DNA from: an uncultured Colwellia sp. | GTDB taxonomy: Bacteria; Pseudomonadota; Gammaproteobacteria; Enterobacterales; Alteromonadaceae | Direction of reading: 5' to 3' | Assembly (NCBI GenBank): GCA_913058395.1 | Contig: CAJXQI010000013.1 | Location: forward strand, 62,001-126,000 | DNA: 64,000 nucleotides | In this document: positions 1 through 64,000 of the stretch, piece by piece | How the letters are laid out: each line of letters opens with the position of its first letter | Position numbering within the stretch: position 1 is the stretch's first letter | Position numbers and translations under genes: made by a program | Notes under the pieces: generated by a model | What the model was told of the DNA's origin: nothing | Seen by the model: the letters and a program-made list of their open reading frames with translations, nothing else | Databases searched by the model: none

Positions 1-741
1 TTAGAGAATATGCGAACACGATTACATGCACTTGAATTACAAAAATCTAGTTTTATAAGGCATATATCACATGAACTTAAAACCCCACTAGCAGCCATTC
101 GCGAAGGCACTGAATTACTTTATGATCATAGTGTTGGTGAACTTAACGCTGAGCAGCAAGAAATTTCTCATATCATTAAAAATAGTGTTTTTCGCCTACA
201 AAAGCATATTGAAGACTTACTCGATTTCAATATTGTGCTCGATTCTACCAGCTTACAAGATTCAGAAAAAATGCTAATTGATGACACTGTGAGCCAAGTA
301 TTATCAGAACGGAAATTAGATTTAAAACGTAAGAAAATTCAATTAGACCTACAACTAAACAACATTTATTTGATCAGTAACCGTAAGCAAGTCGCCGTAA
401 TCATCGATAACTTGCTGTCTAATGCAATAAAGTACTCTCCCGATGAAGGAGTGATTGTCCTTTCAACATTACTCGAAAAAGGCCAACTACTATTAACGGT
501 GAGTGATCAAGGCGTAGGCATTAGCGATGAAAACCAGAGTAAAATATTTGATGCTTTTTTCCAAGGACCACCGCCAACAGAAAGCCTAGTAAAAGGCAGT
601 GGCTTAGGCTTAACTATCGTAAAAGAGCTGATTCTCAGACTCAATGGGCATATAGCGCTAATCAGTAATCAAAAGCAGCAAACAGGCACTAAAATTAGTA
701 TTACCCTACCACGTGCTTTTAAACAAAAGGAGCAGGATTAA
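1..741 (+). CDS. glrK: Sensor histidine kinase, GlrK/QseE-like (5' end outside window)
   Basis: The reading frame is open from the first base, so the sensor part lies upstream of the window. Visible parts are a HisKA dimerisation helix with the phospho-accepting His in SHELKTPLAA (bases about 70-72), then a HATPase_c domain with an N box (DNLLSNAIKYSP), G1 (DQGVGIS) and G2 (GSGLGLTIVKEL). It should phosphorylate the sigma-54 response regulator at 1377. The assignment to GlrK/QseE rests on the order kinase, small lipoprotein, NtrC-type regulator, which is the glrK-qseG-glrR arrangement known from enterobacteria. The stop overlaps the start of the next gene, so the two are translationally coupled. 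The kinase call is certain; the GlrK name is probable. Confidence 0.85.
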   Translation, partial: LENMRTRLHALELQKSSFIRHISHELKTPLAAIREGTELLYDHSVGELNAEQQEISHIIKNSVFRLQKHIEDLLDFNIVLDSTSLQDSEKMLIDDTVSQVLSERKLDLKRKKIQLDLQLNNIYLISNRKQVAVIIDNLLSNAIKYSPDEGVIVLSTLLEKGQLLLTVSDQGVGISDENQSKIFDAFFQGPPPTESLVKGSGLGLTIVKELILRLNGHIALISNQKQQTGTKISITLPRAFKQKEQD

Positions 742-1304
742 TGTTTACTAATCAATACTTTTCTATACCCGTTTTACTCTTTAGTAGCACGTTACTGCTT
801 TCTGGTTGCCAACTCGTTGCCACACCAGAGTCGAAAAACTCCAGTATTAGTTACGGTGAATACTACCTAGCCTTGCAGCAACTGAATGAGTTGGAGCTCG
901 TAGAAGAAGTTGAAAAATTACAAAGTAAAATAGCAATAATACCTAATCAATTATCCATAAATGATTACGATAGCCAAATTAAATTATTACTACTTTATAG
1001 CTTACCAGAATCACCTATTTACAATAGTTTCAGCGCTAAAGCTTTACTCAATCAAATGACAAACGAAGGAAATAGTGCAGCTTTTGCTAATATCACCCCA
1101 AATGAGCAAGCACTTATTAGCTTATTGCGCGACCAATTAAATCAACGGCTGCTCATGCATAACCGACTACTAGTTAAGCAACAAGAACAACAAAAAACAG
1201 CATTGAAGAAGCAGCAGTTATTAGTAGAACAGATAACCTTACTTCAGCAAACCATTGCGCAGTTGAAAGAAATAGATCAAACGATAGATAAACGAGAACA
1301 ATAG
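741..1304 (+). CDS. QseG-like outer-membrane lipoprotein
   Basis: A 187-residue lipoprotein. The N terminus has a hydrophobic stretch and a lipobox (LLSGC at about residues 19-23), and the C-terminal third (residues 140-185) is Gln/Lys-rich coiled coil. The start overlaps the kinase stop by one base. In enterobacteria QseG (YfhG) lies in the same place between GlrK and GlrR and is reported to interact with the kinase. Sequence similarity to QseG cannot be tested here, so the call rests on position, size and lipobox. The role as a modulator of the upstream kinase is inference. Confidence 0.65.
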   Translation: MFTNQYFSIPVLLFSSTLLLSGCQLVATPESKNSSISYGEYYLALQQLNELELVEEVEKLQSKIAIIPNQLSINDYDSQIKLLLLYSLPESPIYNSFSAKALLNQMTNEGNSAAFANITPNEQALISLLRDQLNQRLLMHNRLLVKQQEQQKTALKKQQLLVEQITLLQQTIAQLKEIDQTIDKREQ

Positions 1305-1376
1305 TTAGTTTGTTATTAGCAATGAATAGCAATATTACCCAGACAAAATTTAACCTTTAGATGTAGAGATAACTTA

Positions 1377-2750
1377 ATGAATACCCCTAGCACTGCAACA
1401 GATAACAACATCAATAAAATACTCATCGTGGATGATGATCCTAGTTTATTGCGTTTACTTGGTATTCGTCTTTCTGCAGCTGGCTACCACGTTGAATCAG
1501 CAAAAAATGCCAAAATAGCACTCGGTCGGTTAGAGAGTTTCCATCCCCACTTAGTGATCAGCGATTTAAAGATGGAAGGAATGGATGGTATGGCACTATT
1601 TGAGCAAATTCGAGAGAGACATCCACACATTCCTGTGATCATTATGACCGCACATGGCACAATACCTGATGCAATTAATGCCACCAAACAAGGTGTGTTT
1701 AGCTTTTTAACTAAGCCTTTTGAAAGCCAAGAGTTACTGGAAATTGTTCAACAAGCGATTCGGTTGCAACCCGCCGAACTCAACCATAGCCAAGCTGATA
1801 ATAGATGGCGCGATAAAATCATCAGCCGTAGCACTGTTATGGAATCATTACTGCAACAAAGCAAACAAGTGGCGAAAAGTGACTTTAGTTTATTAATTCA
1901 TAGCCAAAGCGGCACAGGTAAAGAACTATTAGCAAAAGCAATTCATTTAGCTAGCCCGCGACATGACCAAAAGTTTACTGCCATTAACTGCGCAGCTATT
2001 CCTGAACAACTGCTGGAATCTGAATTATTCGGACACAGTAAGGGCGCTTTTACTGGCGCTGAAAAAAATCATATAGGACTATTTCAGGCGACAGATGGTG
2101 GTACCTTATTTTTAGATGAAATTGGTGATATGCCAATGAGTTTTCAAGTAAAGTTATTACGTGCATTACAAGAACGGGAAGTGCGCCCTGTTGGTAGTAC
2201 GCAATCAATTAAAGTTGATGTTCGTATAATCTCTGCAACGCATAAAAACTTACAACAGGCAATTATCGACAAAACCTTCCGTGAAGATTTATATTATCGA
2301 CTCAATGTCGTTGAATTAATATTGCCCCCCTTATCAGAGCGCAGGGAAGATATTCCTTTGCTAGCACAACACTTCTTAACCCGTTCAACCGAGCAATCTC
2401 ACATTAATATTTCAGGATTTTCACAAGAAGCAATGGAAATTTTAATTAGTGCCGCGTGGCCGGGAAATATAAGACAATTGCAAAATGTTGTTGAGCAAAG
2501 TGTTGCACTATCAACCGAGCCTTTGATCAGTGAAATGCTAGTCAAAAATGCTTTACGTGATAAAACGACGATTTTGCCTTCTTTTGTACAAGCCAGAGAT
2601 AAGTTTGAACGAGATTACTTAGCAAAGTTACTAAAGATAACCGCAGGCAATGTTTCTCAAGCAGCAAAAATTGCGCAACGAAATAGAACTGAATTTTACA
2701 AATTACTTAATCGGCATCACTTAAGTGCAGAAGCATTCAGAACAGAATAA
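1377..2750 (+). CDS. glrR: Sigma-54-dependent response regulator, GlrR/QseF-like
   Basis: A 457-residue NtrC-type regulator with three domains: a receiver with phospho-acceptor Asp63 (ISDLKM), an AAA+ domain with Walker A SGTGKELLA near residue 176 and the sigma-54 contact loop GAFTGA near 222, and a Fis-type helix-turn-helix at about 420-450. The intact GAFTGA means it can activate RpoN promoters. The partner kinase and lipoprotein lie just upstream, 72 bases before its start, probably in one transcript. In E. coli GlrR drives the small RNA glmY and rpoE; no target can be named from this window. Confidence 0.85.
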   Translation: MNTPSTATDNNINKILIVDDDPSLLRLLGIRLSAAGYHVESAKNAKIALGRLESFHPHLVISDLKMEGMDGMALFEQIRERHPHIPVIIMTAHGTIPDAINATKQGVFSFLTKPFESQELLEIVQQAIRLQPAELNHSQADNRWRDKIISRSTVMESLLQQSKQVAKSDFSLLIHSQSGTGKELLAKAIHLASPRHDQKFTAINCAAIPEQLLESELFGHSKGAFTGAEKNHIGLFQATDGGTLFLDEIGDMPMSFQVKLLRALQEREVRPVGSTQSIKVDVRIISATHKNLQQAIIDKTFREDLYYRLNVVELILPPLSERREDIPLLAQHFLTRSTEQSHINISGFSQEAMEILISAAWPGNIRQLQNVVEQSVALSTEPLISEMLVKNALRDKTTILPSFVQARDKFERDYLAKLLKITAGNVSQAAKIAQRNRTEFYKLLNRHHLSAEAFRTE

Positions 2751-2780
2751 ATGCGCTTTTACTGCGTATGAGGTAAGTTT

Positions 2781-2810
2781 CGGCTTAGCTAAATAGGAAG
2801 AGCTAAGCCG
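2781..2810. terminator. Perfect 10-bp stem-loop between convergent genes
   Basis: CGGCTTAGCT pairs perfectly with AGCTAAGCCG around a 10-base loop, between the glrR-like gene and the FKBP gene, which converge. Neither side carries a clear T tract, so a bidirectional terminator is likely but not canonical. Confidence 0.5.
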
Positions 2811-2832
2811 GAAGTCATGGCAATTCAAATGA

Positions 2833-3306
2833 TTAATTAATTGCTAATAATTCAACATCAAAAATAAGTAACGAACCTGGTGGAATCTTCCCTGCAGCGT
2901 TATTGCCGTAGCCAAGCTCAGCCGGAATAAATAATCGTGTTTTTTCACCAACAACCATCAATTGTAAACCTTCAGTCCAACCTTTAATCACTTGATTTAA
3001 GCCAAAGCTTATTGGTTCGTTTCTCTCGACAGAACTATCAAACACAGTGCCGTCAAGCAATGTGCCGTGATAATGCACTTTAACTTTAGATTTTGCTGTC
3101 GGGTGACTATCGCCTTCACCAGCTGTTAATACCAAAAACTGCAAGCCAGACGCTGTTTCAACAACCCCTTCAACTTGTTTATTACTTTGTAAAAACTCAG
3201 CCGCTTTTGCTGCATTTATTTTAGCTGCTTCACGGTTAGCATTATTACGCACAAAAAAGCTCACAATCAAACCTAGCACAATGAGCAAAATAATATATTT
3301 AGTCAC
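2833..3306 (-). CDS. FKBP-type peptidyl-prolyl cis-trans isomerase, membrane-anchored
   Basis: A 157-residue protein with an N-terminal hydrophobic helix (residues about 4-20) with no clear cleavage site, a short charged linker, and an FKBP domain at about 55-157 with the family pattern VHYHGTLLDGTVFDSS and the C-terminal PPGSLLIFDVELL. It should catalyse prolyl isomerisation in the periplasm while tethered to the inner membrane. The start is GTG, chosen because GGAG lies 7 bases upstream. Genes on both sides are unrelated, so it is probably monocistronic. Confidence 0.85.
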   Translation of the reverse strand: MTKYIILLIVLGLIVSFFVRNNANREAAKINAAKAAEFLQSNKQVEGVVETASGLQFLVLTAGEGDSHPTAKSKVKVHYHGTLLDGTVFDSSVERNEPISFGLNQVIKGWTEGLQLMVVGEKTRLFIPAELGYGNNAAGKIPPGSLLIFDVELLAIN

Positions 3307-3452
3307 GCTTTCTCCACCTTCTTCAAAAAATATTGACTAGGCAAAGTGCCTAATTACGGGCTGAATCATAACGACCTTTGTCAAATATGCCAATAATATT
3401 TACACGATAGTTAATCAGTAAAATTTTTCCAAAAATCACAGTGATTTTGAAA

Positions 3453-4157
3453 CTAAATATAACTTATTTCATCAGCGGTTAATGCTCGGCTTGCGCCTAA
3501 TGGCAATTGGGGATCTAACGATAAGTTACCAATGGTGTGTCGATGCAATGCAACAACAGGGTTGCGAAAGCGGCCAAACATACGTTTTATTTGATGGTAG
3601 CGCCCTTCAAATAACTCCACTTCAGCTTGATAGTTAGAAAGTATAGTTAGCTTTGCCGGCTGAGTGGTGAGGTCTTCATATTCAAAATACATACCGCTAG
3701 CAAAAGCTTCAACATAGTCTGCTGTTAGTTTGTTTTTTAAAGTAACAAGGTAGCGTTTACTGACCTTACTTTCAGGTAGCGTTAAACGCTCAGACCAGCG
3801 ACTATCATTTGTCAGTAGCATTAAACCAGAAGTATTAAGATCAAGACGGCCAACGATATGCAATTGCTCTTTATAGGGAAAATCGAGCAAGTCGATAACT
3901 GTTTTGTGGATAACGTCTTGCGTAGCACTGACCACACCTACAGGTTTATATAGCATTATATAATGGGCAGAGTTAGCTTGTATTACTTGCCCATCTAAGG
4001 TGATATGACTGAAAGTATCTATTACTTCGTCAATATCATGAGCAAGCTTGCCATTTACTAAAACGCGATCTTGCGCCAACATAAGCCGTACATTTCGACG
4101 GCTAATTTGGCAATGTTGCGCAAGAAATCGATCTAAACGCGCTTTATTGAGCGACAT
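3453..4157 (-). CDS. rsuA: 16S rRNA pseudouridine(516) synthase RsuA
   Basis: A 234-residue protein with an N-terminal S4 RNA-binding domain (residues 5-60) and a pseudouridine synthase domain. The catalytic Asp lies in GRLDLNTSGLMLLTND, and the C-terminal YHQIKRMFGRFRNPVVALHR block is of the RsuA type (E. coli RsuA is 231 residues). RsuA makes pseudouridine 516 in 16S rRNA during small-subunit assembly. RluE or RluF are alternatives, but the length and the NDSRWSERLT segment fit RsuA better. No obvious ribosome binding site precedes the ATG. Confidence 0.8.
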   Translation of the reverse strand: MSLNKARLDRFLAQHCQISRRNVRLMLAQDRVLVNGKLAHDIDEVIDTFSHITLDGQVIQANSAHYIMLYKPVGVVSATQDVIHKTVIDLLDFPYKEQLHIVGRLDLNTSGLMLLTNDSRWSERLTLPESKVSKRYLVTLKNKLTADYVEAFASGMYFEYEDLTTQPAKLTILSNYQAEVELFEGRYHQIKRMFGRFRNPVVALHRHTIGNLSLDPQLPLGASRALTADEISYI

Positions 4158-4194
4158 TAATTTTTACTAATCAATAGATGAAAACTGATAGCAA

Positions 4195-5088
4195 TTACAC
4201 AGCCTCTTTAATAAGGTGAACATCGCGTTGAGGGAATGGAATTTTGATGTTCGCACGATCTAACGCTAGATAAATTTCTTTATATGCCGTGTATTTGGCA
4301 CTATATAAATTCTCTGTCGGTGTCCATAAACGTACGGCAATATTAATCGCACTATCAGCAAAAGCATCAATACCAATTAATGGTTTGCGAACTTCACTAA
4401 CAATATCAAGCTTGCCAATAACGTCTTCAAGCATTGCAACCACTTCTAATGGGTTCTCACTGTAATCAATACCAACACTTAGTTCCAATAATGAGTCATG
4501 CTTAGAGTTATGTAATACCTCACCAACTATGTGCTTATTAGGAATGGTTATTTCAACATTGTCTTCGTCTGATAGTATTGTGTAAGCCAGTAGAACTTCT
4601 TTTACAAGTCCAGTAACCCCTTGTACCGTAATGGTATCGCCAACAACAAACGGGCGAATAATGATAATGTTAAAACCTGCAGCATAGTTTGCTAACAAGC
4701 CTTGTAAAGCTAAACCAGCACCTAAAGAAATGGCACCAATTGCCGCAATAAATGGTGTAACGCTGATACCTAACTTGCCTAACGCGATAATAGTTATCAT
4801 CACCACAATTAGCATTTTACTGGTATTGGCTAGGAAGCGACTTAACGTAACATCAAGCTTATGACGTTCACATAATCGTAAAACTAAGCCCGCAATTTTA
4901 CCGGCAAAAATATAACCAATAATAAAAATGATGAAGGCACCAACTAGCTGAAAACTATAATTGGTAAAAAACTCCACAATCACATTATAAAAATGACTGA
5001 CTTGATCAAGCTCTTCTTTTAGTAGCTTGGTAGGGTCAAGCGTTTTTGCCGCCTGCTCCGTTGAGTTTTCCGGTATTGATTCAGCCAT
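4195..5088 (-). CDS. mscS: Small-conductance mechanosensitive channel, MscS family
   Basis: A 297-residue protein close to E. coli MscS (286). There are three membrane helices: about residues 45-65, 90-110, and the pore-lining Gly/Ala-rich helix at about 115-145 (GAISLGAGLALQGLLANYAAGF). A cytoplasmic beta domain follows (GDTITVQGVTGLVKEV) and then an alpha/beta C-terminal domain. It releases osmolytes during hypo-osmotic shock. It lies 37 bases from rsuA on the same strand but is functionally unrelated. Confidence 0.88.
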   Translation of the reverse strand: MAESIPENSTEQAAKTLDPTKLLKEELDQVSHFYNVIVEFFTNYSFQLVGAFIIFIIGYIFAGKIAGLVLRLCERHKLDVTLSRFLANTSKMLIVVMITIIALGKLGISVTPFIAAIGAISLGAGLALQGLLANYAAGFNIIIIRPFVVGDTITVQGVTGLVKEVLLAYTILSDEDNVEITIPNKHIVGEVLHNSKHDSLLELSVGIDYSENPLEVVAMLEDVIGKLDIVSEVRKPLIGIDAFADSAINIAVRLWTPTENLYSAKYTAYKEIYLALDRANIKIPFPQRDVHLIKEAV

Positions 5089-5262
5089 TAGTAAATTCCA
5101 TATCTGTGCTTTAATTATTTTATCTATATTACGACAAATTGCAGGTAGATTTACAATAATATTAACGGCTAGTAGCTAATAATTTTACAGTTATTGTCAA
5201 ATTACATGACTATAAACCAGCAAATAGACATCCTTGTCCTATTTGGTGAGGAAACACCTGCT

Positions 5263-5700
5263 TTAGCGTTTTGCCAACGAAATGTCAGACAACTGGTAAC
5301 TAATGGTGTGATGTAATTCATTATCAATATAAACTTCCATTTGATAATCGCCGGGTAAATCATCAAAGTCAGTGCGCATGAAAATTGCCCCACGCTTTCT
5401 AATGACCATGGTTTTACCCATCACTTTTTGCAATTCACCATTTTTATTCTGTACTGGCACAACGTGAACCGAATTTAAATTAAACTGTTCGTCGCCTGCA
5501 CTGGTGACCACCAAACCATAAAGTGTGGTTTCAACCCCATTAACAATAGGAATTTGCGTGGTTTTTTCAAATGCTACAGGCTCGCCAACATCATTATGTC
5601 GAATTACACCAAAATCAAAAACAAACTGACTATTAGGTGTTGCACTAGTAATACTAGAAAATAAAACAAGGCTCAATATAATTGCAGTAAATAGTTTCAT
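5263..5700 (-). CDS. Small exported protein of unknown function
   Basis: A 145-residue protein with a typical Sec signal peptide (hydrophobic residues 3-18, likely cleavage after TSA). The mature part is beta-rich with no motif recognised. Its ATG overlaps the stop of the PEP-CTERM gene (ATGA), with AAGGAG upstream, so the two are co-translated. A role with the partner protein at or outside the cell surface is inference. The family was not recognised. Confidence 0.7.
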   Translation of the reverse strand: MKLFTAIILSLVLFSSITSATPNSQFVFDFGVIRHNDVGEPVAFEKTTQIPIVNGVETTLYGLVVTSAGDEQFNLNSVHVVPVQNKNGELQKVMGKTMVIRKRGAIFMRTDFDDLPGDYQMEVYIDNELHHTISYQLSDISLAKR

Positions 5701-6482
5701 GATTTTTTCTCCTTAATGGTACGCTTTCTAAAGCACATAAATGCAGCTGGAATAGCAAACAAACCTAAAGTACCAGGCTCAGGAACCGAAACAGCATTAA
5801 CAGGTCTGCTACCTTCAATTTCCGCAACAATTTTATTTTCTATCGCAAGTTGGAAATCATCAAAGTTCCCGGGGGCTAACAAAAATGGACTTTCCCCGGC
5901 AATTACCTCATCTAGATATTGATCTACTACATTCTGGTTAGTGGTGATAACAATGCCATTTATCGTGTCAACGCCTGCATTTAGTGCATTACTCGTTGCT
6001 ACACTAGGAGTCACGCCCTTGTTGTTAGTGCCGTCACCAGAAATATCAATAATTTGCTCAAAACCTTCAAAGCCATTATTTTCAAATAGTGGATAAGCGT
6101 ACTCAACAGCTTCACCTATGGCGGTCCAGCCAGAAAAAGGTCGGGCAATTGCACCAATACTAGCCGCTAAGGTGTCTGCACTATTGCTACTATCAACTAA
6201 CGTCCAATCAATCATCACGCTTTGCTCATCAGGCCCCGACCACATAATTAATTGCACGGCAATTTGTCCTTCACTACCATTAATAATGGCGTTTTGGACA
6301 TTATCACTCTCAAAAGCCGCTTGATAACCTAGTAGTTGTAAGTCATATTCGGAGCTATCAATACTGCCCGATATATCAAGTAACAACTGCAATTCAATGT
6401 CTACTTGCGTGACACTATATGCAGCACTACTCGTGCTTAGCAACAAAGCAGCTAAAGCTACCTTAAAGGAATTTATTCGCAT
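5697..6482 (-). CDS. DUF1194 (von Willebrand A-like) protein with PEP-CTERM sorting signal
   Basis: About 261 residues from the ATG at 6482, chosen because GAGGAG lies just upstream and the signal peptide begins there. The order is signal peptide (about 1-24), a VWA-like domain with an MIDAS-type start DISGSIDSSE and later SGDGTNN, and a C-terminal PEP-CTERM tail (VPEPGTLGLFAIP, hydrophobic segment, then basic residues). PEP-CTERM tails are processed by exosortase and are typical of bacteria that make exopolysaccharide. No exosortase gene is in the window. The DUF1194 assignment is from pattern recognition. Confidence 0.8.
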   Translation of the reverse strand: MRINSFKVALAALLLSTSSAAYSVTQVDIELQLLLDISGSIDSSEYDLQLLGYQAAFESDNVQNAIINGSEGQIAVQLIMWSGPDEQSVMIDWTLVDSSNSADTLAASIGAIARPFSGWTAIGEAVEYAYPLFENNGFEGFEQIIDISGDGTNNKGVTPSVATSNALNAGVDTINGIVITTNQNVVDQYLDEVIAGESPFLLAPGNFDDFQLAIENKIVAEIEGSRPVNAVSVPEPGTLGLFAIPAAFMCFRKRTIKEKKS

Positions 6483-6757
6483 AGATTTCTCCTCATAATA
6501 CTTGAATCTTGCTCGTCGAATTATTCTCACTCAAGGTTATTGCAGTTTTCCTGCCTATTTTTTTTATCTTTAATATCAAGCAGTTAAAAAAACCTTAATT
6601 AATCATTCGCAAACTGCAGTTAAATCTATTGCAATTTGCAAAGCAGTTTCAATTGAGTAGTCACCAATAAAAATTAAGCAACTGATTTTAAATGATTTTA
6701 TAAATGGCAAAGCAATTGCAAAGGCTCTAGGGTCTATTAAATTGCGAGGAAAAGAAT

Positions 6758-7588
6758 ATGAGTGCTAACTATAGAAGAGAGAGACACAGTAGTCGTTCCA
6801 CTTCATTTGCAAGCTCTTTAATTAAAGCGGCGTTGTTAATTGTATTTACTATTATTTTAGGCGGTATGGCTGCAATACAATGGAAGAAAGCATCTTCACT
6901 AAGTGAAAGCTTGAATAATAAGAATATTTTATTAACACAAGCTGAAGATGAATTATCAATATTGCGTACCTTAAACCCATATCATGTTGGAAGTAACGAG
7001 GTATTAGCTCAAGCGGTGAGTAAAGCAGATCTGTTTCCAGGTTGGATCACCCGAGTATACCCATTACCTGCAAGCGTAGAGCAAGCAGCGTTTAGCAATG
7101 ATGTTGGTTCATTCGTAATGAATGAAACTCGGTTTTCACTGTCTAGTCATAAAAGCTACGGCATTGCTCAGCCAAGTAAAAGCATGTATCGCCTGAATGG
7201 TTTGTTTCCGAACCGTACAAAAGGACGCTTACAAGTTGGTGTTGAATTCTACGTTAAAAACCAAGAAAATAATTCAGAGTCAGATTCAATGTCGAAAATC
7301 AGCTCATGTTATGCCCGTATTGACATGAATAACAAGCGCGTTATCGACAAAAAAATTCATTTGATGACGCGATTTGAATCCGAGCAAGTATTGACAGGTT
7401 CGTTGGAATTAAATAAAGGCTTATTTCCGATTAGTGCGATGCTTTATTGTGATAGAAAATCTGATTTTAATGGTAGTGATATTGAGGTTTCTATTTCATT
7501 TAGAACACCTCAACAATATAACTTAACTACAAGTCGCTATGATATTTTTCATATTTATAGCCCGAAAAATATTATCGCGCAGTTGTAA
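6758..7588 (+). CDS. Inner-membrane-anchored protein of unknown function
   Basis: A 276-residue protein: a basic Ser/Arg-rich N terminus, one membrane helix (about residues 22-44), a short coiled coil (48-70) and a soluble, probably periplasmic domain of about 200 residues with two Cys (SSCYARI and MLYCDRK) that could form a disulfide. GCGAGGAAAAG precedes the ATG. It stands alone, converging with the kinase gene 17 bases downstream. The family was not recognised. Confidence 0.7.
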   Translation: MSANYRRERHSSRSTSFASSLIKAALLIVFTIILGGMAAIQWKKASSLSESLNNKNILLTQAEDELSILRTLNPYHVGSNEVLAQAVSKADLFPGWITRVYPLPASVEQAAFSNDVGSFVMNETRFSLSSHKSYGIAQPSKSMYRLNGLFPNRTKGRLQVGVEFYVKNQENNSESDSMSKISSCYARIDMNNKRVIDKKIHLMTRFESEQVLTGSLELNKGLFPISAMLYCDRKSDFNGSDIEVSISFRTPQQYNLTTSRYDIFHIYSPKNIIAQL

Positions 7589-7605
7589 AACGTGGTTCTT
7601 TTGCC

Positions 7606-9087
7606 TCAAGAATAGACAATAGGAAATGTAAGCGTAAACGTGCAACCTTGGTTAGGTTCAGAGTTTACGCTTATTTTCGCATTATGCTTTTCAACAATAG
7701 CGTACGAAACTGATAAGCCTAAGCCGGTACCTTCACTTACATCCTTTGTGGTATAGAAAGGTTCAAATAAATGTCGAATTACAGCTGCATCCATTCCACA
7801 GCCAGTATCATGAACTTTTACTTCGATAAAATTATCAACTAAATTACTTTCAATTCTTAGCTCACCACTTTCGTTCATCGCTTGAGCAGCATTAACAAAT
7901 AGGTTAACAAACACTTGCTGCAATTGCCCATAATTGCCTTGAATTTCAGGTAAGTTTAACGATAGTTCTTGAACTATTTCATGGTCATACTTAAGTTTAT
8001 TCCAAACAATTTTTAGTGCACTTTCAATAACATCATTTATTGCTACCGATGAAAATTCATCTTGTTCTTTTCTTGAAAAGGTTTTCAAACTTGCAACAAT
8101 TTCAGTGACACGATCAACGCCAGTAATACAAGAGCTAAGCAGTTCACCAATATCCTCACGGGCGAATGATAATTCTCGCGCATTACTAAATTTTTCAACT
8201 AATTGCTGAGGCATTTGTGATAATGCCTGCTCATAAATATCGATATAGTCTTTTAAAACGTCTAAATTACTGGTGATATAGCCAATGGGATTATTAATTT
8301 CATGAGCGACCCCTGCTGCCAATTGCCCTAGTGAACTCATTTTTTCACTATGAACCAATTGCTGTTGAGTCGCTTTAAGTTCGGTTACCGTATTACGTAA
8401 ATCACGAATATTATAAGCAAGCTCAACTTTAGTCATACGTCGCTTTATAGCTGAGCCAAATTGGTTTGCGGCAATATCTAAAGTGTGTTTAAAGTCGTCG
8501 CTATAACAAAAATGACTAATATCGAGTAAAATTAAACGTAGCTCTGTTTCCGTTACTTTTACCAGAAGGTATAGCAACATGTCATTGCGAAATAGCGTTG
8601 AATATACCTTACGACAAGCTACTTCTTGATGCTCAACACGGTGCCACCGTGACTCCATTTTAGTTAACATCGGACTAATTATTTGTTCATAGTCTGCTTG
8701 CCAAGGCATTGTCTGCCATGGGTTATTAGGTGATGCTAGTGACCAAATAGAGTTATTACCATCATGATTAATTCGCATAACAACCACAGGGCAGGCATCT
8801 ACTAACTTCGCAACATTGCTAGCAAAGTGATAGAAAGATTCATCAATATTTTTATCAAGCAGCAACTCTTGAGTTAAGCCTGCCAAAAACTGCAGCTGAA
8901 CTTGTCGGTTCGTTGCTTTTTCATAAGAATCAAAAAACTCTTTATTGTCATAAAGCGCAACGGCTGCTTTTTCATCTAGTTTGGCTTCTAGTTTTTTTTT
9001 AGCATTGCGTTCACGTATCAACGCTTTTTCTAGCAGTGCGACTTTTTCTTCCAACACTACATTTAAATCTCGACACGAATCAGGCAA
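7606..9087 (-). CDS. hnoK: Soluble histidine kinase of an H-NOX pathway (HnoK-like)
   Basis: A 493-residue kinase with no membrane helix: an N-terminal coiled coil (10-45), a sensor-like region of about 170 residues that may be GAF-like, a second coiled coil (220-250), HisKA with His262 (VAHEINNPIGY), and HATPase_c with the N box (FVNLFVNAAQAM), DTGCGMD and GTGLGLS. The frame opens after a stop and the first start is TTG at 9087 with AAGGAG 7 bases upstream, overlapping the H-NOX gene by 25 bases, so translation is coupled. In Shewanella and Vibrio, H-NOX bound to NO inhibits such a kinase; the same control is inferred here. Confidence 0.85.
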   Translation of the reverse strand: MPDSCRDLNVVLEEKVALLEKALIRERNAKKKLEAKLDEKAAVALYDNKEFFDSYEKATNRQVQLQFLAGLTQELLLDKNIDESFYHFASNVAKLVDACPVVVMRINHDGNNSIWSLASPNNPWQTMPWQADYEQIISPMLTKMESRWHRVEHQEVACRKVYSTLFRNDMLLYLLVKVTETELRLILLDISHFCYSDDFKHTLDIAANQFGSAIKRRMTKVELAYNIRDLRNTVTELKATQQQLVHSEKMSSLGQLAAGVAHEINNPIGYITSNLDVLKDYIDIYEQALSQMPQQLVEKFSNARELSFAREDIGELLSSCITGVDRVTEIVASLKTFSRKEQDEFSSVAINDVIESALKIVWNKLKYDHEIVQELSLNLPEIQGNYGQLQQVFVNLFVNAAQAMNESGELRIESNLVDNFIEVKVHDTGCGMDAAVIRHLFEPFYTTKDVSEGTGLGLSVSYAIVEKHNAKISVNSEPNQGCTFTLTFPIVYS

Positions 9088-9602
9088 TGCTCATCTCCTT
9101 TGCATAAACACTTAGTTTGATGGATGTTGGCATGTTGTTTAAAGTGCGTAGCAGCACCAAGAATTAAACCTTCAGCGAAATGACACATTTGACGATGCGA
9201 CATATAGCGAATAATAAGAACATTATCCTGTGGCTGATCGTATAGCAATTTTGGCGTATAAGCCAAGGGATCACTTTTTTGTACTTCTATATGAATAACA
9301 CTATCGACCGCCCGCATAAAATCAAAAAGGTTATCTATTTCCTTAACATGTGGTAAACCTAGCGACATCAAAACTGGAAAAAAGAATTCACCAAAGCCTC
9401 TGAACAAATATTCTCTATCAACACCAACTATATTACCCAATGTATCAGCTAAAACTTTAAATTCTATGTCTTCATAAAGCTCTGTTGATAAGTACTCTCC
9501 ATTAGACTCAAGTTCACAACTATCAAGTGTTTTCAACCAAGCTGTTAAGCCAAATTCTTTTTCGACGTATTCAGCAAAGCCAGTAAAAATTGCTCCTTTC
9601 AT
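9063..9602 (-). CDS. hnoX: H-NOX heme nitric oxide sensor
   Basis: A 179-residue stand-alone H-NOX protein. The proximal heme ligand is His104 (SVIHIEVQK), and the heme-propionate motif Y-x-S-x-R is Tyr133, Ser135, Arg137 (YMSHR). A Cys/His set consistent with the zinc site described in proteobacterial H-NOX is present (C140, H161, C165/C167, C173). There is no distal Tyr evidence for oxygen binding, as usual for NO sensors of facultative aerobes, though this needs modelling. It is co-transcribed with the kinase and divergent from two response regulators. AGGAG lies 9 bases before the ATG. Confidence 0.92.
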   Translation of the reverse strand: MKGAIFTGFAEYVEKEFGLTAWLKTLDSCELESNGEYLSTELYEDIEFKVLADTLGNIVGVDREYLFRGFGEFFFPVLMSLGLPHVKEIDNLFDFMRAVDSVIHIEVQKSDPLAYTPKLLYDQPQDNVLIIRYMSHRQMCHFAEGLILGAATHFKQHANIHQTKCLCKGDEHCLIRVEI

Positions 9603-9636
9603 AATTCAATACTCCTTAAAACTTCACTTAGGGCTA

Positions 9637-9664
9637 ACTATAATGCTAGCATGAGTTTATGCAA
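9637..9664 (-). promoter_or_regulatory. Predicted sigma-70 promoter of the H-NOX operon, with a 10-bp palindrome
   Basis: Read on the minus strand: TTGCAT, a 16-base spacer, TATAGT, ending 35 bases before the H-NOX ATG. The spacer holds a perfect palindrome ATGCTAGCAT (9643-9652). A plus-strand TATAAT (9639-9644) overlaps the same region and faces the response regulator genes, so one site could control both directions. Prediction only. Confidence 0.45.
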
Positions 9665-9702
9665 CTAATTCATCTTTAACTATATTTTTTTAGGAATAAG
9701 AA

Positions 9703-11016
9703 ATGTTACCGTCAGTTTTACTACTAGATGATGAACAAGAAATACTGAATGCATTGCAACGAGAATTGCGCAACGATTATCAAGTGCACGCCTTTACTGA
9801 TGCTCAAACAGCGATAGATTTTTTTCAAGATAGTCCGACACAAATTGTCATTTCTGATATGAAAATGCCTGAAATAAATGGTGCTGAATTCTTCAGTCAT
9901 ATCGTAAAAATGAATAGTCGAAGCAAACGTATTGTTTTAACAGGTTACGCTGACACTGACCTTGCAAAACAAGCGATCAATGAAGGAAAAATTTCTGCTT
10001 ACTTGAATAAGCCTTGGGACAGTGCTGAGTTAAAAAAAACATTAGCAACATTAATCAATGAGCTTAAAGTTGAAAACAAAAAACTCGCCGTTATTAAAAG
10101 TCTTAAAATAGATAACCAACGATTATCAACTAATCAAGACTCTATAAAAAAAGCCAGTCGCATTATTCAAGAAAGCCACGAGAGCATTGTCGAACAGCAG
10201 CAAAATCTTTCAACATTTAATAATGAGTTATTGCAACTAAGTGCTAATTTAGTTGCCATGCAAACACAAGATACCTCGGGCCATACCTATCGAATAGCTC
10301 AACATAGCAAAATTTTGGCAAATAGAATGGCGTTAACTGAAGCTCAACGAGTTCATATTTATTTAGCCGGGTTATTCTATCGTATTGGCATTAATAGCCT
10401 ACCTCCTTATCTCATTACCTTACCTTGGCATGAAATGACTGCACAAGAAAAACTAACATGGATGAAATTTCCGCAAGTTAGTGCCGATGTAATAAGTACG
10501 GTGAAATCATTAGCACCTTGTGCAAAGGTTGTTCGTCATATATACGAACATTGCGATGGTTCAGGTATTCCACAACATCTGAGCAACGACAATATCCCGA
10601 TAAGCTCTCGAATTTTAGCGGTGGTTATTCAATTTGATTTATTGGTCTCTGGTAAAATGACTAAACAATGCATTACTCCACAAGAAGCCATCATAGTAAT
10701 GAAAAAAAGTTTAGGCAGCTTATTTGACCGTAAAATTTTTAGCCAGTTTGTTGCCATGTTAACAACACCATTAGCAACAGAGCAGTTAGAAATAGCGAAA
10801 AGTGTCGGTGAACTGCAACCAGGGATGATGTTGGCACAAGATATTTTAAATCATGAGCAGCACAAATTACTCAATGAAAAAACCATACTTTCGCAAAACC
10901 ACATTGATAACTTAGCCAAACACCAAGAACATACAAAGAGTGTAATTATCGCCTATATATTGCATTGCCCTAGTGAAGAAAGTACTACAAAAAATAAAGA
11001 TGGAGTTGCTAAATAA
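9703..11016 (+). CDS. hnoD: Response regulator with degenerate HD-GYP domain (HnoD-like)
   Basis: A 437-residue protein: a receiver (Asp52 in ISDMKMP), a coiled-coil linker (115-180), an HD-GYP fold (about 185-355) and a C-terminal tail. The fold has lost its catalytic residues: the HD dyad is YR (LFYRIGIN), the HH of HHE is IY (IYEHCDGSG), and GYP is GIP. It therefore should not degrade c-di-GMP. In Shewanella oneidensis the NO network includes HnoD, a degenerate HD-GYP regulator that controls a phosphodiesterase; this gene matches that type. No EAL partner lies beside it. It shares an A base with the next gene (TAATG). Confidence 0.8.
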   Translation: MLPSVLLLDDEQEILNALQRELRNDYQVHAFTDAQTAIDFFQDSPTQIVISDMKMPEINGAEFFSHIVKMNSRSKRIVLTGYADTDLAKQAINEGKISAYLNKPWDSAELKKTLATLINELKVENKKLAVIKSLKIDNQRLSTNQDSIKKASRIIQESHESIVEQQQNLSTFNNELLQLSANLVAMQTQDTSGHTYRIAQHSKILANRMALTEAQRVHIYLAGLFYRIGINSLPPYLITLPWHEMTAQEKLTWMKFPQVSADVISTVKSLAPCAKVVRHIYEHCDGSGIPQHLSNDNIPISSRILAVVIQFDLLVSGKMTKQCITPQEAIIVMKKSLGSLFDRKIFSQFVAMLTTPLATEQLEIAKSVGELQPGMMLAQDILNHEQHKLLNEKTILSQNHIDNLAKHQEHTKSVIIAYILHCPSEESTTKNKDGVAK

Positions 11017-12410
11017 TGGAAATTACTGATACTCGCCCTTTAGTTGTTATTGTTGACGATGAGCGTGAAATTTTAGCCGCATTAAAACGCACTTTAATGC
11101 GAGTAGACGTGCGTATTGAGCCATTTACTTCACCACGATTAGCACTTGAATTCATGCAGGAAAACCAACCCGTATTAATCATTTCTGATCAACGAATGCC
11201 AGATATCACCGGTGACAAATTATTAACTGAAGTTAAACAACTTTGGCCTGACACTAAACGTATCATGCTCAGCGCCTATGAAGACTTTGACTCTGTCTCT
11301 GCTGGCTTTAATCAGGCAATTATTGAAAAGTTTATTTCCAAACCTTGGAAAAACTCCGAGCTAGTTATGCTGGTAGAAGACAGCATTACCAGTAAAGACG
11401 CTTCACCAGCTAAAAACCAACTTAGCCAAAAAATTATTGGCGAAAGCACTAAAATCAAGCAACTGATTGATCAAATATCAATAGCGGCAGGTGCAAATGT
11501 TCCTATTTATATTCATGGTGAAACAGGTACAGGTAAAGAGCTTGTCGCCAAGGCTTGTCATGAATCTGGTTGTAAACGGGAAGGGAAATTTATTGCGGTT
11601 AATTGTGCCAACTTTTCTGAAACGCTAATCGAATCACAATTATATGGCCACAAAAAAGGCGCCTTTACCGGAGCTGTTAGTGACCAAGACGGCCTATTTG
11701 CCCAAAGCAACGGCGGCACTATATTTCTTGATGAAATAACAACTTTACCTATGTCGCTACAAGCTAAGTTACTGCGAGTTATTCAAGAACGTGAATTTAC
11801 CGCTTTGGGTGATAACAAATTAATGAAATTTGATGCTCAAATTATTGCGGCATCTTCAGTTAAATTAAGCGATGCCGTTAACAACGGAGAGTTTAGGGAA
11901 GATTTATTTTATCGCCTCAACGTCATTCCATTAAACTTGCCACCATTAAGAGAGCGTGAGCAAGATTCTTACATTATTGCCCGACACTTTTTAGCTAAAT
12001 ACAATAAACAACAACAGAAAAACTTTGCTGACTTTAGCAAGGATGCACGCGACTTTATCATTGCTTATCCTTGGCCTGGAAATGTAAGGCAACTAGAAAA
12101 TACCGTTCATAGCGTTTGTATTATGAATACAGGCAAAGAAATAACCTTAACAATGATACAGCCGCTACTTGCCGAACAGTTAAAAATCAACGAACCTGCA
12201 ATCAATACTCTCGCTCAACCTTCATTTCAGCCAGCTGAGGCAACGCAATTCTCAGCCACAAACAGCGACGAAATTATCCCTCTTGAATTAGTTGAAAAGA
12301 ATGCCATTGAGCACGCTATTGCAAAATGTGATGGCAACATTACTAAGGCAGCTGCATTACTTGAAGTTAATCCATCAACTATTTATCGAAAAATGCAAAA
12401 GTGGCAATAA
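11016..12410 (+). CDS. Sigma-54-dependent response regulator of the H-NOX module
   Basis: A 464-residue NtrC-type regulator: a receiver with Asp58 (ISDQRMP), an AAA+ domain with Walker A GETGTGKELVA and an intact GAFTGA near residue 215, and a Fis-type helix-turn-helix (about 430-464, ending NPSTIYRKMQKW). It is translationally coupled to the HnoD-like gene. Its receiver resembles that of its neighbour (SD-x-(K/R)-MP, KPW), which fits phosphorylation of both by the same kinase. It may be the counterpart of the transcriptional regulator HnoC of Shewanella, but that equivalence is inference. Confidence 0.82.
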   Translation: MEITDTRPLVVIVDDEREILAALKRTLMRVDVRIEPFTSPRLALEFMQENQPVLIISDQRMPDITGDKLLTEVKQLWPDTKRIMLSAYEDFDSVSAGFNQAIIEKFISKPWKNSELVMLVEDSITSKDASPAKNQLSQKIIGESTKIKQLIDQISIAAGANVPIYIHGETGTGKELVAKACHESGCKREGKFIAVNCANFSETLIESQLYGHKKGAFTGAVSDQDGLFAQSNGGTIFLDEITTLPMSLQAKLLRVIQEREFTALGDNKLMKFDAQIIAASSVKLSDAVNNGEFREDLFYRLNVIPLNLPPLREREQDSYIIARHFLAKYNKQQQKNFADFSKDARDFIIAYPWPGNVRQLENTVHSVCIMNTGKEITLTMIQPLLAEQLKINEPAINTLAQPSFQPAEATQFSATNSDEIIPLELVEKNAIEHAIAKCDGNITKAAALLEVNPSTIYRKMQKWQ

Positions 12411-12510
12411 AGCTTACTTAGAAAAGAAAAACTTTTTAATCAAAGTGTTCTCAATAAAGAATATATTTAACTGTTGCTTATCATCAAACCTTCACGCTAG
12501 AATCTAGCCA

Positions 12511-12529
12511 CGTTTAAAAAAATTAAACG
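12511..12529 (+). terminator. Weak AT-rich stem-loop after the NO module
   Basis: CGTTTAA pairs with TTAAACG around a 5-base A loop, followed by TTTT, between the sigma-54 regulator and the TPP riboswitch. The stem has only two G-C pairs, so a true terminator is uncertain. Confidence 0.3.
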
Positions 12530-12534
12530 TTTTG

Positions 12535-12618
12535 ACTTGTCGGAGTGCCATAGGGCTGAGATCGCGAAAGCGGGATCCGTAGAACCTGATTAGATTAACA
12601 TCTGCGAAGGGAACAAGT
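12535..12618 (+). promoter_or_regulatory. TPP riboswitch (THI element) upstream of thiC
   Basis: The P1 stem is ACTTGT (12535-12540) with ACAAGT (12613-12618). The conserved THI box elements are in order: GGAGTGCC, GGGCTGAGAT, GAACCTGATT, and CTGCGAAGGGAACAAG. About 100 bases of leader follow up to the thiC ribosome binding site AGGTGAG. It contains TTACCT (about 12646-12651), complementary to part of that site, so control of translation initiation is plausible. Thiamine pyrophosphate binding should shut down the operon. Confidence 0.95.
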
Positions 12619-12718
12619 GAGCAGCTTTCAAAGCAATTATATGCGTTACCTTAGATACTGCTCCTCGTTACTACCCCAATATAGCTCCGCCTAACTTTTA
12701 TTTAATAAAAACAGGTGA

Positions 12719-14719
<2,001 letters not shown>

Positions 14720-14737
14720 CGGCGGGGAAATATCACA

Positions 14738-15940
14738 ATGCCTACAATCGCAATTATTGGCGCGGGCTTAATGGGCCGCTTGATAGCTTTGTCGTTAAAT
14801 CGACAAGGCTATCAGGTGACTCTGTTCGACAAAGATCATAAAAACGGCCAAGCAAGTGCCGCTTATGCAGCAGCAGGTTTGTTAACGCCATTAGGTGAGG
14901 CAATGCACAGTCCCGCCAACATTGTTGCCATGGGCTTTGCTTCATTGTCACTTTGGCCAACACTACTTCAGTCGTTATCAGGCTACAACTTTTACCAACA
15001 AACGGGCTCGTTAGTGGTTAGTCATGAACAAGATATTGGCGACTATCATCGTTTAAAACGCTTCTTAGCCAATAATTACTCTCAACATCAGCAGCAACAA
15101 TTAAATCGTCAGCAATTATCAGCACTAGAGCCTGAGCTAGCGCGGCGATTTTCACAAGCTCTATATTTGCCAGAAGAAGGTCAAATTGGTAATAGAAAAT
15201 TACTAGTCGCTTTGCAAAAGCAATTACTTGACGAAGGTATTGATTGGCTGTGTCAAACTGAAGTGACTGAAATAATGCCAAGCACTGCAGCAAAGAAAAG
15301 TAAGATTACTTTTCAGAGCGAAAACAATAAAAAAGTTACTCAGTCATTTGATTTAATAATTGATTGTAGAGGTGTTGGTGCTAAAACATCATCAAATACA
15401 TGCAGTGAAAAACATGCTGAACTTGATGATTTACGTGCCGTTAGGGGCGAGCTTTTCCAACTTTTTGCCCCTGATGTGAATATTTCAAGACCAGTCAGAC
15501 TGATGCACCCACGTTATCAACTTTACATTGCGCCAAAAGGTAAAGGGCACTTTGTCGTAGGTGCAACAGAAATTGAAAGTGATGATACAGCGCCAATGAC
15601 AGTACGTTCAGCAATGGAGTTACTCAGCGCCGCATATAGTATTCACCCAGGCTTTGCTGAAGCAAATATTCGTCAACATGTTAGTCAACTTCGCCCAGCT
15701 TTTAGTGATAATCAAGCAAAAACACTTTGCCAAAACGGCTTAATACAAGTCAATGGTTTATATCGCCATGGCTTTTTAATTGCGCCCGTCGTGCTGTCGC
15801 AAGTGCTAGAGCATGTTGATAATTTAATGCTTCAGCAAAATAAAACGCCAGCAAGTTATCAATACGCACATTTGCTGCCTATCAGTGAAAAAGCCCTGCC
15901 GAGCTTAGATAAAACTAACAAAATAAGATTAGCGAGATAA
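14738..15940 (+). CDS. thiO: FAD-dependent glycine oxidase ThiO
   Basis: A 400-residue DAO-family flavoprotein. The N-terminal dinucleotide fold is IIGAGLMGRL and the C-terminal block NGLYRHGFLIAP is the usual ThiO/DadA-type FAD contact. ThiO oxidises glycine to dehydroglycine for thiazole formation in aerobes, replacing ThiH. It lies 18 bases after thiC and 2 bases before thiS. Other DAO amine oxidases would look similar; the operon fixes the assignment. Confidence 0.92.
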   Translation: MPTIAIIGAGLMGRLIALSLNRQGYQVTLFDKDHKNGQASAAYAAAGLLTPLGEAMHSPANIVAMGFASLSLWPTLLQSLSGYNFYQQTGSLVVSHEQDIGDYHRLKRFLANNYSQHQQQQLNRQQLSALEPELARRFSQALYLPEEGQIGNRKLLVALQKQLLDEGIDWLCQTEVTEIMPSTAAKKSKITFQSENNKKVTQSFDLIIDCRGVGAKTSSNTCSEKHAELDDLRAVRGELFQLFAPDVNISRPVRLMHPRYQLYIAPKGKGHFVVGATEIESDDTAPMTVRSAMELLSAAYSIHPGFAEANIRQHVSQLRPAFSDNQAKTLCQNGLIQVNGLYRHGFLIAPVVLSQVLEHVDNLMLQQNKTPASYQYAHLLPISEKALPSLDKTNKIRLAR

Positions 15941-15942
15941 AA

Positions 15943-16161
15943 ATGAAAATTTACATTAATGGCGACGCTGTTGAGTTAGCTGATTGTTCAGTGCCAACAA
16001 ATATCCAAGCCGCACTCATAAAAGTGTTACCTGAAAACCAGTTACAACAAAGCTTTGCTTTAGCGCTTAATGGCGATTTTGTTGGTAAAGATGATTACGC
16101 TAATACGGTGCTTAAAAGTAACGACAGTATTGATATTCTATTTCCTATTGTTGGAGGCTAA
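15943..16161 (+). CDS. thiS: Sulfur carrier protein ThiS
   Basis: A 72-residue ubiquitin-fold protein ending in the essential Gly-Gly (FPIVGG). Its C terminus is adenylated and thiocarboxylated, then hands sulfur to ThiG. The activating enzyme ThiF is not encoded in this operon. It sits 3 bases before thiG. Confidence 0.95.
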   Translation: MKIYINGDAVELADCSVPTNIQAALIKVLPENQLQQSFALALNGDFVGKDDYANTVLKSNDSIDILFPIVGG

Positions 16162-16164
16162 CGC

Positions 16165-16968
16165 ATGTCTTTAACTATTTATGGTCAGCAACTTAGCAGC
16201 CGATTGTTGATCGGTTCAGCGCTGTATCCATCACCAGAAGTAATGAAGCAAGCCATACTCGCTAGTGGCTCACAAGTAGTCACTTTGTCACTGAAACGAC
16301 AAAACCCGTTAGAACAATCAGGGGAAAAAATTTGGCGTTATATTCAAGATACCGTTAAGCAAAGCCAAGGCTTTTTACTCCCTAATACTGCTGGCTGTAA
16401 AACGGCGAAAGAAGCCATAACCTTAGCGAAAATGAGTCGAGAATTATTTCAAACCGACTGGATAAAACTTGAAGTGATTGGTGATGACTATAACTTGCAG
16501 CCTGACCCTGTAGAGTTACTTGTTGCCACCGAACAATTGCTCGCCGATGGCTTTAAAGTACTGCCTTATTGCACTGATGACTTAGTTATTTGTCAGCGTT
16601 TATATGCGCTTGGCTGCCAGGTTATTATGCCTTGGGCATCTCCCATTGGCACAGGAAAAGGGCTGATGAATCCTTATAACTTAGCCAGTATTAGATCGCG
16701 CCTACCCGACGCCACATTAATTTTGGATGCTGGGATTGGTAAACCATCAGATGCCTGTATCGCTATGGAAATGGGCTTTGATGGCGTTTTGCTTAATAGT
16801 GCTGTTGCACTTGCCGATAACCCAGTGCTAATGGCGAAAGCATTTGCTAGCGCAATTTCAGCAGGAGAAAGTGCTTATATCGCCGGCACTATGCCAGAGC
16901 GCCAAACCGCTCATCCGAGCACACCAACCTTAGATACACCTTTTTGGCACCAGCCTGAGCATAACTAA
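16165..16968 (+). CDS. thiG: Thiazole synthase ThiG
   Basis: A 267-residue TIM-barrel enzyme. The Schiff-base Lys lies in [11 protein letters not shown] (about residue 100) and the phosphate-binding region in [10 protein letters not shown] and GVLLNSAVA. It makes thiazole phosphate from DXP, dehydroglycine and ThiS thiocarboxylate. The stop overlaps the thiDE start by one base. Confidence 0.96.
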
Positions 16969-18569
16969 TGATAAAGCCTGAAACGAAAATAACAGCTAAA
17001 AAGCCTAAACCTATTCTATGGACAATTTCTGGGGCCGACTGTTCTGGAGGTGCTGGAATCGCAGCAGATATAAAAACAGGCCATAGCCTTGATGTTGAAG
17101 TTTGCCATTTAATTACTGCCAATACCGTACAAAACTCAAGTCAGCTTTTATCGATAAACCCTATCGAGGTAGAAATATTAGCCGAGCAAGCAAAAGCGCT
17201 ACGTTGTGATAAACCGCCACGCGTGATAAAAATTGGTTTAATTGCCAATAATGCCCAAATCAGTTGGCTAGTTAGTTTGTTATTAGAGCTTAAACAGCAA
17301 ATAAAAGATTTGATCGTGGTTTATGATCCTGTTGGTCAAGCTAGTGTTGGCGGCAGTTTATCGACTATTCATACCGATGCATTGCTGCCACTAATACCGT
17401 TGATAAACGTTATTACCCCTAACCTTATAGAGGCTAAGCAACTCAGCAAACTTATTGATAATTGCACCGAAAGTGACAGCATCACGATTGGTAAAAAATT
17501 AATAAGCTTGGGCTGTAATGCAGTTATCGTTAAAGGAGGTCATCAGGATGATATTAGTAATACCAGCAATGTCAGTGTAAGAAAGCACTGCCTTGATACT
17601 TGCATACAACAATCAGCCAGTAGTGACTTGCAAAGCTACCAACTACAGTCTTCTTATATCGCAACTAGTTACAGTCATGGCGGCGGCTGTAGTTTCGCCA
17701 GCGCCCTCGCCTGTTTTCTCGCTCACGATTATTTGCTGCGAGATGCTTTCACCTTAACTAAAGCCTATATCAATCAAGGTTTAACCTTCTGCCAACAACA
17801 GCAACAAGCAAGCACTGAAACTTCAACAAATAGAGATTTTGCTAAGCGCTATTATGGCGCTTTCGAGCAAATGGGATGGCCGAGTGACAAAAACTATTTT
17901 CCAATGGTGATCGATTCACTCAACACTCAATGCCAACATTTACCAACCTTTAGGGCATTAAATTTAGCAAAACATGAGCGACTTGGTTTATATCCTGTGA
18001 TCGACTCAATCGAATGGTTAGAGCGCTTACTGCCCTTAAACATTAAAATTATACAATTACGCATTAAAAATAAAAGCAATGAAGAGCTTGATACTATCAT
18101 CAAAAAAGCAGTAGCTTTAGCAAGAAAGTACTCATGCCGACTATTTATTAATGACTATTGGCAGTTAGCAATTAAACATGGCGCATACGGCGTACATATC
18201 GGGCAAGAAGATTTAGAACTAGCCGACTTAGCCACTATTTCAAATGCAGGTTTACGACTAGGTATTAGTACACATGGCTGCTATGAGTTTCTTTTAGCGC
18301 AACAATTACAGCCATCTTATCTCGCTGTTGGTGCAATATTTCCCACTAAAACTAAAGATATGACCGGGCAAATTCAAGGGCTGAACAATCTACACCATTT
18401 GTTAGCTTTGGCTGATAATATTCCCGTTGTTGCCATTGGAGGTATCAACCAGCAGCGAGTATCAAAAGTATGGAATACTGGTGTTAGTGCAGTGGCAGTT
18501 GTTACGGCAATAACTGAAGCTGAGCAACCAATTGAGGCCGTAAAAGCGATGCAGTCAACAATGAATTAG
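16968..18569 (+). CDS. thiDE: Bifunctional HMP-P kinase / thiamine-phosphate synthase ThiD-ThiE
   Basis: A 533-residue fusion. The N-terminal ThiD half (about 10-285) has SGADCSGGAGIAADIK and the catalytic loop SHGGGCSFAS, where HGTGC is usual, so the Thr is Gly here. The C-terminal ThiE half (about 330-533) has IQLRIK, INDYWQLA, VHIGQEDL, GISTH, VGAIFPT and AIGGIN. It phosphorylates HMP-P and joins HMP-PP with thiazole phosphate, which completes thiamine phosphate. The fusion is fairly common in Gammaproteobacteria. It is the last gene of the operon and converges with the amidase 12 bases away. Confidence 0.94.
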   Translation: MIKPETKITAKKPKPILWTISGADCSGGAGIAADIKTGHSLDVEVCHLITANTVQNSSQLLSINPIEVEILAEQAKALRCDKPPRVIKIGLIANNAQISWLVSLLLELKQQIKDLIVVYDPVGQASVGGSLSTIHTDALLPLIPLINVITPNLIEAKQLSKLIDNCTESDSITIGKKLISLGCNAVIVKGGHQDDISNTSNVSVRKHCLDTCIQQSASSDLQSYQLQSSYIATSYSHGGGCSFASALACFLAHDYLLRDAFTLTKAYINQGLTFCQQQQQASTETSTNRDFAKRYYGAFEQMGWPSDKNYFPMVIDSLNTQCQHLPTFRALNLAKHERLGLYPVIDSIEWLERLLPLNIKIIQLRIKNKSNEELDTIIKKAVALARKYSCRLFINDYWQLAIKHGAYGVHIGQEDLELADLATISNAGLRLGISTHGCYEFLLAQQLQPSYLAVGAIFPTKTKDMTGQIQGLNNLHHLLALADNIPVVAIGGINQQRVSKVWNTGVSAVAVVTAITEAEQPIEAVKAMQSTMN

Positions 18570-18581
18570 CTTTGAATCTAA

Positions 18582-19214
18582 TCACTGCGTTATAGCAATA
18601 ATTTCAGGGTGATGAATAAATTCATCAAGTTCATCTTGAGCATTAGGAAATTGTGCTCGATGCTGTTGCAACACGGCAATGGCATTGGTCATCGCTAAAC
18701 GAGATTCAGCTGATACTTCTGAGCTTTCAACTTCAGTATTTATAGCTACACTTGAAAGTTGCTCACGGATAAAGTCCATATCTACTTTATGGCCTGGGCA
18801 AGATTTACTGGTACGATAACGAGAAGATATTACCTCGTTATCAGCGAGTAAGTTTAATTCCCTGTGTCCAATGACTTTGTTGACGGGAATAGAAAACTCC
18901 GACATTAATTGTTTAACTAGCTGATATAAGCTTTCATATTGCGCTGGTGTAAAATCATTAATATCGCCATGCCCGATACAACAAACACCTAGTGATCGGC
19001 TATTTAAACCAAGCGCATGAGCACCTGCTTTATTGCTTGCTCTACCAAGTTCAACTGTACCATCGCTCTTACTGCGATGTTTGTCATTTAATATAACAAA
19101 ATGATAACCAATGCCTGACCAATTTCTATCTTTGTGCCATCGATCGATCATATCTCTATCACAATTATTACCATTAAAAGCGGCGGTATGAACAACAATA
19201 TATTCTGGACGCAT
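18582..19214 (-). CDS. N-acetylmuramoyl-L-alanine amidase-fold protein (Amidase_2)
   Basis: A 210-residue protein. The Amidase_2/PGRP fold spans about residues 1-155 with likely zinc ligands His9 (VVHTAAF), the His of GHREL and the Cys of KSCPGHK, as in T7 lysozyme. No signal peptide is visible, so it is either cytoplasmic or exported by another route. The C-terminal 50 residues are a separate tail. It is last in a four-gene operon with a membrane protein, a lipoprotein and a coiled-coil protein, which suggests a cell-wall role. The fold is confident, the function is not. Confidence 0.82.
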   Translation of the reverse strand: MRPEYIVVHTAAFNGNNCDRDMIDRWHKDRNWSGIGYHFVILNDKHRSKSDGTVELGRASNKAGAHALGLNSRSLGVCCIGHGDINDFTPAQYESLYQLVKQLMSEFSIPVNKVIGHRELNLLADNEVISSRYRTSKSCPGHKVDMDFIREQLSSVAINTEVESSEVSAESRLAMTNAIAVLQQHRAQFPNAQDELDEFIHHPEIIAITQ

Positions 19215-19267
19215 AATAACTTTCCTTCAAAGGTTTACCCAAAAATGAGCGGAATAAAATGACACAA

Positions 19268-19702
19268 TCAAAAAATAGGCAAACCACCTGTAACTACTTG
19301 CTTAACTCCGGAGGCAACAAACTTACCAACGTTACTGCCAAAAGCATTGGCCTTATCATGTATGCCATCAAGTTCCGTTTTTAAAGCACCATTAGCTTGT
19401 TTTAATTTATTCACTTGTTCGACTAATGCAGGGGCTTTTTTCTCCAATTCCGCAATAATGTCGGCAATATTTTCAACCTGCTTGGCGGCAGCGTCTGCTT
19501 GTTTAATGACAACATCAGCCTCTTGTTGGAACTGAGCACTGTAATCTACTTTCTCTACCTCCTGCACTAAGCTGTCGAGGTGGCTTCGAAATTCAGTAAT
19601 ATAACTATTAATTTTGTTATCTAACGCTTGTTTTGTTTCATCCGCCGACTTCCTAAATTCTTCACTAACGTAGGCATTGAATAGTTCTTCATTTGCTTTC
19701 AT
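19268..19702 (-). CDS. Small coiled-coil protein of unknown function
   Basis: A 144-residue protein, mostly alpha-helical coiled coil (about residues 15-120), with no signal peptide and a short Gly/Val-rich C-terminal segment (FVASGVKQVVTGGLPIF). GGAG lies 8 bases before the ATG. It sits in the middle of the envelope operon, 53 bases before the amidase. The family was not recognised; an oligomerising or scaffold role is a guess. Confidence 0.7.
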   Translation of the reverse strand: MKANEELFNAYVSEEFRKSADETKQALDNKINSYITEFRSHLDSLVQEVEKVDYSAQFQQEADVVIKQADAAAKQVENIADIIAELEKKAPALVEQVNKLKQANGALKTELDGIHDKANAFGSNVGKFVASGVKQVVTGGLPIF

Positions 19703-19734
19703 CGCGGTTCTCCAAATTAACCTTTATGTTTCTA

Positions 19735-20775
19735 TTACTTTTCCGCTTTTTTTCTTAATACCGCTAATGCAGTGCTTTGAACAATAGCTTTCAAATTATT
19801 ACCTATATTTCCTTTAATCGTCGCTAGGCCTTGCTTTGCTTCGAGTAACTTACTGGAAAATTCCGCTTTACTCGCGGAAGTAAAACTTTCAACTAACGCC
19901 TTACCTGAATTTAAAACATCTGTTGCACTAGGCGATTCAACGTTTTTACCTAATGCACCTGCAATAACTCCATTGCCCACACTTTTCATCGCAGTCGATA
20001 AAACGCCTTCAGGAGAAAGAATATTATTAGTTTGCATATGCATAGAGGCATTATTGTAAGCAATTTCATTTTCACGGTTCCAAGCCATCAAAGCTTCAAA
20101 GAGTTCACTGTTACTGGTAATTTCAATGAACTTGCTCGCAGATATTTCTTGGATTTTACGAGTCTGAACTTGTGTCAATTGAGCCGTTTCAATGGCTAAA
20201 AAGGCGTCAATTCTTTTACCTGCTTTAGCTTTTTCCAATTTGAGCTTTTGATTGCAGTTTTCTTTTGCTTCTCCTGCAATAGTATTTAATGAATTTAGTC
20301 TGCCAAAATAATCAGCGGCGGCTTTAGCAGCCTGCAATTCAAGTACCTTGTCGTCAGAAAACTTCAGGCTTTCAACATGCAACGCCGCAGCTTGTTGTTC
20401 CGCTTCGCTGACCAATGAACTTAAGTTTTTTGACTCGTTCACTACCGCGTTAAGACATGCCTGCTTAGTACTTTCAAATGACTTATTTATTTCCGCATTA
20501 ACATCAATAACCGCTATTCTTAAACTCGCAAGATTCAAGCTATATTGCTGTTTAACTTGCGCAAGCGCTAATTTCTTAAGTTGCTTATTACGATCTAGCA
20601 CTAAAGCTGTCATGCCTTCATCTTTAATATGCAGGTGTTTAATAATAACTAGAGCCTGCGTGTTTGATTCATGCAAATGATCAATAACTTGTGCCATTTC
20701 TTTATTTGCCACACAGCCACTTAATGAAAAAACCAATATCAATAACACTGTTAAATATGGTGTGTTTTTGTTCAT
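19735..20775 (-). CDS. Lipoprotein of unknown function
   Basis: 346 residues from the ATG at 20775, which has GGAGAG upstream and starts the lipoprotein signal. The lipobox is FSLSGC (about residues 17-22). The rest is Ala/Lys/Glu-rich helix with coiled-coil character and three to four more Cys. It follows the four-helix membrane protein by 31 bases. The family was not recognised. Confidence 0.75.
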   Translation of the reverse strand: MNKNTPYLTVLLILVFSLSGCVANKEMAQVIDHLHESNTQALVIIKHLHIKDEGMTALVLDRNKQLKKLALAQVKQQYSLNLASLRIAVIDVNAEINKSFESTKQACLNAVVNESKNLSSLVSEAEQQAAALHVESLKFSDDKVLELQAAKAAADYFGRLNSLNTIAGEAKENCNQKLKLEKAKAGKRIDAFLAIETAQLTQVQTRKIQEISASKFIEITSNSELFEALMAWNRENEIAYNNASMHMQTNNILSPEGVLSTAMKSVGNGVIAGALGKNVESPSATDVLNSGKALVESFTSASKAEFSSKLLEAKQGLATIKGNIGNNLKAIVQSTALAVLRKKAEK

Positions 20776-20806
20776 ATTCTTGCTCTCCACAGTTCCTTTT
20801 TCACTG

Positions 20807-22078
20807 CTATTCCTTGCTATCTAAGCGAGATTTTTTAATGACTTGGTTACGTATGTTGGTAACGCTCATATCATTATTAACCAAAGCACGCATATTAGTT
20901 TCAAGGCTAGCCAATGAAGTATTGGCTATCGGTTTGAAGCTAGGTGTTGGTTCAATGTCAGCTAAGGCGAGTTTGGGTTGCTTGTTCGTTTCAATAGAGT
21001 CGAGTAATTTATTGAAAAATTGACGTATTCTTAACGTGATTGATTCAGACATAAAACCAAGGAAAAATGCTGCTACTAAAAACGCTGGTAAGTTATTTAA
21101 ATTACTAATATCGAAACTTGCCATACCAGATGAGATCATAGCTAAAAATATGATGCTAATAAAAGGTGCAATCATCAAGCGAGGGAAAAGCATGATGTAC
21201 ACAGTAGATGTGTACGTTAAGTCAGTCTCTTCTTTGCGATTTTTGCTTAAGCGAATTAACCAAACAATATTATTAATTAACACGCCAAACCAAGTCCAAA
21301 ATATTAGCTGAACGACCCAAGGTAAGCGACTTAGCCATTCAAACGACATATATGCATTCATTGAGGCAATATATTCTTCTACTCTAGTAATATATTGTTG
21401 CTCGCGTTCATGTTGTAGTTTCACTAACGCATACATTTCTTGAAATGCTTCAGCACCGGTCTGTCCTTGTAAAAAGGCTTTTTGAGTTAACTGCGGCGCT
21501 TTATTGTCAGTAATAGCTTCATTAAGTAGGCGAAAAATGGAGCCTGCAGGATATAATTGCTGCACAGTTTCAAGGTCGGGATTTTTAGCAATTAAACTCA
21601 TTGCTCCTGCTATTTCAGGTAAATACTGCTTACCAAGACGTTGCGATAAAACTTGCTCGCTCACCTTCGCTGCGACTAAACGCCCTTGTAATAGTGACTT
21701 TTTAACCGCAGAGAATTTTTTATCTAACACCGCTCTAGTTTTAGTTATTTCTTCAGGTGTAATAACCTTATTCAGCTCATATTCAAGCATTTCAATTGTT
21801 AAGGTTTGTTCATCCACAACAATACCTTGTTGAAAAACTGATTTTTCGTCCTGACATTCCTCAGAGCATCTACCTGTATTACCGCTATAACTAATCGATA
21901 AATAAAGCATAGTGAAGCCAAGCAGCAAGAACATAGTAAAGAATTGTGCTGTAACCGGCGTATTAAAAAAGCGTGTATGCCAAGGTGAATTACTTGCTAA
22001 ACGCTCTATTGCCAAGCGCTTTAATAATTCCTCAGATGAGGGTGATTCCTGCGGGTTATGTGATTGCTTATCGTCCAT
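20807..22078 (-). CDS. Polytopic inner-membrane protein of unknown function
   Basis: 423 residues from the ATG at 22078, chosen for GGAGG 9 bases upstream. It has one membrane helix at about 44-63, then a helical periplasmic or cytoplasmic domain of about 190 residues with a CSEEC pair, then three helices (about 255-280, 295-320, 325-345) and a soluble C-terminal tail. It is the first gene of the envelope operon. No family was recognised. Confidence 0.75.
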   Translation of the reverse strand: MDDKQSHNPQESPSSEELLKRLAIERLASNSPWHTRFFNTPVTAQFFTMFLLLGFTMLYLSISYSGNTGRCSEECQDEKSVFQQGIVVDEQTLTIEMLEYELNKVITPEEITKTRAVLDKKFSAVKKSLLQGRLVAAKVSEQVLSQRLGKQYLPEIAGAMSLIAKNPDLETVQQLYPAGSIFRLLNEAITDNKAPQLTQKAFLQGQTGAEAFQEMYALVKLQHEREQQYITRVEEYIASMNAYMSFEWLSRLPWVVQLIFWTWFGVLINNIVWLIRLSKNRKEETDLTYTSTVYIMLFPRLMIAPFISIIFLAMISSGMASFDISNLNNLPAFLVAAFFLGFMSESITLRIRQFFNKLLDSIETNKQPKLALADIEPTPSFKPIANTSLASLETNMRALVNNDMSVTNIRNQVIKKSRLDSKE

Positions 22079-22181
22079 GTACTGCAACCTCCATGTGGTT
22101 TTCTCACTATAAAGAGAGTAGTACATATTTTATACAAATCAATTTTATGCGTTATACAAAAGCAACAAAATATCAATTAAA

Positions 22182-22211
22182 AAAGGCTCAAAATTGCTAT
22201 TTTGAGCCTTT
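22182..22211 (-). terminator. Rho-independent terminator of the collagenase gene
   Basis: Arms AAAGGCTCAAAA and TTTTGAGCCTTT flank a 6-base loop; on the minus strand the stem is followed by a run of T (TTTTTTAATT). It lies 39 bases past the collagenase stop and upstream of the membrane protein gene. Confidence 0.88.
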
Positions 22212-22249
22212 AAAATCAATTTCACTTAACTTAAGTTTTAAGGTATTTA

Positions 22250-24820
22250 CTATTCAAAATCAGCAACTAACTGAGTTCCTGTTTGCTGCCCCGTCACCAT
22301 CAAATAGTGCCAACCTGACAAGGGATTATTAATGATTAAATTTTCTTCACTTGTACCATTAGTTAACGCACTATTTTGATAATTACTGCTACTAGGCCAG
22401 CCAGCAGCTGATTGATAAATACTGGCGTCACCATTACCACCTTGAGTAGAAATAGTTAATAAACTTTGGCCACTTGCAACATAAATTGCCATGTAAACCG
22501 TTTGGCTTCCAAGGCACACTGCTTGGTTATCTTCTAAGTTACCACGTGTTATTGCAGATTGAGTATCACAGGCGTTAGTATCACCGCTACCACCTCCTCC
22601 GGTACCAGTATCTACTGTCCAACTCGCTGTTAAACTAACGTTTTCAAAAACACGATTACCATAAGGGTTGCCCATCACGTACCACTTGCCTTGTTGCGGC
22701 GCAGCAACGTTAACTGTTTCGTTGTTACCGCCCTTATAAGGTCGGTAATCCCAGTTATTTACTGTAGCTTCACTGCCAGCTTTAACATAAAGATCAACAT
22801 CCCCAGTTCCACCTGATGATTGAATAACCAAGTCACTTGCATTCGCTGGAATGTCAAAACTATAAGTTGGCGTTTCTGTACCATCAGATTTAATCGTTAC
22901 TGTTTGACCGTTTGTTAAAACATTGTCACCAGGCACAACAACAGTATCTTCTGTACTTTCTACCGTTTGTAACCAAGTCGCAAATTGAGCGTCTAAATTA
23001 GTGCCTATGTTATTTAAAATAGTGTTGTAACTCGCAAAATCTCCAACACGAAGTTCTGACAATATGTTATCAACATAACCTGCTTGCTCTTCAAACATAA
23101 AGCGCACCGCTAAGTAGCCCCAATTATAAATACGTGTTGAATCATGGTCATTATAATTGGTACGAAAAAGCTCACTTAATTTATAAGTATTTTTGCGTGC
23201 TTCAGCAATCGCATCATCATCAAAGTTTTTCTTCGCAATGTACTCAGCGATTCCTTCGCCCCACCAAACAGAGTCGTGAGCGTTAAAGTCTCTAAAATCA
23301 CCGTAAGTATTAAAACGGCCATCTAAGTAATGAACGTACTCATGATTAAGATTCCACACCTTAAACTCAGGGAGTAACCAAGCAGCTTCGTGAGCAAAAA
23401 ATCGTGGAATATTACCAACAACAGCAGGATCACCTTCTAAGTATTGACCACCGTTATCAACACTATTACCAAAAATGTTATAAGAAAAACGTTTATATTG
23501 GTCAGTATTATTATAAATAACTAACTCTAACGTTGTGTTGTTGTCATCAGCAACAGGCGTATTGTTGGTATTTAATTTTTCATGAAAATAACTTTCTCGC
23601 ACGGCAAGCTCATCACAAACCTCATTAAGCTGTGCGTTAGTAAGTTCTTGCGCTCGAATTCTTAATGAAGCACTGCATGAATGTGTAATAGGTAGAATGG
23701 TCGCTTCTAGCTCAGTTTTATAATTACATGTGCTATAAAAGTTACAATTGTTAGGCTCATAATAATTAACTTGGTTGATTACTTTAAACCAAGATTTTGA
23801 CGCTGTACCTGTCATATCAGTACGGGCTAAAAAGTCTCTAATATCACCTTGAGCTTGCGTAAGTGTTTGGCCGCTATATTTAAGCATACGGCCAAATTCT
23901 GAGGCTACATCATTAAATTGTGCTTCCTGCGCGTGACCTATCATCGAAATATTATTTTTTAAGAACTGATCCATCGCATTAATAAGACTTTGGTCAGCTT
24001 GTACGGCGTTGATAAAGGCAGCATCGTCTTTTGCACGATAGATATAGATTAATGACTTAGTAAACCAATTTTGAGCATTTGCCCCCCATTCTTTTTGATA
24101 GCGATCTAACAAACCAATCACTTGTGGCAAATAGCGATAACGATCAGCGGCATCCGTCGTATACATCAATATCATCGCTTCCTTCGCTAAAAAGGCATGG
24201 CTTTCATCATTGCTATAGTAGTTTGCGTTAGCAGCCAAAACATTCAAAAAATTAACAATAGCGGTATTAACTGCCGAACTATAGTTACCAATAATAGCGG
24301 TGTTGGCCGCCTGCTCTTGTGTCCATCTACCTGCACGTAAATAAGTCAAAAAATAACGTAAATTATTTGCTGTGGTGCCATCATATGCTGTTGCCAGTAT
24401 GGTTGCTTCATTGGCAATATCAATCATGGCATTTTCATTGAACAGCGCCTGCATATTTGCAGTTTGAGTAGACCAAATATTATTTTCATAACACTGGTAT
24501 TCTGTCTCAGATTTCATTAAGTTTGCACGAGCAACTCCTGATACAGCTGCCAAGTCAGCTGTACTAACACAAGCACTTGCCGCCGCTAAACTCATGCTAG
24601 GGCTAAAGGATAAACTTTTTTCAGCCGCTTGTTTTAAGGTCGTTAACTCTACATTTTGATCACGAGCTGACACATCTCTATCACGAATGTCGACTTCAAC
24701 GTCGCTTACGATAGTGGGTTTATGGTTATGTACGACATGATTATTATTTGTGCTACTTGCTAGGGCATTATCAACCACCAAGGTTGCCGATATTGCTAAG
24801 AATAGGCTTGTTAATTTCAT
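22250..24820 (-). CDS. Secreted M9-family collagenase with two C-terminal PPC domains
   Basis: 856 residues from the ATG at 24820 (AAGGGAAG upstream, signal peptide begins there). The order is signal peptide (1-22), M9 N-terminal activator region (about 60-400), a peptidase domain with the zinc motif HEYVH near residue 493 and the third ligand Glu about 29 residues on (WWGEGIAEY), then two bacterial pre-peptidase C-terminal domains (about 640-735 and 750-856). It is like Vibrio and Clostridium collagenases, which cut native collagen outside the cell. The PPC domains probably bind substrate. It points to use of animal or particle protein as food. Confidence 0.9.
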   Translation of the reverse strand: MKLTSLFLAISATLVVDNALASSTNNNHVVHNHKPTIVSDVEVDIRDRDVSARDQNVELTTLKQAAEKSLSFSPSMSLAAASACVSTADLAAVSGVARANLMKSETEYQCYENNIWSTQTANMQALFNENAMIDIANEATILATAYDGTTANNLRYFLTYLRAGRWTQEQAANTAIIGNYSSAVNTAIVNFLNVLAANANYYSNDESHAFLAKEAMILMYTTDAADRYRYLPQVIGLLDRYQKEWGANAQNWFTKSLIYIYRAKDDAAFINAVQADQSLINAMDQFLKNNISMIGHAQEAQFNDVASEFGRMLKYSGQTLTQAQGDIRDFLARTDMTGTASKSWFKVINQVNYYEPNNCNFYSTCNYKTELEATILPITHSCSASLRIRAQELTNAQLNEVCDELAVRESYFHEKLNTNNTPVADDNNTTLELVIYNNTDQYKRFSYNIFGNSVDNGGQYLEGDPAVVGNIPRFFAHEAAWLLPEFKVWNLNHEYVHYLDGRFNTYGDFRDFNAHDSVWWGEGIAEYIAKKNFDDDAIAEARKNTYKLSELFRTNYNDHDSTRIYNWGYLAVRFMFEEQAGYVDNILSELRVGDFASYNTILNNIGTNLDAQFATWLQTVESTEDTVVVPGDNVLTNGQTVTIKSDGTETPTYSFDIPANASDLVIQSSGGTGDVDLYVKAGSEATVNNWDYRPYKGGNNETVNVAAPQQGKWYVMGNPYGNRVFENVSLTASWTVDTGTGGGGSGDTNACDTQSAITRGNLEDNQAVCLGSQTVYMAIYVASGQSLLTISTQGGNGDASIYQSAAGWPSSSNYQNSALTNGTSEENLIINNPLSGWHYLMVTGQQTGTQLVADFE

Positions 24821-25272
24821 TTTACTTCCCTTCAAATTAATTGTGCGTTTTAATTATTTATTAGATTTATTGCACTGATGAATTCAACTTAATGGTCAAG
24901 TGATGTGTTATAACCAATTAAAAATTAAGAAAAATTCAACGTACATTTTTTAAACACAATCAATTTATATTGTATACAATATATCCAGTCAAGTTATCTT
25001 CAAGACATAAAGCGCTTGTTGGGTAGTAATTTTGCAAACTGTAGAGATGACACTTTTGTTAAGTTTTTGTTAAAACTAAAGATAATTAAAGAAATAAAAC
25101 ATATGTACAACGGCAAAGAACAAAGTGAAATAAGAAATATCTTTTTGGCATAAAAACAATGAGCTATAAGATGATTGATGCAGGCTTCTGCACTGACACT
25201 AAAAGCCGTAACGCTCGTAAATACAGCGCAGGGAGTAAATCTAAGATATGTAATTGAGTATTGTGATGCGGT
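24821..25272. other. Intergenic region upstream of the collagenase gene
   Basis: No gene of credible length was found. It holds a perfect 18-bp palindrome (24966-24983), otherwise AT-rich sequence with scattered A/T runs. The collagenase promoter should lie in the left half and the end of the TPR gene transcript ends at the right. Confidence 0.6.
24966..24983. promoter_or_regulatory. Perfect 18-bp palindrome, candidate operator
   Basis: TATATTGTATACAATATA reads the same on both strands. TTGTATACAA-type sites are typical of GntR-family and related dimeric regulators. It lies 146 bases before the collagenase ATG. No GntR gene lies in the window, so the binding protein is unknown. Confidence 0.45.
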
Positions 25273-27540
25273 TTAATTCTCAACCAGCAAAAAACTCCCT
25301 TGCTCTTTGACACGTGACTTCATATTTTCAAGACGAGCACTAACGCCACCTAACATTTGGCTAAAACGTTGAGTTTTGCCTAAATCAGCTAAAATTGGCT
25401 CAACCCCGACTTTCCATGCTTGTACCCAGCCAGCATCTATGGCGCTTTGGAAAAAGCTATATGCTTCTCCATCATCACGCTGTAGTGCTTTGATTAACGT
25501 CATATTGTAAAAAATTTCGGGTTTGTTACTACTGCTATTTATCAATTGAAGTAAGTATTGCTCAAAGCCTGAGATCAGCTCATTAGCTTTCGCTGTTTGC
25601 TCTAATTGTTGATAAGCATAAGATAGATGCAATGCGGCTTGGCCATCAATAAGGTGGTAAAAATAATTTTTCTTCATTTGGCTATTAATTTGCAACTGCT
25701 CGTAAGCAGCAATCGCTTTAGAGTAATCTTGCCGATAAAAAGCGATTTCGCCAGCAATATAAAGGCTCATATCAGCGCGAGATTCATCAAAGTCCACTTG
25801 TTCTAACAATGCTAGCGCTGACTCCTTTTCGCCCTTACTCGCGGCAAAACGTGCTTGTAAAAATATGACGTCCGATGGTGAAAACAAGTCGGCATGACTA
25901 GTCAAATATTCAAACCATTGCTCAGTATCAGCCTGATTGTTCATATCCATGTTTGCCCACAACAAACCTTTAATTGCCCCTTTGTTACCAGCATCAACTT
26001 GCAACGCGCGTTCGTACATTTCAAGTGATTCATCAAGTCGACCACGTGTTCTTAAAATGTCACCTGCTAGGTTATAAGCGCCCGGATAATAAGGGTCATT
26101 GGCGATAATTTGCGAAAACAATGTCATTGCTTTGCCTTCATTACCTTCTTGGTAATAGCACCAAGCAACATTATAAGCGGCAACAGGTGACTGAGGATCA
26201 AGCTCGAAGGCTTGTTCAAATAATTTATGAGCTCCAGCAATATCGCCATTATTCTGGACAAATGAGCCATACCACATATACGTCATGGCATAGTTGGGGT
26301 TTAAATCTATTGCTTGTTTAAAAGACGCTTCAGCTTTACCTCGGCTGGTTGAACTAAATAATAATCCCTGTGAAGCATGTGCATCTGCCAGCTTGGCATC
26401 AAGACTAAACGCTTTATCAATTGCCATTTGCGCATTTTTGTTGGCTTCTTCTTTCAGTAAAGTGCCATACAAAGCCAAAAGAATATTTGCATTGGCTACA
26501 CCGATATAAGCTCGTGCATATTCATCGTCAGCAGCTACGGCAGCCTGGAAATGTGACAGTGCTTTGGTAAGTGAAGCCGCCGTACGATGAGAAAGTTCTT
26601 TCTGTCCTTTTCCGTAGGCAACCATGGCATCGATACTGTTGGTGCCTTTATCATGAGCGTCATTGTTAGCTTTTCCTAACAAGGTTACTTTAAGCTTATC
26701 AACCACGGCGTTAGCAATTTCATCTTGAATTTGAAAAACATCGCGATATTCTCGGTCATAAGTTTCAGACCAAATATGTTCACCTGTCGCTACTTTTATC
26801 AGCTGCGCCGTCACTCGTATTTTATTGTTAGTATCATTTTTGCGAATACTGCCCTCTAAAATGGTATCAACACCGAGTTCACGACCAATTTCTGGAATGG
26901 TTTTTTTAGTGACATTTTTATAGGCGAAAGAAGATGTTCTAGCAGCTACCTGCAACTCTGAGTTCTTTGCTAATAGGTTTAATAACTCTTCAACCATACC
27001 ATCGGCAAAGTACTCATCTTCAGGGTCTGAACTAAGGGCGACAAAGGGCAATATAGCGATAGATTCTTTGTCACTTTTAGGCAAACTTTCAATATTGCTT
27101 TGTCGTGATAATTTATTTAAGGGTTGGGCAAGTGGCTCAGTAAGAACTTGCGGAGTTGAGAAAAATAATTGGCTTAATAACGTAACCGCTAGCGCTAATA
27201 CCAAACTGCCGGCAACAGTAAGGGTAGTTCTTAAATTAACATTATTAGTACTTATGCCTTCACCGTTATTGGCTTCTTCTGCACGCACTATGCCTTTGTT
27301 TGTAAAGTTAAACAGCCAAGCAAAAATTAGACTGACTGGAAAACCAACAATGAATATTTTTAGCAATAAGGTCATCACACTATCAGGCAGGCCTAACGCA
27401 GGTACTGCCAAATCAGCTATTTGAATTAACGGCCACGCAGAAACAGCATAAATTGTTGCAACTTTAAATACTTGTCGCTGCCTTAATTGTGCTAAAAATT
27501 CTTCCAATGACCTTCCTTGCATTCTAGCCGAAAACACCAC
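25273..27540 (-). CDS. Membrane-anchored TolB-like/FlgO-fold protein with TPR repeats
   Basis: A 755-residue protein starting at GTG 27540 (GGAG 8 bases upstream); an ATG six codons in is an alternative. Three hydrophobic segments lie at about 25-45, 58-80 and 108-128, then a TolB N-terminal-like domain (about 158-290: IAILPFVALSSDPEDEYFADGMVEEL, here given in two parts, IAILPFVALSS and DEYFADGMVEEL), then a TPR superhelix (about 310-740). This layout is common where a CadC-like DNA-binding domain or adenylate cyclase domain precedes the TolB-TPR part; here neither is present. Its role is unknown, perhaps a signalling scaffold. Confidence 0.75.
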   Translation of the reverse strand: MVFSARMQGRSLEEFLAQLRQRQVFKVATIYAVSAWPLIQIADLAVPALGLPDSVMTLLLKIFIVGFPVSLIFAWLFNFTNKGIVRAEEANNGEGISTNNVNLRTTLTVAGSLVLALAVTLLSQLFFSTPQVLTEPLAQPLNKLSRQSNIESLPKSDKESIAILPFVALSSDPEDEYFADGMVEELLNLLAKNSELQVAARTSSFAYKNVTKKTIPEIGRELGVDTILEGSIRKNDTNNKIRVTAQLIKVATGEHIWSETYDREYRDVFQIQDEIANAVVDKLKVTLLGKANNDAHDKGTNSIDAMVAYGKGQKELSHRTAASLTKALSHFQAAVAADDEYARAYIGVANANILLALYGTLLKEEANKNAQMAIDKAFSLDAKLADAHASQGLLFSSTSRGKAEASFKQAIDLNPNYAMTYMWYGSFVQNNGDIAGAHKLFEQAFELDPQSPVAAYNVAWCYYQEGNEGKAMTLFSQIIANDPYYPGAYNLAGDILRTRGRLDESLEMYERALQVDAGNKGAIKGLLWANMDMNNQADTEQWFEYLTSHADLFSPSDVIFLQARFAASKGEKESALALLEQVDFDESRADMSLYIAGEIAFYRQDYSKAIAAYEQLQINSQMKKNYFYHLIDGQAALHLSYAYQQLEQTAKANELISGFEQYLLQLINSSSNKPEIFYNMTLIKALQRDDGEAYSFFQSAIDAGWVQAWKVGVEPILADLGKTQRFSQMLGGVSARLENMKSRVKEQGSFLLVEN

Positions 27541-27706
27541 GCTAAAAGCTCCGTCTAATGGAGAAAAGTGGCATTATTGTGTGAGTTAGCTTAAGTATAC
27601 AAAATTAAGTCATTAATCATAGTGTTAAAAATTAACAAAATATTAATACAATATCAGTGAGTTTTTAGTTTTGCGTATATCTCTAATATTATACTGTCGA
27701 TATTAT

Positions 27707-27741
27707 GGCTAGTTGTTTGCCATATGCGCTTACAACTAGCC
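27707..27741 (-). terminator. Stem-loop after the MAPEG gene
   Basis: GGCTAGTTGT pairs perfectly with ACAACTAGCC around a 15-base loop, 10 bases past the MAPEG stop. No T tract follows on either strand, so termination is likely only by position. Confidence 0.5.
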
Positions 27742-27750
27742 AAGTGCTAA

Positions 27751-28149
27751 CTACATAACTACCTGTGCGCCAATCACTAAAATTGCCGCCCAAGAAACCA
27801 AATAAGTCGGTGTTCGTAAATAAGGAATAGCTAAACTAAAAACGACTGCATGAATTACTCGAGCAAAGAAAAATATTGCCGCCCATTGTCCTATTGTGTC
27901 GCCTGCCGTATCTGCTACTAAATACCCTGCCCCTAAAACAACCGCAATAAAGGCTGGCATGGTTTCGACCATATTTAAGTGTACGCGCTGCGCACGTTTT
28001 GCCCATGCAGGCGGTTCAGGTATTTCCTTAGGGTAACTATTTAAAAAACCGGGCAAGCCCCAAGTTACCATGCGAGAAAGGATGTAAGGCGTCCATAATA
28101 ATACTGTTAACATGCCGCTAAGTGCTAGGTAATAATATGCTGTTTGCAT
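27751..28149 (-). CDS. MAPEG-family membrane protein
   Basis: 132 residues from the ATG at 28149, chosen for GGAG 9 bases upstream. Four hydrophobic helices with the MAPEG pattern of a conserved N-terminal half (RMVTWGLPGFL, then RAQRVHLNMVETMPAF). MAPEG proteins act on eicosanoids or glutathione in eukaryotes; bacterial members have no clear substrate. It lies 77 bases after the YHS gene on the same strand and could be co-transcribed. Confidence 0.8.
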   Translation of the reverse strand: MQTAYYYLALSGMLTVLLWTPYILSRMVTWGLPGFLNSYPKEIPEPPAWAKRAQRVHLNMVETMPAFIAVVLGAGYLVADTAGDTIGQWAAIFFFARVIHAVVFSLAIPYLRTPTYLVSWAAILVIGAQVVM

Positions 28150-28226
28150 AAGAATTCGCTCCAAGACAAGAATAAATAATGAAAGATTTAGCGTTTATTC
28201 CATTTAATAAACGCCAAAATACTTGG

Positions 28227-28724
28227 CTATAAACTTAATGCCGCAGCATGCTCAATTTTTTGCCATTGCTGTGATGCTTTCACAATGGTGCCATCTTGAT
28301 CTTTTTGAAATAACTTGAAGATATCTTCATTTAAGAACACATAAAGCTTACCGTTTTTAACCGCAGCGAACTTAGGGTTGCCATCAAACTTTTTGCCTAC
28401 TGATACACCAAAGGTACAGAAACCACCATTTTGCGGAACATATTTACTTGGGTTTTTCTTAAAAGCATTTTTGTTATCTTCACTGGAAAAATAGTACGCA
28501 ACGTTGTCATAAGTTTCAGTAAAGCTGGCAGAGCCGGAAATTCGATTTCCTATATTTATAAAGGCTAAAGGATCAATGCCGTGTAAACCCAGTGGCTTAC
28601 CTACTGCCGTTAATCCAGGTACAACATTATGCTCATCGGCTGCATGAACGGCATTGGTAAATGAGCTAGATATTAGTAACACAGCGACAGCAATACTGGC
28701 TTTCTTATACGTTAATTTAGTCAT
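28227..28724 (-). CDS. Exported YHS-domain protein
   Basis: A 165-residue protein with a signal peptide (about 1-28, cleavage near VHAA) and a YHS-type domain (DPLAFINIGNRISG, then VAYYFSSEDNKNAFKKNPSKYVPQ, GGFCTFGV). YHS domains are thought to bind metal; here one Cys is present. AGGAAA precedes the ATG. The AraC regulator next to it may control it together with the MAPEG gene, but this is inference. Confidence 0.8.
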   Translation of the reverse strand: MTKLTYKKASIAVAVLLISSSFTNAVHAADEHNVVPGLTAVGKPLGLHGIDPLAFINIGNRISGSASFTETYDNVAYYFSSEDNKNAFKKNPSKYVPQNGGFCTFGVSVGKKFDGNPKFAAVKNGKLYVFLNEDIFKLFQKDQDGTIVKASQQWQKIEHAAALSL

Positions 28725-28856
28725 GATTATTTCCTATTGATTAATTATTTATTTCGAAATCAATAATGGAAAACTCAATACGACTTATCAATATAAGAGC
28801 ATTAAGTACGTACTATCTGCATACATTTCGATACGATATGTATAGTAAGTCGCTTT

Positions 28857-29783
28857 TTATAGCGTTTGTCGACGGTAATCACTAGGCGATGCGCCAAATT
28901 TTCCTGAAAAAGCACGAGCGAATGCAGAGGGCGATTGATAACCACTTTTGTCAGCAATTTGCTGCACACTCAATTGGGAAGTATCGAGCAATGCCAACGC
29001 CTTTTGTAAGCGCCAGTTTGATAAGTAAGCCATTGGCCCCGTGCCCATTAACGAACTAAAGCGATTGGCAAACCGACTTCTTGACATTGCGACCTTTGAC
29101 GCCAAACTTTCTACCGTCCAAGGCTGAGCATGATCAGCATGAATAAGGCTAAGTGACTGGCTAATTTGTGGGTCATGAAATGCTTCCAATATATTGGTTA
29201 ATTCAGACTGTTGGCCAATACAAGAACGAATTAATTCAATAAATACAATTTCGGAGAGCCGTGTGACTGATGCGGCTGCCCCTAATTGTTCATCATAAAC
29301 TCGCCGCGTGATCATTCTAAGTATTTCATCAAGTAGCGGATATTGTGCTCGCATTGCCGTGGACGTAACTAAGTATTCAGGTAACGCCTCTAAAATTGGA
29401 TGCTCTGCTTGCGATCGAAAAGAAAAGTGTCCACAAACCATTTGTGTCGTCGAGTTTAGATCGCCATCTCCCACGGTTAATACACCATCGCCAGTATAGC
29501 CAACATCATTTAACACTTGTTCTAAAGGAGGTGCTGAGTCGCAGGCAGAATGAGAAAGAATATGAGAAACACCCCGTGGAATTAAGATTAAATCACCGGC
29601 ATTAAGTTCAATTGTGGTTTGTTTCGCCACTTGTACATAACATCGACCTTGAATGACTAAGTGAAAACGCGCGGCATTTTCATATTCTGGCACTGTTGTC
29701 CCCCACGGTGCAGTGAAGTTAGTGCGAAAATATAAAGCACCTTTTAAATTTAAGGTGTTAAAAATATCATCAAGAAGATCCAT
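28857..29783 (-). CDS. AraC-family transcriptional regulator with cupin-type sensor domain
   Basis: About 308 residues from the ATG at 29783, chosen because the cupin_6-type domain begins there; the frame extends 18 codons upstream to another ATG. The N-terminal sensor region (10-190) includes FHLVIQGRCYV and GDLILIPRGVSHIL. Two helix-turn-helix motifs occupy the C-terminal 100 residues (ESLASKVAMSRSRFANRF and QQIADKSGYQSPSAFARAF). It is divergent from the DcaP-like porin and upstream of YHS and MAPEG genes. Confidence 0.87.
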   Translation of the reverse strand: MDLLDDIFNTLNLKGALYFRTNFTAPWGTTVPEYENAARFHLVIQGRCYVQVAKQTTIELNAGDLILIPRGVSHILSHSACDSAPPLEQVLNDVGYTGDGVLTVGDGDLNSTTQMVCGHFSFRSQAEHPILEALPEYLVTSTAMRAQYPLLDEILRMITRRVYDEQLGAAASVTRLSEIVFIELIRSCIGQQSELTNILEAFHDPQISQSLSLIHADHAQPWTVESLASKVAMSRSRFANRFSSLMGTGPMAYLSNWRLQKALALLDTSQLSVQQIADKSGYQSPSAFARAFSGKFGASPSDYRRQTL

Positions 29784-30004
29784 GGCAAAAACACTCAATA
29801 AGTACCAAATTATGATACGAATTGTATAGCAGTGCATTATTTAATCAAGTTTCAAACCAACATATGAATACAGCACTTAGCACAATAGACCACTTCTTTA
29901 TGCCATTTTTGGAAAAAGTCATTATCCATTAGCTCGATTTATCCCACTAAAAATTCCCTTTACATTGGCAATCCGCTTTTTAAAAAGCAAATAAGGGGAA
30001 AGAT

Positions 30005-31132
30005 ATGACAGATAAAAACTATAAAAAATTATTATTAGTGACAGCAATGACGGCAAGTTTAAATGCGCAAGCAGGTGTTGAACTTATGTCTAGCACCATC
30101 AACGGCGAAGAAACAAAGGTAACACTCGGTGGTTACGCAAAAGTAGATGTTCGACATGTACAAGGTGACATTGCCTACCAAGACTATTGGGTAGCAAATT
30201 TTCCATCAGGCAATGCGGTTGATACCTCACACACTGGTTTTAACGTGAAAGAATCGCGCTTGAATTTTAAGGTACAACACGGTGATGTTACTGGTTTTGT
30301 TGAATTTGATATGTATGGCGGTGGCGGTAATGAAGTAGTGAGTAACTCTTCAAATCCGCGTTTACGCCATTTCTACATAAACTATAAAAACTGGATGGTT
30401 GGTCAAAACTGGACAACCTTTATGCCATTGCATGCGCTACCTGAAGCACTCGATTTTGGTGGGCCACATGTAGGTGAAGTGTTTATTCGACAAACGCAAG
30501 TTCGCTACACCCATGGCGCTTGGCAGTTTGCTATCGAGAACCCTGAAACCAATGGTGATGGTGATATTGGCGCACCATCAAGTGCCGTTGGTGTAACAGG
30601 CCCACAAGCAGATAAAGACGAATCAATTCCTGATTTTGTTGCCCGTTACAATCATAAAGCCGACTGGGGTACATTGTCTGTTGGAACTTTATTTAGACAA
30701 ATAGACCAAGGTGGTCTTGACGAATTTTCGGTATCAGCCAATATCGCGGGTCGAATTAAAACTGTAGGTAAAGATGATTTTCGCTTTCAAGCAACCTTTG
30801 GTGAGCCGGGCCGTTATGTCGCTGCGGGTATGACGCCCGATATTGTCGTGATTGATCAAAACACTGAAGAAACAGCCGTTGAATCAACCACGGCATATAC
30901 TGTTGCTTATCGCCATTTTTGGACAGAAAATTTACGTTCAACATTATTTTATGGCGCAGCAGAAACTGACGAGCTTGAACGAAAACGTGCGCATTGGGGC
31001 ATTAACTTAATGACAGACGTTACCTCTCATTTAACCACAGGTGTTGAATTAGGTAACTATGCTATTAAAGATAAAGGCATCGAAAGCATCAACTCTAACT
31101 ACTTACAGTTTTCGGCCAAATACAGCTTTTAA
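30005..31132 (+). CDS. DcaP-like outer-membrane porin
   Basis: A 375-residue beta-barrel protein with a signal peptide (cleavage after NAQA, near residue 23) and alternating beta strands ending in the outer-membrane signature YSF (C-terminal Phe). The N-terminal TLGGYAKVDVRH and the loop VGQNWTTFMPLHALPE are DcaP-type features. DcaP porins take up dicarboxylates or similar anions. AAGGGGAAAG precedes the ATG. It is divergent from the AraC gene, which may regulate it. Confidence 0.82.
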   Translation: MTDKNYKKLLLVTAMTASLNAQAGVELMSSTINGEETKVTLGGYAKVDVRHVQGDIAYQDYWVANFPSGNAVDTSHTGFNVKESRLNFKVQHGDVTGFVEFDMYGGGGNEVVSNSSNPRLRHFYINYKNWMVGQNWTTFMPLHALPEALDFGGPHVGEVFIRQTQVRYTHGAWQFAIENPETNGDGDIGAPSSAVGVTGPQADKDESIPDFVARYNHKADWGTLSVGTLFRQIDQGGLDEFSVSANIAGRIKTVGKDDFRFQATFGEPGRYVAAGMTPDIVVIDQNTEETAVESTTAYTVAYRHFWTENLRSTLFYGAAETDELERKRAHWGINLMTDVTSHLTTGVELGNYAIKDKGIESINSNYLQFSAKYSF

Positions 31133-31236
31133 ATTGTAGAACGAACCCCCAACCTTCGATGGGTATTGCCTGACTTGCTAGGCCTTATCTGTCGAACCCT
31201 TATTCTATATTTAGAATTTTTGAAAATTCTCTCACC

Positions 31237-32157
31237 TTAACCATTAAAATAGTCCTGCTTTTTCTGAAAGGCATCGCGGAAGTAATCGATAAGTAATTTT
31301 ATTTTTTTATCGGGCTGGCGCGTACGCGGATAAACCGCATAAATACCCAGGTCTTTACCTGATTGCTCTGTAAGCAGTGACACTAAGTTATTGGCCATTA
31401 AATCCTCATGCACAAGCGCTTTAGGTAAATACGCAATACCAAAATGAGCCAATGCTGCTTTTCTCAATGAATCAAGGTTATTAGAACGAAAGCGCCCTTT
31501 TACTTGCACAACGTAATCATTGTTATCATCTTTGAAAACCCATTGCTCCGAACCTGTACCTTCATAGCGATAAATCAAACAACTATGCTCAGTAAGGGCT
31601 TGTGGAGTTTCTGGCGTACCATTATTTTTCAAATATTCAGGACTTGCGCAAACCACCCAATCAGAATCGATTAACCGCCGAGCAATAAGTGATGAGTCTT
31701 CCAAGTGTGCCGTTCGTATCGCAAGGTCATAGCCTTGTTCAATAATATCTACAAACTTATTCTTGATGGTCAGCTCAACATTAACATTGGGATAATCGTG
31801 ACAAAAATTAGCAAGGGCGCTACTCAGCACTAAACGTGCTGATACCACTGGCATGGTTAATTTAATGGTGCCACGAATATCTTCACCATATCCGGTGATC
31901 GCGTCTTCAGCTTCTTGAAAGGCAAGTTTGGCCAAGCGCGCTTTACCGTAAAACGTGGTGCCCGCATCAGTTAAGCTCAACTTTCGCGTGGTGCGATAAA
32001 GTAACTGGGTGTTTAATTCTTTTTCTAATCGAGCAATGCGTTTACTGACCACCGAATTGGTTAAATTCAACTGCTCAGCCACCTTGGTAAAGGATCCAGC
32101 CTCTACTACTAGCACAAATAAAATTAAATCATCTGCTTTTGCAGCCACGTTACTCAC
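31237..32157 (-). CDS. LysR-family transcriptional regulator
   Basis: A 306-residue LTTR: N-terminal winged helix (about 8-66, SFTKVAEQLNLTNSVVSKRIARLE, given as SFTKVAEQLNL and VVSKRIARLE) and a LysR substrate-binding domain (about 95-300). It is divergent from lldP-dld and probably controls them and itself. It resembles the DhcR/CrgA-like branch rather than a known lactate regulator such as LldR, which is a GntR protein. The ligand is unknown. Confidence 0.88.
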   Translation of the reverse strand: MSNVAAKADDLILFVLVVEAGSFTKVAEQLNLTNSVVSKRIARLEKELNTQLLYRTTRKLSLTDAGTTFYGKARLAKLAFQEAEDAITGYGEDIRGTIKLTMPVVSARLVLSSALANFCHDYPNVNVELTIKNKFVDIIEQGYDLAIRTAHLEDSSLIARRLIDSDWVVCASPEYLKNNGTPETPQALTEHSCLIYRYEGTGSEQWVFKDDNNDYVVQVKGRFRSNNLDSLRKAALAHFGIAYLPKALVHEDLMANNLVSLLTEQSGKDLGIYAVYPRTRQPDKKIKLLIDYFRDAFQKKQDYFNG

Positions 32158-32239
32158 CTTTGATTATGTCAAAAAAAGAAAAAAACTAATTCATTTATCA
32201 CAATATATCCAAAGTATAAAAAAATGTACATTGTTAAGT

Positions 32240-32285
32240 GATGGCAATAACGACAACAATAGTGGTTTTGCCATCAATGGGGAAA
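32240..32285 (+). promoter_or_regulatory. Inverted repeat upstream of lldP
   Basis: GATGGCAA (32240-32247) and TTGCCATC (32278-32285) are exact inverted repeats 30 bases apart, in the gap between the LysR gene and lldP. They could be a regulator-binding site pair or a hairpin in the lldP leader. Confidence 0.35.
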
Positions 32286-32336
32286 GACAGAGTAAATAAC
32301 AAATAACAAAATAATATTACCGAATTGGAGGTAAAC

Positions 32337-34037
32337 ATGAATGAATGGCTACTAGGGCTACTGGCATTATTGCCAATAGCGATATCAGCAATATTACTAC
32401 TGGGTTTGCAGTGGCCTGCTAAACGCGCAATGCCAGTAACATTGGCAGTTACAGTTGTACTTGCATTGTTTGTTTGGGAAATGTCACTAGGACGTGTTTC
32501 AGCATCAATAATTCAAGGGTTGATGGTGACATTATCCGTACTGTGGATTATTTTCGGCGCTATATTCCTACTTAACACCTTAAAGCAAACTGGCGCTATA
32601 CAAGTGATCAGAGAAGGCTTTACACAAATTTCACCTGACAGACGAATTCAAGCCATCATTATTGCCTGGTGCTTCGGTACTTTTATTGAAGGGGCTTCTG
32701 GTTTTGGTACGCCTGCTGCCATTGCAGCACCTTTACTTGTTGCGATTGGTTTTCCAGCCTTAGCCGCCGTATTAATGGGTATGATGATTCAAAGTACACC
32801 TGTTTCATTTGGCGCGATTGGTACACCTATTGTTATTGGTGTTAAAAATGGCTTAAATAGCGAAGCGATTGGCGCTGAATTACTCACCCGTGGTAGTAAC
32901 TGGGACATGTTTCTACAGTTAATTACTAACGAAGTTGCCATTATTCACGCCATTGTGGGTACATTTATGCCGGTATTAATGGCAATGATGCTAACGCGTT
33001 TCTTTGGAGCAAACCGCAGCTGGCGCGAAGGTTTAGAAATTTTACCATTTGCCATTTTCGCAGGCTTAGCTTTTACCATTCCTTATGCATTAACAGGTAT
33101 ATTTTTAGGGCCAGAATTCCCTGCGCTACTTGGCGGTATGGTAAGTATGTTAATTGTAGTCACTGCCTCTAAAAAAGGCTTATTTATGCCTAAAAAAACA
33201 TGGGAATTTCAAGCACCAAACCTATGGCCTAAAAGTTGGTTAGGCACACTAAAAATCGAAAAAGAATCAACTCCAAAAAATAATATATCCGCAGTTTCAG
33301 CATGGATGCCATATGTATTAGTGTCTATTTTATTAGTATGTTCACGCGTATTTCCTGAGTTTAAATCTCTATTAGTTGGTGCAGGTTTCAAATGGACTAA
33401 TATTATCGGTGAAACAGGTATTAGTTCTGGCTTTAGTCCCCTTTATTTACCGGGTGGATTATTAGTGATTTCTGCCATTTTTGCTGCATTTATGCATTGT
33501 CGTGGTAAAGAAAGATTTAGTGCTTTAGCGGTTGCTAGTAAAGACTCGTTCAGAACGGTTATCGGTGCAGGTTTTGTATTGATGTTTACCATTCCTATGG
33601 TGCGAATTTTCATTAATTCTGGGGTTAACTTGTCAGATCTACCGAGTATGCCAGTGGCCAGCGCGGATTTATTTTCCAATGTATTTGGCTCAGCATTTCC
33701 ACTAATCAGCCCGTTAATTGGTGCATTAGGTGCCTTTATTGCCGGTTCAAATACCGTATCTAATATGATGTTCAGCCAATTTCAGTTTGAAGCAGCTAAC
33801 ACACTCGGCATTTCATCAGCCTTAATGGTAGCAACACAAGCAGTAGGTGCCGCAGCAGGTAACATGATTGCCATACATAACGTAGTTGCCGCATCAGCAA
33901 CGGTAGGCTTGTTAGGCCAAGAAGGGGCAACCTTAAGAAAAACCATTATTCCAACAGCATACTATGTATTAGTTAGTGGTGCTCTTGCCATGATCGCCGT
34001 GTATGTTATGAATATTTCAGACCCATTATTGGGTTAA
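32337..34037 (+). CDS. lldP: L-lactate permease LldP
   Basis: 566 residues from the ATG at 32337 (GGAGG upstream). About 12-14 membrane helices, with the family motifs [16 protein letters not shown] and [14 protein letters not shown]. It imports L- or D-lactate with protons. It lies 22 bases before the dehydrogenase gene, in the same unit. The same pairing is known from Shewanella, where LldP and Dld-II are adjacent. Confidence 0.94.
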
Positions 34038-34059
34038 CCCTAGGTAATAGAAGATAGTT

Positions 34060-36900
34060 ATGGCTGTAAATGAACAATTTTTAACAAAGCTTAGCGATAT
34101 TTTATCACCTAAGCAGATCATTAATGACATTACCCGACGACGTGCATTTGGCACTGATGCAAGTTTCTATCAATTAATACCACAATTGGTGTTAACGGTA
34201 GCAAGCCAAGCACAAATGCAAGCGGTGATTAGTTTAGCGGATAACTACAACGTGCCGATAACTTTTCGTGCCGCCGGTACAAGCTTATCTGGGCAAGCAA
34301 TTACTGACTCCGTGTTAGTGATGTTATCAACTGATTGGAATGGTTTTGATATTGAAGACGAAGGGTTAAAAATTCGTTTGCAGCCAGGGATTATTGGTGC
34401 TGATGCAAATCATCACTTATTACCTTATCAACGTAAATTGGGGCCTGATCCGGCCTCAATTAATACTTGTCGCATTGGCGGAATAGCAGCAAACAATGCT
34501 TCAGGTATGTGTTGTGGTGTTAGTAAAAATAGTTACTACAGCCTTGCTGATATGACAGTAATATTGGCTGATGGTACGATATTAGATAGCAGTAATGCTG
34601 ACAGTATTGCGCAATTTCGTATCTCACATGCCAGTTTACTTAGTGAACTAAACGAGCTAGCAAAAGCAGTTAAATCTGATGAAGCGCTACGTTCACTTAT
34701 CGAGCATAAATACCGATTAAAAAATACCACAGGCTATGCCATTAATGCCTTAATAGATTTCGAAGATCCTATCGATATTTTATTGCACTTAATGATCGGC
34801 TCTGAAGGCACATTAGGTTTTATTGCCAATATTACCTACCATACCGTGCCGGATTATCAGCATAAAGCCAGTGCGTTGTATTCTTTTTCTAGTGCAGCAC
34901 AAGCCTGCAAATTAGTAACAGCATTAAGCACAAGCCCTGTTGAAGCTGTTGAATTAATGGATCAACGAGCAATAAATTCGGTAAAAGGTAAAGCAGGACT
35001 TCCTGATCGCTTCTGCGACTTGCCAGACGAAACCACAGCACTGCTAATTGAAACACGCGCTGAGTCAGCAACAGAACTTACTCAAAACATCGTCGAAATT
35101 GAACAGTTAATTGCATCATATCAACCTGTTGAAGCAATTGATTTTACCACCGACACCACCTTGTGTTCACAACTTTGGGATATTCGAAAAGCGACATTTC
35201 CAGCCGTAGGTGCCGTTCGAGAAACTGGTACTACCGTTATTATTGAAGATGTTTCATTTCCCATTGATAAACTGGCCGAAGGTATTGTTAGGTTACACAA
35301 ACTATTTGATGAATTTCATTATCACGAAGCCATTATATTTGGTCATGCATTGGCGGGTAACCTGCACTTTGTATTTACCCAGTCTTTCGATGATGAAAAA
35401 GAAATTCAACGCTATGACCAATTCATGCATGAAGTGGCAAATTTAGTCGCAGTAGAATTTAAAGGCTCGTTAAAAGCAGAACACGGCACAGGCCGAAATA
35501 TGGCACCTTTCGTTGAGTTGGAGTGGGGACAGCAAGCCTATCAAGTGATGAAAAGCCTCAAAAGCATTATTGACCCAAATAATACCTTAAACCCTGGGGT
35601 AATTTTAAATGATGATAAGAATGCCCACATCAAGCATTTAAAATTAATGCCGCATGCTGACCCTATTATCGATAAATGCATCGAATGTGGTTTTTGCGAG
35701 CCGGTTTGTCCTTCAAAAGAATTTAGCTTAACGCCAAGGCATCGCATCGCCTTATGGCGACGTATTCAGCAACTTGAACAAGCAAAAACCTTATCTGACT
35801 CAGAACAAAACGAATTAAAAGAACTCAACAAAAACTACCAACACTTAGGTATTGATAGCTGTGCTGCTACCGGCATGTGTGCTCAACGTTGCCCTGTTGG
35901 TATTAACACCGGTGATTTAATTCGACAGTTACGCAGTGAAAAGTTAGGCAGTACCGGTAAGCTCATCGCAAAATGGTCGGCCAATCATTTTGCGGCGGTT
36001 AGCGCTTCTGCCGCCACCGCATTTAAAATTAATGGCTTGGTGACTACGGCTTTAGGAGATGAAACCGTCGATAAAATAGGTGTCGGTTTACATAACATCA
36101 GTGGTAAACGCTTACCGCTTTGGCACGCAAAATGGCCAACTAAAGCACGTAAAGCGGTTAAGAAAGTAAAGCCGACAAGCATTGAAACCATAACGCCTGC
36201 AGGTAAGCCTGTTATTTATTTTGCCAGTTGTGCCAGCCGCACTATGGGGCCAAATGCCAGTAATAAAGAGCAAAGAAGTTTAACCGAAGTTTCAGCCGCT
36301 GTGTTAGAAAAAGCAGGCTTTGACGTTATTTACCCAGGCAGTGTTAACCAGCTTTGCTGTGGCCTACCGTTTCACAGTAAAGGTGCAGCTGATATTGCCA
36401 AAGACAAAGGTAACGAGCTGATCACGCAATTAACGGCACTAAGTAATAACGGTGAAATTCCAATCGTGTTTGATACTAGCCCGTGTAATTTAAGGATTAA
36501 AGAATTAGGGACGCAGCTGAAAATTTATGAACTAACCGATTTTTGCGCACAGTTTGTCGTTGAGCATTTAACCATAGTGCCAAAAACAACACCTGTAGCC
36601 TTACATATTACCTGTAGCTCAAGAAAAGCGGGTATTGCTGACAGCTTACGTAAAATCGCTCAAATTTGTGCTACTGAAGTTATCGAACCATTAGGAATAG
36701 AATGTTGTGGTTTCGCCGGTGACAAAGGTTTTACTATGCCAGCGCTAAATGAAAGTGCCCTTTCGCCACTGAAAGCACAAATATTCGACCCAACAACACA
36801 AGGCTATAGTAATAGTAGAACCTGTGAAATTGGCTTGTCGAAAAATAGTGGTATTGACTATCAATCTCTGATTTATTTACTTGATGAAGTGAGTCAGTAA
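34060..36900 (+). CDS. dld: FAD/Fe-S D-lactate dehydrogenase (Dld-II type)
   Basis: A 946-residue fusion: FAD-binding PCMH domain (about 35-260), FAD-oxidase C-terminal domain (to about 520), two ferredoxin-type clusters (CIECGFCEPVCP near 540, CAATGMCAQRCP near 602) and two CCG domains (CCGLPF near 765, CCGFAG near 881). It oxidises D-lactate and feeds electrons to the quinone pool. The layout matches the Shewanella Dld-II enzyme, a single-chain relative of GlcDEF. The pairing with lldP supports lactate over glycolate. Confidence 0.9.
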   Translation: MAVNEQFLTKLSDILSPKQIINDITRRRAFGTDASFYQLIPQLVLTVASQAQMQAVISLADNYNVPITFRAAGTSLSGQAITDSVLVMLSTDWNGFDIEDEGLKIRLQPGIIGADANHHLLPYQRKLGPDPASINTCRIGGIAANNASGMCCGVSKNSYYSLADMTVILADGTILDSSNADSIAQFRISHASLLSELNELAKAVKSDEALRSLIEHKYRLKNTTGYAINALIDFEDPIDILLHLMIGSEGTLGFIANITYHTVPDYQHKASALYSFSSAAQACKLVTALSTSPVEAVELMDQRAINSVKGKAGLPDRFCDLPDETTALLIETRAESATELTQNIVEIEQLIASYQPVEAIDFTTDTTLCSQLWDIRKATFPAVGAVRETGTTVIIEDVSFPIDKLAEGIVRLHKLFDEFHYHEAIIFGHALAGNLHFVFTQSFDDEKEIQRYDQFMHEVANLVAVEFKGSLKAEHGTGRNMAPFVELEWGQQAYQVMKSLKSIIDPNNTLNPGVILNDDKNAHIKHLKLMPHADPIIDKCIECGFCEPVCPSKEFSLTPRHRIALWRRIQQLEQAKTLSDSEQNELKELNKNYQHLGIDSCAATGMCAQRCPVGINTGDLIRQLRSEKLGSTGKLIAKWSANHFAAVSASAATAFKINGLVTTALGDETVDKIGVGLHNISGKRLPLWHAKWPTKARKAVKKVKPTSIETITPAGKPVIYFASCASRTMGPNASNKEQRSLTEVSAAVLEKAGFDVIYPGSVNQLCCGLPFHSKGAADIAKDKGNELITQLTALSNNGEIPIVFDTSPCNLRIKELGTQLKIYELTDFCAQFVVEHLTIVPKTTPVALHITCSSRKAGIADSLRKIAQICATEVIEPLGIECCGFAGDKGFTMPALNESALSPLKAQIFDPTTQGYSNSRTCEIGLSKNSGIDYQSLIYLLDEVSQ

Positions 36901-36931
36901 GGAAGCGTTCATCAGAAGAACTTAAAAGCAA

Positions 36932-36954
36932 AAAGCCTACAACTAGTAGGCTTT
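36932..36954. terminator. Bidirectional terminator between dld and the TetR gene
   Basis: AAAGCCTAC pairs with GTAGGCTTT around a 5-base loop, with A-rich sequence before and T-rich sequence after, so it can act on both converging genes. Confidence 0.88.
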
Positions 36955-36987
36955 CTTTGTATCTTCATTTTACTGACTCTAGCATGA

Positions 36988-37530
36988 TTAACTTACCAGT
37001 AACTGCTCAGCCGCATTTTCAAATACGTTATTATCTTCAATAGCAATACTGATCATCATTGCGCCTTCAAGCAGCGATATAGTTTTAATTGCTTGCTGCT
37101 TAGCTGCTAAGGCATCATCAGTATTTATCGATAAATAAGCTTGTTCAAGCCATGCCAAGTTCTTATTAAAAAAACGTTTAATTTCAGCGCGAACAAGCTC
37201 AGGTAAAACATCAGACTCTGCCCCCAACAAGCCGCATAAACACATTTTTTTATCTTGATATAATGCTTGTCTAAATTGCTCAATATAAATGCTAACAGGA
37301 TTTTTTCCTGCAGCTAGATGTGCGTTAGGCTCTCCTAAAGCACTAATAAAGTCATCAGTATATTGTTTGGCAAGCTCTGCACCTAAGTCCGCTTTCGTCG
37401 GGAAATGATAATGCACACTTGCACTTTTTATCCCAACATCTTTAGCTAATTCTCTAAAGCTAAAGTTGTTATAACCACCCTCACGCACCTTGTTTTGTGC
37501 TATTTGTAGAAGCTCTTGTTTTTTCGTCAT
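36988..37530 (-). CDS. TetR-family transcriptional repressor
   Basis: 180 residues from the ATG at 37530, chosen for AAGGGCAAG upstream and because TetR proteins begin close to the helix-turn-helix; the frame extends to 37593. The HTH is at about residues 20-50 (FRELAKDVGIKSASVHYHF). It is divergent from the FAD oxidoreductase. A palindrome overlaps its own -35 region, which points to autoregulation. The C-terminal part resembles the AcrR/YxaF type. Confidence 0.86.
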   Translation of the reverse strand: MTKKQELLQIAQNKVREGGYNNFSFRELAKDVGIKSASVHYHFPTKADLGAELAKQYTDDFISALGEPNAHLAAGKNPVSIYIEQFRQALYQDKKMCLCGLLGAESDVLPELVRAEIKRFFNKNLAWLEQAYLSINTDDALAAKQQAIKTISLLEGAMMISIAIEDNNVFENAAEQLLVS

Positions 37531-37591
37531 AAAACTTGCCCTTAATTGCTTAAGCCAATTATCTATGACTAGAAATGGCTTGACAAGAAAC

Positions 37592-37624
37592 ATTATACAC
37601 CTAAAACTCTCTACCGATAGGTAG
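37592..37624 (-). promoter_or_regulatory. Divergent promoter region with TetR-type palindrome CTACCGATAGGTAG
   Basis: The palindrome (37611-37624) sits between the TetR gene and the FAD oxidoreductase gene. On the minus strand a TATAAT -10 box (37592-37597) lies so that the palindrome covers the -35 position of the TetR gene. A second, imperfect copy is upstream of the GST gene. Assignment of the TetR protein as the binder is inference. Confidence 0.5.
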
Positions 37625-37653
37625 ACAACTTAATTTAGGTAATAAGACATAAA

Positions 37654-38733
37654 ATGCACAGCTCAAATATTATTATAGGTGGTGGGTTATCAGGGCTTTT
37701 AACCGCTTGGAGATTACAGCAACAAAACTTACCCTATATTTTGCTTGAAGCTAAAGCGGAGTTAGGTGGACGCATTTTTGGTGTGCAAGATCAGCAGTCA
37801 AAGCACTATCATGATTTAGGCCCTACTTGGGTTTTTCCACACCAGCATAATATCCAAAACTTGCTGACAGAACTTGGCCTAACTTACTTTGAACAATACA
37901 CCCAAGGTGATGCTTTATTCCAAAAGCAAAATAATGTAGAGATAATTCAAACGGTCGGAGCTGGCGCGATGACTACGTATCGCGTACAAGGTGGTATGAC
38001 GGCACTTATTGAGACAATTTATCGTAAACTCAATACAGAAAACATAAAAGCAAGCCACGCCGTAACAAATATTAGGCAGAAAGATGGCCACTGGGTTATC
38101 ACTGCTCAACACAACAACACGCAGATAAATTTCGCAGCTGAACATTTAGTTTTGGCACTACCACCTCGCATGATAGCTCAACATTTAACGCCACAGCATT
38201 GGGCTTCTCCTTCACTGCAAAGTGCTTTTAAGCAGGTACCAACATGGATGGCTGCACAAGCAAAATTTATTGCAACTTACGCCAGTCCTTTTTGGCGAGA
38301 AAGAGGATTATCAGGCCAAGCATTCAGCCAACAAGGGCCCATGCAAGAAATGCATGATGCTAGTGCTGATAACTCCCCTCCTTATGCGTTATTTGGCTTT
38401 ATAGGAATTCCAGCTCAAAACCGTGCTCAATACAGCGAGTCACAAATTAAACAAGCTTGTATAAACCAATTGCAGCAATTGTATGGTGAGCAAGCCAAAA
38501 ATGCGCAAACAACACTACTTAAAGACTGGGCGTTCGATGAGTATGTCACCACTAAGCAAGACTGCCGTGAAGCGCCAAGTCACCCTAACTTTAATATTAT
38601 TGAACATATAAATGAGCTAGAAGAGAAAAATATCTACTTGGCTGCTAGCGAGTTTTCAGCAGACGATGCCGGATACCTTGAAGGTGCTGTTTGCGCTGTT
38701 AAGCAAGTTATAGCTAAATTAATTACTAATTAA
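37654..38733 (+). CDS. FAD-dependent amine oxidase-type oxidoreductase
   Basis: A 359-residue flavoprotein. The N-terminal dinucleotide fold is IIIGGGLSGLLTAWRL with the ELGGRIFG motif of amine oxidases; the C-terminal block SADDAGYLEGAVCAV is the second FAD contact. The length is short for a monoamine oxidase (usually 430 or more), so a compact relative. The substrate is unknown. It is controlled with, and divergent from, the TetR gene. Confidence 0.8.
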   Translation: MHSSNIIIGGGLSGLLTAWRLQQQNLPYILLEAKAELGGRIFGVQDQQSKHYHDLGPTWVFPHQHNIQNLLTELGLTYFEQYTQGDALFQKQNNVEIIQTVGAGAMTTYRVQGGMTALIETIYRKLNTENIKASHAVTNIRQKDGHWVITAQHNNTQINFAAEHLVLALPPRMIAQHLTPQHWASPSLQSAFKQVPTWMAAQAKFIATYASPFWRERGLSGQAFSQQGPMQEMHDASADNSPPYALFGFIGIPAQNRAQYSESQIKQACINQLQQLYGEQAKNAQTTLLKDWAFDEYVTTKQDCREAPSHPNFNIIEHINELEEKNIYLAASEFSADDAGYLEGAVCAVKQVIAKLITN

Positions 38734-38845
38734 ATAATTTGTAAGCTATTAATTTATTTACTTTAAAATTCATCCACTCAAAATACTGATGCTTTAGAAA
38801 GCAAAAAACATTGACTATATTAGCATCTCGCACTAACCTACCTAC

Positions 38846-38859
38846 CTACCAGTAGATAG
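38846..38859. promoter_or_regulatory. Imperfect copy of the TetR-type palindrome upstream of GST
   Basis: CTACCAGTAGATAG matches the site at 37611-37624 at 11 of 14 positions and lies 95 bases before the GST start. It suggests that GST and the cupin gene belong to the same regulon as the FAD oxidoreductase. Confidence 0.4.
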
Positions 38860-38953
38860 TTAATCATATTAGATGAATTAACACTAAAGCTTTGTTTGAG
38901 CAAACAGTAGAAAACATTGTTCAAACATCATTAACCAATAAAGTGAGAGCACT

Positions 38954-39574
38954 ATGAAAATTTATGACGTTGAGAACTTCCCTAATCCACTGCGGGTTCG
39001 TATTGCATTAGCTGAAAAAAATGCCACTGACAAAGCAACATTTATTCCCGTAGACTTAATGAATGGAGAACATCGTACTGCCGAATTTTTAGCGAAAAAC
39101 CCCGCAGGTGGTGTGCCAGTTTTAGAGCTTGAAGACGGCACTTTTATCGCTGAATGTTCAGCTATTATTGAATATATTGATCATGAATTTTCTGGTCCAT
39201 CACTAACGGGTAACACGGCTAAAGATCGTGCTGTTATTAGCATGATGCAACGCCGTGCAGAGTCGATGGTACTAGATGCAGTCGCTACTTATTTTCATCA
39301 TGCAACAGATGGATTAGGCCCAGCACTTGAAACATATCAAAATAAAGCCTGGGGTCAAAAACAATTAGAAAAAGCATTATCAGGTTTAGCTTACTTCGAT
39401 ACGGTATTAGCAAAAAATAGTTATTTAGCGGGAGATGAGTTTACTGTTGCCGACATCACTTTGCATTCTGGTCTAGTGTTTGCGGGGTTTGCACAAATTA
39501 TTGTCCCAAGTGAATTAACTAACTTAATTGCTTGGCAAGCACGTATTGCTAACCGCCCTAGTATTGCCGCGTAA
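38954..39574 (+). CDS. Glutathione S-transferase family protein
   Basis: A 206-residue protein with a thioredoxin-like N-terminal domain (cis-Pro in GGVPVLELEDG, then ECSAIIEYID) and a helical C-terminal domain. It begins NFPNPLRVRIAL. GTGAGAG precedes the ATG. It shares an operon with the cupin gene 65 bases on. Probable detoxification role; substrate unknown. Confidence 0.88.
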   Translation: MKIYDVENFPNPLRVRIALAEKNATDKATFIPVDLMNGEHRTAEFLAKNPAGGVPVLELEDGTFIAECSAIIEYIDHEFSGPSLTGNTAKDRAVISMMQRRAESMVLDAVATYFHHATDGLGPALETYQNKAWGQKQLEKALSGLAYFDTVLAKNSYLAGDEFTVADITLHSGLVFAGFAQIIVPSELTNLIAWQARIANRPSIAA

Positions 39575-39639
39575 CTTATACTTAACTACGACTTAGTTAA
39601 CACTTACTAAAACTGAAAAATTGAAGATTAGGAAATCAC

Positions 39640-40332
39640 ATGAAAATTGCCGCCGACTTTAGTAAACGAGAAATAGTACACAGCACTACCTTACCTTGGG
39701 TTGCATCCCCCATGGTAGGTGTAGACAGACGTGCACTTGAGCGTGTTGGCGGTGAAGTTGCCAGAGCAACCAGCATTGTTCGTTATGCGCCGGGTAGTGC
39801 CTTTTCACCACATGTACATACCGGTGGGGAGGAATTTATTGTTCTTGACGGTGTATTTCAAGATGAACATGGTGACTTCCCTGCTGGTTCCTATATTCGT
39901 AATCCGCCAGAGTCTAGCCACACACCTAGCTCAGAAGCTGGCTGTGTAATTATGGTTAAACTATGGCAATTCCAACCGGAAGACAGAACACACGTTCGTT
40001 TACAAATGAACGCTATGGGCAAGGTTGCAATGCCTAAGCATAATGGCATTGAAATAACGCCGTTATACAAAGATGCTATTGAAGAAGTGTCACTATTACA
40101 CTTCGATGCCGATGCAAGCTTGAACATTTCACCACTAGGCGGCGCTGAACTTTTTGTGCTTGAAGGTGATATTCGCGAACATCAAGACCAACTAACAAAG
40201 CACAGCTGGGCACGGTTACCGATTAATGAAAGCATCAGTATAAAAGCAGGGAATAATGGCGCAAAAATTTGGCTGAAAACTGGTCACTTAACTGACGTAG
40301 AAAACCAAATAGCGCGAGTACAACAGGCATAG
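39640..40332 (+). CDS. Double-cupin protein, ChrR-like
   Basis: A 230-residue protein with two cupin domains. The first has metal-ligand residues in FSPHVHTGGEEFIVL and SSHTP, as in the cupin part of the ChrR anti-sigma factor. The usual N-terminal zinc anti-sigma domain is absent and no ECF sigma gene lies beside it. It may be an oxygen- or peroxide-related enzyme or a sensor. It is last in the GST unit and is followed by a strong terminator. Confidence 0.78.
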   Translation: MKIAADFSKREIVHSTTLPWVASPMVGVDRRALERVGGEVARATSIVRYAPGSAFSPHVHTGGEEFIVLDGVFQDEHGDFPAGSYIRNPPESSHTPSSEAGCVIMVKLWQFQPEDRTHVRLQMNAMGKVAMPKHNGIEITPLYKDAIEEVSLLHFDADASLNISPLGGAELFVLEGDIREHQDQLTKHSWARLPINESISIKAGNNGAKIWLKTGHLTDVENQIARVQQA

Positions 40333-40370
40333 TGATTAGCAGCTGAAATATAATGCCAAATTTCAGGCAA

Positions 40371-40397
40371 AAAAACCGACATTGATTGTCGGTTTTT
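40371..40397 (+). terminator. Terminator after the GST-cupin unit
   Basis: AAAAACCGACA pairs with TGTCGGTTTTT around a 5-base loop. The same hairpin, with 2-3 changes, lies at 44979-45003 behind a tRNA-Leu fragment, so this copy probably began as a tRNA terminator. Confidence 0.88.
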
Positions 40398-40450
40398 ATT
40401 GTTATATCCTTTAAAAATAAAGGAATAATACAACTAGTACTAGATTTAAA

Positions 40451-40470
40451 ACCGACATGTCTTGCGACAG
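40451..40470 (-). repeat. Decayed tRNA-Leu remnant (left copy)
   Basis: These 20 bases match 45059-45078, in the T-arm to variable-arm part of the tRNA-Leu fragment, at 19 of 20 positions. The flanking acceptor region has the same length but has lost most matches. Together with the terminator at 40371 it forms a decayed copy of the tRNA 3' end. Confidence 0.7.
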
Positions 40471-40510
40471 AAAGTTCTAAAAAGAATGAGAATTAAAAAT
40501 GGGCTCTTAA

Positions 40511-40771
40511 TTAAGTACGATAAAGCACTTTAATAACATGCCAGCCAAACTTAGTTTTAACGAGATGGGGCTCTAATATTGCGCCACTAAATGCTACTTT
40601 ATCAAACTGAGGTACCATTTGACCTCGTTTAAACTCGCCCAAATCTCCCCCTTTCTTACCTGAAGGACATGACGAATATTTTTTAGCCAACGTTTGAAAC
40701 TTACCTCCCTTACCTAGCTGCTTAATAATATCTTCTGCAATTTTTTTGTGCTTAACCAGTATGTGAAGCAA
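40511..40771 (-). pseudogene. 5'-truncated copy of ppiC
   Basis: 86 codons that match the intact copy at 44519-44797 with two protein changes (K for E and G for A) and few silent base changes. The first seven codons, including the ATG, and the promoter are missing; upstream sequence is unrelated. A TTG now stands where an Ala codon lies in the intact gene, with no ribosome binding site, so expression is doubtful. It marks the left edge of a duplication that bounds the accessory block. Confidence 0.8.
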
Positions 40772-40981
40772 TTATGAGTAACTATCCTAGTTAATTTCAA
40801 TCGGTATATCTTAACTAGGCTCCTGGTCATATGTTTATCACATTAACCCTGCCATTAATCTAATCATTATATTGATGGCTCCCTCCCTTTTTCATCATGC
40901 AACTCAAAAAATTATAAATTTTATAATAATTTTACACCGCTAGAAGTATGCAAGAATGCATTTGTAAAAATCGAGGTGTAT

Positions 40982-41254
40982 ATGAAAAAGCATATGATTA
41001 AAAAAGATGATAAAGAAAAAACCTTCTTCACCCATTTAGCACTTGAGTTGGTAGAAGACTCTTTAGATTCGTTAAGACGCGATAATATTCATTTACTCAC
41101 TGCTTACTTCGAATATTTACAAAGACTGTGTGAATACCTCGCTATTACTTTTGATGCCCCCAAATTCATTGGAATTAATAGCGAGGCTTTCTCCGTATTG
41201 CAACATATCCACAAGCGTTTACTCATCTTGACCAAAAATTGCAACAAAGAATAA
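40982..41254 (+). CDS. Small helical protein of unknown function
   Basis: About 90 residues from the ATG at 40982 (GAGGTG upstream). Charged N terminus, then amphipathic helices, one terminal Cys. No signal peptide and no recognised family. It is the first gene of the accessory block and faces the same way as the winged-helix and EAL-like genes. Confidence 0.6.
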   Translation: MKKHMIKKDDKEKTFFTHLALELVEDSLDSLRRDNIHLLTAYFEYLQRLCEYLAITFDAPKFIGINSEAFSVLQHIHKRLLILTKNCNKE

Positions 41255-41382
41255 TTACTGGGGGCAGTAATACAACAGAACAAAAAAAACTCCACGATAT
41301 AAGAGAGTTGTACTGTTGAGATCAAGGATGATCTAATTCAATTTAAATTAATTTACTCGGTGAAAAAGTGTATTAACAGTTT

Positions 41383-41802
41383 GTGGAAATTATAGGTATG
41401 GATTTGCAAAGAGCTAACGAAAAAACGAAAACATGCAAAACTTATTGCAGTCAGTGTGAAGTCAAAGAGTCTTTGGTATTTAGCAGCAATATATCATTAT
41501 GTAGTATTACCCAGTCTGTTATCTTTGACGATAAAAGAATAAAACTTTCAAATAGAGCATTGAGAGTACTTTGTGCCCTTTTACAATGTAAAAGCTCCCC
41601 TGTCAGCTTTAATTATTTACATGAATATGGTTGGCCTGACAGTTTAGTGGTGAGGAATAACCTCACCGTTACAATATCAGAGATAAGAACAACTCTTAGA
41701 CATACTAATATTAAAATAGAGAGCATCAGAGGTTTTGGTTATGCTCTAACCTCATCAAATGATGAAATAGAGCGAATTATGGATGCAGAATGTTTAACTT
41801 AA
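41383..41802 (+). CDS. Winged-helix (OmpR/PhoB-type) regulator with N-terminal CX3CX2C motif
   Basis: A 139-residue protein with GTG start, or ATG at 41398. An N-terminal Cys cluster CKTYCSQC (CX3CX2C, a possible metal or Fe-S site) is followed by a Trans_reg_C-type winged helix (about 60-125: NRALRVLCALLQ, EYGWPDSLVVRNNLTVTISEI, here given as EYGWPDSLVV and NLTVTISEIRTTL, and RGFGYAL). There is no receiver domain. It has a paralogue on the other strand at 42834 with the same Cys motif. The EAL-like gene starts inside its last codons. Confidence 0.78.
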   Translation: MEIIGMDLQRANEKTKTCKTYCSQCEVKESLVFSSNISLCSITQSVIFDDKRIKLSNRALRVLCALLQCKSSPVSFNYLHEYGWPDSLVVRNNLTVTISEIRTTLRHTNIKIESIRGFGYALTSSNDEIERIMDAECLT

Positions 41803-42503
41803 ATAATATTGATTTCACCAGTGTAATCTGGGGGAGAGTGGTTATTTCACCTCGCATAGAGAAGATTATCACCCCACCATACACCATTGAAAATATAGAA
41901 GTTTTATGCTCAGTAGCTAATCAAGATTCAAGCATCGCTGCCTACAGCTTTTTTCAACATTTAACAGCGAGTGAACATGTGGAGTTGTTTAAATTGATTT
42001 TAACAGCCGTATTAGCAGAGCCCTCTCTAAAAAGCTATACCGTTAGCCTAAACACGCCTATACAAGTTATACGTAAGCTTGCTGAGCTCCTTCCATTGTT
42101 GTTGAGTCACAATGAGCAAAAGATAGCTTTTGAGTTATTAGAAAGTGATATCCAAGAATTAGGCGCGTACGAATACGGGTTACTTGACGAAATAAACAAG
42201 ATTTCAAACATCAGCTTATGGTTAGATGATTTTGGCAATAATCAGTCAAATTTCGACATAGTTATCTCAAAAAGAGTGAAGTTCAGTGCAATCAAAGTTG
42301 CGAAAGAACTCTTTTGGGGGCTTTTAGACTCAGACATAAACTTCCTAAAAAGTTTATTAACTTACTTAAATCAAGAACACCTCCTTATAGTTGAAGGGGT
42401 AGAAACGAAAAAACAGGTAGAGTTTATATCGAATATTAAAGGTGTAAAAATTCAAGGGTTTTATTTTAATCCACAGCTGGAAACAAGTATTGGAGTCAAA
42501 TAA
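41790..42503 (+). CDS. Compact EAL-like protein, probably diverged phosphodiesterase or c-di-GMP sensor
   Basis: A 237-residue protein with an EAL pattern but no other domain: EVL in place of EAL (NIEVLCSV), NTP in VSLNTP, FELLESD, LDDFG (intact), VKFSAIK where LKID is usual, EGVET (intact) and GVKIQGFYF. Most metal and base residues remain, but the D of LKID is Ser. It overlaps the winged-helix gene by 13 bases and the next gene by one, so the three are co-translated. Activity cannot be decided from sequence. Confidence 0.78.
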   Translation: MFNLNNIDFTSVIWGRVVISPRIEKIITPPYTIENIEVLCSVANQDSSIAAYSFFQHLTASEHVELFKLILTAVLAEPSLKSYTVSLNTPIQVIRKLAELLPLLLSHNEQKIAFELLESDIQELGAYEYGLLDEINKISNISLWLDDFGNNQSNFDIVISKRVKFSAIKVAKELFWGLLDSDINFLKSLLTYLNQEHLLIVEGVETKKQVEFISNIKGVKIQGFYFNPQLETSIGVK

Positions 42504-42769
42504 TGGATAAACTCACTCATGCTCAAATAATTTCTGAATTTGAAATAGCAACACAATACATATCCAGTGAAGTAGTTCCTATCGATATTAATTTATTGAA
42601 AAATATAGCAATAACGTTTACAAAAAAAGATGAGTACTTCCTCGATGTATGCATGAGATTAATGCAGATGTTAACCGAAGAGGTAAAACTAAAAAGTATT
42701 AGTCAACAGAAACAAATTAATACACTTACAGAAGAAGAAAAATACTATTTAAGTTCTATTTATGAATAA
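42503..42769 (+). CDS. Small protein of unknown function downstream of the EAL-like gene
   Basis: An 88-residue, mostly helical, acidic protein with no signal peptide or motif. The ATG overlaps the EAL-like stop (TAATG). It ends at a strong hairpin. No family recognised; co-translation suggests a partner of the EAL-like protein. Confidence 0.6.
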   Translation: MDKLTHAQIISEFEIATQYISSEVVPIDINLLKNIAITFTKKDEYFLDVCMRLMQMLTEEVKLKSISQQKQINTLTEEEKYYLSSIYE

Positions 42770-42770
42770 A

Positions 42771-42810
42771 GCTGAAAATAAGCTCTTAAGTGTAGGATGC
42801 TATTTTCAGC
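42771..42810. terminator. Hairpin between the two convergent regulatory units
   Basis: GCTGAAAATA pairs perfectly with TATTTTCAGC around a 20-base loop, between the 88-residue gene and the second winged-helix gene, which converge. Likely a shared terminator. Confidence 0.65.
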
Positions 42811-42833
42811 TTCATTAAAGTACTGCAATTATT

Positions 42834-43235
42834 CTATAACTTTAAGCAATAACCTTCTTTTCGGTGGTTTTCAATATCAATTGACGTTCCTCGTAACAAA
42901 ATTCGTAAATCATAAATAGCAACATTTAAGTTATTTTTTACAATAGTCGAATCAGGCCAAACATATTGAATTAAATAATCTGTTGGTAATATTGTACTTT
43001 CCTGTCGCGTTAAAGCACAAATCAACCTATAGCCCTGAGAACTAATTTTGCGATGCTCAGCATGAATAATAAAAGTACCACGCTTTTCTCCTTTATTAAT
43101 GTTTGCACTTGCAAGTTGTTCATATGGAAACAAAGGACAGTCCCGACATCTGTTATAGCAAGGGGTAAGTTCAACTTCATTGGAGGAGGTAGCGGTATGA
43201 CTAAAATTATCTAACAAAGTATTTAGATTATTCAT
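42834..43235 (-). CDS. Second winged-helix regulator with N-terminal CX3CX2C motif
   Basis: A 133-residue protein with the cluster CYNRCRDC (CX3CX2C, residues about 27-34) and a winged helix at about 60-130 (GYRLICALTRQ, YVWPDSTIVKNNLNVAIYDL, given as YVWPDSTIV and NLNVAIYDLRILL, and EGYCLKL). It is clearly a paralogue of the protein at 41383: same length, order, and motif spacing. It overlaps the HD-GYP stop by 8 bases, so HD-GYP and this gene form one operon. Confidence 0.78.
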   Translation of the reverse strand: MNNLNTLLDNFSHTATSSNEVELTPCYNRCRDCPLFPYEQLASANINKGEKRGTFIIHAEHRKISSQGYRLICALTRQESTILPTDYLIQYVWPDSTIVKNNLNVAIYDLRILLRGTSIDIENHRKEGYCLKL

Positions 43236-44292
43236 AAATTACTCCTTCAAAAACATCACTATCTAGTAAGAAGTTACAATCGCAATCTTCAGAAGAGGCT
43301 AAGGCAACTTGATATTTTCTTCCTCCTACTTTGGCTAAAATTTTAACGTAATCGCCATCTATTGTTTTTACATGAGTCCCGACAGGAAACTCCCTCATCA
43401 CTTCAATAAACCTAGCGACAAGACGAGGATCTAACATAGTTCCTGAAACTCTTGCTAACTCTGAAATAGCAGAATAAGAACATAAGGCACTCTTATAATT
43501 TCTGTTACGAGTTATTGCTTCATATGTGCAAACCAAGGTAAGCATCCTTGAATAGAGGTTTATATCTCGACCGGCTAACCCAGCCGGGTAACCTGTACCA
43601 TTGAAGTGCTCATGATGTGATTCAATAATTCGACTTACAATACTAGGAAATGCTTTATTTTCTTCAATAAGCTTTACACCTATTTGAGTATGGCTCAGAA
43701 CGTAATTTCTTTCTGTCACAGTCAGTTTTTCTGGTTTATCGAATGTAATAGGAAGTTTAACCATTCCTACATCATGCAGTAATGCAGCACACCCAAGACC
43801 TAATAGTTTGTCTTTTTTTATGCCTATATATTTACACAATGTTAAATAGAGTATCAGTACTCTTAATGATTTATGCGCAATGCAGGGGGATTTGATTTGA
43901 ATGGTATTTAAATAATCATAGGTTTTAGAGTCGGCTAAAACCTGAACAGTTAAATAATTAACAACCTCTTTTACCTTTTTAGAGCTCAGATAAGAGCTTG
44001 TGGTCAAGTCATTAAATATAACATTTAAGAGCTTAAATGACTTTGATAAAGTTTCTTTACCTTCATTTTCTTTATTCTTAGCCGAGACACTTTCATTGTC
44101 AATAAAGGCCGATGGGCACTGTGATTCTACAAAGGCATATTCACATGTTTTGCGTAGTTGAATTAAATGCTTTTCAGTCTCAATTACGAAAGTGTGACTT
44201 AAGAAGGGGGTATCAAGCCATTTTCTATCCAATTTAACGACTTTCATACCAATTTTTAGTTGGTTTACTGCTAATTTATTCATAGGTATCAT
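43228..44292 (-). CDS. HD-GYP phosphodiesterase with N-terminal DUF3391-like domain
   Basis: A 354-residue protein. The N-terminal domain (about 5-75) resembles DUF3391 (LKIGMKVVKLDRKW, HTFVIETEKHL). The HD-GYP domain (about 135-310) has HD in LLHDVGM, H in LSHTQIG, and SHHEHFNGTGYP, so metal ligands and GYP are intact and only the D of the usual DGSGYP is Asn. It should cut c-di-GMP. It shares an operon with the second CX3CX2C winged-helix gene. Two ATG codons lie at 44292 and 44283. Confidence 0.85.
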   Translation of the reverse strand: MIPMNKLAVNQLKIGMKVVKLDRKWLDTPFLSHTFVIETEKHLIQLRKTCEYAFVESQCPSAFIDNESVSAKNKENEGKETLSKSFKLLNVIFNDLTTSSYLSSKKVKEVVNYLTVQVLADSKTYDYLNTIQIKSPCIAHKSLRVLILYLTLCKYIGIKKDKLLGLGCAALLHDVGMVKLPITFDKPEKLTVTERNYVLSHTQIGVKLIEENKAFPSIVSRIIESHHEHFNGTGYPAGLAGRDINLYSRMLTLVCTYEAITRNRNYKSALCSYSAISELARVSGTMLDPRLVARFIEVMREFPVGTHVKTIDGDYVKILAKVGGRKYQVALASSEDCDCNFLLDSDVFEGVIYE

Positions 44293-44518
44293 ATATTCAA
44301 AATAATAAACATCGACTAGTTATAGTCGATATTAAATTTAAAATTTAAAAATTAGATACCGTCCCATTGGTAATGTATGAAATCCTTTCATTTCCACATG
44401 GTACACTGGTCTGATAACCAAAGTCAATTTTTCGAATAACGCCAATAAGAGAAAAACTTAACAGAGTAAAAATAAATTAAAATATTCATGTTCCTTACCT
44501 CTATTTTTTCGTCTTACT

Positions 44519-44797
44519 TTAAGTACGATAAAGTACTTTAATAACATGCCAGCCAAACTTAGTTTTAACGAGATGGGGCTCTAATATTGCGCCACTAAAT
44601 GCTACTTTATCAAATTGAGGTACCATTTGACCTCGTTTAAACTCGCCTAAATCTCCCCCTTTCTTACCTGAAGGACATGACGAATATTTTTTAGCTAGCG
44701 TTTGAAACTTAGCTCCCTTACCTAGCTGCTTAATAATATCTTCTGCAATTTCTTTGTGCTTAACCAGTATGTGAAGTGCGTGCGCTGTAGCTGCCAT
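44519..44797 (-). CDS. ppiC: Parvulin-type peptidyl-prolyl isomerase PpiC
   Basis: A 92-residue single-domain cytoplasmic rotamase with [25 protein letters not shown], and GWHVIKV motifs; length matches E. coli PpiC (93). AAAGG precedes the ATG. It is the intact version of the truncated copy at 40511. On the right it borders the tRNA-Leu terminator. Confidence 0.93.
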
Positions 44798-44978
44798 GTA
44801 AAAACCTTTTTAATAGCGTTTGATCACTAAACCAAAAGTGAAGAGATAAATAAAAAATATAGGGAGGTATTTTATACAAAAAATATGGTCAGGCGAAGCA
44901 AGAAGGTGATTTTTTTATACCAATAAAATTCAAAAGTAGATAATAATCTGCAATATAACATCAAACTTCAGAGACAAA

Positions 44979-45003
44979 AAAACCGACATTAGTTGTCGGT
45001 TTT
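44979..45003 (-). terminator. Terminator of the tRNA-Leu locus
   Basis: AAAACCGACA pairs with TGTCGGTTTT around a 5-base loop, followed on the minus strand by a T run. It lies 33 bases past the CCA end of the tRNA-Leu fragment and has a diverged copy at 40371-40397. Confidence 0.88.
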
Positions 45004-45036
45004 CTCTGTTATAGCCCTTTAATAATAAAGGAAGAA

Positions 45037-45096
45037 TGGTACCAGCGGTCGGACTCGAACCGACACGTCTTGCGACAGGGGATTTTGAATCCCCTG
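45037..45096 (-). tRNA. 3' fragment of tRNA-Leu(CAA), likely attachment site
   Basis: Read on the minus strand this is the 3' part of a tRNA-Leu: an anticodon arm with loop TTCAAAA (anticodon CAA), a long variable arm, a T arm with GGTTCGAGTCC and an acceptor end with encoded CCA. The 5' acceptor strand and D arm are missing, since right of 45096 the sequence no longer fits a tRNA. This is what remains when an element inserts into a tRNA 3' end. It is not a working tRNA gene. Confidence 0.88.
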
Positions 45097-45236
45097 ACCA
45101 TCAAATAAAACTTACAAATATCAACAACTTACAATATTTATTTCCTAGTATATGTAACTATTATGTATTTTATTATGTAAATATTATTTATATTTGCTAA
45201 TATAACCAACATACTATTATTAACAGTTTACTATAT

Positions 45237-46766
45237 ATGTCAGATCAACTGGATATTAATGCTAAAAAGATTGAGATCATGCAATCGATGGATGAGACCG
45301 CAATTGATTTTGCATATAAAGCGTTTAAAGAAGCCATTAAAAGATCCGAAAATAAAGAGTTAACTGAGTTCGAGTTAGCAGCAAGAAGCACACGTATATC
45401 ATCTACAGTAGTGCTTGTAAAAAACACCCCTAAAAGTAAATCATTTACCGCACAAATTAGTATTCCTAATGAGAGAGCGCCTAGAAGAATTTCTACAGGC
45501 GAAAAAAGAATTGCCAAGGCTACAACTGCTGCACTTGTAAAAGAACAAGAAATACTTACTAAAATTGAATCAGGCACAGAAGATGTGCACTCTGATCTAT
45601 CTTGGAAGGTGATCTGCGCTCGACTATGTAGGGAGCTGGATGATAAGACACAACTGGAAGTAGATAAAGGTATAGCGGAAGGTAAGAAAGCACACAGGGT
45701 AAAGCCTCAATCTAAAGTTCATAGCTCAAACATTAAGAACAAACTTAAAGATAATAAATATCTCGCTAACAAGAAGATTACTGAAGTTCAATATGCTGAT
45801 TTTGTAGATGCTTTCACAGTAAAAGAAATTCACGAAAATAGGGGGAAGGCGACAGTTCAAAATATCTATAAATCAATAAAGCTGATATTCGAATTCGCCC
45901 AAAGAAACAGAATACTTTCTGCAAACCAGATCCCCAATATTCCAGTGATTGAGTGGGTGAAAGGTGAAGAGAGACCTGTCATCGAAGAAGCAGATCTAAA
46001 GGTTATAATGACTAACTTCCAAAATTTTTATGAGAGCAGTACAACTAACTATAAAACAAGAGAGAACCGTAGGATATTTCCTTTTTATGTAGCATTGACT
46101 TCATCATGTGGTTTACGCCCAGGTGAAGAGGTGGTAGGCGTAAAATGGAGCCATTTAGCAAAAGGTAAGATTGAAATTACAAGAGAAGTTAATGAGCAAG
46201 GGAAACTGATTAAAAAGATAGAAGAAGTCGAGGTTTACTATGCTGACATAGAGCGTGGGAAGCTCTCTAATCGTACTAAAGATGGAGGACTTAAGTTAGT
46301 ACCACATTCACGTCAAATCGTAATATACAGTGAGACAGCTAAGGCAATAGAAGGTCTCTACTTCGTAAGGTACGGCATTAATAAAATACTATCTGAAATA
46401 GTAAAAGAAGCTAAAGATGATCTAATGTTCAGTGGTTCAGAAAAAAGAGATATTAACTTTGCAGATACTTTTAGTCTGTACATGGATTATCTAAAAGGTA
46501 AAATCTCAAAGCGTTACACGCAGTATTCATTGCGTCACGAGTTTATTAATTCAGAGTTACGCAAAGGTGTATTGATAAATGATGTAGCGGAACAGTGTGG
46601 TACAAGTACTAAAACAATCGAAGGATACTATAAGAAGTATAAAGCAATGCATCGTGTTGAGAGGCTTCTAAGTAATCAAGATGTAGATTACTTTATTAAG
46701 AAAACAAAAGAAGTACTAGAATCGACTAAAAAAGAGACTCCAAACCATACCCTATTTCCAACCTAG
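45237..46766 (+). CDS. Tyrosine recombinase / integrase
   Basis: A 509-residue recombinase, 140 bases from the tRNA-Leu fragment. A long N-terminal arm (about 200 residues) and core-binding region precede the catalytic domain, with Arg in CGLRPGEEV, Lys in RTKDGGLK, the box II Arg in YSLRHEF, and the nucleophile Tyr in IEGYYKKY. The first His of box II (HxLR) is Tyr and the later His/Trp is Thr (CGTST), a pattern seen in some large integrases. It probably inserted the island to its right at tRNA-Leu. Confidence 0.88.
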   Translation: MSDQLDINAKKIEIMQSMDETAIDFAYKAFKEAIKRSENKELTEFELAARSTRISSTVVLVKNTPKSKSFTAQISIPNERAPRRISTGEKRIAKATTAALVKEQEILTKIESGTEDVHSDLSWKVICARLCRELDDKTQLEVDKGIAEGKKAHRVKPQSKVHSSNIKNKLKDNKYLANKKITEVQYADFVDAFTVKEIHENRGKATVQNIYKSIKLIFEFAQRNRILSANQIPNIPVIEWVKGEERPVIEEADLKVIMTNFQNFYESSTTNYKTRENRRIFPFYVALTSSCGLRPGEEVVGVKWSHLAKGKIEITREVNEQGKLIKKIEEVEVYYADIERGKLSNRTKDGGLKLVPHSRQIVIYSETAKAIEGLYFVRYGINKILSEIVKEAKDDLMFSGSEKRDINFADTFSLYMDYLKGKISKRYTQYSLRHEFINSELRKGVLINDVAEQCGTSTKTIEGYYKKYKAMHRVERLLSNQDVDYFIKKTKEVLESTKKETPNHTLFPT

Positions 46767-47280
46767 AAAATGCATGGACAATTACATCAGTTATGCCACC
46801 AAATTGCATCAGAACTGCCAGTCATTATCATCTAACACTGTCACCTAATAACATTAACTGCAACCACTGAATAACATTAGGTTTGCCACCAATAAATATG
46901 ATCACTTGGTGCGCTTTCCTGACATTAGCTACAGGTTGTTCTTTAGTTCAAAATTAGCCAATAGCTGACATTAGCTTTTGAGTTACTGTCGGCAACTTAG
47001 GGAGCCTATAGCTGTATTCTAATTTAAATGTTTTTTCTTATTTATCCCAATAACTTTACACGAAATTTTGAGTTTGATTATTCTACCTATCTCAAAAGCG
47101 GATATTAGCATTTCCTCTGATTTACTTTGATAATCAGATCAATATACGTAAGTAAGTTTAGGATTTGTTACTCGGTTTTATGGCACCTTAGATTTAATTT
47201 ATTTGTCTCATTATTGATAGTGTTAGATCAGAAAATAGATTCGTCATTGCGCAGCTAAATACGTTTATGATTTGTTAATG
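46767..47280. other. Non-coding stretch after the integrase, with short repeats
   Basis: No credible gene. It holds short direct repeats (AATAACATTA twice near 46849 and 46870, TGCCACCAA twice), an inverted pair ACCTAAT/ATTAGGT (46843-46849, 46876-46882), and one copy of a 54-base repeat (46955-47008) whose partner is at 56599-56652. It looks like worn mobile-element debris. Confidence 0.5.
46955..47008 (+). repeat. Copy 1 of a 54-base island repeat
   Basis: It matches 56599-56652 at 41 of 54 positions, including the exact block TTAGCTTTTGAGTTA. Both copies are in intergenic DNA and in the same orientation, 9.6 kb apart. Confidence 0.6.
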
Positions 47281-48000
47281 CTAACTGACGCCATTAGAGC
47301 GAATGTTATTTACATTTCTATTCATTAAATGACGCAGCGCATAACGGAAAAGAACCTTTTTAATCCCTGTAAGGTTACTACCGTGCTTTAAGTAAAAGTC
47401 ATCTGGCTGCTCATATGTACCGAAGTCGTCTGCAATGCCGTCACTTTGTATATAAGTATCTTCTCCTGTCCAGTCAACATCAGGACTTGCAAGGCATTTA
47501 GTTGCAATACCAAAGCCTGAAAAGCTCTCGTTATCCTCAGCAAAACGACTCTGAATTTGTTTGAGATAAGGTTTATCAATGATATAACCTTCCAAGTTGA
47601 TCCAACGATCCTTGTAATAAATCTCAACCCAACTATGAATAATACGCTTTGGCGCAAAGAAAAATAAATGGTTAGGGATCGCACCACGTTGTAATTCATT
47701 GTAAATTGTAAAACCATGGAACCGTGTTGGCACACCAACAGCGCGTAATAATGCAATTAACAAAGTACCTTTAGTATTACACTGTCCATAACCATCTTTA
47801 AATACTTGGCTTGCTGGTATTCGGTCATCTGCGTTATAGCCAAAACTAATTTCATCTCGTACATAGTTATAAATTTCGCCAATGGCATCGTATTGGGATA
47901 AATCTCGCCAATGTCGTTGCTCAATTAAACTTTGGATTTGCGGATGGTTAAAATCCAACATTGGGGTATGTTTTAATAAATTTTTTGATAATTTAGTCAC
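47281..48000 (-). CDS. Transglutaminase-like cysteine protease-fold protein
   Basis: A 239-residue protein starting at GTG (GGGGAG 5 bases upstream). The transglutaminase core has the catalytic Cys in GYGQCNTKG, His in IIHSWVEIY and acidic residue in INLEGYI. No signal peptide. It overlaps the small membrane protein gene by 8 bases. Family members are peptidases, amidases or cross-linking enzymes; the substrate is unknown. Confidence 0.8.
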   Translation of the reverse strand: MTKLSKNLLKHTPMLDFNHPQIQSLIEQRHWRDLSQYDAIGEIYNYVRDEISFGYNADDRIPASQVFKDGYGQCNTKGTLLIALLRAVGVPTRFHGFTIYNELQRGAIPNHLFFFAPKRIIHSWVEIYYKDRWINLEGYIIDKPYLKQIQSRFAEDNESFSGFGIATKCLASPDVDWTGEDTYIQSDGIADDFGTYEQPDDFYLKHGSNLTGIKKVLFRYALRHLMNRNVNNIRSNGVS

Positions 48001-48175
48001 AGTTACTCCCCTCTACACTGAATGCAGCCAAAGAAAGTCCAACTAAAAAAAAGATGGGGTGTAAAATCAGACCATGAAATATCGATATATCAGCAAAGGT
48101 GCCGTGTATTAAGCTTGCCAATACGATTATCAATGCAACGATGATTAAAATAGATCTGCTTAGTTTTAGTTTCAT
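47993..48175 (-). CDS. Small two-helix membrane protein
   Basis: A 60-residue protein with two hydrophobic helices (about 8-25 and 33-53), co-translated with the transglutaminase-like protein through an 8-base overlap. It could be a membrane partner for it. No family recognised. Confidence 0.6.
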   Translation of the reverse strand: MKLKLSRSILIIVALIIVLASLIHGTFADISIFHGLILHPIFFLVGLSLAAFSVEGSNCD

Positions 48176-48240
48176 GGGAAATTCCTATTCAATGAATATG
48201 TACTAGAATAACCAACCACTCAAACGAAAACTTGAATAAA

Positions 48241-48993
48241 CTAGCTAACTTTTTTGAAAAGAGTATGAGCTTGCCTTATTGTCATACCGAAGTTATTTCG
48301 AAATGTTCGACTTAAGTGAGCACTATCTGAAAAGCCAGCCAGATGAGCAGCATCTGTAGCAGAGCTACCATTAATTAACGCTTGAATAGCACAGATCATT
48401 CTTCGCCATAATAAATATGGTCGCCACGCAAGACCTAACTCTTTACTAAATAAATGAAGAAAACGACTTTCAGATAAAGCTAATTGGTTAGCGACTTCAG
48501 AAGCTCGCCAATTAGTAGGTTTGATACAATCGACATATAGACATCGATCTAATTCAGATAACAATTTCTGAATACGTCTATCTTCCACTGTGTTTTTATT
48601 ATCAACTAAGAACTGTTTTGTAAGTTTTAATTCGTCAAATACTGGTGTTAAAAATTCAGTTAAATCGTCTGTTTGAGACGGTTTGTTACCTGACTCTGAA
48701 AAAGATGTTATAAATGACTTAAATGGTTGCCCCATTAATTTAGTAACCAACTCCCTCCCCAAATTGCTCTTTGGTTCAATAAGTAACACCCAACCTTCAG
48801 CCATTTCTAGTTGATGCTCAACTTTTGAATCGATTACTGTTACACCTGTTATTTTTCTTCCATTCAACTTACAAAGCGAATCACTGAAGGGGCATATTAA
48901 TTGTATTGCATGATGAATATGAGCATTAGCATCTATGCTAGAGCCATATATTGTGACAACACCAGGGTTAATCCAAACAGTAGGTTTAATAAT
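48241..48993 (-). CDS. AraC-family regulator with non-standard (ATT) start or lost start codon
   Basis: The C-terminal AraC helix-turn-helix pair is clear (VANQLALSESRFLHLFSKE and ATDAAHLAGFSDSAHLSRTF). The first ATG, GTG or TTG in frame is TTG at 48867, giving 208 residues, but the frame stays open and protein-like upstream (KPTVWINPGVVTIYG) to a strong AAAGGAG (49000-49006). Six bases after it stands ATT ATT AAA. Starting there gives 250 residues, a usual length for this family. So the gene starts at ATT, or an ATG there has mutated. It is next to the CDF exporter and may control metal genes. Confidence 0.75.
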   Translation of the reverse strand: MIKPTVWINPGVVTIYGSSIDANAHIHHAIQLICPFSDSLCKLNGRKITGVTVIDSKVEHQLEMAEGWVLLIEPKSNLGRELVTKLMGQPFKSFITSFSESGNKPSQTDDLTEFLTPVFDELKLTKQFLVDNKNTVEDRRIQKLLSELDRCLYVDCIKPTNWRASEVANQLALSESRFLHLFSKELGLAWRPYLLWRRMICAIQALINGSSATDAAHLAGFSDSAHLSRTFRNNFGMTIRQAHTLFKKVS

Positions 48994-49038
48994 TAAATAC
49001 TCCTTTGCCCGTTTTACGCTTAACTAAAGCTGCTTTTT

Positions 49039-49947
49039 TTATTGTTTAACATCATAACAGTTGTTTCCATAAGCATTGTTAGCACTATTCTCTATCGTCG
49101 AATGATGGATACCATATTTATCTTTAAGAAGGTCTTTAATTGGGTTGAGATCATACTGTGAATTGGATGGAGTAAATTCTAAGCTTGCTTCAAGAAATAT
49201 TTCCTTATCATCAAGTTGCCATACATGTAAGTGCCAAATTTTTGAAACCATTGTTAAACTTTCAAGTTCCTCACAAATTTCATCAATATCAATATTCTCA
49301 GGTACGGCTTGCATCAGAATAATCATGGTTTGCTTAGCCAGACTATACCCGTGATAAATCACATATATTGAGATAGCAATAGTTGCGAGTAAATCCACTA
49401 TATACCACTGGTATAAGATAATAAGACTACCTGCAATAATAACGGCAACTGACGCTAAGGCATCTGACATATTGTGAATAAATGCGGCTTTTAAATTAAG
49501 ATTATTTTTGGCCCCTGATTGATAAGTAAGCCATGCTGTTACGGCATCTATTATTAGTGCAATTGATGCAATCCAAACAACTATCCAACCATCTATAGGT
49601 TGAGGGTTAAAAAATTTATTGATCGCTTCGTATATAAGGTACAACCCAACAATAATAAGTGTTGTACTATTTATTAATGCGCCTAATATCTCAGCTCTTT
49701 TAAAACCAAATGTCATTTTACTATTAGCTGGTCTTCTAGCGATTTTTCTTGCAAATATTGCAATCAAAATGGCTCCTGCATCACTCAAGTTATGCAGTGC
49801 ATCCGCGATAAGCGAAAGGCTACCAGATAAAACTCCACCAATTATTTGAACAATGGTTAATATAATATTAATAAAGACTGCAAAATTTAATTTGCCATCA
49901 TGCTGATGGGCATGATTGTGGTGAAGATGATTGTGATCATGTGACAT
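49039..49947 (-). CDS. CDF-family cation efflux protein (zinc type)
   Basis: A 302-residue protein with a His-rich N terminus (residues 2-17), six membrane helices and the two transport-site motifs LHNLSD and IHNMSD, whose HxxxD pattern fits zinc export. The C-terminal cytoplasmic domain follows. It exports Zn2+ (perhaps Cd2+ or Co2+) from cytoplasm to periplasm in exchange for protons. It lies downstream of the RND operon, past a hairpin. Confidence 0.9.
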   Translation of the reverse strand: MSHDHNHLHHNHAHQHDGKLNFAVFINIILTIVQIIGGVLSGSLSLIADALHNLSDAGAILIAIFARKIARRPANSKMTFGFKRAEILGALINSTTLIIVGLYLIYEAINKFFNPQPIDGWIVVWIASIALIIDAVTAWLTYQSGAKNNLNLKAAFIHNMSDALASVAVIIAGSLIILYQWYIVDLLATIAISIYVIYHGYSLAKQTMIILMQAVPENIDIDEICEELESLTMVSKIWHLHVWQLDDKEIFLEASLEFTPSNSQYDLNPIKDLLKDKYGIHHSTIENSANNAYGNNCYDVKQ

Positions 49948-49986
49948 ATTTAGTGCCTAATAAGCTTATTTGATAATGGAAATAGT

Positions 49987-50009
49987 CCACATCGCAAATT
50001 GCGATGTGG
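49987..50009 (-). terminator. Hairpin after the first RND operon
   Basis: CCACATCGCA pairs with TGCGATGTGG around a 3-base loop, just past the RND pump stop (50036). The T tract after it on the minus strand is weak. Confidence 0.7.
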
Positions 50010-50035
50010 GATTAAATATTAAATTAGTTAAGCGC

Positions 50036-53000
50036 CTAACGACTTAACTCTTTAATCTTCTCTTTTGAGAACCTACTATATAAAACAGGTAAAACAAAAA
50101 GAGTAAGCAAAGTAGCAGTCACTAAACCTCCAACAATTACGCTAGCCAGCGGTCTTTGTATTTCGGCTCCAACACCATTTGACATTAACATTGGAATTAA
50201 CCCCAAAGCAGATGTAATAGCCGTCATCAATACAGGTCTTAAGCGTGACGTAGCTCCTTCAAAGATAGCTTTTGAACTTTCTATGCCATCAGCTATTCGT
50301 TGATTAATACTTTCAACCATGACCACACCATTTAAAACAGCTACGCCAAATAAAGTAATAAAACCAACTGCACTTGGAACTGACAAGTATTGACCTGAAA
50401 TATACAGAGAAAAAACGCCACCAATAACAGCTAATGGCACATTCACTAAAATAAGCATTGCTTGCCCAATAGAGCCAAAAGCAAAATAGAGTAATAATGC
50501 AATTAACGCCAAAGATAGAGGTACAACGACTGAAAGTTTTTTCTGCGCACGTTCTTGGTTTTCAAACTGACCACCAATAGAAGTTGAATACCCTGTTGGT
50601 AGATCAACTTTTTCTTCTATGGCTGCTTTTATATCCGCTACCACACTACCCATGTCACGACCTTGAACATTTGCTTGAATAACGACTCGACGTTGAACAT
50701 CATCTCGCCTAACTTGAGGCGGTCCTGATTCATAGGTTACTGATGCAACATCTCCTAGACGAACCCACGCTCCACTAGGTGATTTTAGTCTAATATCAGC
50801 AATAGCATCTTTACTTTTACGATATTCTTCTTCAATTCGAACATAGATATCGTATCGCTCATTACCGTTAATTATTTGACCAGCAGCAATTCCACCAATA
50901 CCATTTTTAACTACATCCATGACATCACCTACCGCTAAGCCAAAACGTGAAAGCTGTTGCCTATCAGGTGATATTACCAGTTGAGCTTCACCTGAAATCT
51001 GCTCTAATGCTACATCACGAGCACCTTCAATAGATTTGATAACACTTTCTATTTCTTGACCCTTCTTCGCTAATACATCTAACTCTGGACCAAAAAGTTT
51101 TATTGCTAGTTGTGCTTTCACACCAGACAGTAACTCATCAACTCGTGTTGCTATCGGTTGTGAAAAATTTAACAATAATCCAGGATAATCTTCCAAGCTA
51201 CGTTCCATCAAATCTTGAAGTTCATATCGATTTGAAGCACTAGTCCATTGTGAAACAGGTTTTAGCCCTATATATATTTCTATATTGTTAACAGGCTCTG
51301 GATCGCCACCTATTTCTGCTCGTCCTATACGACTTAACGCATAAGTAACTTCAGGAAACGCCATTAATTTTTCTTCAAGAATGGGAGAAACGCTAAGCGC
51401 AGTCTCTAAACTTGCTGATGGTGCTAATGTAGCCCTTAAGTTAATAGTCCCTTCCTCTAGCTCTGGCACAAATTCCGTTCCTATTTGAGGAATGGTAAAC
51501 ATAGCTGAGATAAGTAAAACGAGAGACGCAATAACAACAATCTTGGTATTACTTAAAGCAGCTTTTAATCCTTTTCTATATAGTTTATCAAGCGGTTTCA
51601 GTACAAAGCTTTCCCTTTCTTTAACCCCTTTTTTAAACATAAAGGTGGCTAACGCAGGGACAACAAACAATGCTACCGCAATAGCGGAAACCACAGCTAA
51701 GATAATACTTATCGCCATCGGTTGAAATAATTTAGCTTCAACCCCTTCAAAACTAAAGAGTGGAGTAAAAACAACCAGTATTATTGATGCTGCGAAAAAT
51801 ACTGGTCGCGCAACCTCTTTCCCCGCTTCTTTTAAGCGCAGTTCTATACCATGGTCATCACATTCAACATGATGAGGGTCTTCATATGTTGATGGGTTTC
51901 GTTTTTGAGCATCCTTAAAATGCGTAGGATCGGGTCTATTGAGGTGCTTAAACATATTTTCAACCATTACAACCGAACCATCTACCAACATGCCGATAGC
52001 GACTGCTATACCGCCAAGTGACATTAAGTTTGCTGAAATCCCCCACCAAGCCATTATCATTAAGGCGATACCGATTGATATTGGTATCGAAATAAGTACT
52101 AGAATAGTTGCTCGGATATTCATTAAAAATAGCGCGAGTACAATAGCGATAAATATAAAAGCTAATGCTAGGGCTTCTACCACCGTATTAACAGCTTGCT
52201 CAATTAAATCAGCTTGATCATAAAACGGTTCAAAACGAACGCCATCAGGCAATGCTTGACGAATCAAAGATATTCTTCCATTAACCCCATCAATAGTCGC
52301 TTTTGTATTCGATCCCATTCGTTTTAATACAATACCCGATACCACTTCACCTAACTTTTCTATATCACCATTTGCATCTCGACGAGTCATAGTAGCTGCG
52401 CCTTGGCGAATTTCACTACCGATAACAACATTAGCTACGTCTGACACCATAACAACAGTACCATCGACAGTTTTAACAGGTACTTGTGAAATATCCTTAA
52501 GACCTTCGTTACCGCTTTTGAACCAGCCAGTTCCGCGAATAACGAGTTGTTCTTGACCCCGATTCATATACCAGCCACCAACATTGGCATTATTAGTATC
52601 CAATGCATGAACAATATCTTCTTGGGTTAATTCATAGGACAGTAACTTAGCAGGATCTACATTGACTTGATATTGTCTAACATTTCCACCAAACGACAGC
52701 ACATCTGTAACACCATCAACAGGCATAATTAACAATTTAACAATCCAATCGTTCAAGCTTCTTAACGTCATAGAATCATAACCAGAGTCATTATCTGCGA
52801 TAAGTAAATACTGATAAATTTGCCCTAAACCTGATGTGTTTGGTCCCATTTCGGGTGTTCCTACACCATCAGGAATAAATTCTTTGGCCGCTTGTAATCG
52901 TTCAAAAACTAGCTGTCTAGCAAAGTAGATATCTGTTCCTTCCTTGAATACAACCGTTACCCCAGACAAACCTGTTTTAGAAATAGATCTGACTTGTTCC

Positions 53001-53236
53001 ACATCGGGCAAGGCGTACATTACCGCTTCGATAGGATAAGTAATAAGCTGCTCAACTTCTTCCGCAGCAAGTCCTGGAGCCTCAGTATTTACAGCAACTT
53101 GTACATTAGTAACATCAGGAAAAGCGTCAAGGTTAAGTTTTGGGATGACCATAACTGAACCAACCATTGTGGCAATTAATGCGATCACAATCAGGAGCCT
53201 ATTATTAATAGACCAGTCTATAATTTTATTAAACAT
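50036..53236 (-). CDS. Heavy-metal RND efflux pump, CzcA/CusA family
   Basis: A 1066-residue HME-RND transporter, 12 membrane helices and two large periplasmic loops. The fourth helix carries GMLVDGSVVMVEN (about 412-424), with the proton-relay Asp and Glu. It ejects metal ions across the outer membrane with the adaptor and TolC-like proteins upstream in the operon. Metal specificity (Zn/Co/Cd or Cu/Ag) cannot be settled by eye; the neighbouring CDF and His-rich adaptor favour zinc-type metals. Confidence 0.92.
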   Translation of the reverse strand: MFNKIIDWSINNRLLIVIALIATMVGSVMVIPKLNLDAFPDVTNVQVAVNTEAPGLAAEEVEQLITYPIEAVMYALPDVEQVRSISKTGLSGVTVVFKEGTDIYFARQLVFERLQAAKEFIPDGVGTPEMGPNTSGLGQIYQYLLIADNDSGYDSMTLRSLNDWIVKLLIMPVDGVTDVLSFGGNVRQYQVNVDPAKLLSYELTQEDIVHALDTNNANVGGWYMNRGQEQLVIRGTGWFKSGNEGLKDISQVPVKTVDGTVVMVSDVANVVIGSEIRQGAATMTRRDANGDIEKLGEVVSGIVLKRMGSNTKATIDGVNGRISLIRQALPDGVRFEPFYDQADLIEQAVNTVVEALALAFIFIAIVLALFLMNIRATILVLISIPISIGIALMIMAWWGISANLMSLGGIAVAIGMLVDGSVVMVENMFKHLNRPDPTHFKDAQKRNPSTYEDPHHVECDDHGIELRLKEAGKEVARPVFFAASIILVVFTPLFSFEGVEAKLFQPMAISIILAVVSAIAVALFVVPALATFMFKKGVKERESFVLKPLDKLYRKGLKAALSNTKIVVIASLVLLISAMFTIPQIGTEFVPELEEGTINLRATLAPSASLETALSVSPILEEKLMAFPEVTYALSRIGRAEIGGDPEPVNNIEIYIGLKPVSQWTSASNRYELQDLMERSLEDYPGLLLNFSQPIATRVDELLSGVKAQLAIKLFGPELDVLAKKGQEIESVIKSIEGARDVALEQISGEAQLVISPDRQQLSRFGLAVGDVMDVVKNGIGGIAAGQIINGNERYDIYVRIEEEYRKSKDAIADIRLKSPSGAWVRLGDVASVTYESGPPQVRRDDVQRRVVIQANVQGRDMGSVVADIKAAIEEKVDLPTGYSTSIGGQFENQERAQKKLSVVVPLSLALIALLLYFAFGSIGQAMLILVNVPLAVIGGVFSLYISGQYLSVPSAVGFITLFGVAVLNGVVMVESINQRIADGIESSKAIFEGATSRLRPVLMTAITSALGLIPMLMSNGVGAEIQRPLASVIVGGLVTATLLTLFVLPVLYSRFSKEKIKELSR

Positions 53237-53247
53237 AGTCGTTCTCC

Positions 53248-54483
53248 TTAATGATTATGCGGATCGAATCCGCCTTTAGCTATTTCAGAAGCGACAAAAA
53301 ATGCACCTTGCGTAACGACTCGACTGCCACTTTCCAATCCAATTATTTCTCTTAAATCACCTAATGAACGACCTAAATCGACTTCAACAGCTTCAAATTC
53401 ACCAGGATGATCTTCAACAAATACTGTCCAATCACCATCAGCACTTCTCACTAGTGCTTCTTCAGGGACAGCCATCACCTTATTCGCTGTTTTAAATTGA
53501 AAGTTAATTTTGACAAACATACCAGAATGCAAACTATCCTCCTGATTTTCCACAGATAATCTAATTATTCTCGTTCTCGTTATAGGGTCGATAGTGTGAG
53601 CTTCTTGTATAACTTTTGCTTGGTAGCTTTGACCGCTAAATTGAACGATTGCTGGAGAATTAATGGGTAAATCAAACTTTTTATTTGGAGAAACTTTCGC
53701 TTCTGCCCATAAATCATTTTCATCTGCCAACAGCATTACTAAATCACCCGCTGCTACCCGTTGTCCTTGATAAAAATCATCTTGAAGTACGACACCAGCA
53801 CTGTGTGCTGTAAGGCTATATTGTCCAAAAGATACGGTAGATTTGTTAGTAATTTCTTTAATGGCATCTTCGGTTAAGCCAAATGCGATAAGCTTGCCAT
53901 AAGCAGCATTAAATGTAGTTTCAGAAAGAACTAAACGACTCCCACTAACCGTCTGTTTACCTAATTTTTTTATCCGCTGCCATTCTGTAGAAGCAATTAA
54001 GTAATCTGCCTGAGCTTGAGCCATTGATTCACTAAAAAGTGTTACTAGTTTTTGGCCTTTCTCAACATGCTCTCCTAATATTGCATGCCTATTCATAATG
54101 ACCGACTCTGTGCGCGGTGACACCATAAAGCTTTTATAACCGTTGGCTTTAATTTCACCGGGGGCATAAACCGAGCTATATTGAATTTTTGGGGTTAGAA
54201 CCTCCACTTTAATGTTTGCAAGTGCTATTTTTTGTGGAGTAAGCGTTATTCCGCCTTCAGCATGACCATCCTGTTCTTTATCAGAGGTTTCATCATGTTC
54301 TTTGTGATCATCAGACTCTTTACCTGAAGTTTCATCATGTCCTTTGTGGTCATCATGCTCACTATGTATTTCAGTTTCTTTCTTTTTAGCATTCGATTCA
54401 AACGCATTAGCTTGAGTGTAAGAACCAATAACTAAACTGCTTATCGCGATTACTGATACAAATTTGTTCTTTAAAATTTTCAT
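53248..54483 (-). CDS. RND periplasmic adaptor with His-rich metal-binding region (CzcB-like)
   Basis: 411 residues from the ATG at 54483, where the signal sequence begins; the frame extends 15 codons upstream. A signal peptide (1-25) is followed by a His/Asp/Glu/Lys-rich region (about 32-82, repeated DDHK and GHDETS units) which should bind metal, then lipoyl, hairpin and beta-barrel adaptor domains. It ends FDPHNH. It lies 11 bases before the pump gene. Confidence 0.9.
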   Translation of the reverse strand: MKILKNKFVSVIAISSLVIGSYTQANAFESNAKKKETEIHSEHDDHKGHDETSGKESDDHKEHDETSDKEQDGHAEGGITLTPQKIALANIKVEVLTPKIQYSSVYAPGEIKANGYKSFMVSPRTESVIMNRHAILGEHVEKGQKLVTLFSESMAQAQADYLIASTEWQRIKKLGKQTVSGSRLVLSETTFNAAYGKLIAFGLTEDAIKEITNKSTVSFGQYSLTAHSAGVVLQDDFYQGQRVAAGDLVMLLADENDLWAEAKVSPNKKFDLPINSPAIVQFSGQSYQAKVIQEAHTIDPITRTRIIRLSVENQEDSLHSGMFVKINFQFKTANKVMAVPEEALVRSADGDWTVFVEDHPGEFEAVEVDLGRSLGDLREIIGLESGSRVVTQGAFFVASEIAKGGFDPHNH

Positions 54484-54531
54484 AATAATTACCAATATAT
54501 TTATTTGATGATTGTTTATACAAAACAATCT

Positions 54532-55752
54532 TTAAATTTTTAATTTAGATAGTTGACCAATGCTAAGTAAAAAGTCTATTTCACTAAGCTTGAAAAGGGT
54601 TTCTAATTGAATACCTGAATACAACCCATCAGCCCTTTGATTTAATGCCAGTAAATAATCAGAAGTACTTATATCTCCGGCATCCCAACTATTTTTTAAT
54701 AGCTTAGCGCTATTACGCCCACGACCAGACATGAGAGACTGCCACCTTTCAAAGTATTTTTTATTTGTGGTGACGGATTCATAATTGGCTTTCACCCTGA
54801 ACGTCTGTTTTCTATGGACTGATTGGTAACTTGCTTCGGCAGCATTTGATTCCGTGTATGATGCTTTTATGTCCTCTGAATAATTATTTCTAATATTCAA
54901 TGGCATAGAAAAAGTAATACCTATCGTATTTTCTTTTGCATTTTGTCCGGCATTAATACCTATAGTTGGATCTATCTTTGATTCCGCAGAAGTAAGCAGA
55001 GCTTGCTTCTGTTTAATTTTCCATTGAGTTTTCGCTACTTCTATTATTGGGTGACTATCAATCCACTCTGGATTTACTCGATAATTTGAAACACCGATCC
55101 CCTCTTTAGGAAGGGTAACCTTTTCAGGTGTCCAGTCTGGTAAAAGCTCTTGAACTTGTATTTCTGCATTTTTAAGCTTTAATTGATAATCCGCTATATT
55201 TGACAGTGTTTGAGATAAACTTAAATAGATAAACTCCACATCAAGTTGCCCCAAAATACCTGCACTTTTTTTCTCATCGACAATACTTAACAAAGTTTCA
55301 AGTTGTTTTTCTTGCTCTAAAGCGATGAAAGATGATTTTTTAGCGGCATTCCACTTTATTAATGCTGATAAAGCTTGAGATTTTTTAGTCTCAATAATAC
55401 TTTTTAATTGTTGCTGATTAGCAAAATGATGCATTTGAGCAATACTTTGATTAATAGAGCGCTTATCTCCCATATCAATAGTTTGGCTCAATCCGAAAGA
55501 GTAATTATTATCATCCCCTTCACGTTCATAACTTGATTCAAAATTTGGGTTATAAATTGCTTGAGACGCGCTATTAACTTTATGAGTTGAAGCATTCAAT
55601 AGCTCTTGTGCTTCAATAACTTCAGGGTTATTTATGATTTGTGAATCTAACCATGTTCCTGATGAAGATTTAGAATTGGCGACAGTTAAGTTGGGATACG
55701 CAGCGATCCCTAAACACAGGATTAAACCTGCATAATTTTTCAATATATACAT
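54532..55752 (-). CDS. TolC-family outer-membrane efflux protein (CzcC-like)
   Basis: A 406-residue protein with a signal peptide (cleavage near TVANS) and two long coiled-coil halves typical of OEP/TolC channels (DLLS-like hairpins around residues 80-220 and 260-400). It forms the outer-membrane exit of the pump. It is upstream of the adaptor in the order C-B-A. Confidence 0.9.
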   Translation of the reverse strand: MYILKNYAGLILCLGIAAYPNLTVANSKSSSGTWLDSQIINNPEVIEAQELLNASTHKVNSASQAIYNPNFESSYEREGDDNNYSFGLSQTIDMGDKRSINQSIAQMHHFANQQQLKSIIETKKSQALSALIKWNAAKKSSFIALEQEKQLETLLSIVDEKKSAGILGQLDVEFIYLSLSQTLSNIADYQLKLKNAEIQVQELLPDWTPEKVTLPKEGIGVSNYRVNPEWIDSHPIIEVAKTQWKIKQKQALLTSAESKIDPTIGINAGQNAKENTIGITFSMPLNIRNNYSEDIKASYTESNAAEASYQSVHRKQTFRVKANYESVTTNKKYFERWQSLMSGRGRNSAKLLKNSWDAGDISTSDYLLALNQRADGLYSGIQLETLFKLSEIDFLLSIGQLSKLKI

Positions 55753-55815
55753 AAAATCTCTTAATTTAATAAATTAAACAATTAGCCACTTAAGGCTGAT
55801 TAATATTTAAATAAA

Positions 55816-56163
55816 TTAAGCTATAGGGGGTTTGAAAGAGGTTTCAAAAATATTTTGAGGTTTTACTGTTACGTACTGATATACATTACGGGAAGCTAAT
55901 ACAGAATTACTTAAGGTGTGTTTAATATACATCCATGATAAATGCGAACTATTGCAATGATTACAGTGATGGCAGTCTGATATATCATGAACTTCATTTG
56001 AATCAGACTTTTGCAATAATTGTTGATCGTCAGCATGATGATGTTCAGTTTGAATATGTTCAATATCAACTTGGTGGTTTTCAATAGGCGCACCAATAGA
56101 TGCAAACGATTGTAAAACAATCGAAATCACTATTAATATGCTTACGAAAAACTTATTTATCAA
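55816..56163 (-). CDS. Small exported His/Cys-rich protein
   Basis: A 115-residue protein starting at TTG (GGTGG upstream; no ATG in frame). Signal peptide (1-25), then a His-rich mature region with EHHHADD and DCHHCNHCNSSH. This set of closely spaced Cys and His looks like a metal chaperone or sensor in the periplasm. It is the first gene of the minus-strand RND operon. Resembles DUF2946-type small proteins found near metal pumps, which I cannot verify. Confidence 0.65.
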   Translation of the reverse strand: MINKFFVSILIVISIVLQSFASIGAPIENHQVDIEHIQTEHHHADDQQLLQKSDSNEVHDISDCHHCNHCNSSHLSWMYIKHTLSNSVLASRNVYQYVTVKPQNIFETSFKPPIA

Positions 56164-56843
56164 TTTATACCACCATATCTTTTATCAACTAAAATATTAA
56201 CATAATTTGAAAGTCCTCCCTAACGTTTTATGATACTGTTTCACCTTATGAAGGCTTAATAATTTTATGTATAATTCCTCTTGTACATAACAACAATATA
56301 TAGTTTATAAATTTTTCAAAACCTATGGCGCAATGTACCCCAAGAACTCCTTAGAAAATTTAATTTTTGCAACATACAAAAACGTATGAAAATCGATATT
56401 AATCTAATGTCTGCTTTCAGTATTCCAAATCAATTTTTTGTATTAAATTCTCATATTTCTAAATGACAATTTAGAGCTACTTTATTATCTAATTTATGGC
56501 CGCTATATCGGATCACTTGTCGTTAGATAAGCCGAGGCTAATGTCAGAAATCGTATCTTTGCTGACGATAGCTGCCGATTATTCTTTTGGTCAACCAATA
56601 GCCAAAAGCGGAAGTTAGCTTTTGAGTTAAAAACGGCAGTTCAGGGTTCCTAAAGTTGTCGTTTTTATATAAAACTCACATCCATTCACAATTAAGATTG
56701 TGCCGAAATTTTTGCACGGAATTAGATCTCAAATCTCCAAAGAAGACATTAAAACCATTCAAGCTTCAAACGAATAAGGGCATTTACTCTAAGGCGCTAT
56801 CGCCTTTAAAACAAGAGAAAAAAGTATTATTCAATATCAAAAG
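56164..56843. other. Intergenic region between the two metal-efflux units
   Basis: No convincing gene. An 84-codon frame at 56656-56910 runs into the LuxR gene antisense and looks spurious. The stretch holds copy 2 of the island repeat (56599-56652), a small hairpin AAGGCG-CTAT-CGCCTT (56791-56806) that may end the LuxR transcript, and presumably the promoter of the minus-strand RND operon. Confidence 0.55.
56599..56652 (+). repeat. Copy 2 of the 54-base island repeat
   Basis: See 46955-47008. The flanks (56500-56600) contain further G/C-richer sequence with partial inversions, suggesting a larger degraded element. Confidence 0.6.
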
Positions 56844-57332
56844 TCACATGAAATCTTCTAAAAACCATGCCGCAAACTCATGTCTACCCTCAACATTAGC
56901 TTTACTGTAAATAACAGAAGCTTGTTGTCTAATAGTCTTTTCTTTAGTATTTCTTACGCCTCCAATCTCTTTAAAGCTCAACCCTTTTAATAGCAACATC
57001 GCAATTGCTTGTTCACTTGAGGTAAGTGACCATTGTTCGAATTGGTTATGAATAACTTCACTGTATTCATGACGAGCACTTTTCATTTCATCTGATATGT
57101 TTCTGAATTTATCATCTGAAATCAGTAACTCTTCTTTTAGACTTGAAATATTTGACGTTCTAGAATTAATATCTTTGATTAAAAATAGTGCACCAACCCC
57201 TGAGACTAAGACGATAAGGCTTTCAGAGAAAATATGCCACTCTGGAACGCCTAAAGATATATCTGTAAGCACATCAAAAAAATTCAGGCACATTATAACC
57301 AGTAAAACTATTGCTATGAACTTATCTCTCAT
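56844..57332 (-). CDS. Membrane-anchored LuxR-type HTH regulator
   Basis: 162 residues from the ATG at 57332 (GAGGG upstream). Two membrane helices (about 5-24 and 36-55), a coiled coil (60-95) and a C-terminal LuxR/GerE helix-turn-helix (about 105-160: LTSSEQAIAMLLLKGLSFKE, then EKTIRQQASVIYSKA). A membrane-bound LuxR regulator between two metal-efflux operons could sense envelope or metal state directly. It points away from the second operon and lies 158 bases from its start. Confidence 0.8.
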   Translation of the reverse strand: MRDKFIAIVLLVIMCLNFFDVLTDISLGVPEWHIFSESLIVLVSGVGALFLIKDINSRTSNISSLKEELLISDDKFRNISDEMKSARHEYSEVIHNQFEQWSLTSSEQAIAMLLLKGLSFKEIGGVRNTKEKTIRQQASVIYSKANVEGRHEFAAWFLEDFM

Positions 57333-57489
57333 AAACCCTCTATTATCAAAAAGATACAATTACAATGGGCATATGTACCATGCTTAAAAAAATATAATCA
57401 AGCAGTAAAACCCAACCTATGTCCAATGTTTTAATATCATTTAAAAGTAATAATTCAATCATAAAACTATTTTATAAAGATTCAATTAT

Positions 57490-58566
57490 ATGACATTACT
57501 TTTTTTAAAAAACTCACCAAAAATCAAGACATGCCAATATACGCTATTTTACTTTTTAATAGTTGTCCTAACTCAAATATCTATAGTAAATGCATCTGAT
57601 GATTTGAGAGTGATTGAACTTTCATCGTTAGGTGCTTTTGAAACCAAATTTTCAGAAATAGAAAAAGCTGATGAAATGAAGGGGCAAAGCTTAATAGGTG
57701 AAGTGAGTTATATGCCAGGTGAAAATTTTTCTGTGACATTTCCATTTGATGTACAACAAATAAATTATTTAGTGAAAAATGGTGGCTTAGTCAAACAAGG
57801 ACAAACGGTTGCGCTTGTTGAAGGTTATGATGTGCATCACTTCATCGATGAATATGAATCATCAAAAACTCTTTTAGATATTCAAGAAAAGCACTTTCAA
57901 ACGAATAAGCAGTATTTCGAGAATAAAACTATTAAAAGCTCACAATGGATTGAAATATCAAAAAGTTACTATGAAGCTAAGCTAAACTTTGAACATATTC
58001 AGCATCAAATGTCGTTTTTACACATTGATAAAAATGAACAAATCAGTCTTATAAGTCCTAAAGACGGGATAATACAGATACCAAGATCAATGGGTAGTAA
58101 ATTATCCGGTGAACTTGCTTTCGATGTATTAAAAATAAATTCAATTAAAGTCAAAATTACCACTCCCCTTTCATTCTCTTCAAACATATCTCATTTTGAA
58201 ATGAGTTCTACATGCACACTCGGTGTTAATTATGTAGAGAAAATTGCAGATAGGTTCCATCAAATGTTGTGGACAGAGCCTACATCTACAAATTGTAAAT
58301 TAACTTTAGGGCAATCAATAAGAGTTACTCCTGTTCAACATATTGATGGGTATAAAATTGCCAAGTCAGCCATTTTTGAATTTGAAAACATTAATCATAT
58401 TGCTATAAAAACAAAAGAAGCTATCTCTGTAGTCCCTATTAACCTTATAGGTACAAGTGAAGGGCAGTATATCTTCACTACAAAAGAGAATCTTAAAGAT
58501 GAACAAGCATTAATCAGCTCTGTAAGTATTCTTCAAGGAAGCTTGCTCGACTTAGGAGCAGAATAA
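57490..58566 (+). CDS. Divergent RND periplasmic adaptor
   Basis: A 358-residue protein with a signal peptide (cleavage near NASDD, about residue 36), a lipoyl-like half motif (VKNGGLVKQGQTVALVEGYDV, given as VKNGGLVKQGQ and TVALVEGYDV), a coiled-coil hairpin (about 120-175) and a beta-barrel. It is short and weakly conserved for a CzcB-type adaptor and has no His-rich part. The stop abuts the pump ATG directly. Confidence 0.78.
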   Translation: MTLLFLKNSPKIKTCQYTLFYFLIVVLTQISIVNASDDLRVIELSSLGAFETKFSEIEKADEMKGQSLIGEVSYMPGENFSVTFPFDVQQINYLVKNGGLVKQGQTVALVEGYDVHHFIDEYESSKTLLDIQEKHFQTNKQYFENKTIKSSQWIEISKSYYEAKLNFEHIQHQMSFLHIDKNEQISLISPKDGIIQIPRSMGSKLSGELAFDVLKINSIKVKITTPLSFSSNISHFEMSSTCTLGVNYVEKIADRFHQMLWTEPTSTNCKLTLGQSIRVTPVQHIDGYKIAKSAIFEFENINHIAIKTKEAISVVPINLIGTSEGQYIFTTKENLKDEQALISSVSILQGSLLDLGAE

Positions 58567-61500
58567 ATGTTAAACCTACTTATTAAGTTTTCACTAACAC
58601 AGCGCTTGTTTGTTAGTATTTTCGTTCTGTTGGCTATGTTTATTGGTGTGAAGTCTTGGTTGGAAATACCTGTAGATGCTTTTCCTGAAATATCACCGAC
58701 TCAAGTTAAGATAGTACTTAAATTACCGGGCATGAATGCCTTAGAAATCGAATCTCAAGTAACACGTATTATAGAGACCGAGTTACTCGGCATTCCCTCA
58801 CAAGAAATGCTTCGTTCAACAACAAAGTATTCTATTACAGATATCACCATAGACTTTAAAGATGGAACTGATATTTACTGGGCAAGGCAACAAGTAAACG
58901 AGCGATTAGTCAATATTCTCCCCACGCTTCCCTCAAATATAAGTGGTGGTATGGCTCCAATGAGTACGCCATTAAGTGAAGTATTTATGTTCACTATAGA
59001 CCATCCCACATTATCACTCACAGAAAAAAGAGAGCTACTTGACTGGCAAATTCGGCCTTTGCTTAGAACAGTACCCGGAGTAGCTGACGTAAACAGTCTT
59101 GGCGGCTTTGTTAAAACCTATGAAATAGTGCCTAATATTTTATTAATGCAACAATACAACATATCTTTCGATGATATTGAATCTATCATTGCTGTCACAA
59201 ATCAAAATGGAGGCATTGGACGTATCATCAAAGGAAACGATACACTGATCCTTAGAACCGAAGGTAAATTTACCAATATCGACTCTATTAAAGACACTGT
59301 AGTTAAGACCGTTGAAAATAAGGTCGTACGACTTAATGATATTGCAAAAATTCAGGTAGGTAGCCTAACGAGGTATGGTGCAGTTACCAAAGATGGTCAG
59401 GAGGCAACTCAAGGATTAATAATAGCATTAAAAAATAGCAATACCGCACGAGTTGTTACTGAAGTAAAAAACAAGCTTAAAGTGATAGAGGCATCTTTAC
59501 CTAAGGGAACGAAGATCAACGTTTTTTATGATAGATCTAACTTAATTGATACCGCAATTGGTACAATAACTAGTGCATTAGGACAAGCGGTTATATTAGT
59601 GATCGTTTTATTAGCTATTTTTCTTGGTGATATTCGCTCTTCTTTAGTGGTTTCATTGTCACTACCGATGGCTGCATTAATGACTTTTATTCTAATGAAG
59701 CAATTTAATTTATCTGCGAACTTAATGAGTCTTGGTGGACTTGTTATTGCCATCGGCATGTTGGTAGATTCTTCCGTTGTTATTGTGGAAAATATAGTAA
59801 ATAGACTAGCAAGTAATCAGCATTTACCTCGATTACATGTGATTTTCAGGGCATGTAAAGAGGTGGCTACGCCTGTATTTTCCGGCACTATAATCATAAT
59901 AATAGTTTTCTCGCCTCTATTAATGCTATCTGGATTAGAAGGAAAGTTATTCACCCCTGTCGCACTCACTATTGTATTTGCTATGTTAAGTGCATTGATT
60001 CTGTCACTTACCATTATTCCAATAATCGCTTCTTTGTTACTTAAAAATGAAGCGGTTAAGCCACCTAAGCTTGTTGTGATTTTACAGAAGTTTTATGTGA
60101 AAACATTATCTAAAGCCACCGAGAAACCTATAGTTTTAGTTACATTATCACTCAGTGTATTAATTGTTAGCCTAATACTTTTTAAAGGTTTAGGTAAAAG
60201 TTTTATGCCCGTTCTTGATGAAGGTGACATTATTGTACAGCTTGAGAAATCACCCAGTATTTCCTTAGCATCATCCATTAATATTGATGAGCAAGTTGAA
60301 AGAGCACTACTAAAGGATATTCCTGAAATAGTACAAATTGTTGCTCGTACAGGCTCTGATGAACTTGGTCTTGATCCTATGGGATTAAATGAAACCGATG
60401 TATTTATGGAGCTAGCTCCAAAAAATGAATGGCGCTTCGATACTAAACAAGAGTTGATTGAAGATATTAGAAAAACACTCATTAAATTCCCAGGGATGAA
60501 TGTAGGCTTTACTCAGCCAATACAAATGAGAGTATCTGAAATGTTAACAGGTAGTACTGGCGATATTTCTATCAAAATTTTTGGTAATGACATCCCTACA
60601 CTTGCATCTTTAGTCGAACAAATATCTACCTTAGCTAATACAATAGAAGGCTCTTCTGACGTACAAATGGCAATCATCGAAGGTGGGAAGTATGTGAACA
60701 TAAAACTCATTTCAGAAATTTCGAGTCAATTTGGTCTATCAACTCAACAATTAAGTCATTACTTAACATCTCAACTTGAAGGGCTGCAAACATCTTCTTT
60801 GCTTGAAGGTAATCGCGCTATCCCTATTGTCTTTAATGGCGAAAAAAATAATGCTTCAAATCACAGTGAAATATCCTCTATTAGCGCATTAAAGCAAAAA
60901 CTTATTTTAATGCCAAATAATACTTTATTGCCACTTGAGCGAATCGCTGAAATTACTTTTAAAACAGGTCCACTATTAATTGAAAGAGAAAAAGGAAATC
61001 GATTTGCATCAGTAAGTGCTAATGTTGTTAACCGTGATGTTGTTAGCTTTGTAGAGGAGTTAAACACTAAAATAGATACTACTATTAAGCTTCCTTCGGG
61101 TTACACCTTATCTTTTGGTGGTGAATTTGAAAGCCAACAAAGGGCAACAAGAAATTTATTAATTTTGATTCCTATCGCACTTTTATTAATCTTTATTATT
61201 TTGTTTACTACCTTTAATTCAACGGCTAAATCAGCGCTAATTATTGCAAATATACCCTTTGCTTTAATGGGCGGAATTATTGCTTTGTATTTGAGTAAGG
61301 AGTACTTATCTGTACCCGCTTCAGTAGGTTTTATTGCTTTGCTCGGTGTTGCCGTATTAAATGGCATAGTAATGATAAGTTACTTTGAACAGACCAAGTT
61401 ATCTTCGACCAATCTAGTTAAGCGTGTTATTGACGGAGCAAACAGACGATTAAGACCTGTACTAATGACTGCTACAACAGCCATGTTTGGTTTGTTGCCC

Positions 61501-61641
61501 TTAGTTTTTGCAACAGGCCCTGGTGCTGAAATACAAAAACCTTTAGCAATAGTCGTCATCGGTGGATTAATTACATCTACTATTACGACTCTATATTTAT
61601 TACCTATATTTTATTGTTGGCTGGAGAAAAGAAATGACTGA
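58567..61641 (+). CDS. Second heavy-metal RND efflux pump, CzcA/CusA family
   Basis: A 1024-residue HME-RND transporter with 12 membrane helices and the fourth-helix motif GMLVDSSVVIVEN (about 396-408). It is a paralogue of the 50036 pump but clearly diverged. No TolC-type gene is in its operon, so it probably uses the one at 54532 or a distant one. Its stop overlaps the DUF3240 gene by 8 bases. Confidence 0.92.
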   Translation: MLNLLIKFSLTQRLFVSIFVLLAMFIGVKSWLEIPVDAFPEISPTQVKIVLKLPGMNALEIESQVTRIIETELLGIPSQEMLRSTTKYSITDITIDFKDGTDIYWARQQVNERLVNILPTLPSNISGGMAPMSTPLSEVFMFTIDHPTLSLTEKRELLDWQIRPLLRTVPGVADVNSLGGFVKTYEIVPNILLMQQYNISFDDIESIIAVTNQNGGIGRIIKGNDTLILRTEGKFTNIDSIKDTVVKTVENKVVRLNDIAKIQVGSLTRYGAVTKDGQEATQGLIIALKNSNTARVVTEVKNKLKVIEASLPKGTKINVFYDRSNLIDTAIGTITSALGQAVILVIVLLAIFLGDIRSSLVVSLSLPMAALMTFILMKQFNLSANLMSLGGLVIAIGMLVDSSVVIVENIVNRLASNQHLPRLHVIFRACKEVATPVFSGTIIIIIVFSPLLMLSGLEGKLFTPVALTIVFAMLSALILSLTIIPIIASLLLKNEAVKPPKLVVILQKFYVKTLSKATEKPIVLVTLSLSVLIVSLILFKGLGKSFMPVLDEGDIIVQLEKSPSISLASSINIDEQVERALLKDIPEIVQIVARTGSDELGLDPMGLNETDVFMELAPKNEWRFDTKQELIEDIRKTLIKFPGMNVGFTQPIQMRVSEMLTGSTGDISIKIFGNDIPTLASLVEQISTLANTIEGSSDVQMAIIEGGKYVNIKLISEISSQFGLSTQQLSHYLTSQLEGLQTSSLLEGNRAIPIVFNGEKNNASNHSEISSISALKQKLILMPNNTLLPLERIAEITFKTGPLLIEREKGNRFASVSANVVNRDVVSFVEELNTKIDTTIKLPSGYTLSFGGEFESQQRATRNLLILIPIALLLIFIILFTTFNSTAKSALIIANIPFALMGGIIALYLSKEYLSVPASVGFIALLGVAVLNGIVMISYFEQTKLSSTNLVKRVIDGANRRLRPVLMTATTAMFGLLPLVFATGPGAEIQKPLAIVVIGGLITSTITTLYLLPIFYCWLEKRND

Positions 61642-61936
61642 AGAACTACTATTTACTTTAAATGTGCCTTCAAGCCTGAAAGATGAAATAGTTGATAGAT
61701 TAATTAGTTTACCGAGTATCACTGGTTTTAACTTAATGAAAATGAGCGGTTATAGTAAAGAGCACAGTTTATACGATATATCTGAGCAAGTTGAAGGCTA
61801 CAGAGAATTCTATCAATTTGAAGTACTTATCGCTTCAGATGAGATTAATAACCTTAAAAATAGCCTTAACCCCATTTGCCAACCAGCAAAATTAAGGTTT
61901 TGGTTAACTCCCGTAATTGAAAATGGCCACTTTTAA
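61634..61936 (+). CDS. DUF3240 small protein of RND operons
   Basis: A 100-residue protein with a P-II-like ferredoxin fold expected (beta-alpha-beta pattern, DEIVDRLISLPSITGFNL, then EQVEGYREFYQFEVLI). DUF3240 proteins are regularly encoded next to CzcA-type pumps. It is translationally coupled to the pump. Probable role is as a small regulator or accessory of the pump. Confidence 0.85.
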   Translation: MTEELLFTLNVPSSLKDEIVDRLISLPSITGFNLMKMSGYSKEHSLYDISEQVEGYREFYQFEVLIASDEINNLKNSLNPICQPAKLRFWLTPVIENGHF

Positions 61937-61965
61937 CATAAACTACGACAAAAGAGGGAACTGAT

Positions 61966-62679
61966 ATGAATACCGAAAGTAAGCAAGTTTTTGTATGGAG
62001 TCGCAATATACGCCTATTTCACTGGATCAATGTAATCGCTATAACATTACTGATCTTTATAGGACTAATCATTTTCAATGGAAAATTAATTGGTATAAGC
62101 ACTGATGGAAAAGTTCTTTTAAAGACAATGCACGTAATTATAGGCTATGTATTTGCAATCAATTTACTCTTTAGATTGATTATTGGTTTTATAGGCAAAG
62201 CACACGAGCGATGGAGTAAAGTATTACCCTTTGGAAAAGGGTTCTCTCAGGAATTAATAGCATTTAAACAGCATAAAAAAGCTACTTATAAAGGACATAA
62301 CCCCGCAGGTAAATTGATGGTTTTAGCTTTGCTATCTCTTATGTTCATTCAAATGATTTCAGGTTTGGTGATTGCTGGTACAGACATTTATTACCCACCT
62401 TTTGGAAAATACTTTTCACAAAGCATTGCCATAGATCAGCAAAACCTTGATGCGATTAAGCCCTACTCAAAAGATAATGTTGATGAAGTTGCTTATAAAG
62501 AGATGCGAGACATAAGAAAACCATTTATTACTGCTCATGTTTATGCATTTTACGGTCTGATTTTTTTAATTCCCTTACACATTTTAGGCGTTATTGTAGC
62601 GGAAAGAAGAGAAAGAACCGCTTTAGTTTCTGCAATGATTACAGGCTATAAGCATCTTCCAATGGATGAGAAAGGTTAA
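61966..62679 (+). CDS. Di-haem cytochrome b561 / Ni-Fe hydrogenase cytochrome b-like protein
   Basis: A 237-residue protein with four membrane helices and His residues placed as haem ligands (IRLFHWINV, MHVIIGYVF, and AHVYAFYGL, LHILGVIVAE). GAGGGAA precedes the ATG. Such cytochromes b often follow RND metal-efflux operons and move electrons across the membrane. The exact electron partners are unknown; the adjacent lipoprotein pseudogene could have been one. Confidence 0.85.
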   Translation: MNTESKQVFVWSRNIRLFHWINVIAITLLIFIGLIIFNGKLIGISTDGKVLLKTMHVIIGYVFAINLLFRLIIGFIGKAHERWSKVLPFGKGFSQELIAFKQHKKATYKGHNPAGKLMVLALLSLMFIQMISGLVIAGTDIYYPPFGKYFSQSIAIDQQNLDAIKPYSKDNVDEVAYKEMRDIRKPFITAHVYAFYGLIFLIPLHILGVIVAERRERTALVSAMITGYKHLPMDEKG

Positions 62680-62682
62680 TCT

Positions 62683-62964
62683 ATGAATTTATAGACTTTG
62701 TGTGATGGCTTTATCATCACACTTTCTGGATGCGCGGGTAAACCTTTAGATACTCATGTTCTCAATCACAATAATCAGATTTGGAAAGTAAAAGAAACTA
62801 ACACCATTATAAAAGTGGGGGGTTAATCGAGAATGATTACATGAAACCATCGAAGAGTTTTACGAAGATGTGGTGATTATTTTTCACTGGATTACGAAAC
62901 CAAACTCTCCTCAAGAAAACTTGTTACTGTTGAATATCATAACCAAAAAGTTATAAATAACTAA
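62683..62964 (+). pseudogene. Degraded small lipoprotein gene
   Basis: In frame 1 an ATG is followed by a TAG at codon 4, then a lipobox-like ITLSGCAGKPL and 25 more residues to a TAA (62824-62826). The reading then shifts to another frame (LHETIEEFYEDV) and back to the first (DYFSLDYETKLSSRKL) up to a TAA at 62962. At least one stop and two frameshifts separate readable parts, so the gene is dead. It followed the cytochrome b gene directly. Confidence 0.6.
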
Positions 62965-62974
62965 ATATATTGTT

Positions 62975-63211
62975 CTATTTTTTTAACCATAATTCGATAT
63001 CCTGACGATGAGGAATAGACCCACTATGTAGATTAACTTCATCGATAATTACAGCAGGAGTACTCATTACACCATACTTCATAATTATCTCAGGATCAGT
63101 TTCTTTAATTACGTTTACATCGATGTTTAATTCATTAGCTATTTTTGAAATAACTTCAACGGTTTTGGTACATTTTACACAACCTGTACCTAATACTTTT
63201 ATTTCTTTCAT
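62975..63211 (-). CDS. Small thioredoxin/glutaredoxin-like protein (redox-active disulfide protein 2 type)
   Basis: A 78-residue protein with an N-terminal CVKC (Cys11 and Cys14) and a cis-Pro in STPAVIID, ending in a Lys pair. AAGGAA precedes the ATG. Proteins of this family are commonly encoded with the DUF318 permease as here (23 bases upstream). Likely redox partner. Confidence 0.88.
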   Translation of the reverse strand: MKEIKVLGTGCVKCTKTVEVISKIANELNIDVNVIKETDPEIIMKYGVMSTPAVIIDEVNLHSGSIPHRQDIELWLKK

Positions 63212-63233
63212 TATTTTTTCCTTAGATTAATGT

Positions 63234-64000
63234 CTAGATAAATGGGGTTAAATAATTAAAAATCCAACCAATTAATGTAAATGCAACGAGTAGAAGTACA
63301 AAAATTAATACTAGTAATCGCCATTGCATAACTTGTTTTAACAAAATAAATTCAGGGAAGCTTGCTGCCACAGTACTCATACAAAAGGCAAGTGTTGTAC
63401 CAATAGGAAGACCTTGTTTAATTAAGCTCTCCATTACTGGAATGACCCCTGTTGCATTGGAATATAACGGGATACCCAATAATACGGCTGAAGGAACTGA
63501 CCACCATTGACCATTTCCCAAGTGTTCTTCAATCCAACCGTCAGGAACAAATCCATGTAACGCAGAGCCTAGTCCTACACCAATAATTACCCACTTCCAT
63601 ACACGACCAAAAATTTCCAACAATTCCTCTTTAGCAAAGATATGTCGCTCCTTTAAAGACAGGGGTTCAACCTGCTTAGATAGAACTGTAGATGAAGTAT
63701 TTCCCCCCTGCTTTAAAGCTTTGGCAGCAAAAGATTGTAACCATCTCTCAGCCCTAATTGCATCAAGAAAAACACCACCTAAAATCCCAACAGACATACC
63801 AACAACAACGTAAAGTAATGTGAATTTCAAGCCTAATAAACTTAATAACAGCAATACAGCAACTTCATTAATCAGCGGTGAAGTAATGAGAAATGACATA
63901 GTTATGCCAACAGGAATACCTGCTGAGGTAAAACCTAAAAAAACAGGGATACTTGAGCAAGAACAAAAAGGGGTTATTGCGCCAAAACTAGAGCCTAAGA
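63234..64000 (-). CDS. DUF318-family permease (5' end outside window)
   Basis: The frame stays open upstream of the ATG at 63899 to the window edge, with PFCSCSSIPVFLGFTSAGIP, the family signature, in the unseen-start part. At least six membrane helices are visible, with paired repeats of GIP and LITSPLINEVAVL, and GVIPVMESLIKQGLPIGTT. Relatives include ArsP, an organoarsenical exporter, and the SO_0444-type permease. The neighbouring redox protein suggests metal or metalloid handling. Truncated by the window end. Confidence 0.85.
   Translation of the reverse strand, partial: LGSSFGAITPFCSCSSIPVFLGFTSAGIPVGITMSFLITSPLINEVAVLLLLSLLGLKFTLLYVVVGMSVGILGGVFLDAIRAERWLQSFAAKALKQGGNTSSTVLSKQVEPLSLKERHIFAKEELLEIFGRVWKWVIIGVGLGSALHGFVPDGWIEEHLGNGQWWSVPSAVLLGIPLYSNATGVIPVMESLIKQGLPIGTTLAFCMSTVAASFPEFILLKQVMQWRLLVLIFVLLLVAFTLIGWIFNYLTPFI

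What the first reader, a model, noticed from the sequence alone, without database searches (positions are those of the whole stretch)
40976..44292. Accessory cassette with paired CX3CX2C winged-helix regulators plus EAL and HD-GYP proteins
Two paralogous winged-helix proteins (41383 and 42834), both with an N-terminal CX3CX2C cluster and no receiver domain, are each co-translated with a c-di-GMP-type protein: an EAL-like one on the plus strand and an HD-GYP one on the minus strand. The two units converge on a shared hairpin. A metal- or redox-sensing DNA-binding protein that pairs with a phosphodiesterase fits a sensory unit, perhaps making or reading c-di-GMP for its own control. I know no named system with this make-up.
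Basis: partly seen in the sequence, partly recalled or inferred. Interest (0 to 1): 0.72.

Follow-up and report, generated by a model that had tools for sequence, protein, structure and literature searches.

The report
Four-cysteine regulators paired with c-di-GMP proteins
A compact bacterial gene cassette pairs two unusual four-cysteine DNA-binding proteins with two altered c-di-GMP proteins, and some relatives sit in front of surface-pilus genes, so it looks like a self-controlling switch for attachment of a make-up that my searches did not find described.

Summary
Two 31%-identical winged-helix proteins with CX3CX2C (41383+, 42834-) overlap an EAL gene and an HD-GYP gene; small ORFs lie at 40976 and 42503. 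The same six-gene cassette is in four other gammaproteobacterial records (three Colwelliaceae, one unplaced). A winged helix directly followed by EAL is in five Glaciecola/Idiomarina loci, three of them followed by chaperone, pilin-like and usher-like genes. A fourth cysteine (C64), inside the DNA-binding domain, is kept in 20 of 20 aligned proteins. The HD-GYP protein has lost residues that PmGH needs for catalysis; the EAL protein is partly degenerate. Upstream of the five non-cassette operons lie tandem 9-bp AT repeats; in three genomes the 3-copy array (up to 2 mismatches) is found nowhere else. Both cassette leaders carry conserved GGA-loop hairpins of CsrA type. Best reading: an autoregulated, metal- or redox-gated transcription factor tuned by a co-translated EAL (or dead HD-GYP) partner, as in BluR/BluF or trigger phosphodiesterases, ancestrally controlling pili. 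Cofactor, DNA binding and c-di-GMP binding are untested. New variant of a known kind.

The parts
40912..40930 (+). AT-rich near-palindrome TTATAAATTTTATAATAAT upstream of the first ORF; candidate operator
   Evidence: Identical in 4 of 5 cassettes, two changes in L044. The 20-nt form with up to 2 mismatches occurs once in the 4.39-Mb genome, here; the reversed control pattern also gave one match
40976..41254 (+). Small ORF (92 aa), first gene of the plus unit; no known family, structure not predicted
   Evidence: Homologues in 5 of 5 cassettes, 32-82% identity; no Pfam or NCBIfam match for it
41255..41335 (+). Conserved leader with three hairpins; the last has an ANGGAN hexaloop (GATC-AAGGAT-GATC)
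   Evidence: hexaloop form of CsrA/RsmE sites as in passages of PMC7652899
41383..41802 (+). Winged-helix protein 1 (139 aa), C18-X3-C22-X2-C25 plus C64, no receiver domain
   Evidence: Pfam, alignment A9, AlphaFold/Foldseek
41790..42503 (+). EAL-domain protein (237 aa), partly degenerate
   Evidence: Pfam, residue table, PDB alignment
42503..42769 (+). Small predicted all-helical protein (88 aa), third gene of the plus operon
   Evidence: no Pfam match over cut-off; AlphaFold helices, Foldseek PDB no match at E<=0.001
42770..42811 (.). Convergent inverted repeat, probable two-way terminator
   Evidence: Sequence; seen in the window and L042
42834..43235 (-). Winged-helix protein 2 (133 aa), same four Cys, no receiver domain
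   Evidence: Pfam, A9
43228..44292 (-). DUF3391 + HD-GYP protein (354 aa) with altered metal site
   Evidence: Pfam, PmGH mapping
44357..44391 (-). Leader of the minus unit: GGA-loop hairpin (ATGAAAGGATTTCAT), then TACC-AATGGGAC-GGTA hairpin
   Evidence: Conserved and covarying in 5 cassettes (coordinates)
44398..44427 (-). Candidate sigma-70 promoter of the minus unit, read by eye
   Evidence: TTGA of the -35 aligned in 5 of 5; clearest in L044
40511..40768 (-). Flanking truncated ppiC copy (left direct repeat)
   Evidence: 97% identical to 44519-44776
44519..44797 (-). Flanking ppiC gene (right direct repeat); similar DNA also adjoins the cassette in L042

Best explanation
The cassette is a compact regulatory switch. 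A one-component, PhoB/ToxR-fold winged-helix protein with a four-cysteine site (CX3CX2C plus a Cys in the first helix of the DNA-binding domain) binds AT-rich elements upstream of its own operon and sets its transcription (inferred). The four cysteines hold a metal or Fe-S cluster that gates DNA binding (inferred). Its co-translated EAL partner, and on the other arm a catalytically dead HD-GYP partner, bind the winged-helix protein and tune it, in a c-di-GMP-dependent way for the EAL arm, much as BluF tunes BluR or PdeR tunes MlrA (inferred). In Glaciecola the output is the adjoining chaperone/pilin/usher-like operon, so the ancestral job is attachment (inferred from linkage). In the Colwellia-type cassette the pilus genes are not there and the output is the cassette itself with its two small proteins (inferred). 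CsrA probably adds post-transcriptional control through GGA-loop hairpins in both leaders (inferred). Shown here: gene order, overlaps, conservation, residue losses, where the upstream elements do and do not occur, hairpin conservation (covariation clear in the minus leader only), co-occurrence with the pilus genes.
For: Six-gene cassette in the same order in 5 records; in the tree wHTH1 and wHTH2 form separate groups with the same inner pairs. wHTH-EAL-small gene in L048, L049, L054 by profile, wHTH-EAL in L050 and L052. Four Cys: C22, C25, C64 in 20/20, C18 in 19/20, against CX3CX2C in 0 of 13 usable controls. Foldseek top matches include RpaA, SaeR, ToxR and PhoB DNA-binding domains. HD-GYP: H189>K, K225>M, D183>S/A, E185>C/S/N, D305>C, D308>E in 5/5; Ala changes of H189, K225, D183 and D308 essentially abolish PmGH activity (PMC4159591, passages). 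Tandem 9-bp repeats upstream of 5 of 5 non-cassette wHTH-EAL operons (at most 1 of 300 shuffles as good) and not of the 4 winged-helix genes tested that lack a directly adjoining EAL; 3-copy array with up to 2 mismatches in 3 of 8 genomes (G088, G140, G104) and only there, control 0. In 13 genomes of that genus the usher-like gene and the EAL gene are in the same 3. ANGGAN hexaloop 5/5 in the plus leader, covarying GGA hairpin in the minus leader; csrA present.
Against: No contact between the proteins and no DNA or ligand binding has been tested. Low model confidence around the Cys cluster (pLDDT about 55), and no coordinates were seen, so its geometry is unknown. The EAL domain keeps N, E, D, K, E, Q in 10/10 and the first E and second D in 9/10, so it could be a plain phosphodiesterase. 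The usher-like gene is absent from G000, G027, G873, G874 and G875 (the L045 record could not be searched), and one intact pilus cluster (L070) has no winged-helix/EAL genes in the 15 kb held. The cassettes' own element is not significantly 9-bp periodic (25 to 131 of 300 shuffles as good), the reversed control of its genome search also gave one match, and the L048 repeat is a different 9-mer, so one shared operator is not proved. Solo copies (L047, L051, L053) have no c-di-GMP neighbour. Plus-leader covariation is weak.
Confidence: 0.45

Rival explanations
1. Plain local phosphodiesterase control: the winged-helix proteins merely express an active EAL (and HD-GYP) enzyme that lowers c-di-GMP for the cell; no direct protein partnership.
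For: EAL residues N, E, D, K, E, Q are conserved in 10/10 and the first E and second D in 9/10; in the plasmid collection the listed best matches are MrkJ-type phosphodiesterases, 26% identity.
Against: HD-GYP site degraded in 5/5, EAL lacks ExLxR Arg and KxD Asp in 10/10, and single members lose the first Glu or second Asp; gene overlap with the DNA-binding protein on both arms of all 5 cassettes.
Confidence: 0.2
2. The four cysteines are a structural zinc knuckle that stabilises a stand-alone winged helix lacking a receiver domain, with no sensing role.
For: Four Cys with short spacing are a common Zn arrangement (recalled); invariance fits structure as well as sensing.
Against: Nothing here separates the two; the low-confidence model gives no geometry.
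Confidence: 0.35
3. The 9-bp arrays are slippage-prone promoter repeats giving phase-variable pilus expression, or an A/T-rich UP element, rather than an operator of the winged-helix protein.
For: Copy number differs between genomes (3.1 to 7.9 copies); perfect repeats are what slippage makes; L048 has a different 9-mer.
Against: The same unit TTTTATAAN is in two Glaciecola (L049, L054) and Idiomarina (L052), and with up to 2 mismatches its 3-copy array is only at this operon in those genomes; Colwellia-type cassettes keep a short, to my reading related, element in 5 of 5.
Confidence: 0.2
4. Accessory cargo in decay: a mobile fragment without a coherent function in Colwellia-type hosts.
For: Sits beside ppiC repeats and a tRNA-gene fragment; L043 keeps wHTH1 without an EAL ORF; decayed EAL and usher relatives occur in the Glaciecola group.
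Against: The six frames are open in all 5 records with 28-92% protein identity to the window's genes in the alignments, and leaders and upstream element are conserved.
Confidence: 0.07

Closest known systems
BluR/BluF-ycgZ-ymgAB of Escherichia coli (PMC3509220, abstract and passages)
   Same: Neighbouring DNA-binding protein, degenerate EAL protein and genes for small proteins kept as a unit; there the EAL protein directly antagonises the regulator
   Different: BluR is MerR-like, BluF carries a BLUF photoreceptor; here a four-Cys PhoB-fold protein, no BLUF domain, no Pfam match of the small proteins to YmgB, and a second arm with HD-GYP
Trigger phosphodiesterases PdeL and PdeR (PMC5052742, passages)
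   Same: DNA-binding function coupled to an EAL domain, autoregulation
   Different: PdeL is one LuxR-EAL chain and an active enzyme; here separate co-translated chains, a different DNA-binding fold, four Cys, altered EAL
MrkHIJ control of type 3 fimbriae in Klebsiella (PMC3161979, search listing with start of abstract; MrkJ as plasmid hit)
   Same: EAL protein and transcription factor linked to chaperone-usher pilus genes
   Different: MrkH is a PilZ protein (recalled); Pfam shows no PilZ domain here; EAL only 26% identical to MrkJ
Roc system of Pseudomonas (PMC12051241, passages)
   Same: EAL protein plus transcription factors controlling chaperone-usher pili
   Different: Roc uses histidine kinases and receiver domains; none in the cassette. 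A Cys-rich winged-helix variant does sit beside such genes in L055
OmpR/PhoB-type winged-helix regulators, including receiver-less ones of the ToxR/CadC kind
   Same: Winged-helix fold
   Different: No receiver domain, N-terminal Cys cluster plus Cys in the first helix of the domain

Membership tests
OmpR/PhoB response regulators | N-terminal receiver domain | tested here: not met
   Only Trans_reg_C is found in both proteins
OmpR/PhoB response regulators | Trans_reg_C winged-helix domain | tested here: met
   36.8 and 34.4 bits against a cut-off of 26.2; Foldseek for the first
Active HD-GYP phosphodiesterase | Metal ligands E185, H189, H221, D222, H250, H276, H277, D305 and residues K225, D183 of PmGH | tested here: not met
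   H221, D222, H250, H276, H277 kept; E185, H189, D305, K225, D183 replaced in 5/5
Active EAL phosphodiesterase | E (ExL), N, E, DD, K, E, Q; ExLxR Arg; KxD Asp | tested here: inconclusive
   N, E, first D, K, E, Q 10/10; first E and second D 9/10; Arg 0/10; KxD Asp 0/10
BluR/BluF module | BLUF domain and MerR-like regulator | tested here: not met
   Neither found by Pfam in the window's six proteins
BluR/BluF module | YmgB-like small proteins | tested here: not met
   No YmgB match at E<=1 in 9 + 5 members; no Foldseek match at E<=0.001 for the 88-aa protein; the 92-aa protein was not modelled
Trigger phosphodiesterase | EAL protein binds and controls a transcription factor depending on c-di-GMP | not testable with these tools
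   Needs binding assays
Chaperone-usher pilus regulator (Mrk/Roc kind) | Encoded with and co-occurring with the pilus genes | tested here: inconclusive
   Linked in L049, L050, L054 and co-occurring in 3 of 13 genomes; usher-like gene absent from the window genome
CsrA target mRNA | ANGGAN or GGA in a hairpin loop of the leader | tested here: met
   ANGGAN hexaloop 5/5 in the plus leader, A(A/T)GGAT at the loop 5/5 in the minus leader; CsrA binding itself not tested
Four-Cys metal or Fe-S regulator | Bound metal or cluster | not testable with these tools
   Only the four conserved Cys are shown

The most novel reading that the evidence does not exclude
A previously undescribed family of one-component regulators in which an Fe-S (or redox-metal) site bridges an N-terminal CX3CX2C and the first helix of a PhoB-type winged helix, and in which the regulator is read out by two different c-di-GMP-family proteins turned into adaptors (an EAL and a dead HD-GYP), joining redox or oxygen state, c-di-GMP and CsrA on one small adhesion switch.
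Probability: 0.25. Interest if true: 0.75.

Novelty: new variant of a known kind. Interest (0 to 1): 0.52.

Why it matters
The targets of EAL and HD-GYP proteins that have lost catalytic residues are often hard to guess. Here each is co-translated with one candidate target, a small DNA-binding protein, so the partner question can be tested directly. If the four cysteines hold a redox-sensitive cluster, this would be a direct link from redox state to c-di-GMP control of attachment, and a new cofactor site in the very common PhoB-type winged helix. The upstream 9-bp array, found only at this operon in three genomes, gives a ready DNA target.

Tried and rejected
Plasmid search with the winged-helix protein: one weak Caballeronia hit. 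Rfam on 40700-44600: 7 matches at E<=5, none near its gathering score. A wider regulon with the 20-nt element, up to 2 mismatches, or the 3-copy array: no other site. Usher-like gene in G000, G027, G873, G874, G875: none. The 88-aa protein as a YmgB relative: no Pfam or fold support. The 88-aa and 92-aa proteins as relatives of each other: no support (probability 0.47%). Defence-system reading: no PADLOC match at E<=0.01. Family of G189 searched with the L055 winged-helix variant: only itself, 1 of 121. I first read the minus-leader hairpin as an exact ANGGAN hexaloop; the pair table shows a 5-nt loop with the same letters, so I claim only a GGA loop. Plus-leader covariation is weak against shuffles (45 to 64 of 500 as high); the minus leader is clearer on three measures (2 of 500) but not on the other two (69 and 188 of 500), and five sequences are few.

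Partial counts: one search scored about 10 candidates per genome, and G104 and G140, which carry members, are not among its 5 of 394, so that is a lower bound; of the 5, G330 is a 220-aa response-regulator-length frame and G189 the L055 variant. One search found only the own genome among 369. One search used one peptide pattern: 51 stretches, 13 relatives, collection of 84,980 genomes. In one search, 17 control proteins were put in, 16 gave a row and 3 of those were short pieces.
Full report
WHAT IS THERE. The six ORFs stand as described: 40976+ (92 aa), 41383+ winged helix (139 aa), 41790+ EAL (237 aa), 42503+ (88 aa), 42834- winged helix (133 aa), 43228- DUF3391-HD-GYP (354 aa). The plus genes 41383-41790-42503 and the minus genes 43228-42834 overlap. 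NCBIfam gives no match over a cut-off for either winged-helix protein, and Pfam, NCBIfam and PADLOC name neither the 92-aa nor the 88-aa protein over a cut-off.

CONSERVATION. One protein search of 147 family genomes gave 13 with a match at E<=1e-5; 5 of these (G000, G027, G088, G104, G140) carry members, the other 8 are winged-helix domains in longer frames. One pattern scan of 84,980 genomes gave 13 loci. The whole six-gene cassette is in the window, L042 (uncultured Colwellia, 89.9% DNA identity over 40831-44804), L044 (Colwellia sp. 12G3), L045 (an unplaced gammaproteobacterial MAG) and L046 (Thalassotalea loyana), always in the same order. Blastn of window 36001-48000 against these loci shows no shared flank except the ppiC region with L042. 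A winged helix directly followed by EAL also occurs in Glaciecola (L048, L049, L050, L054) and Idiomarina (L052); the small third gene follows in L048, L049 and L054 by profile, and L052 has a 98-aa ORF in that place which the profile did not find and which aligns at 20%. No HD-GYP partner was found by profile in the flanks held there. Winged-helix genes without a directly adjoining partner: L043 (contig-cut; only 48 nt like the start of EAL follow), L047, L051, L053 and the second copy of L048. In a tree of 20 winged-helix proteins wHTH1 and wHTH2 form separate groups with the same inner pairs (window with L042, L045 with L046), so the cassette seems to be inherited as a unit; deep branches are weak.

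FOUR CYSTEINES. In 20 aligned proteins C22, C25 and C64 are invariant and C18 is missing only in L043, whose start is cut off. C64 lies in the first helix of the DNA-binding domain (helix 57-68 of the model). Of 13 usable control Trans_reg_C proteins none has CX3CX2C and 1 has Cys at the fourth position. A related protein in another family of the order (L055) has CX3C-X4-CX2C plus the helix Cys (read by eye) and sits beside what look like LuxR-type response regulators, a receiver-EAL protein (Pfam) and a hybrid kinase. Four conserved Cys make a metal or Fe-S site likely, but nothing here tells which; model confidence there is about 55.

CATALYTIC RESIDUES. Mapping on PmGH by the alignment (checked by script): H221, D222, H250, H276, H277 and the GYP motif are kept in 5 of 5; H189 is K, K225 is M, D183 is S/A, E185 is C/S/N, D305 is C and D308 is E in 5 of 5. 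In PmGH, Ala changes of H189, K225, D183 and D308 essentially abolished activity, while those of E185 and D305 left some (PMC4159591, passages). I predict no c-di-GMP phosphodiesterase activity. The EAL protein keeps N, E, D, K, E, Q in 10 of 10 and the first E and second D in 9 of 10, but has no Arg in ExLxR and no Asp after the catalytic Lys (KxD) in 10 of 10 (the weight of the Arg is from passages of PMC12943098; that the KxD Asp matters is recalled). It may bind c-di-GMP and be slow or inactive, or be active.

DNA ELEMENTS. The five cassettes share a near-palindrome TTATAAATTTTATAA about 35-80 nt upstream of the first ORF (start codons uncertain), with one changed letter in L044. The 20-nt form with up to two mismatches occurs once in the genome; the reversed control also gives one match, so this alone proves little. 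Upstream of the five non-cassette winged-helix/EAL operons there are tandem 9-bp repeats (L048 7.9 copies, L049 5.4, L050 3.1, L052 3.2, L054 3.3), as good in at most 1 of 300 dinucleotide shuffles each, against 68 to 292 of 300 for the four winged-helix genes tested without a directly adjoining EAL and 25 to 131 of 300 for the cassettes. The array (TTTTATAAN)3 with up to two mismatches was found in 3 of 8 genomes (G088, G140, G104) and there only upstream of this operon; the reversed control gave none. The L048 repeat is a different 9-mer. I read the arrays as operators of the winged-helix protein; slippage repeats are a rival.

LEADERS. Between the 92-aa ORF and wHTH1 the five cassettes share three hairpins. 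The loop of the last is ANGGAN in 5 of 5, the form described for CsrA/RsmE sites (PMC7652899, passages). Upstream of HD-GYP a hairpin with A(A/T)GGAT in or at its loop is followed by a TACC/GGTA-type hairpin with loop AATGGGAN; five cells show changes on both sides, reached by 2 of 500 shuffles. The plus leader is less clear. The genome has csrA.

OUTPUT. In L049, L050 and L054 the winged-helix/EAL genes are followed by a chaperone (PapD_N over its cut-off in L050, the one tested), pilin-like ORFs and an 870-900 aa usher-like protein (no usher family among the Pfam matches of the L050 copy). Within that genus, 3 of 13 genomes have the usher-like gene and the same 3 have the EAL gene (1 in 286 if independent, which relatives are not). 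One of the three has another intact pilus cluster without winged-helix/EAL genes in the 15 kb held (L070). The usher-like gene is absent from the window genome, G027, G873 (L042), G874 (L043) and G875 (L044); the L045 record could not be searched. So the pilus link is ancestral or lineage-specific, and the cassette's output in Colwellia-type hosts is open.

MECHANISM AND PLACE. The nearest working analogues are BluR/BluF with its small proteins, where a degenerate EAL protein antagonises the neighbouring regulator (PMC3509220, abstract and passages), and PdeL/PdeR (PMC5052742, passages). It is not a member of either by the features tested. Literature: in open-access PMC, searches matched 14, 341, 1, 44 and 288 papers and listed 14, 8, 1, 10 and 8; none of the listed titles or abstract starts describes this set. 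Unlisted and subscription papers were not seen.

Noticed in passing
window 45038-45100 (-) and 40440-40470: A 3' part of a tRNA gene (anticodon read by eye as CAA, Leu) lies beside an integrase-like ORF; a decayed partial copy lies left of the cassette. ARAGORN finds no whole tRNA in the window.
   Followed up: partly
window 45237-46766: 509-aa ORF that looks by eye like a tyrosine recombinase; no Pfam match over a cut-off.
   Followed up: no
window 40511-40768 and 44519-44797: ppiC fragment and ppiC gene, 97% identical over 258 nt, flank the cassette as direct repeats, so recombination could delete it.
   Followed up: partly
L055 6432-6809: Winged-helix variant with CX3C-X4-CX2C beside a Roc-like set of regulators in another family of the order.
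   Followed up: partly
L045 644-967, 6361-6927, 10513-11667: ORFs that look by eye like transposases and a resolvase near the cassette in a MAG contig.
   Followed up: no
L071 5189-7658 (G876 contig 4): EAL and small gene, an usher-like fragment with stops, and another CX3CX2C winged-helix gene: a decayed pilus locus.
   Followed up: partly
window 9703-11016: 437-aa ORF with a weak match (E 9.2e-11) to the cassette HD-GYP profile.
   Followed up: no
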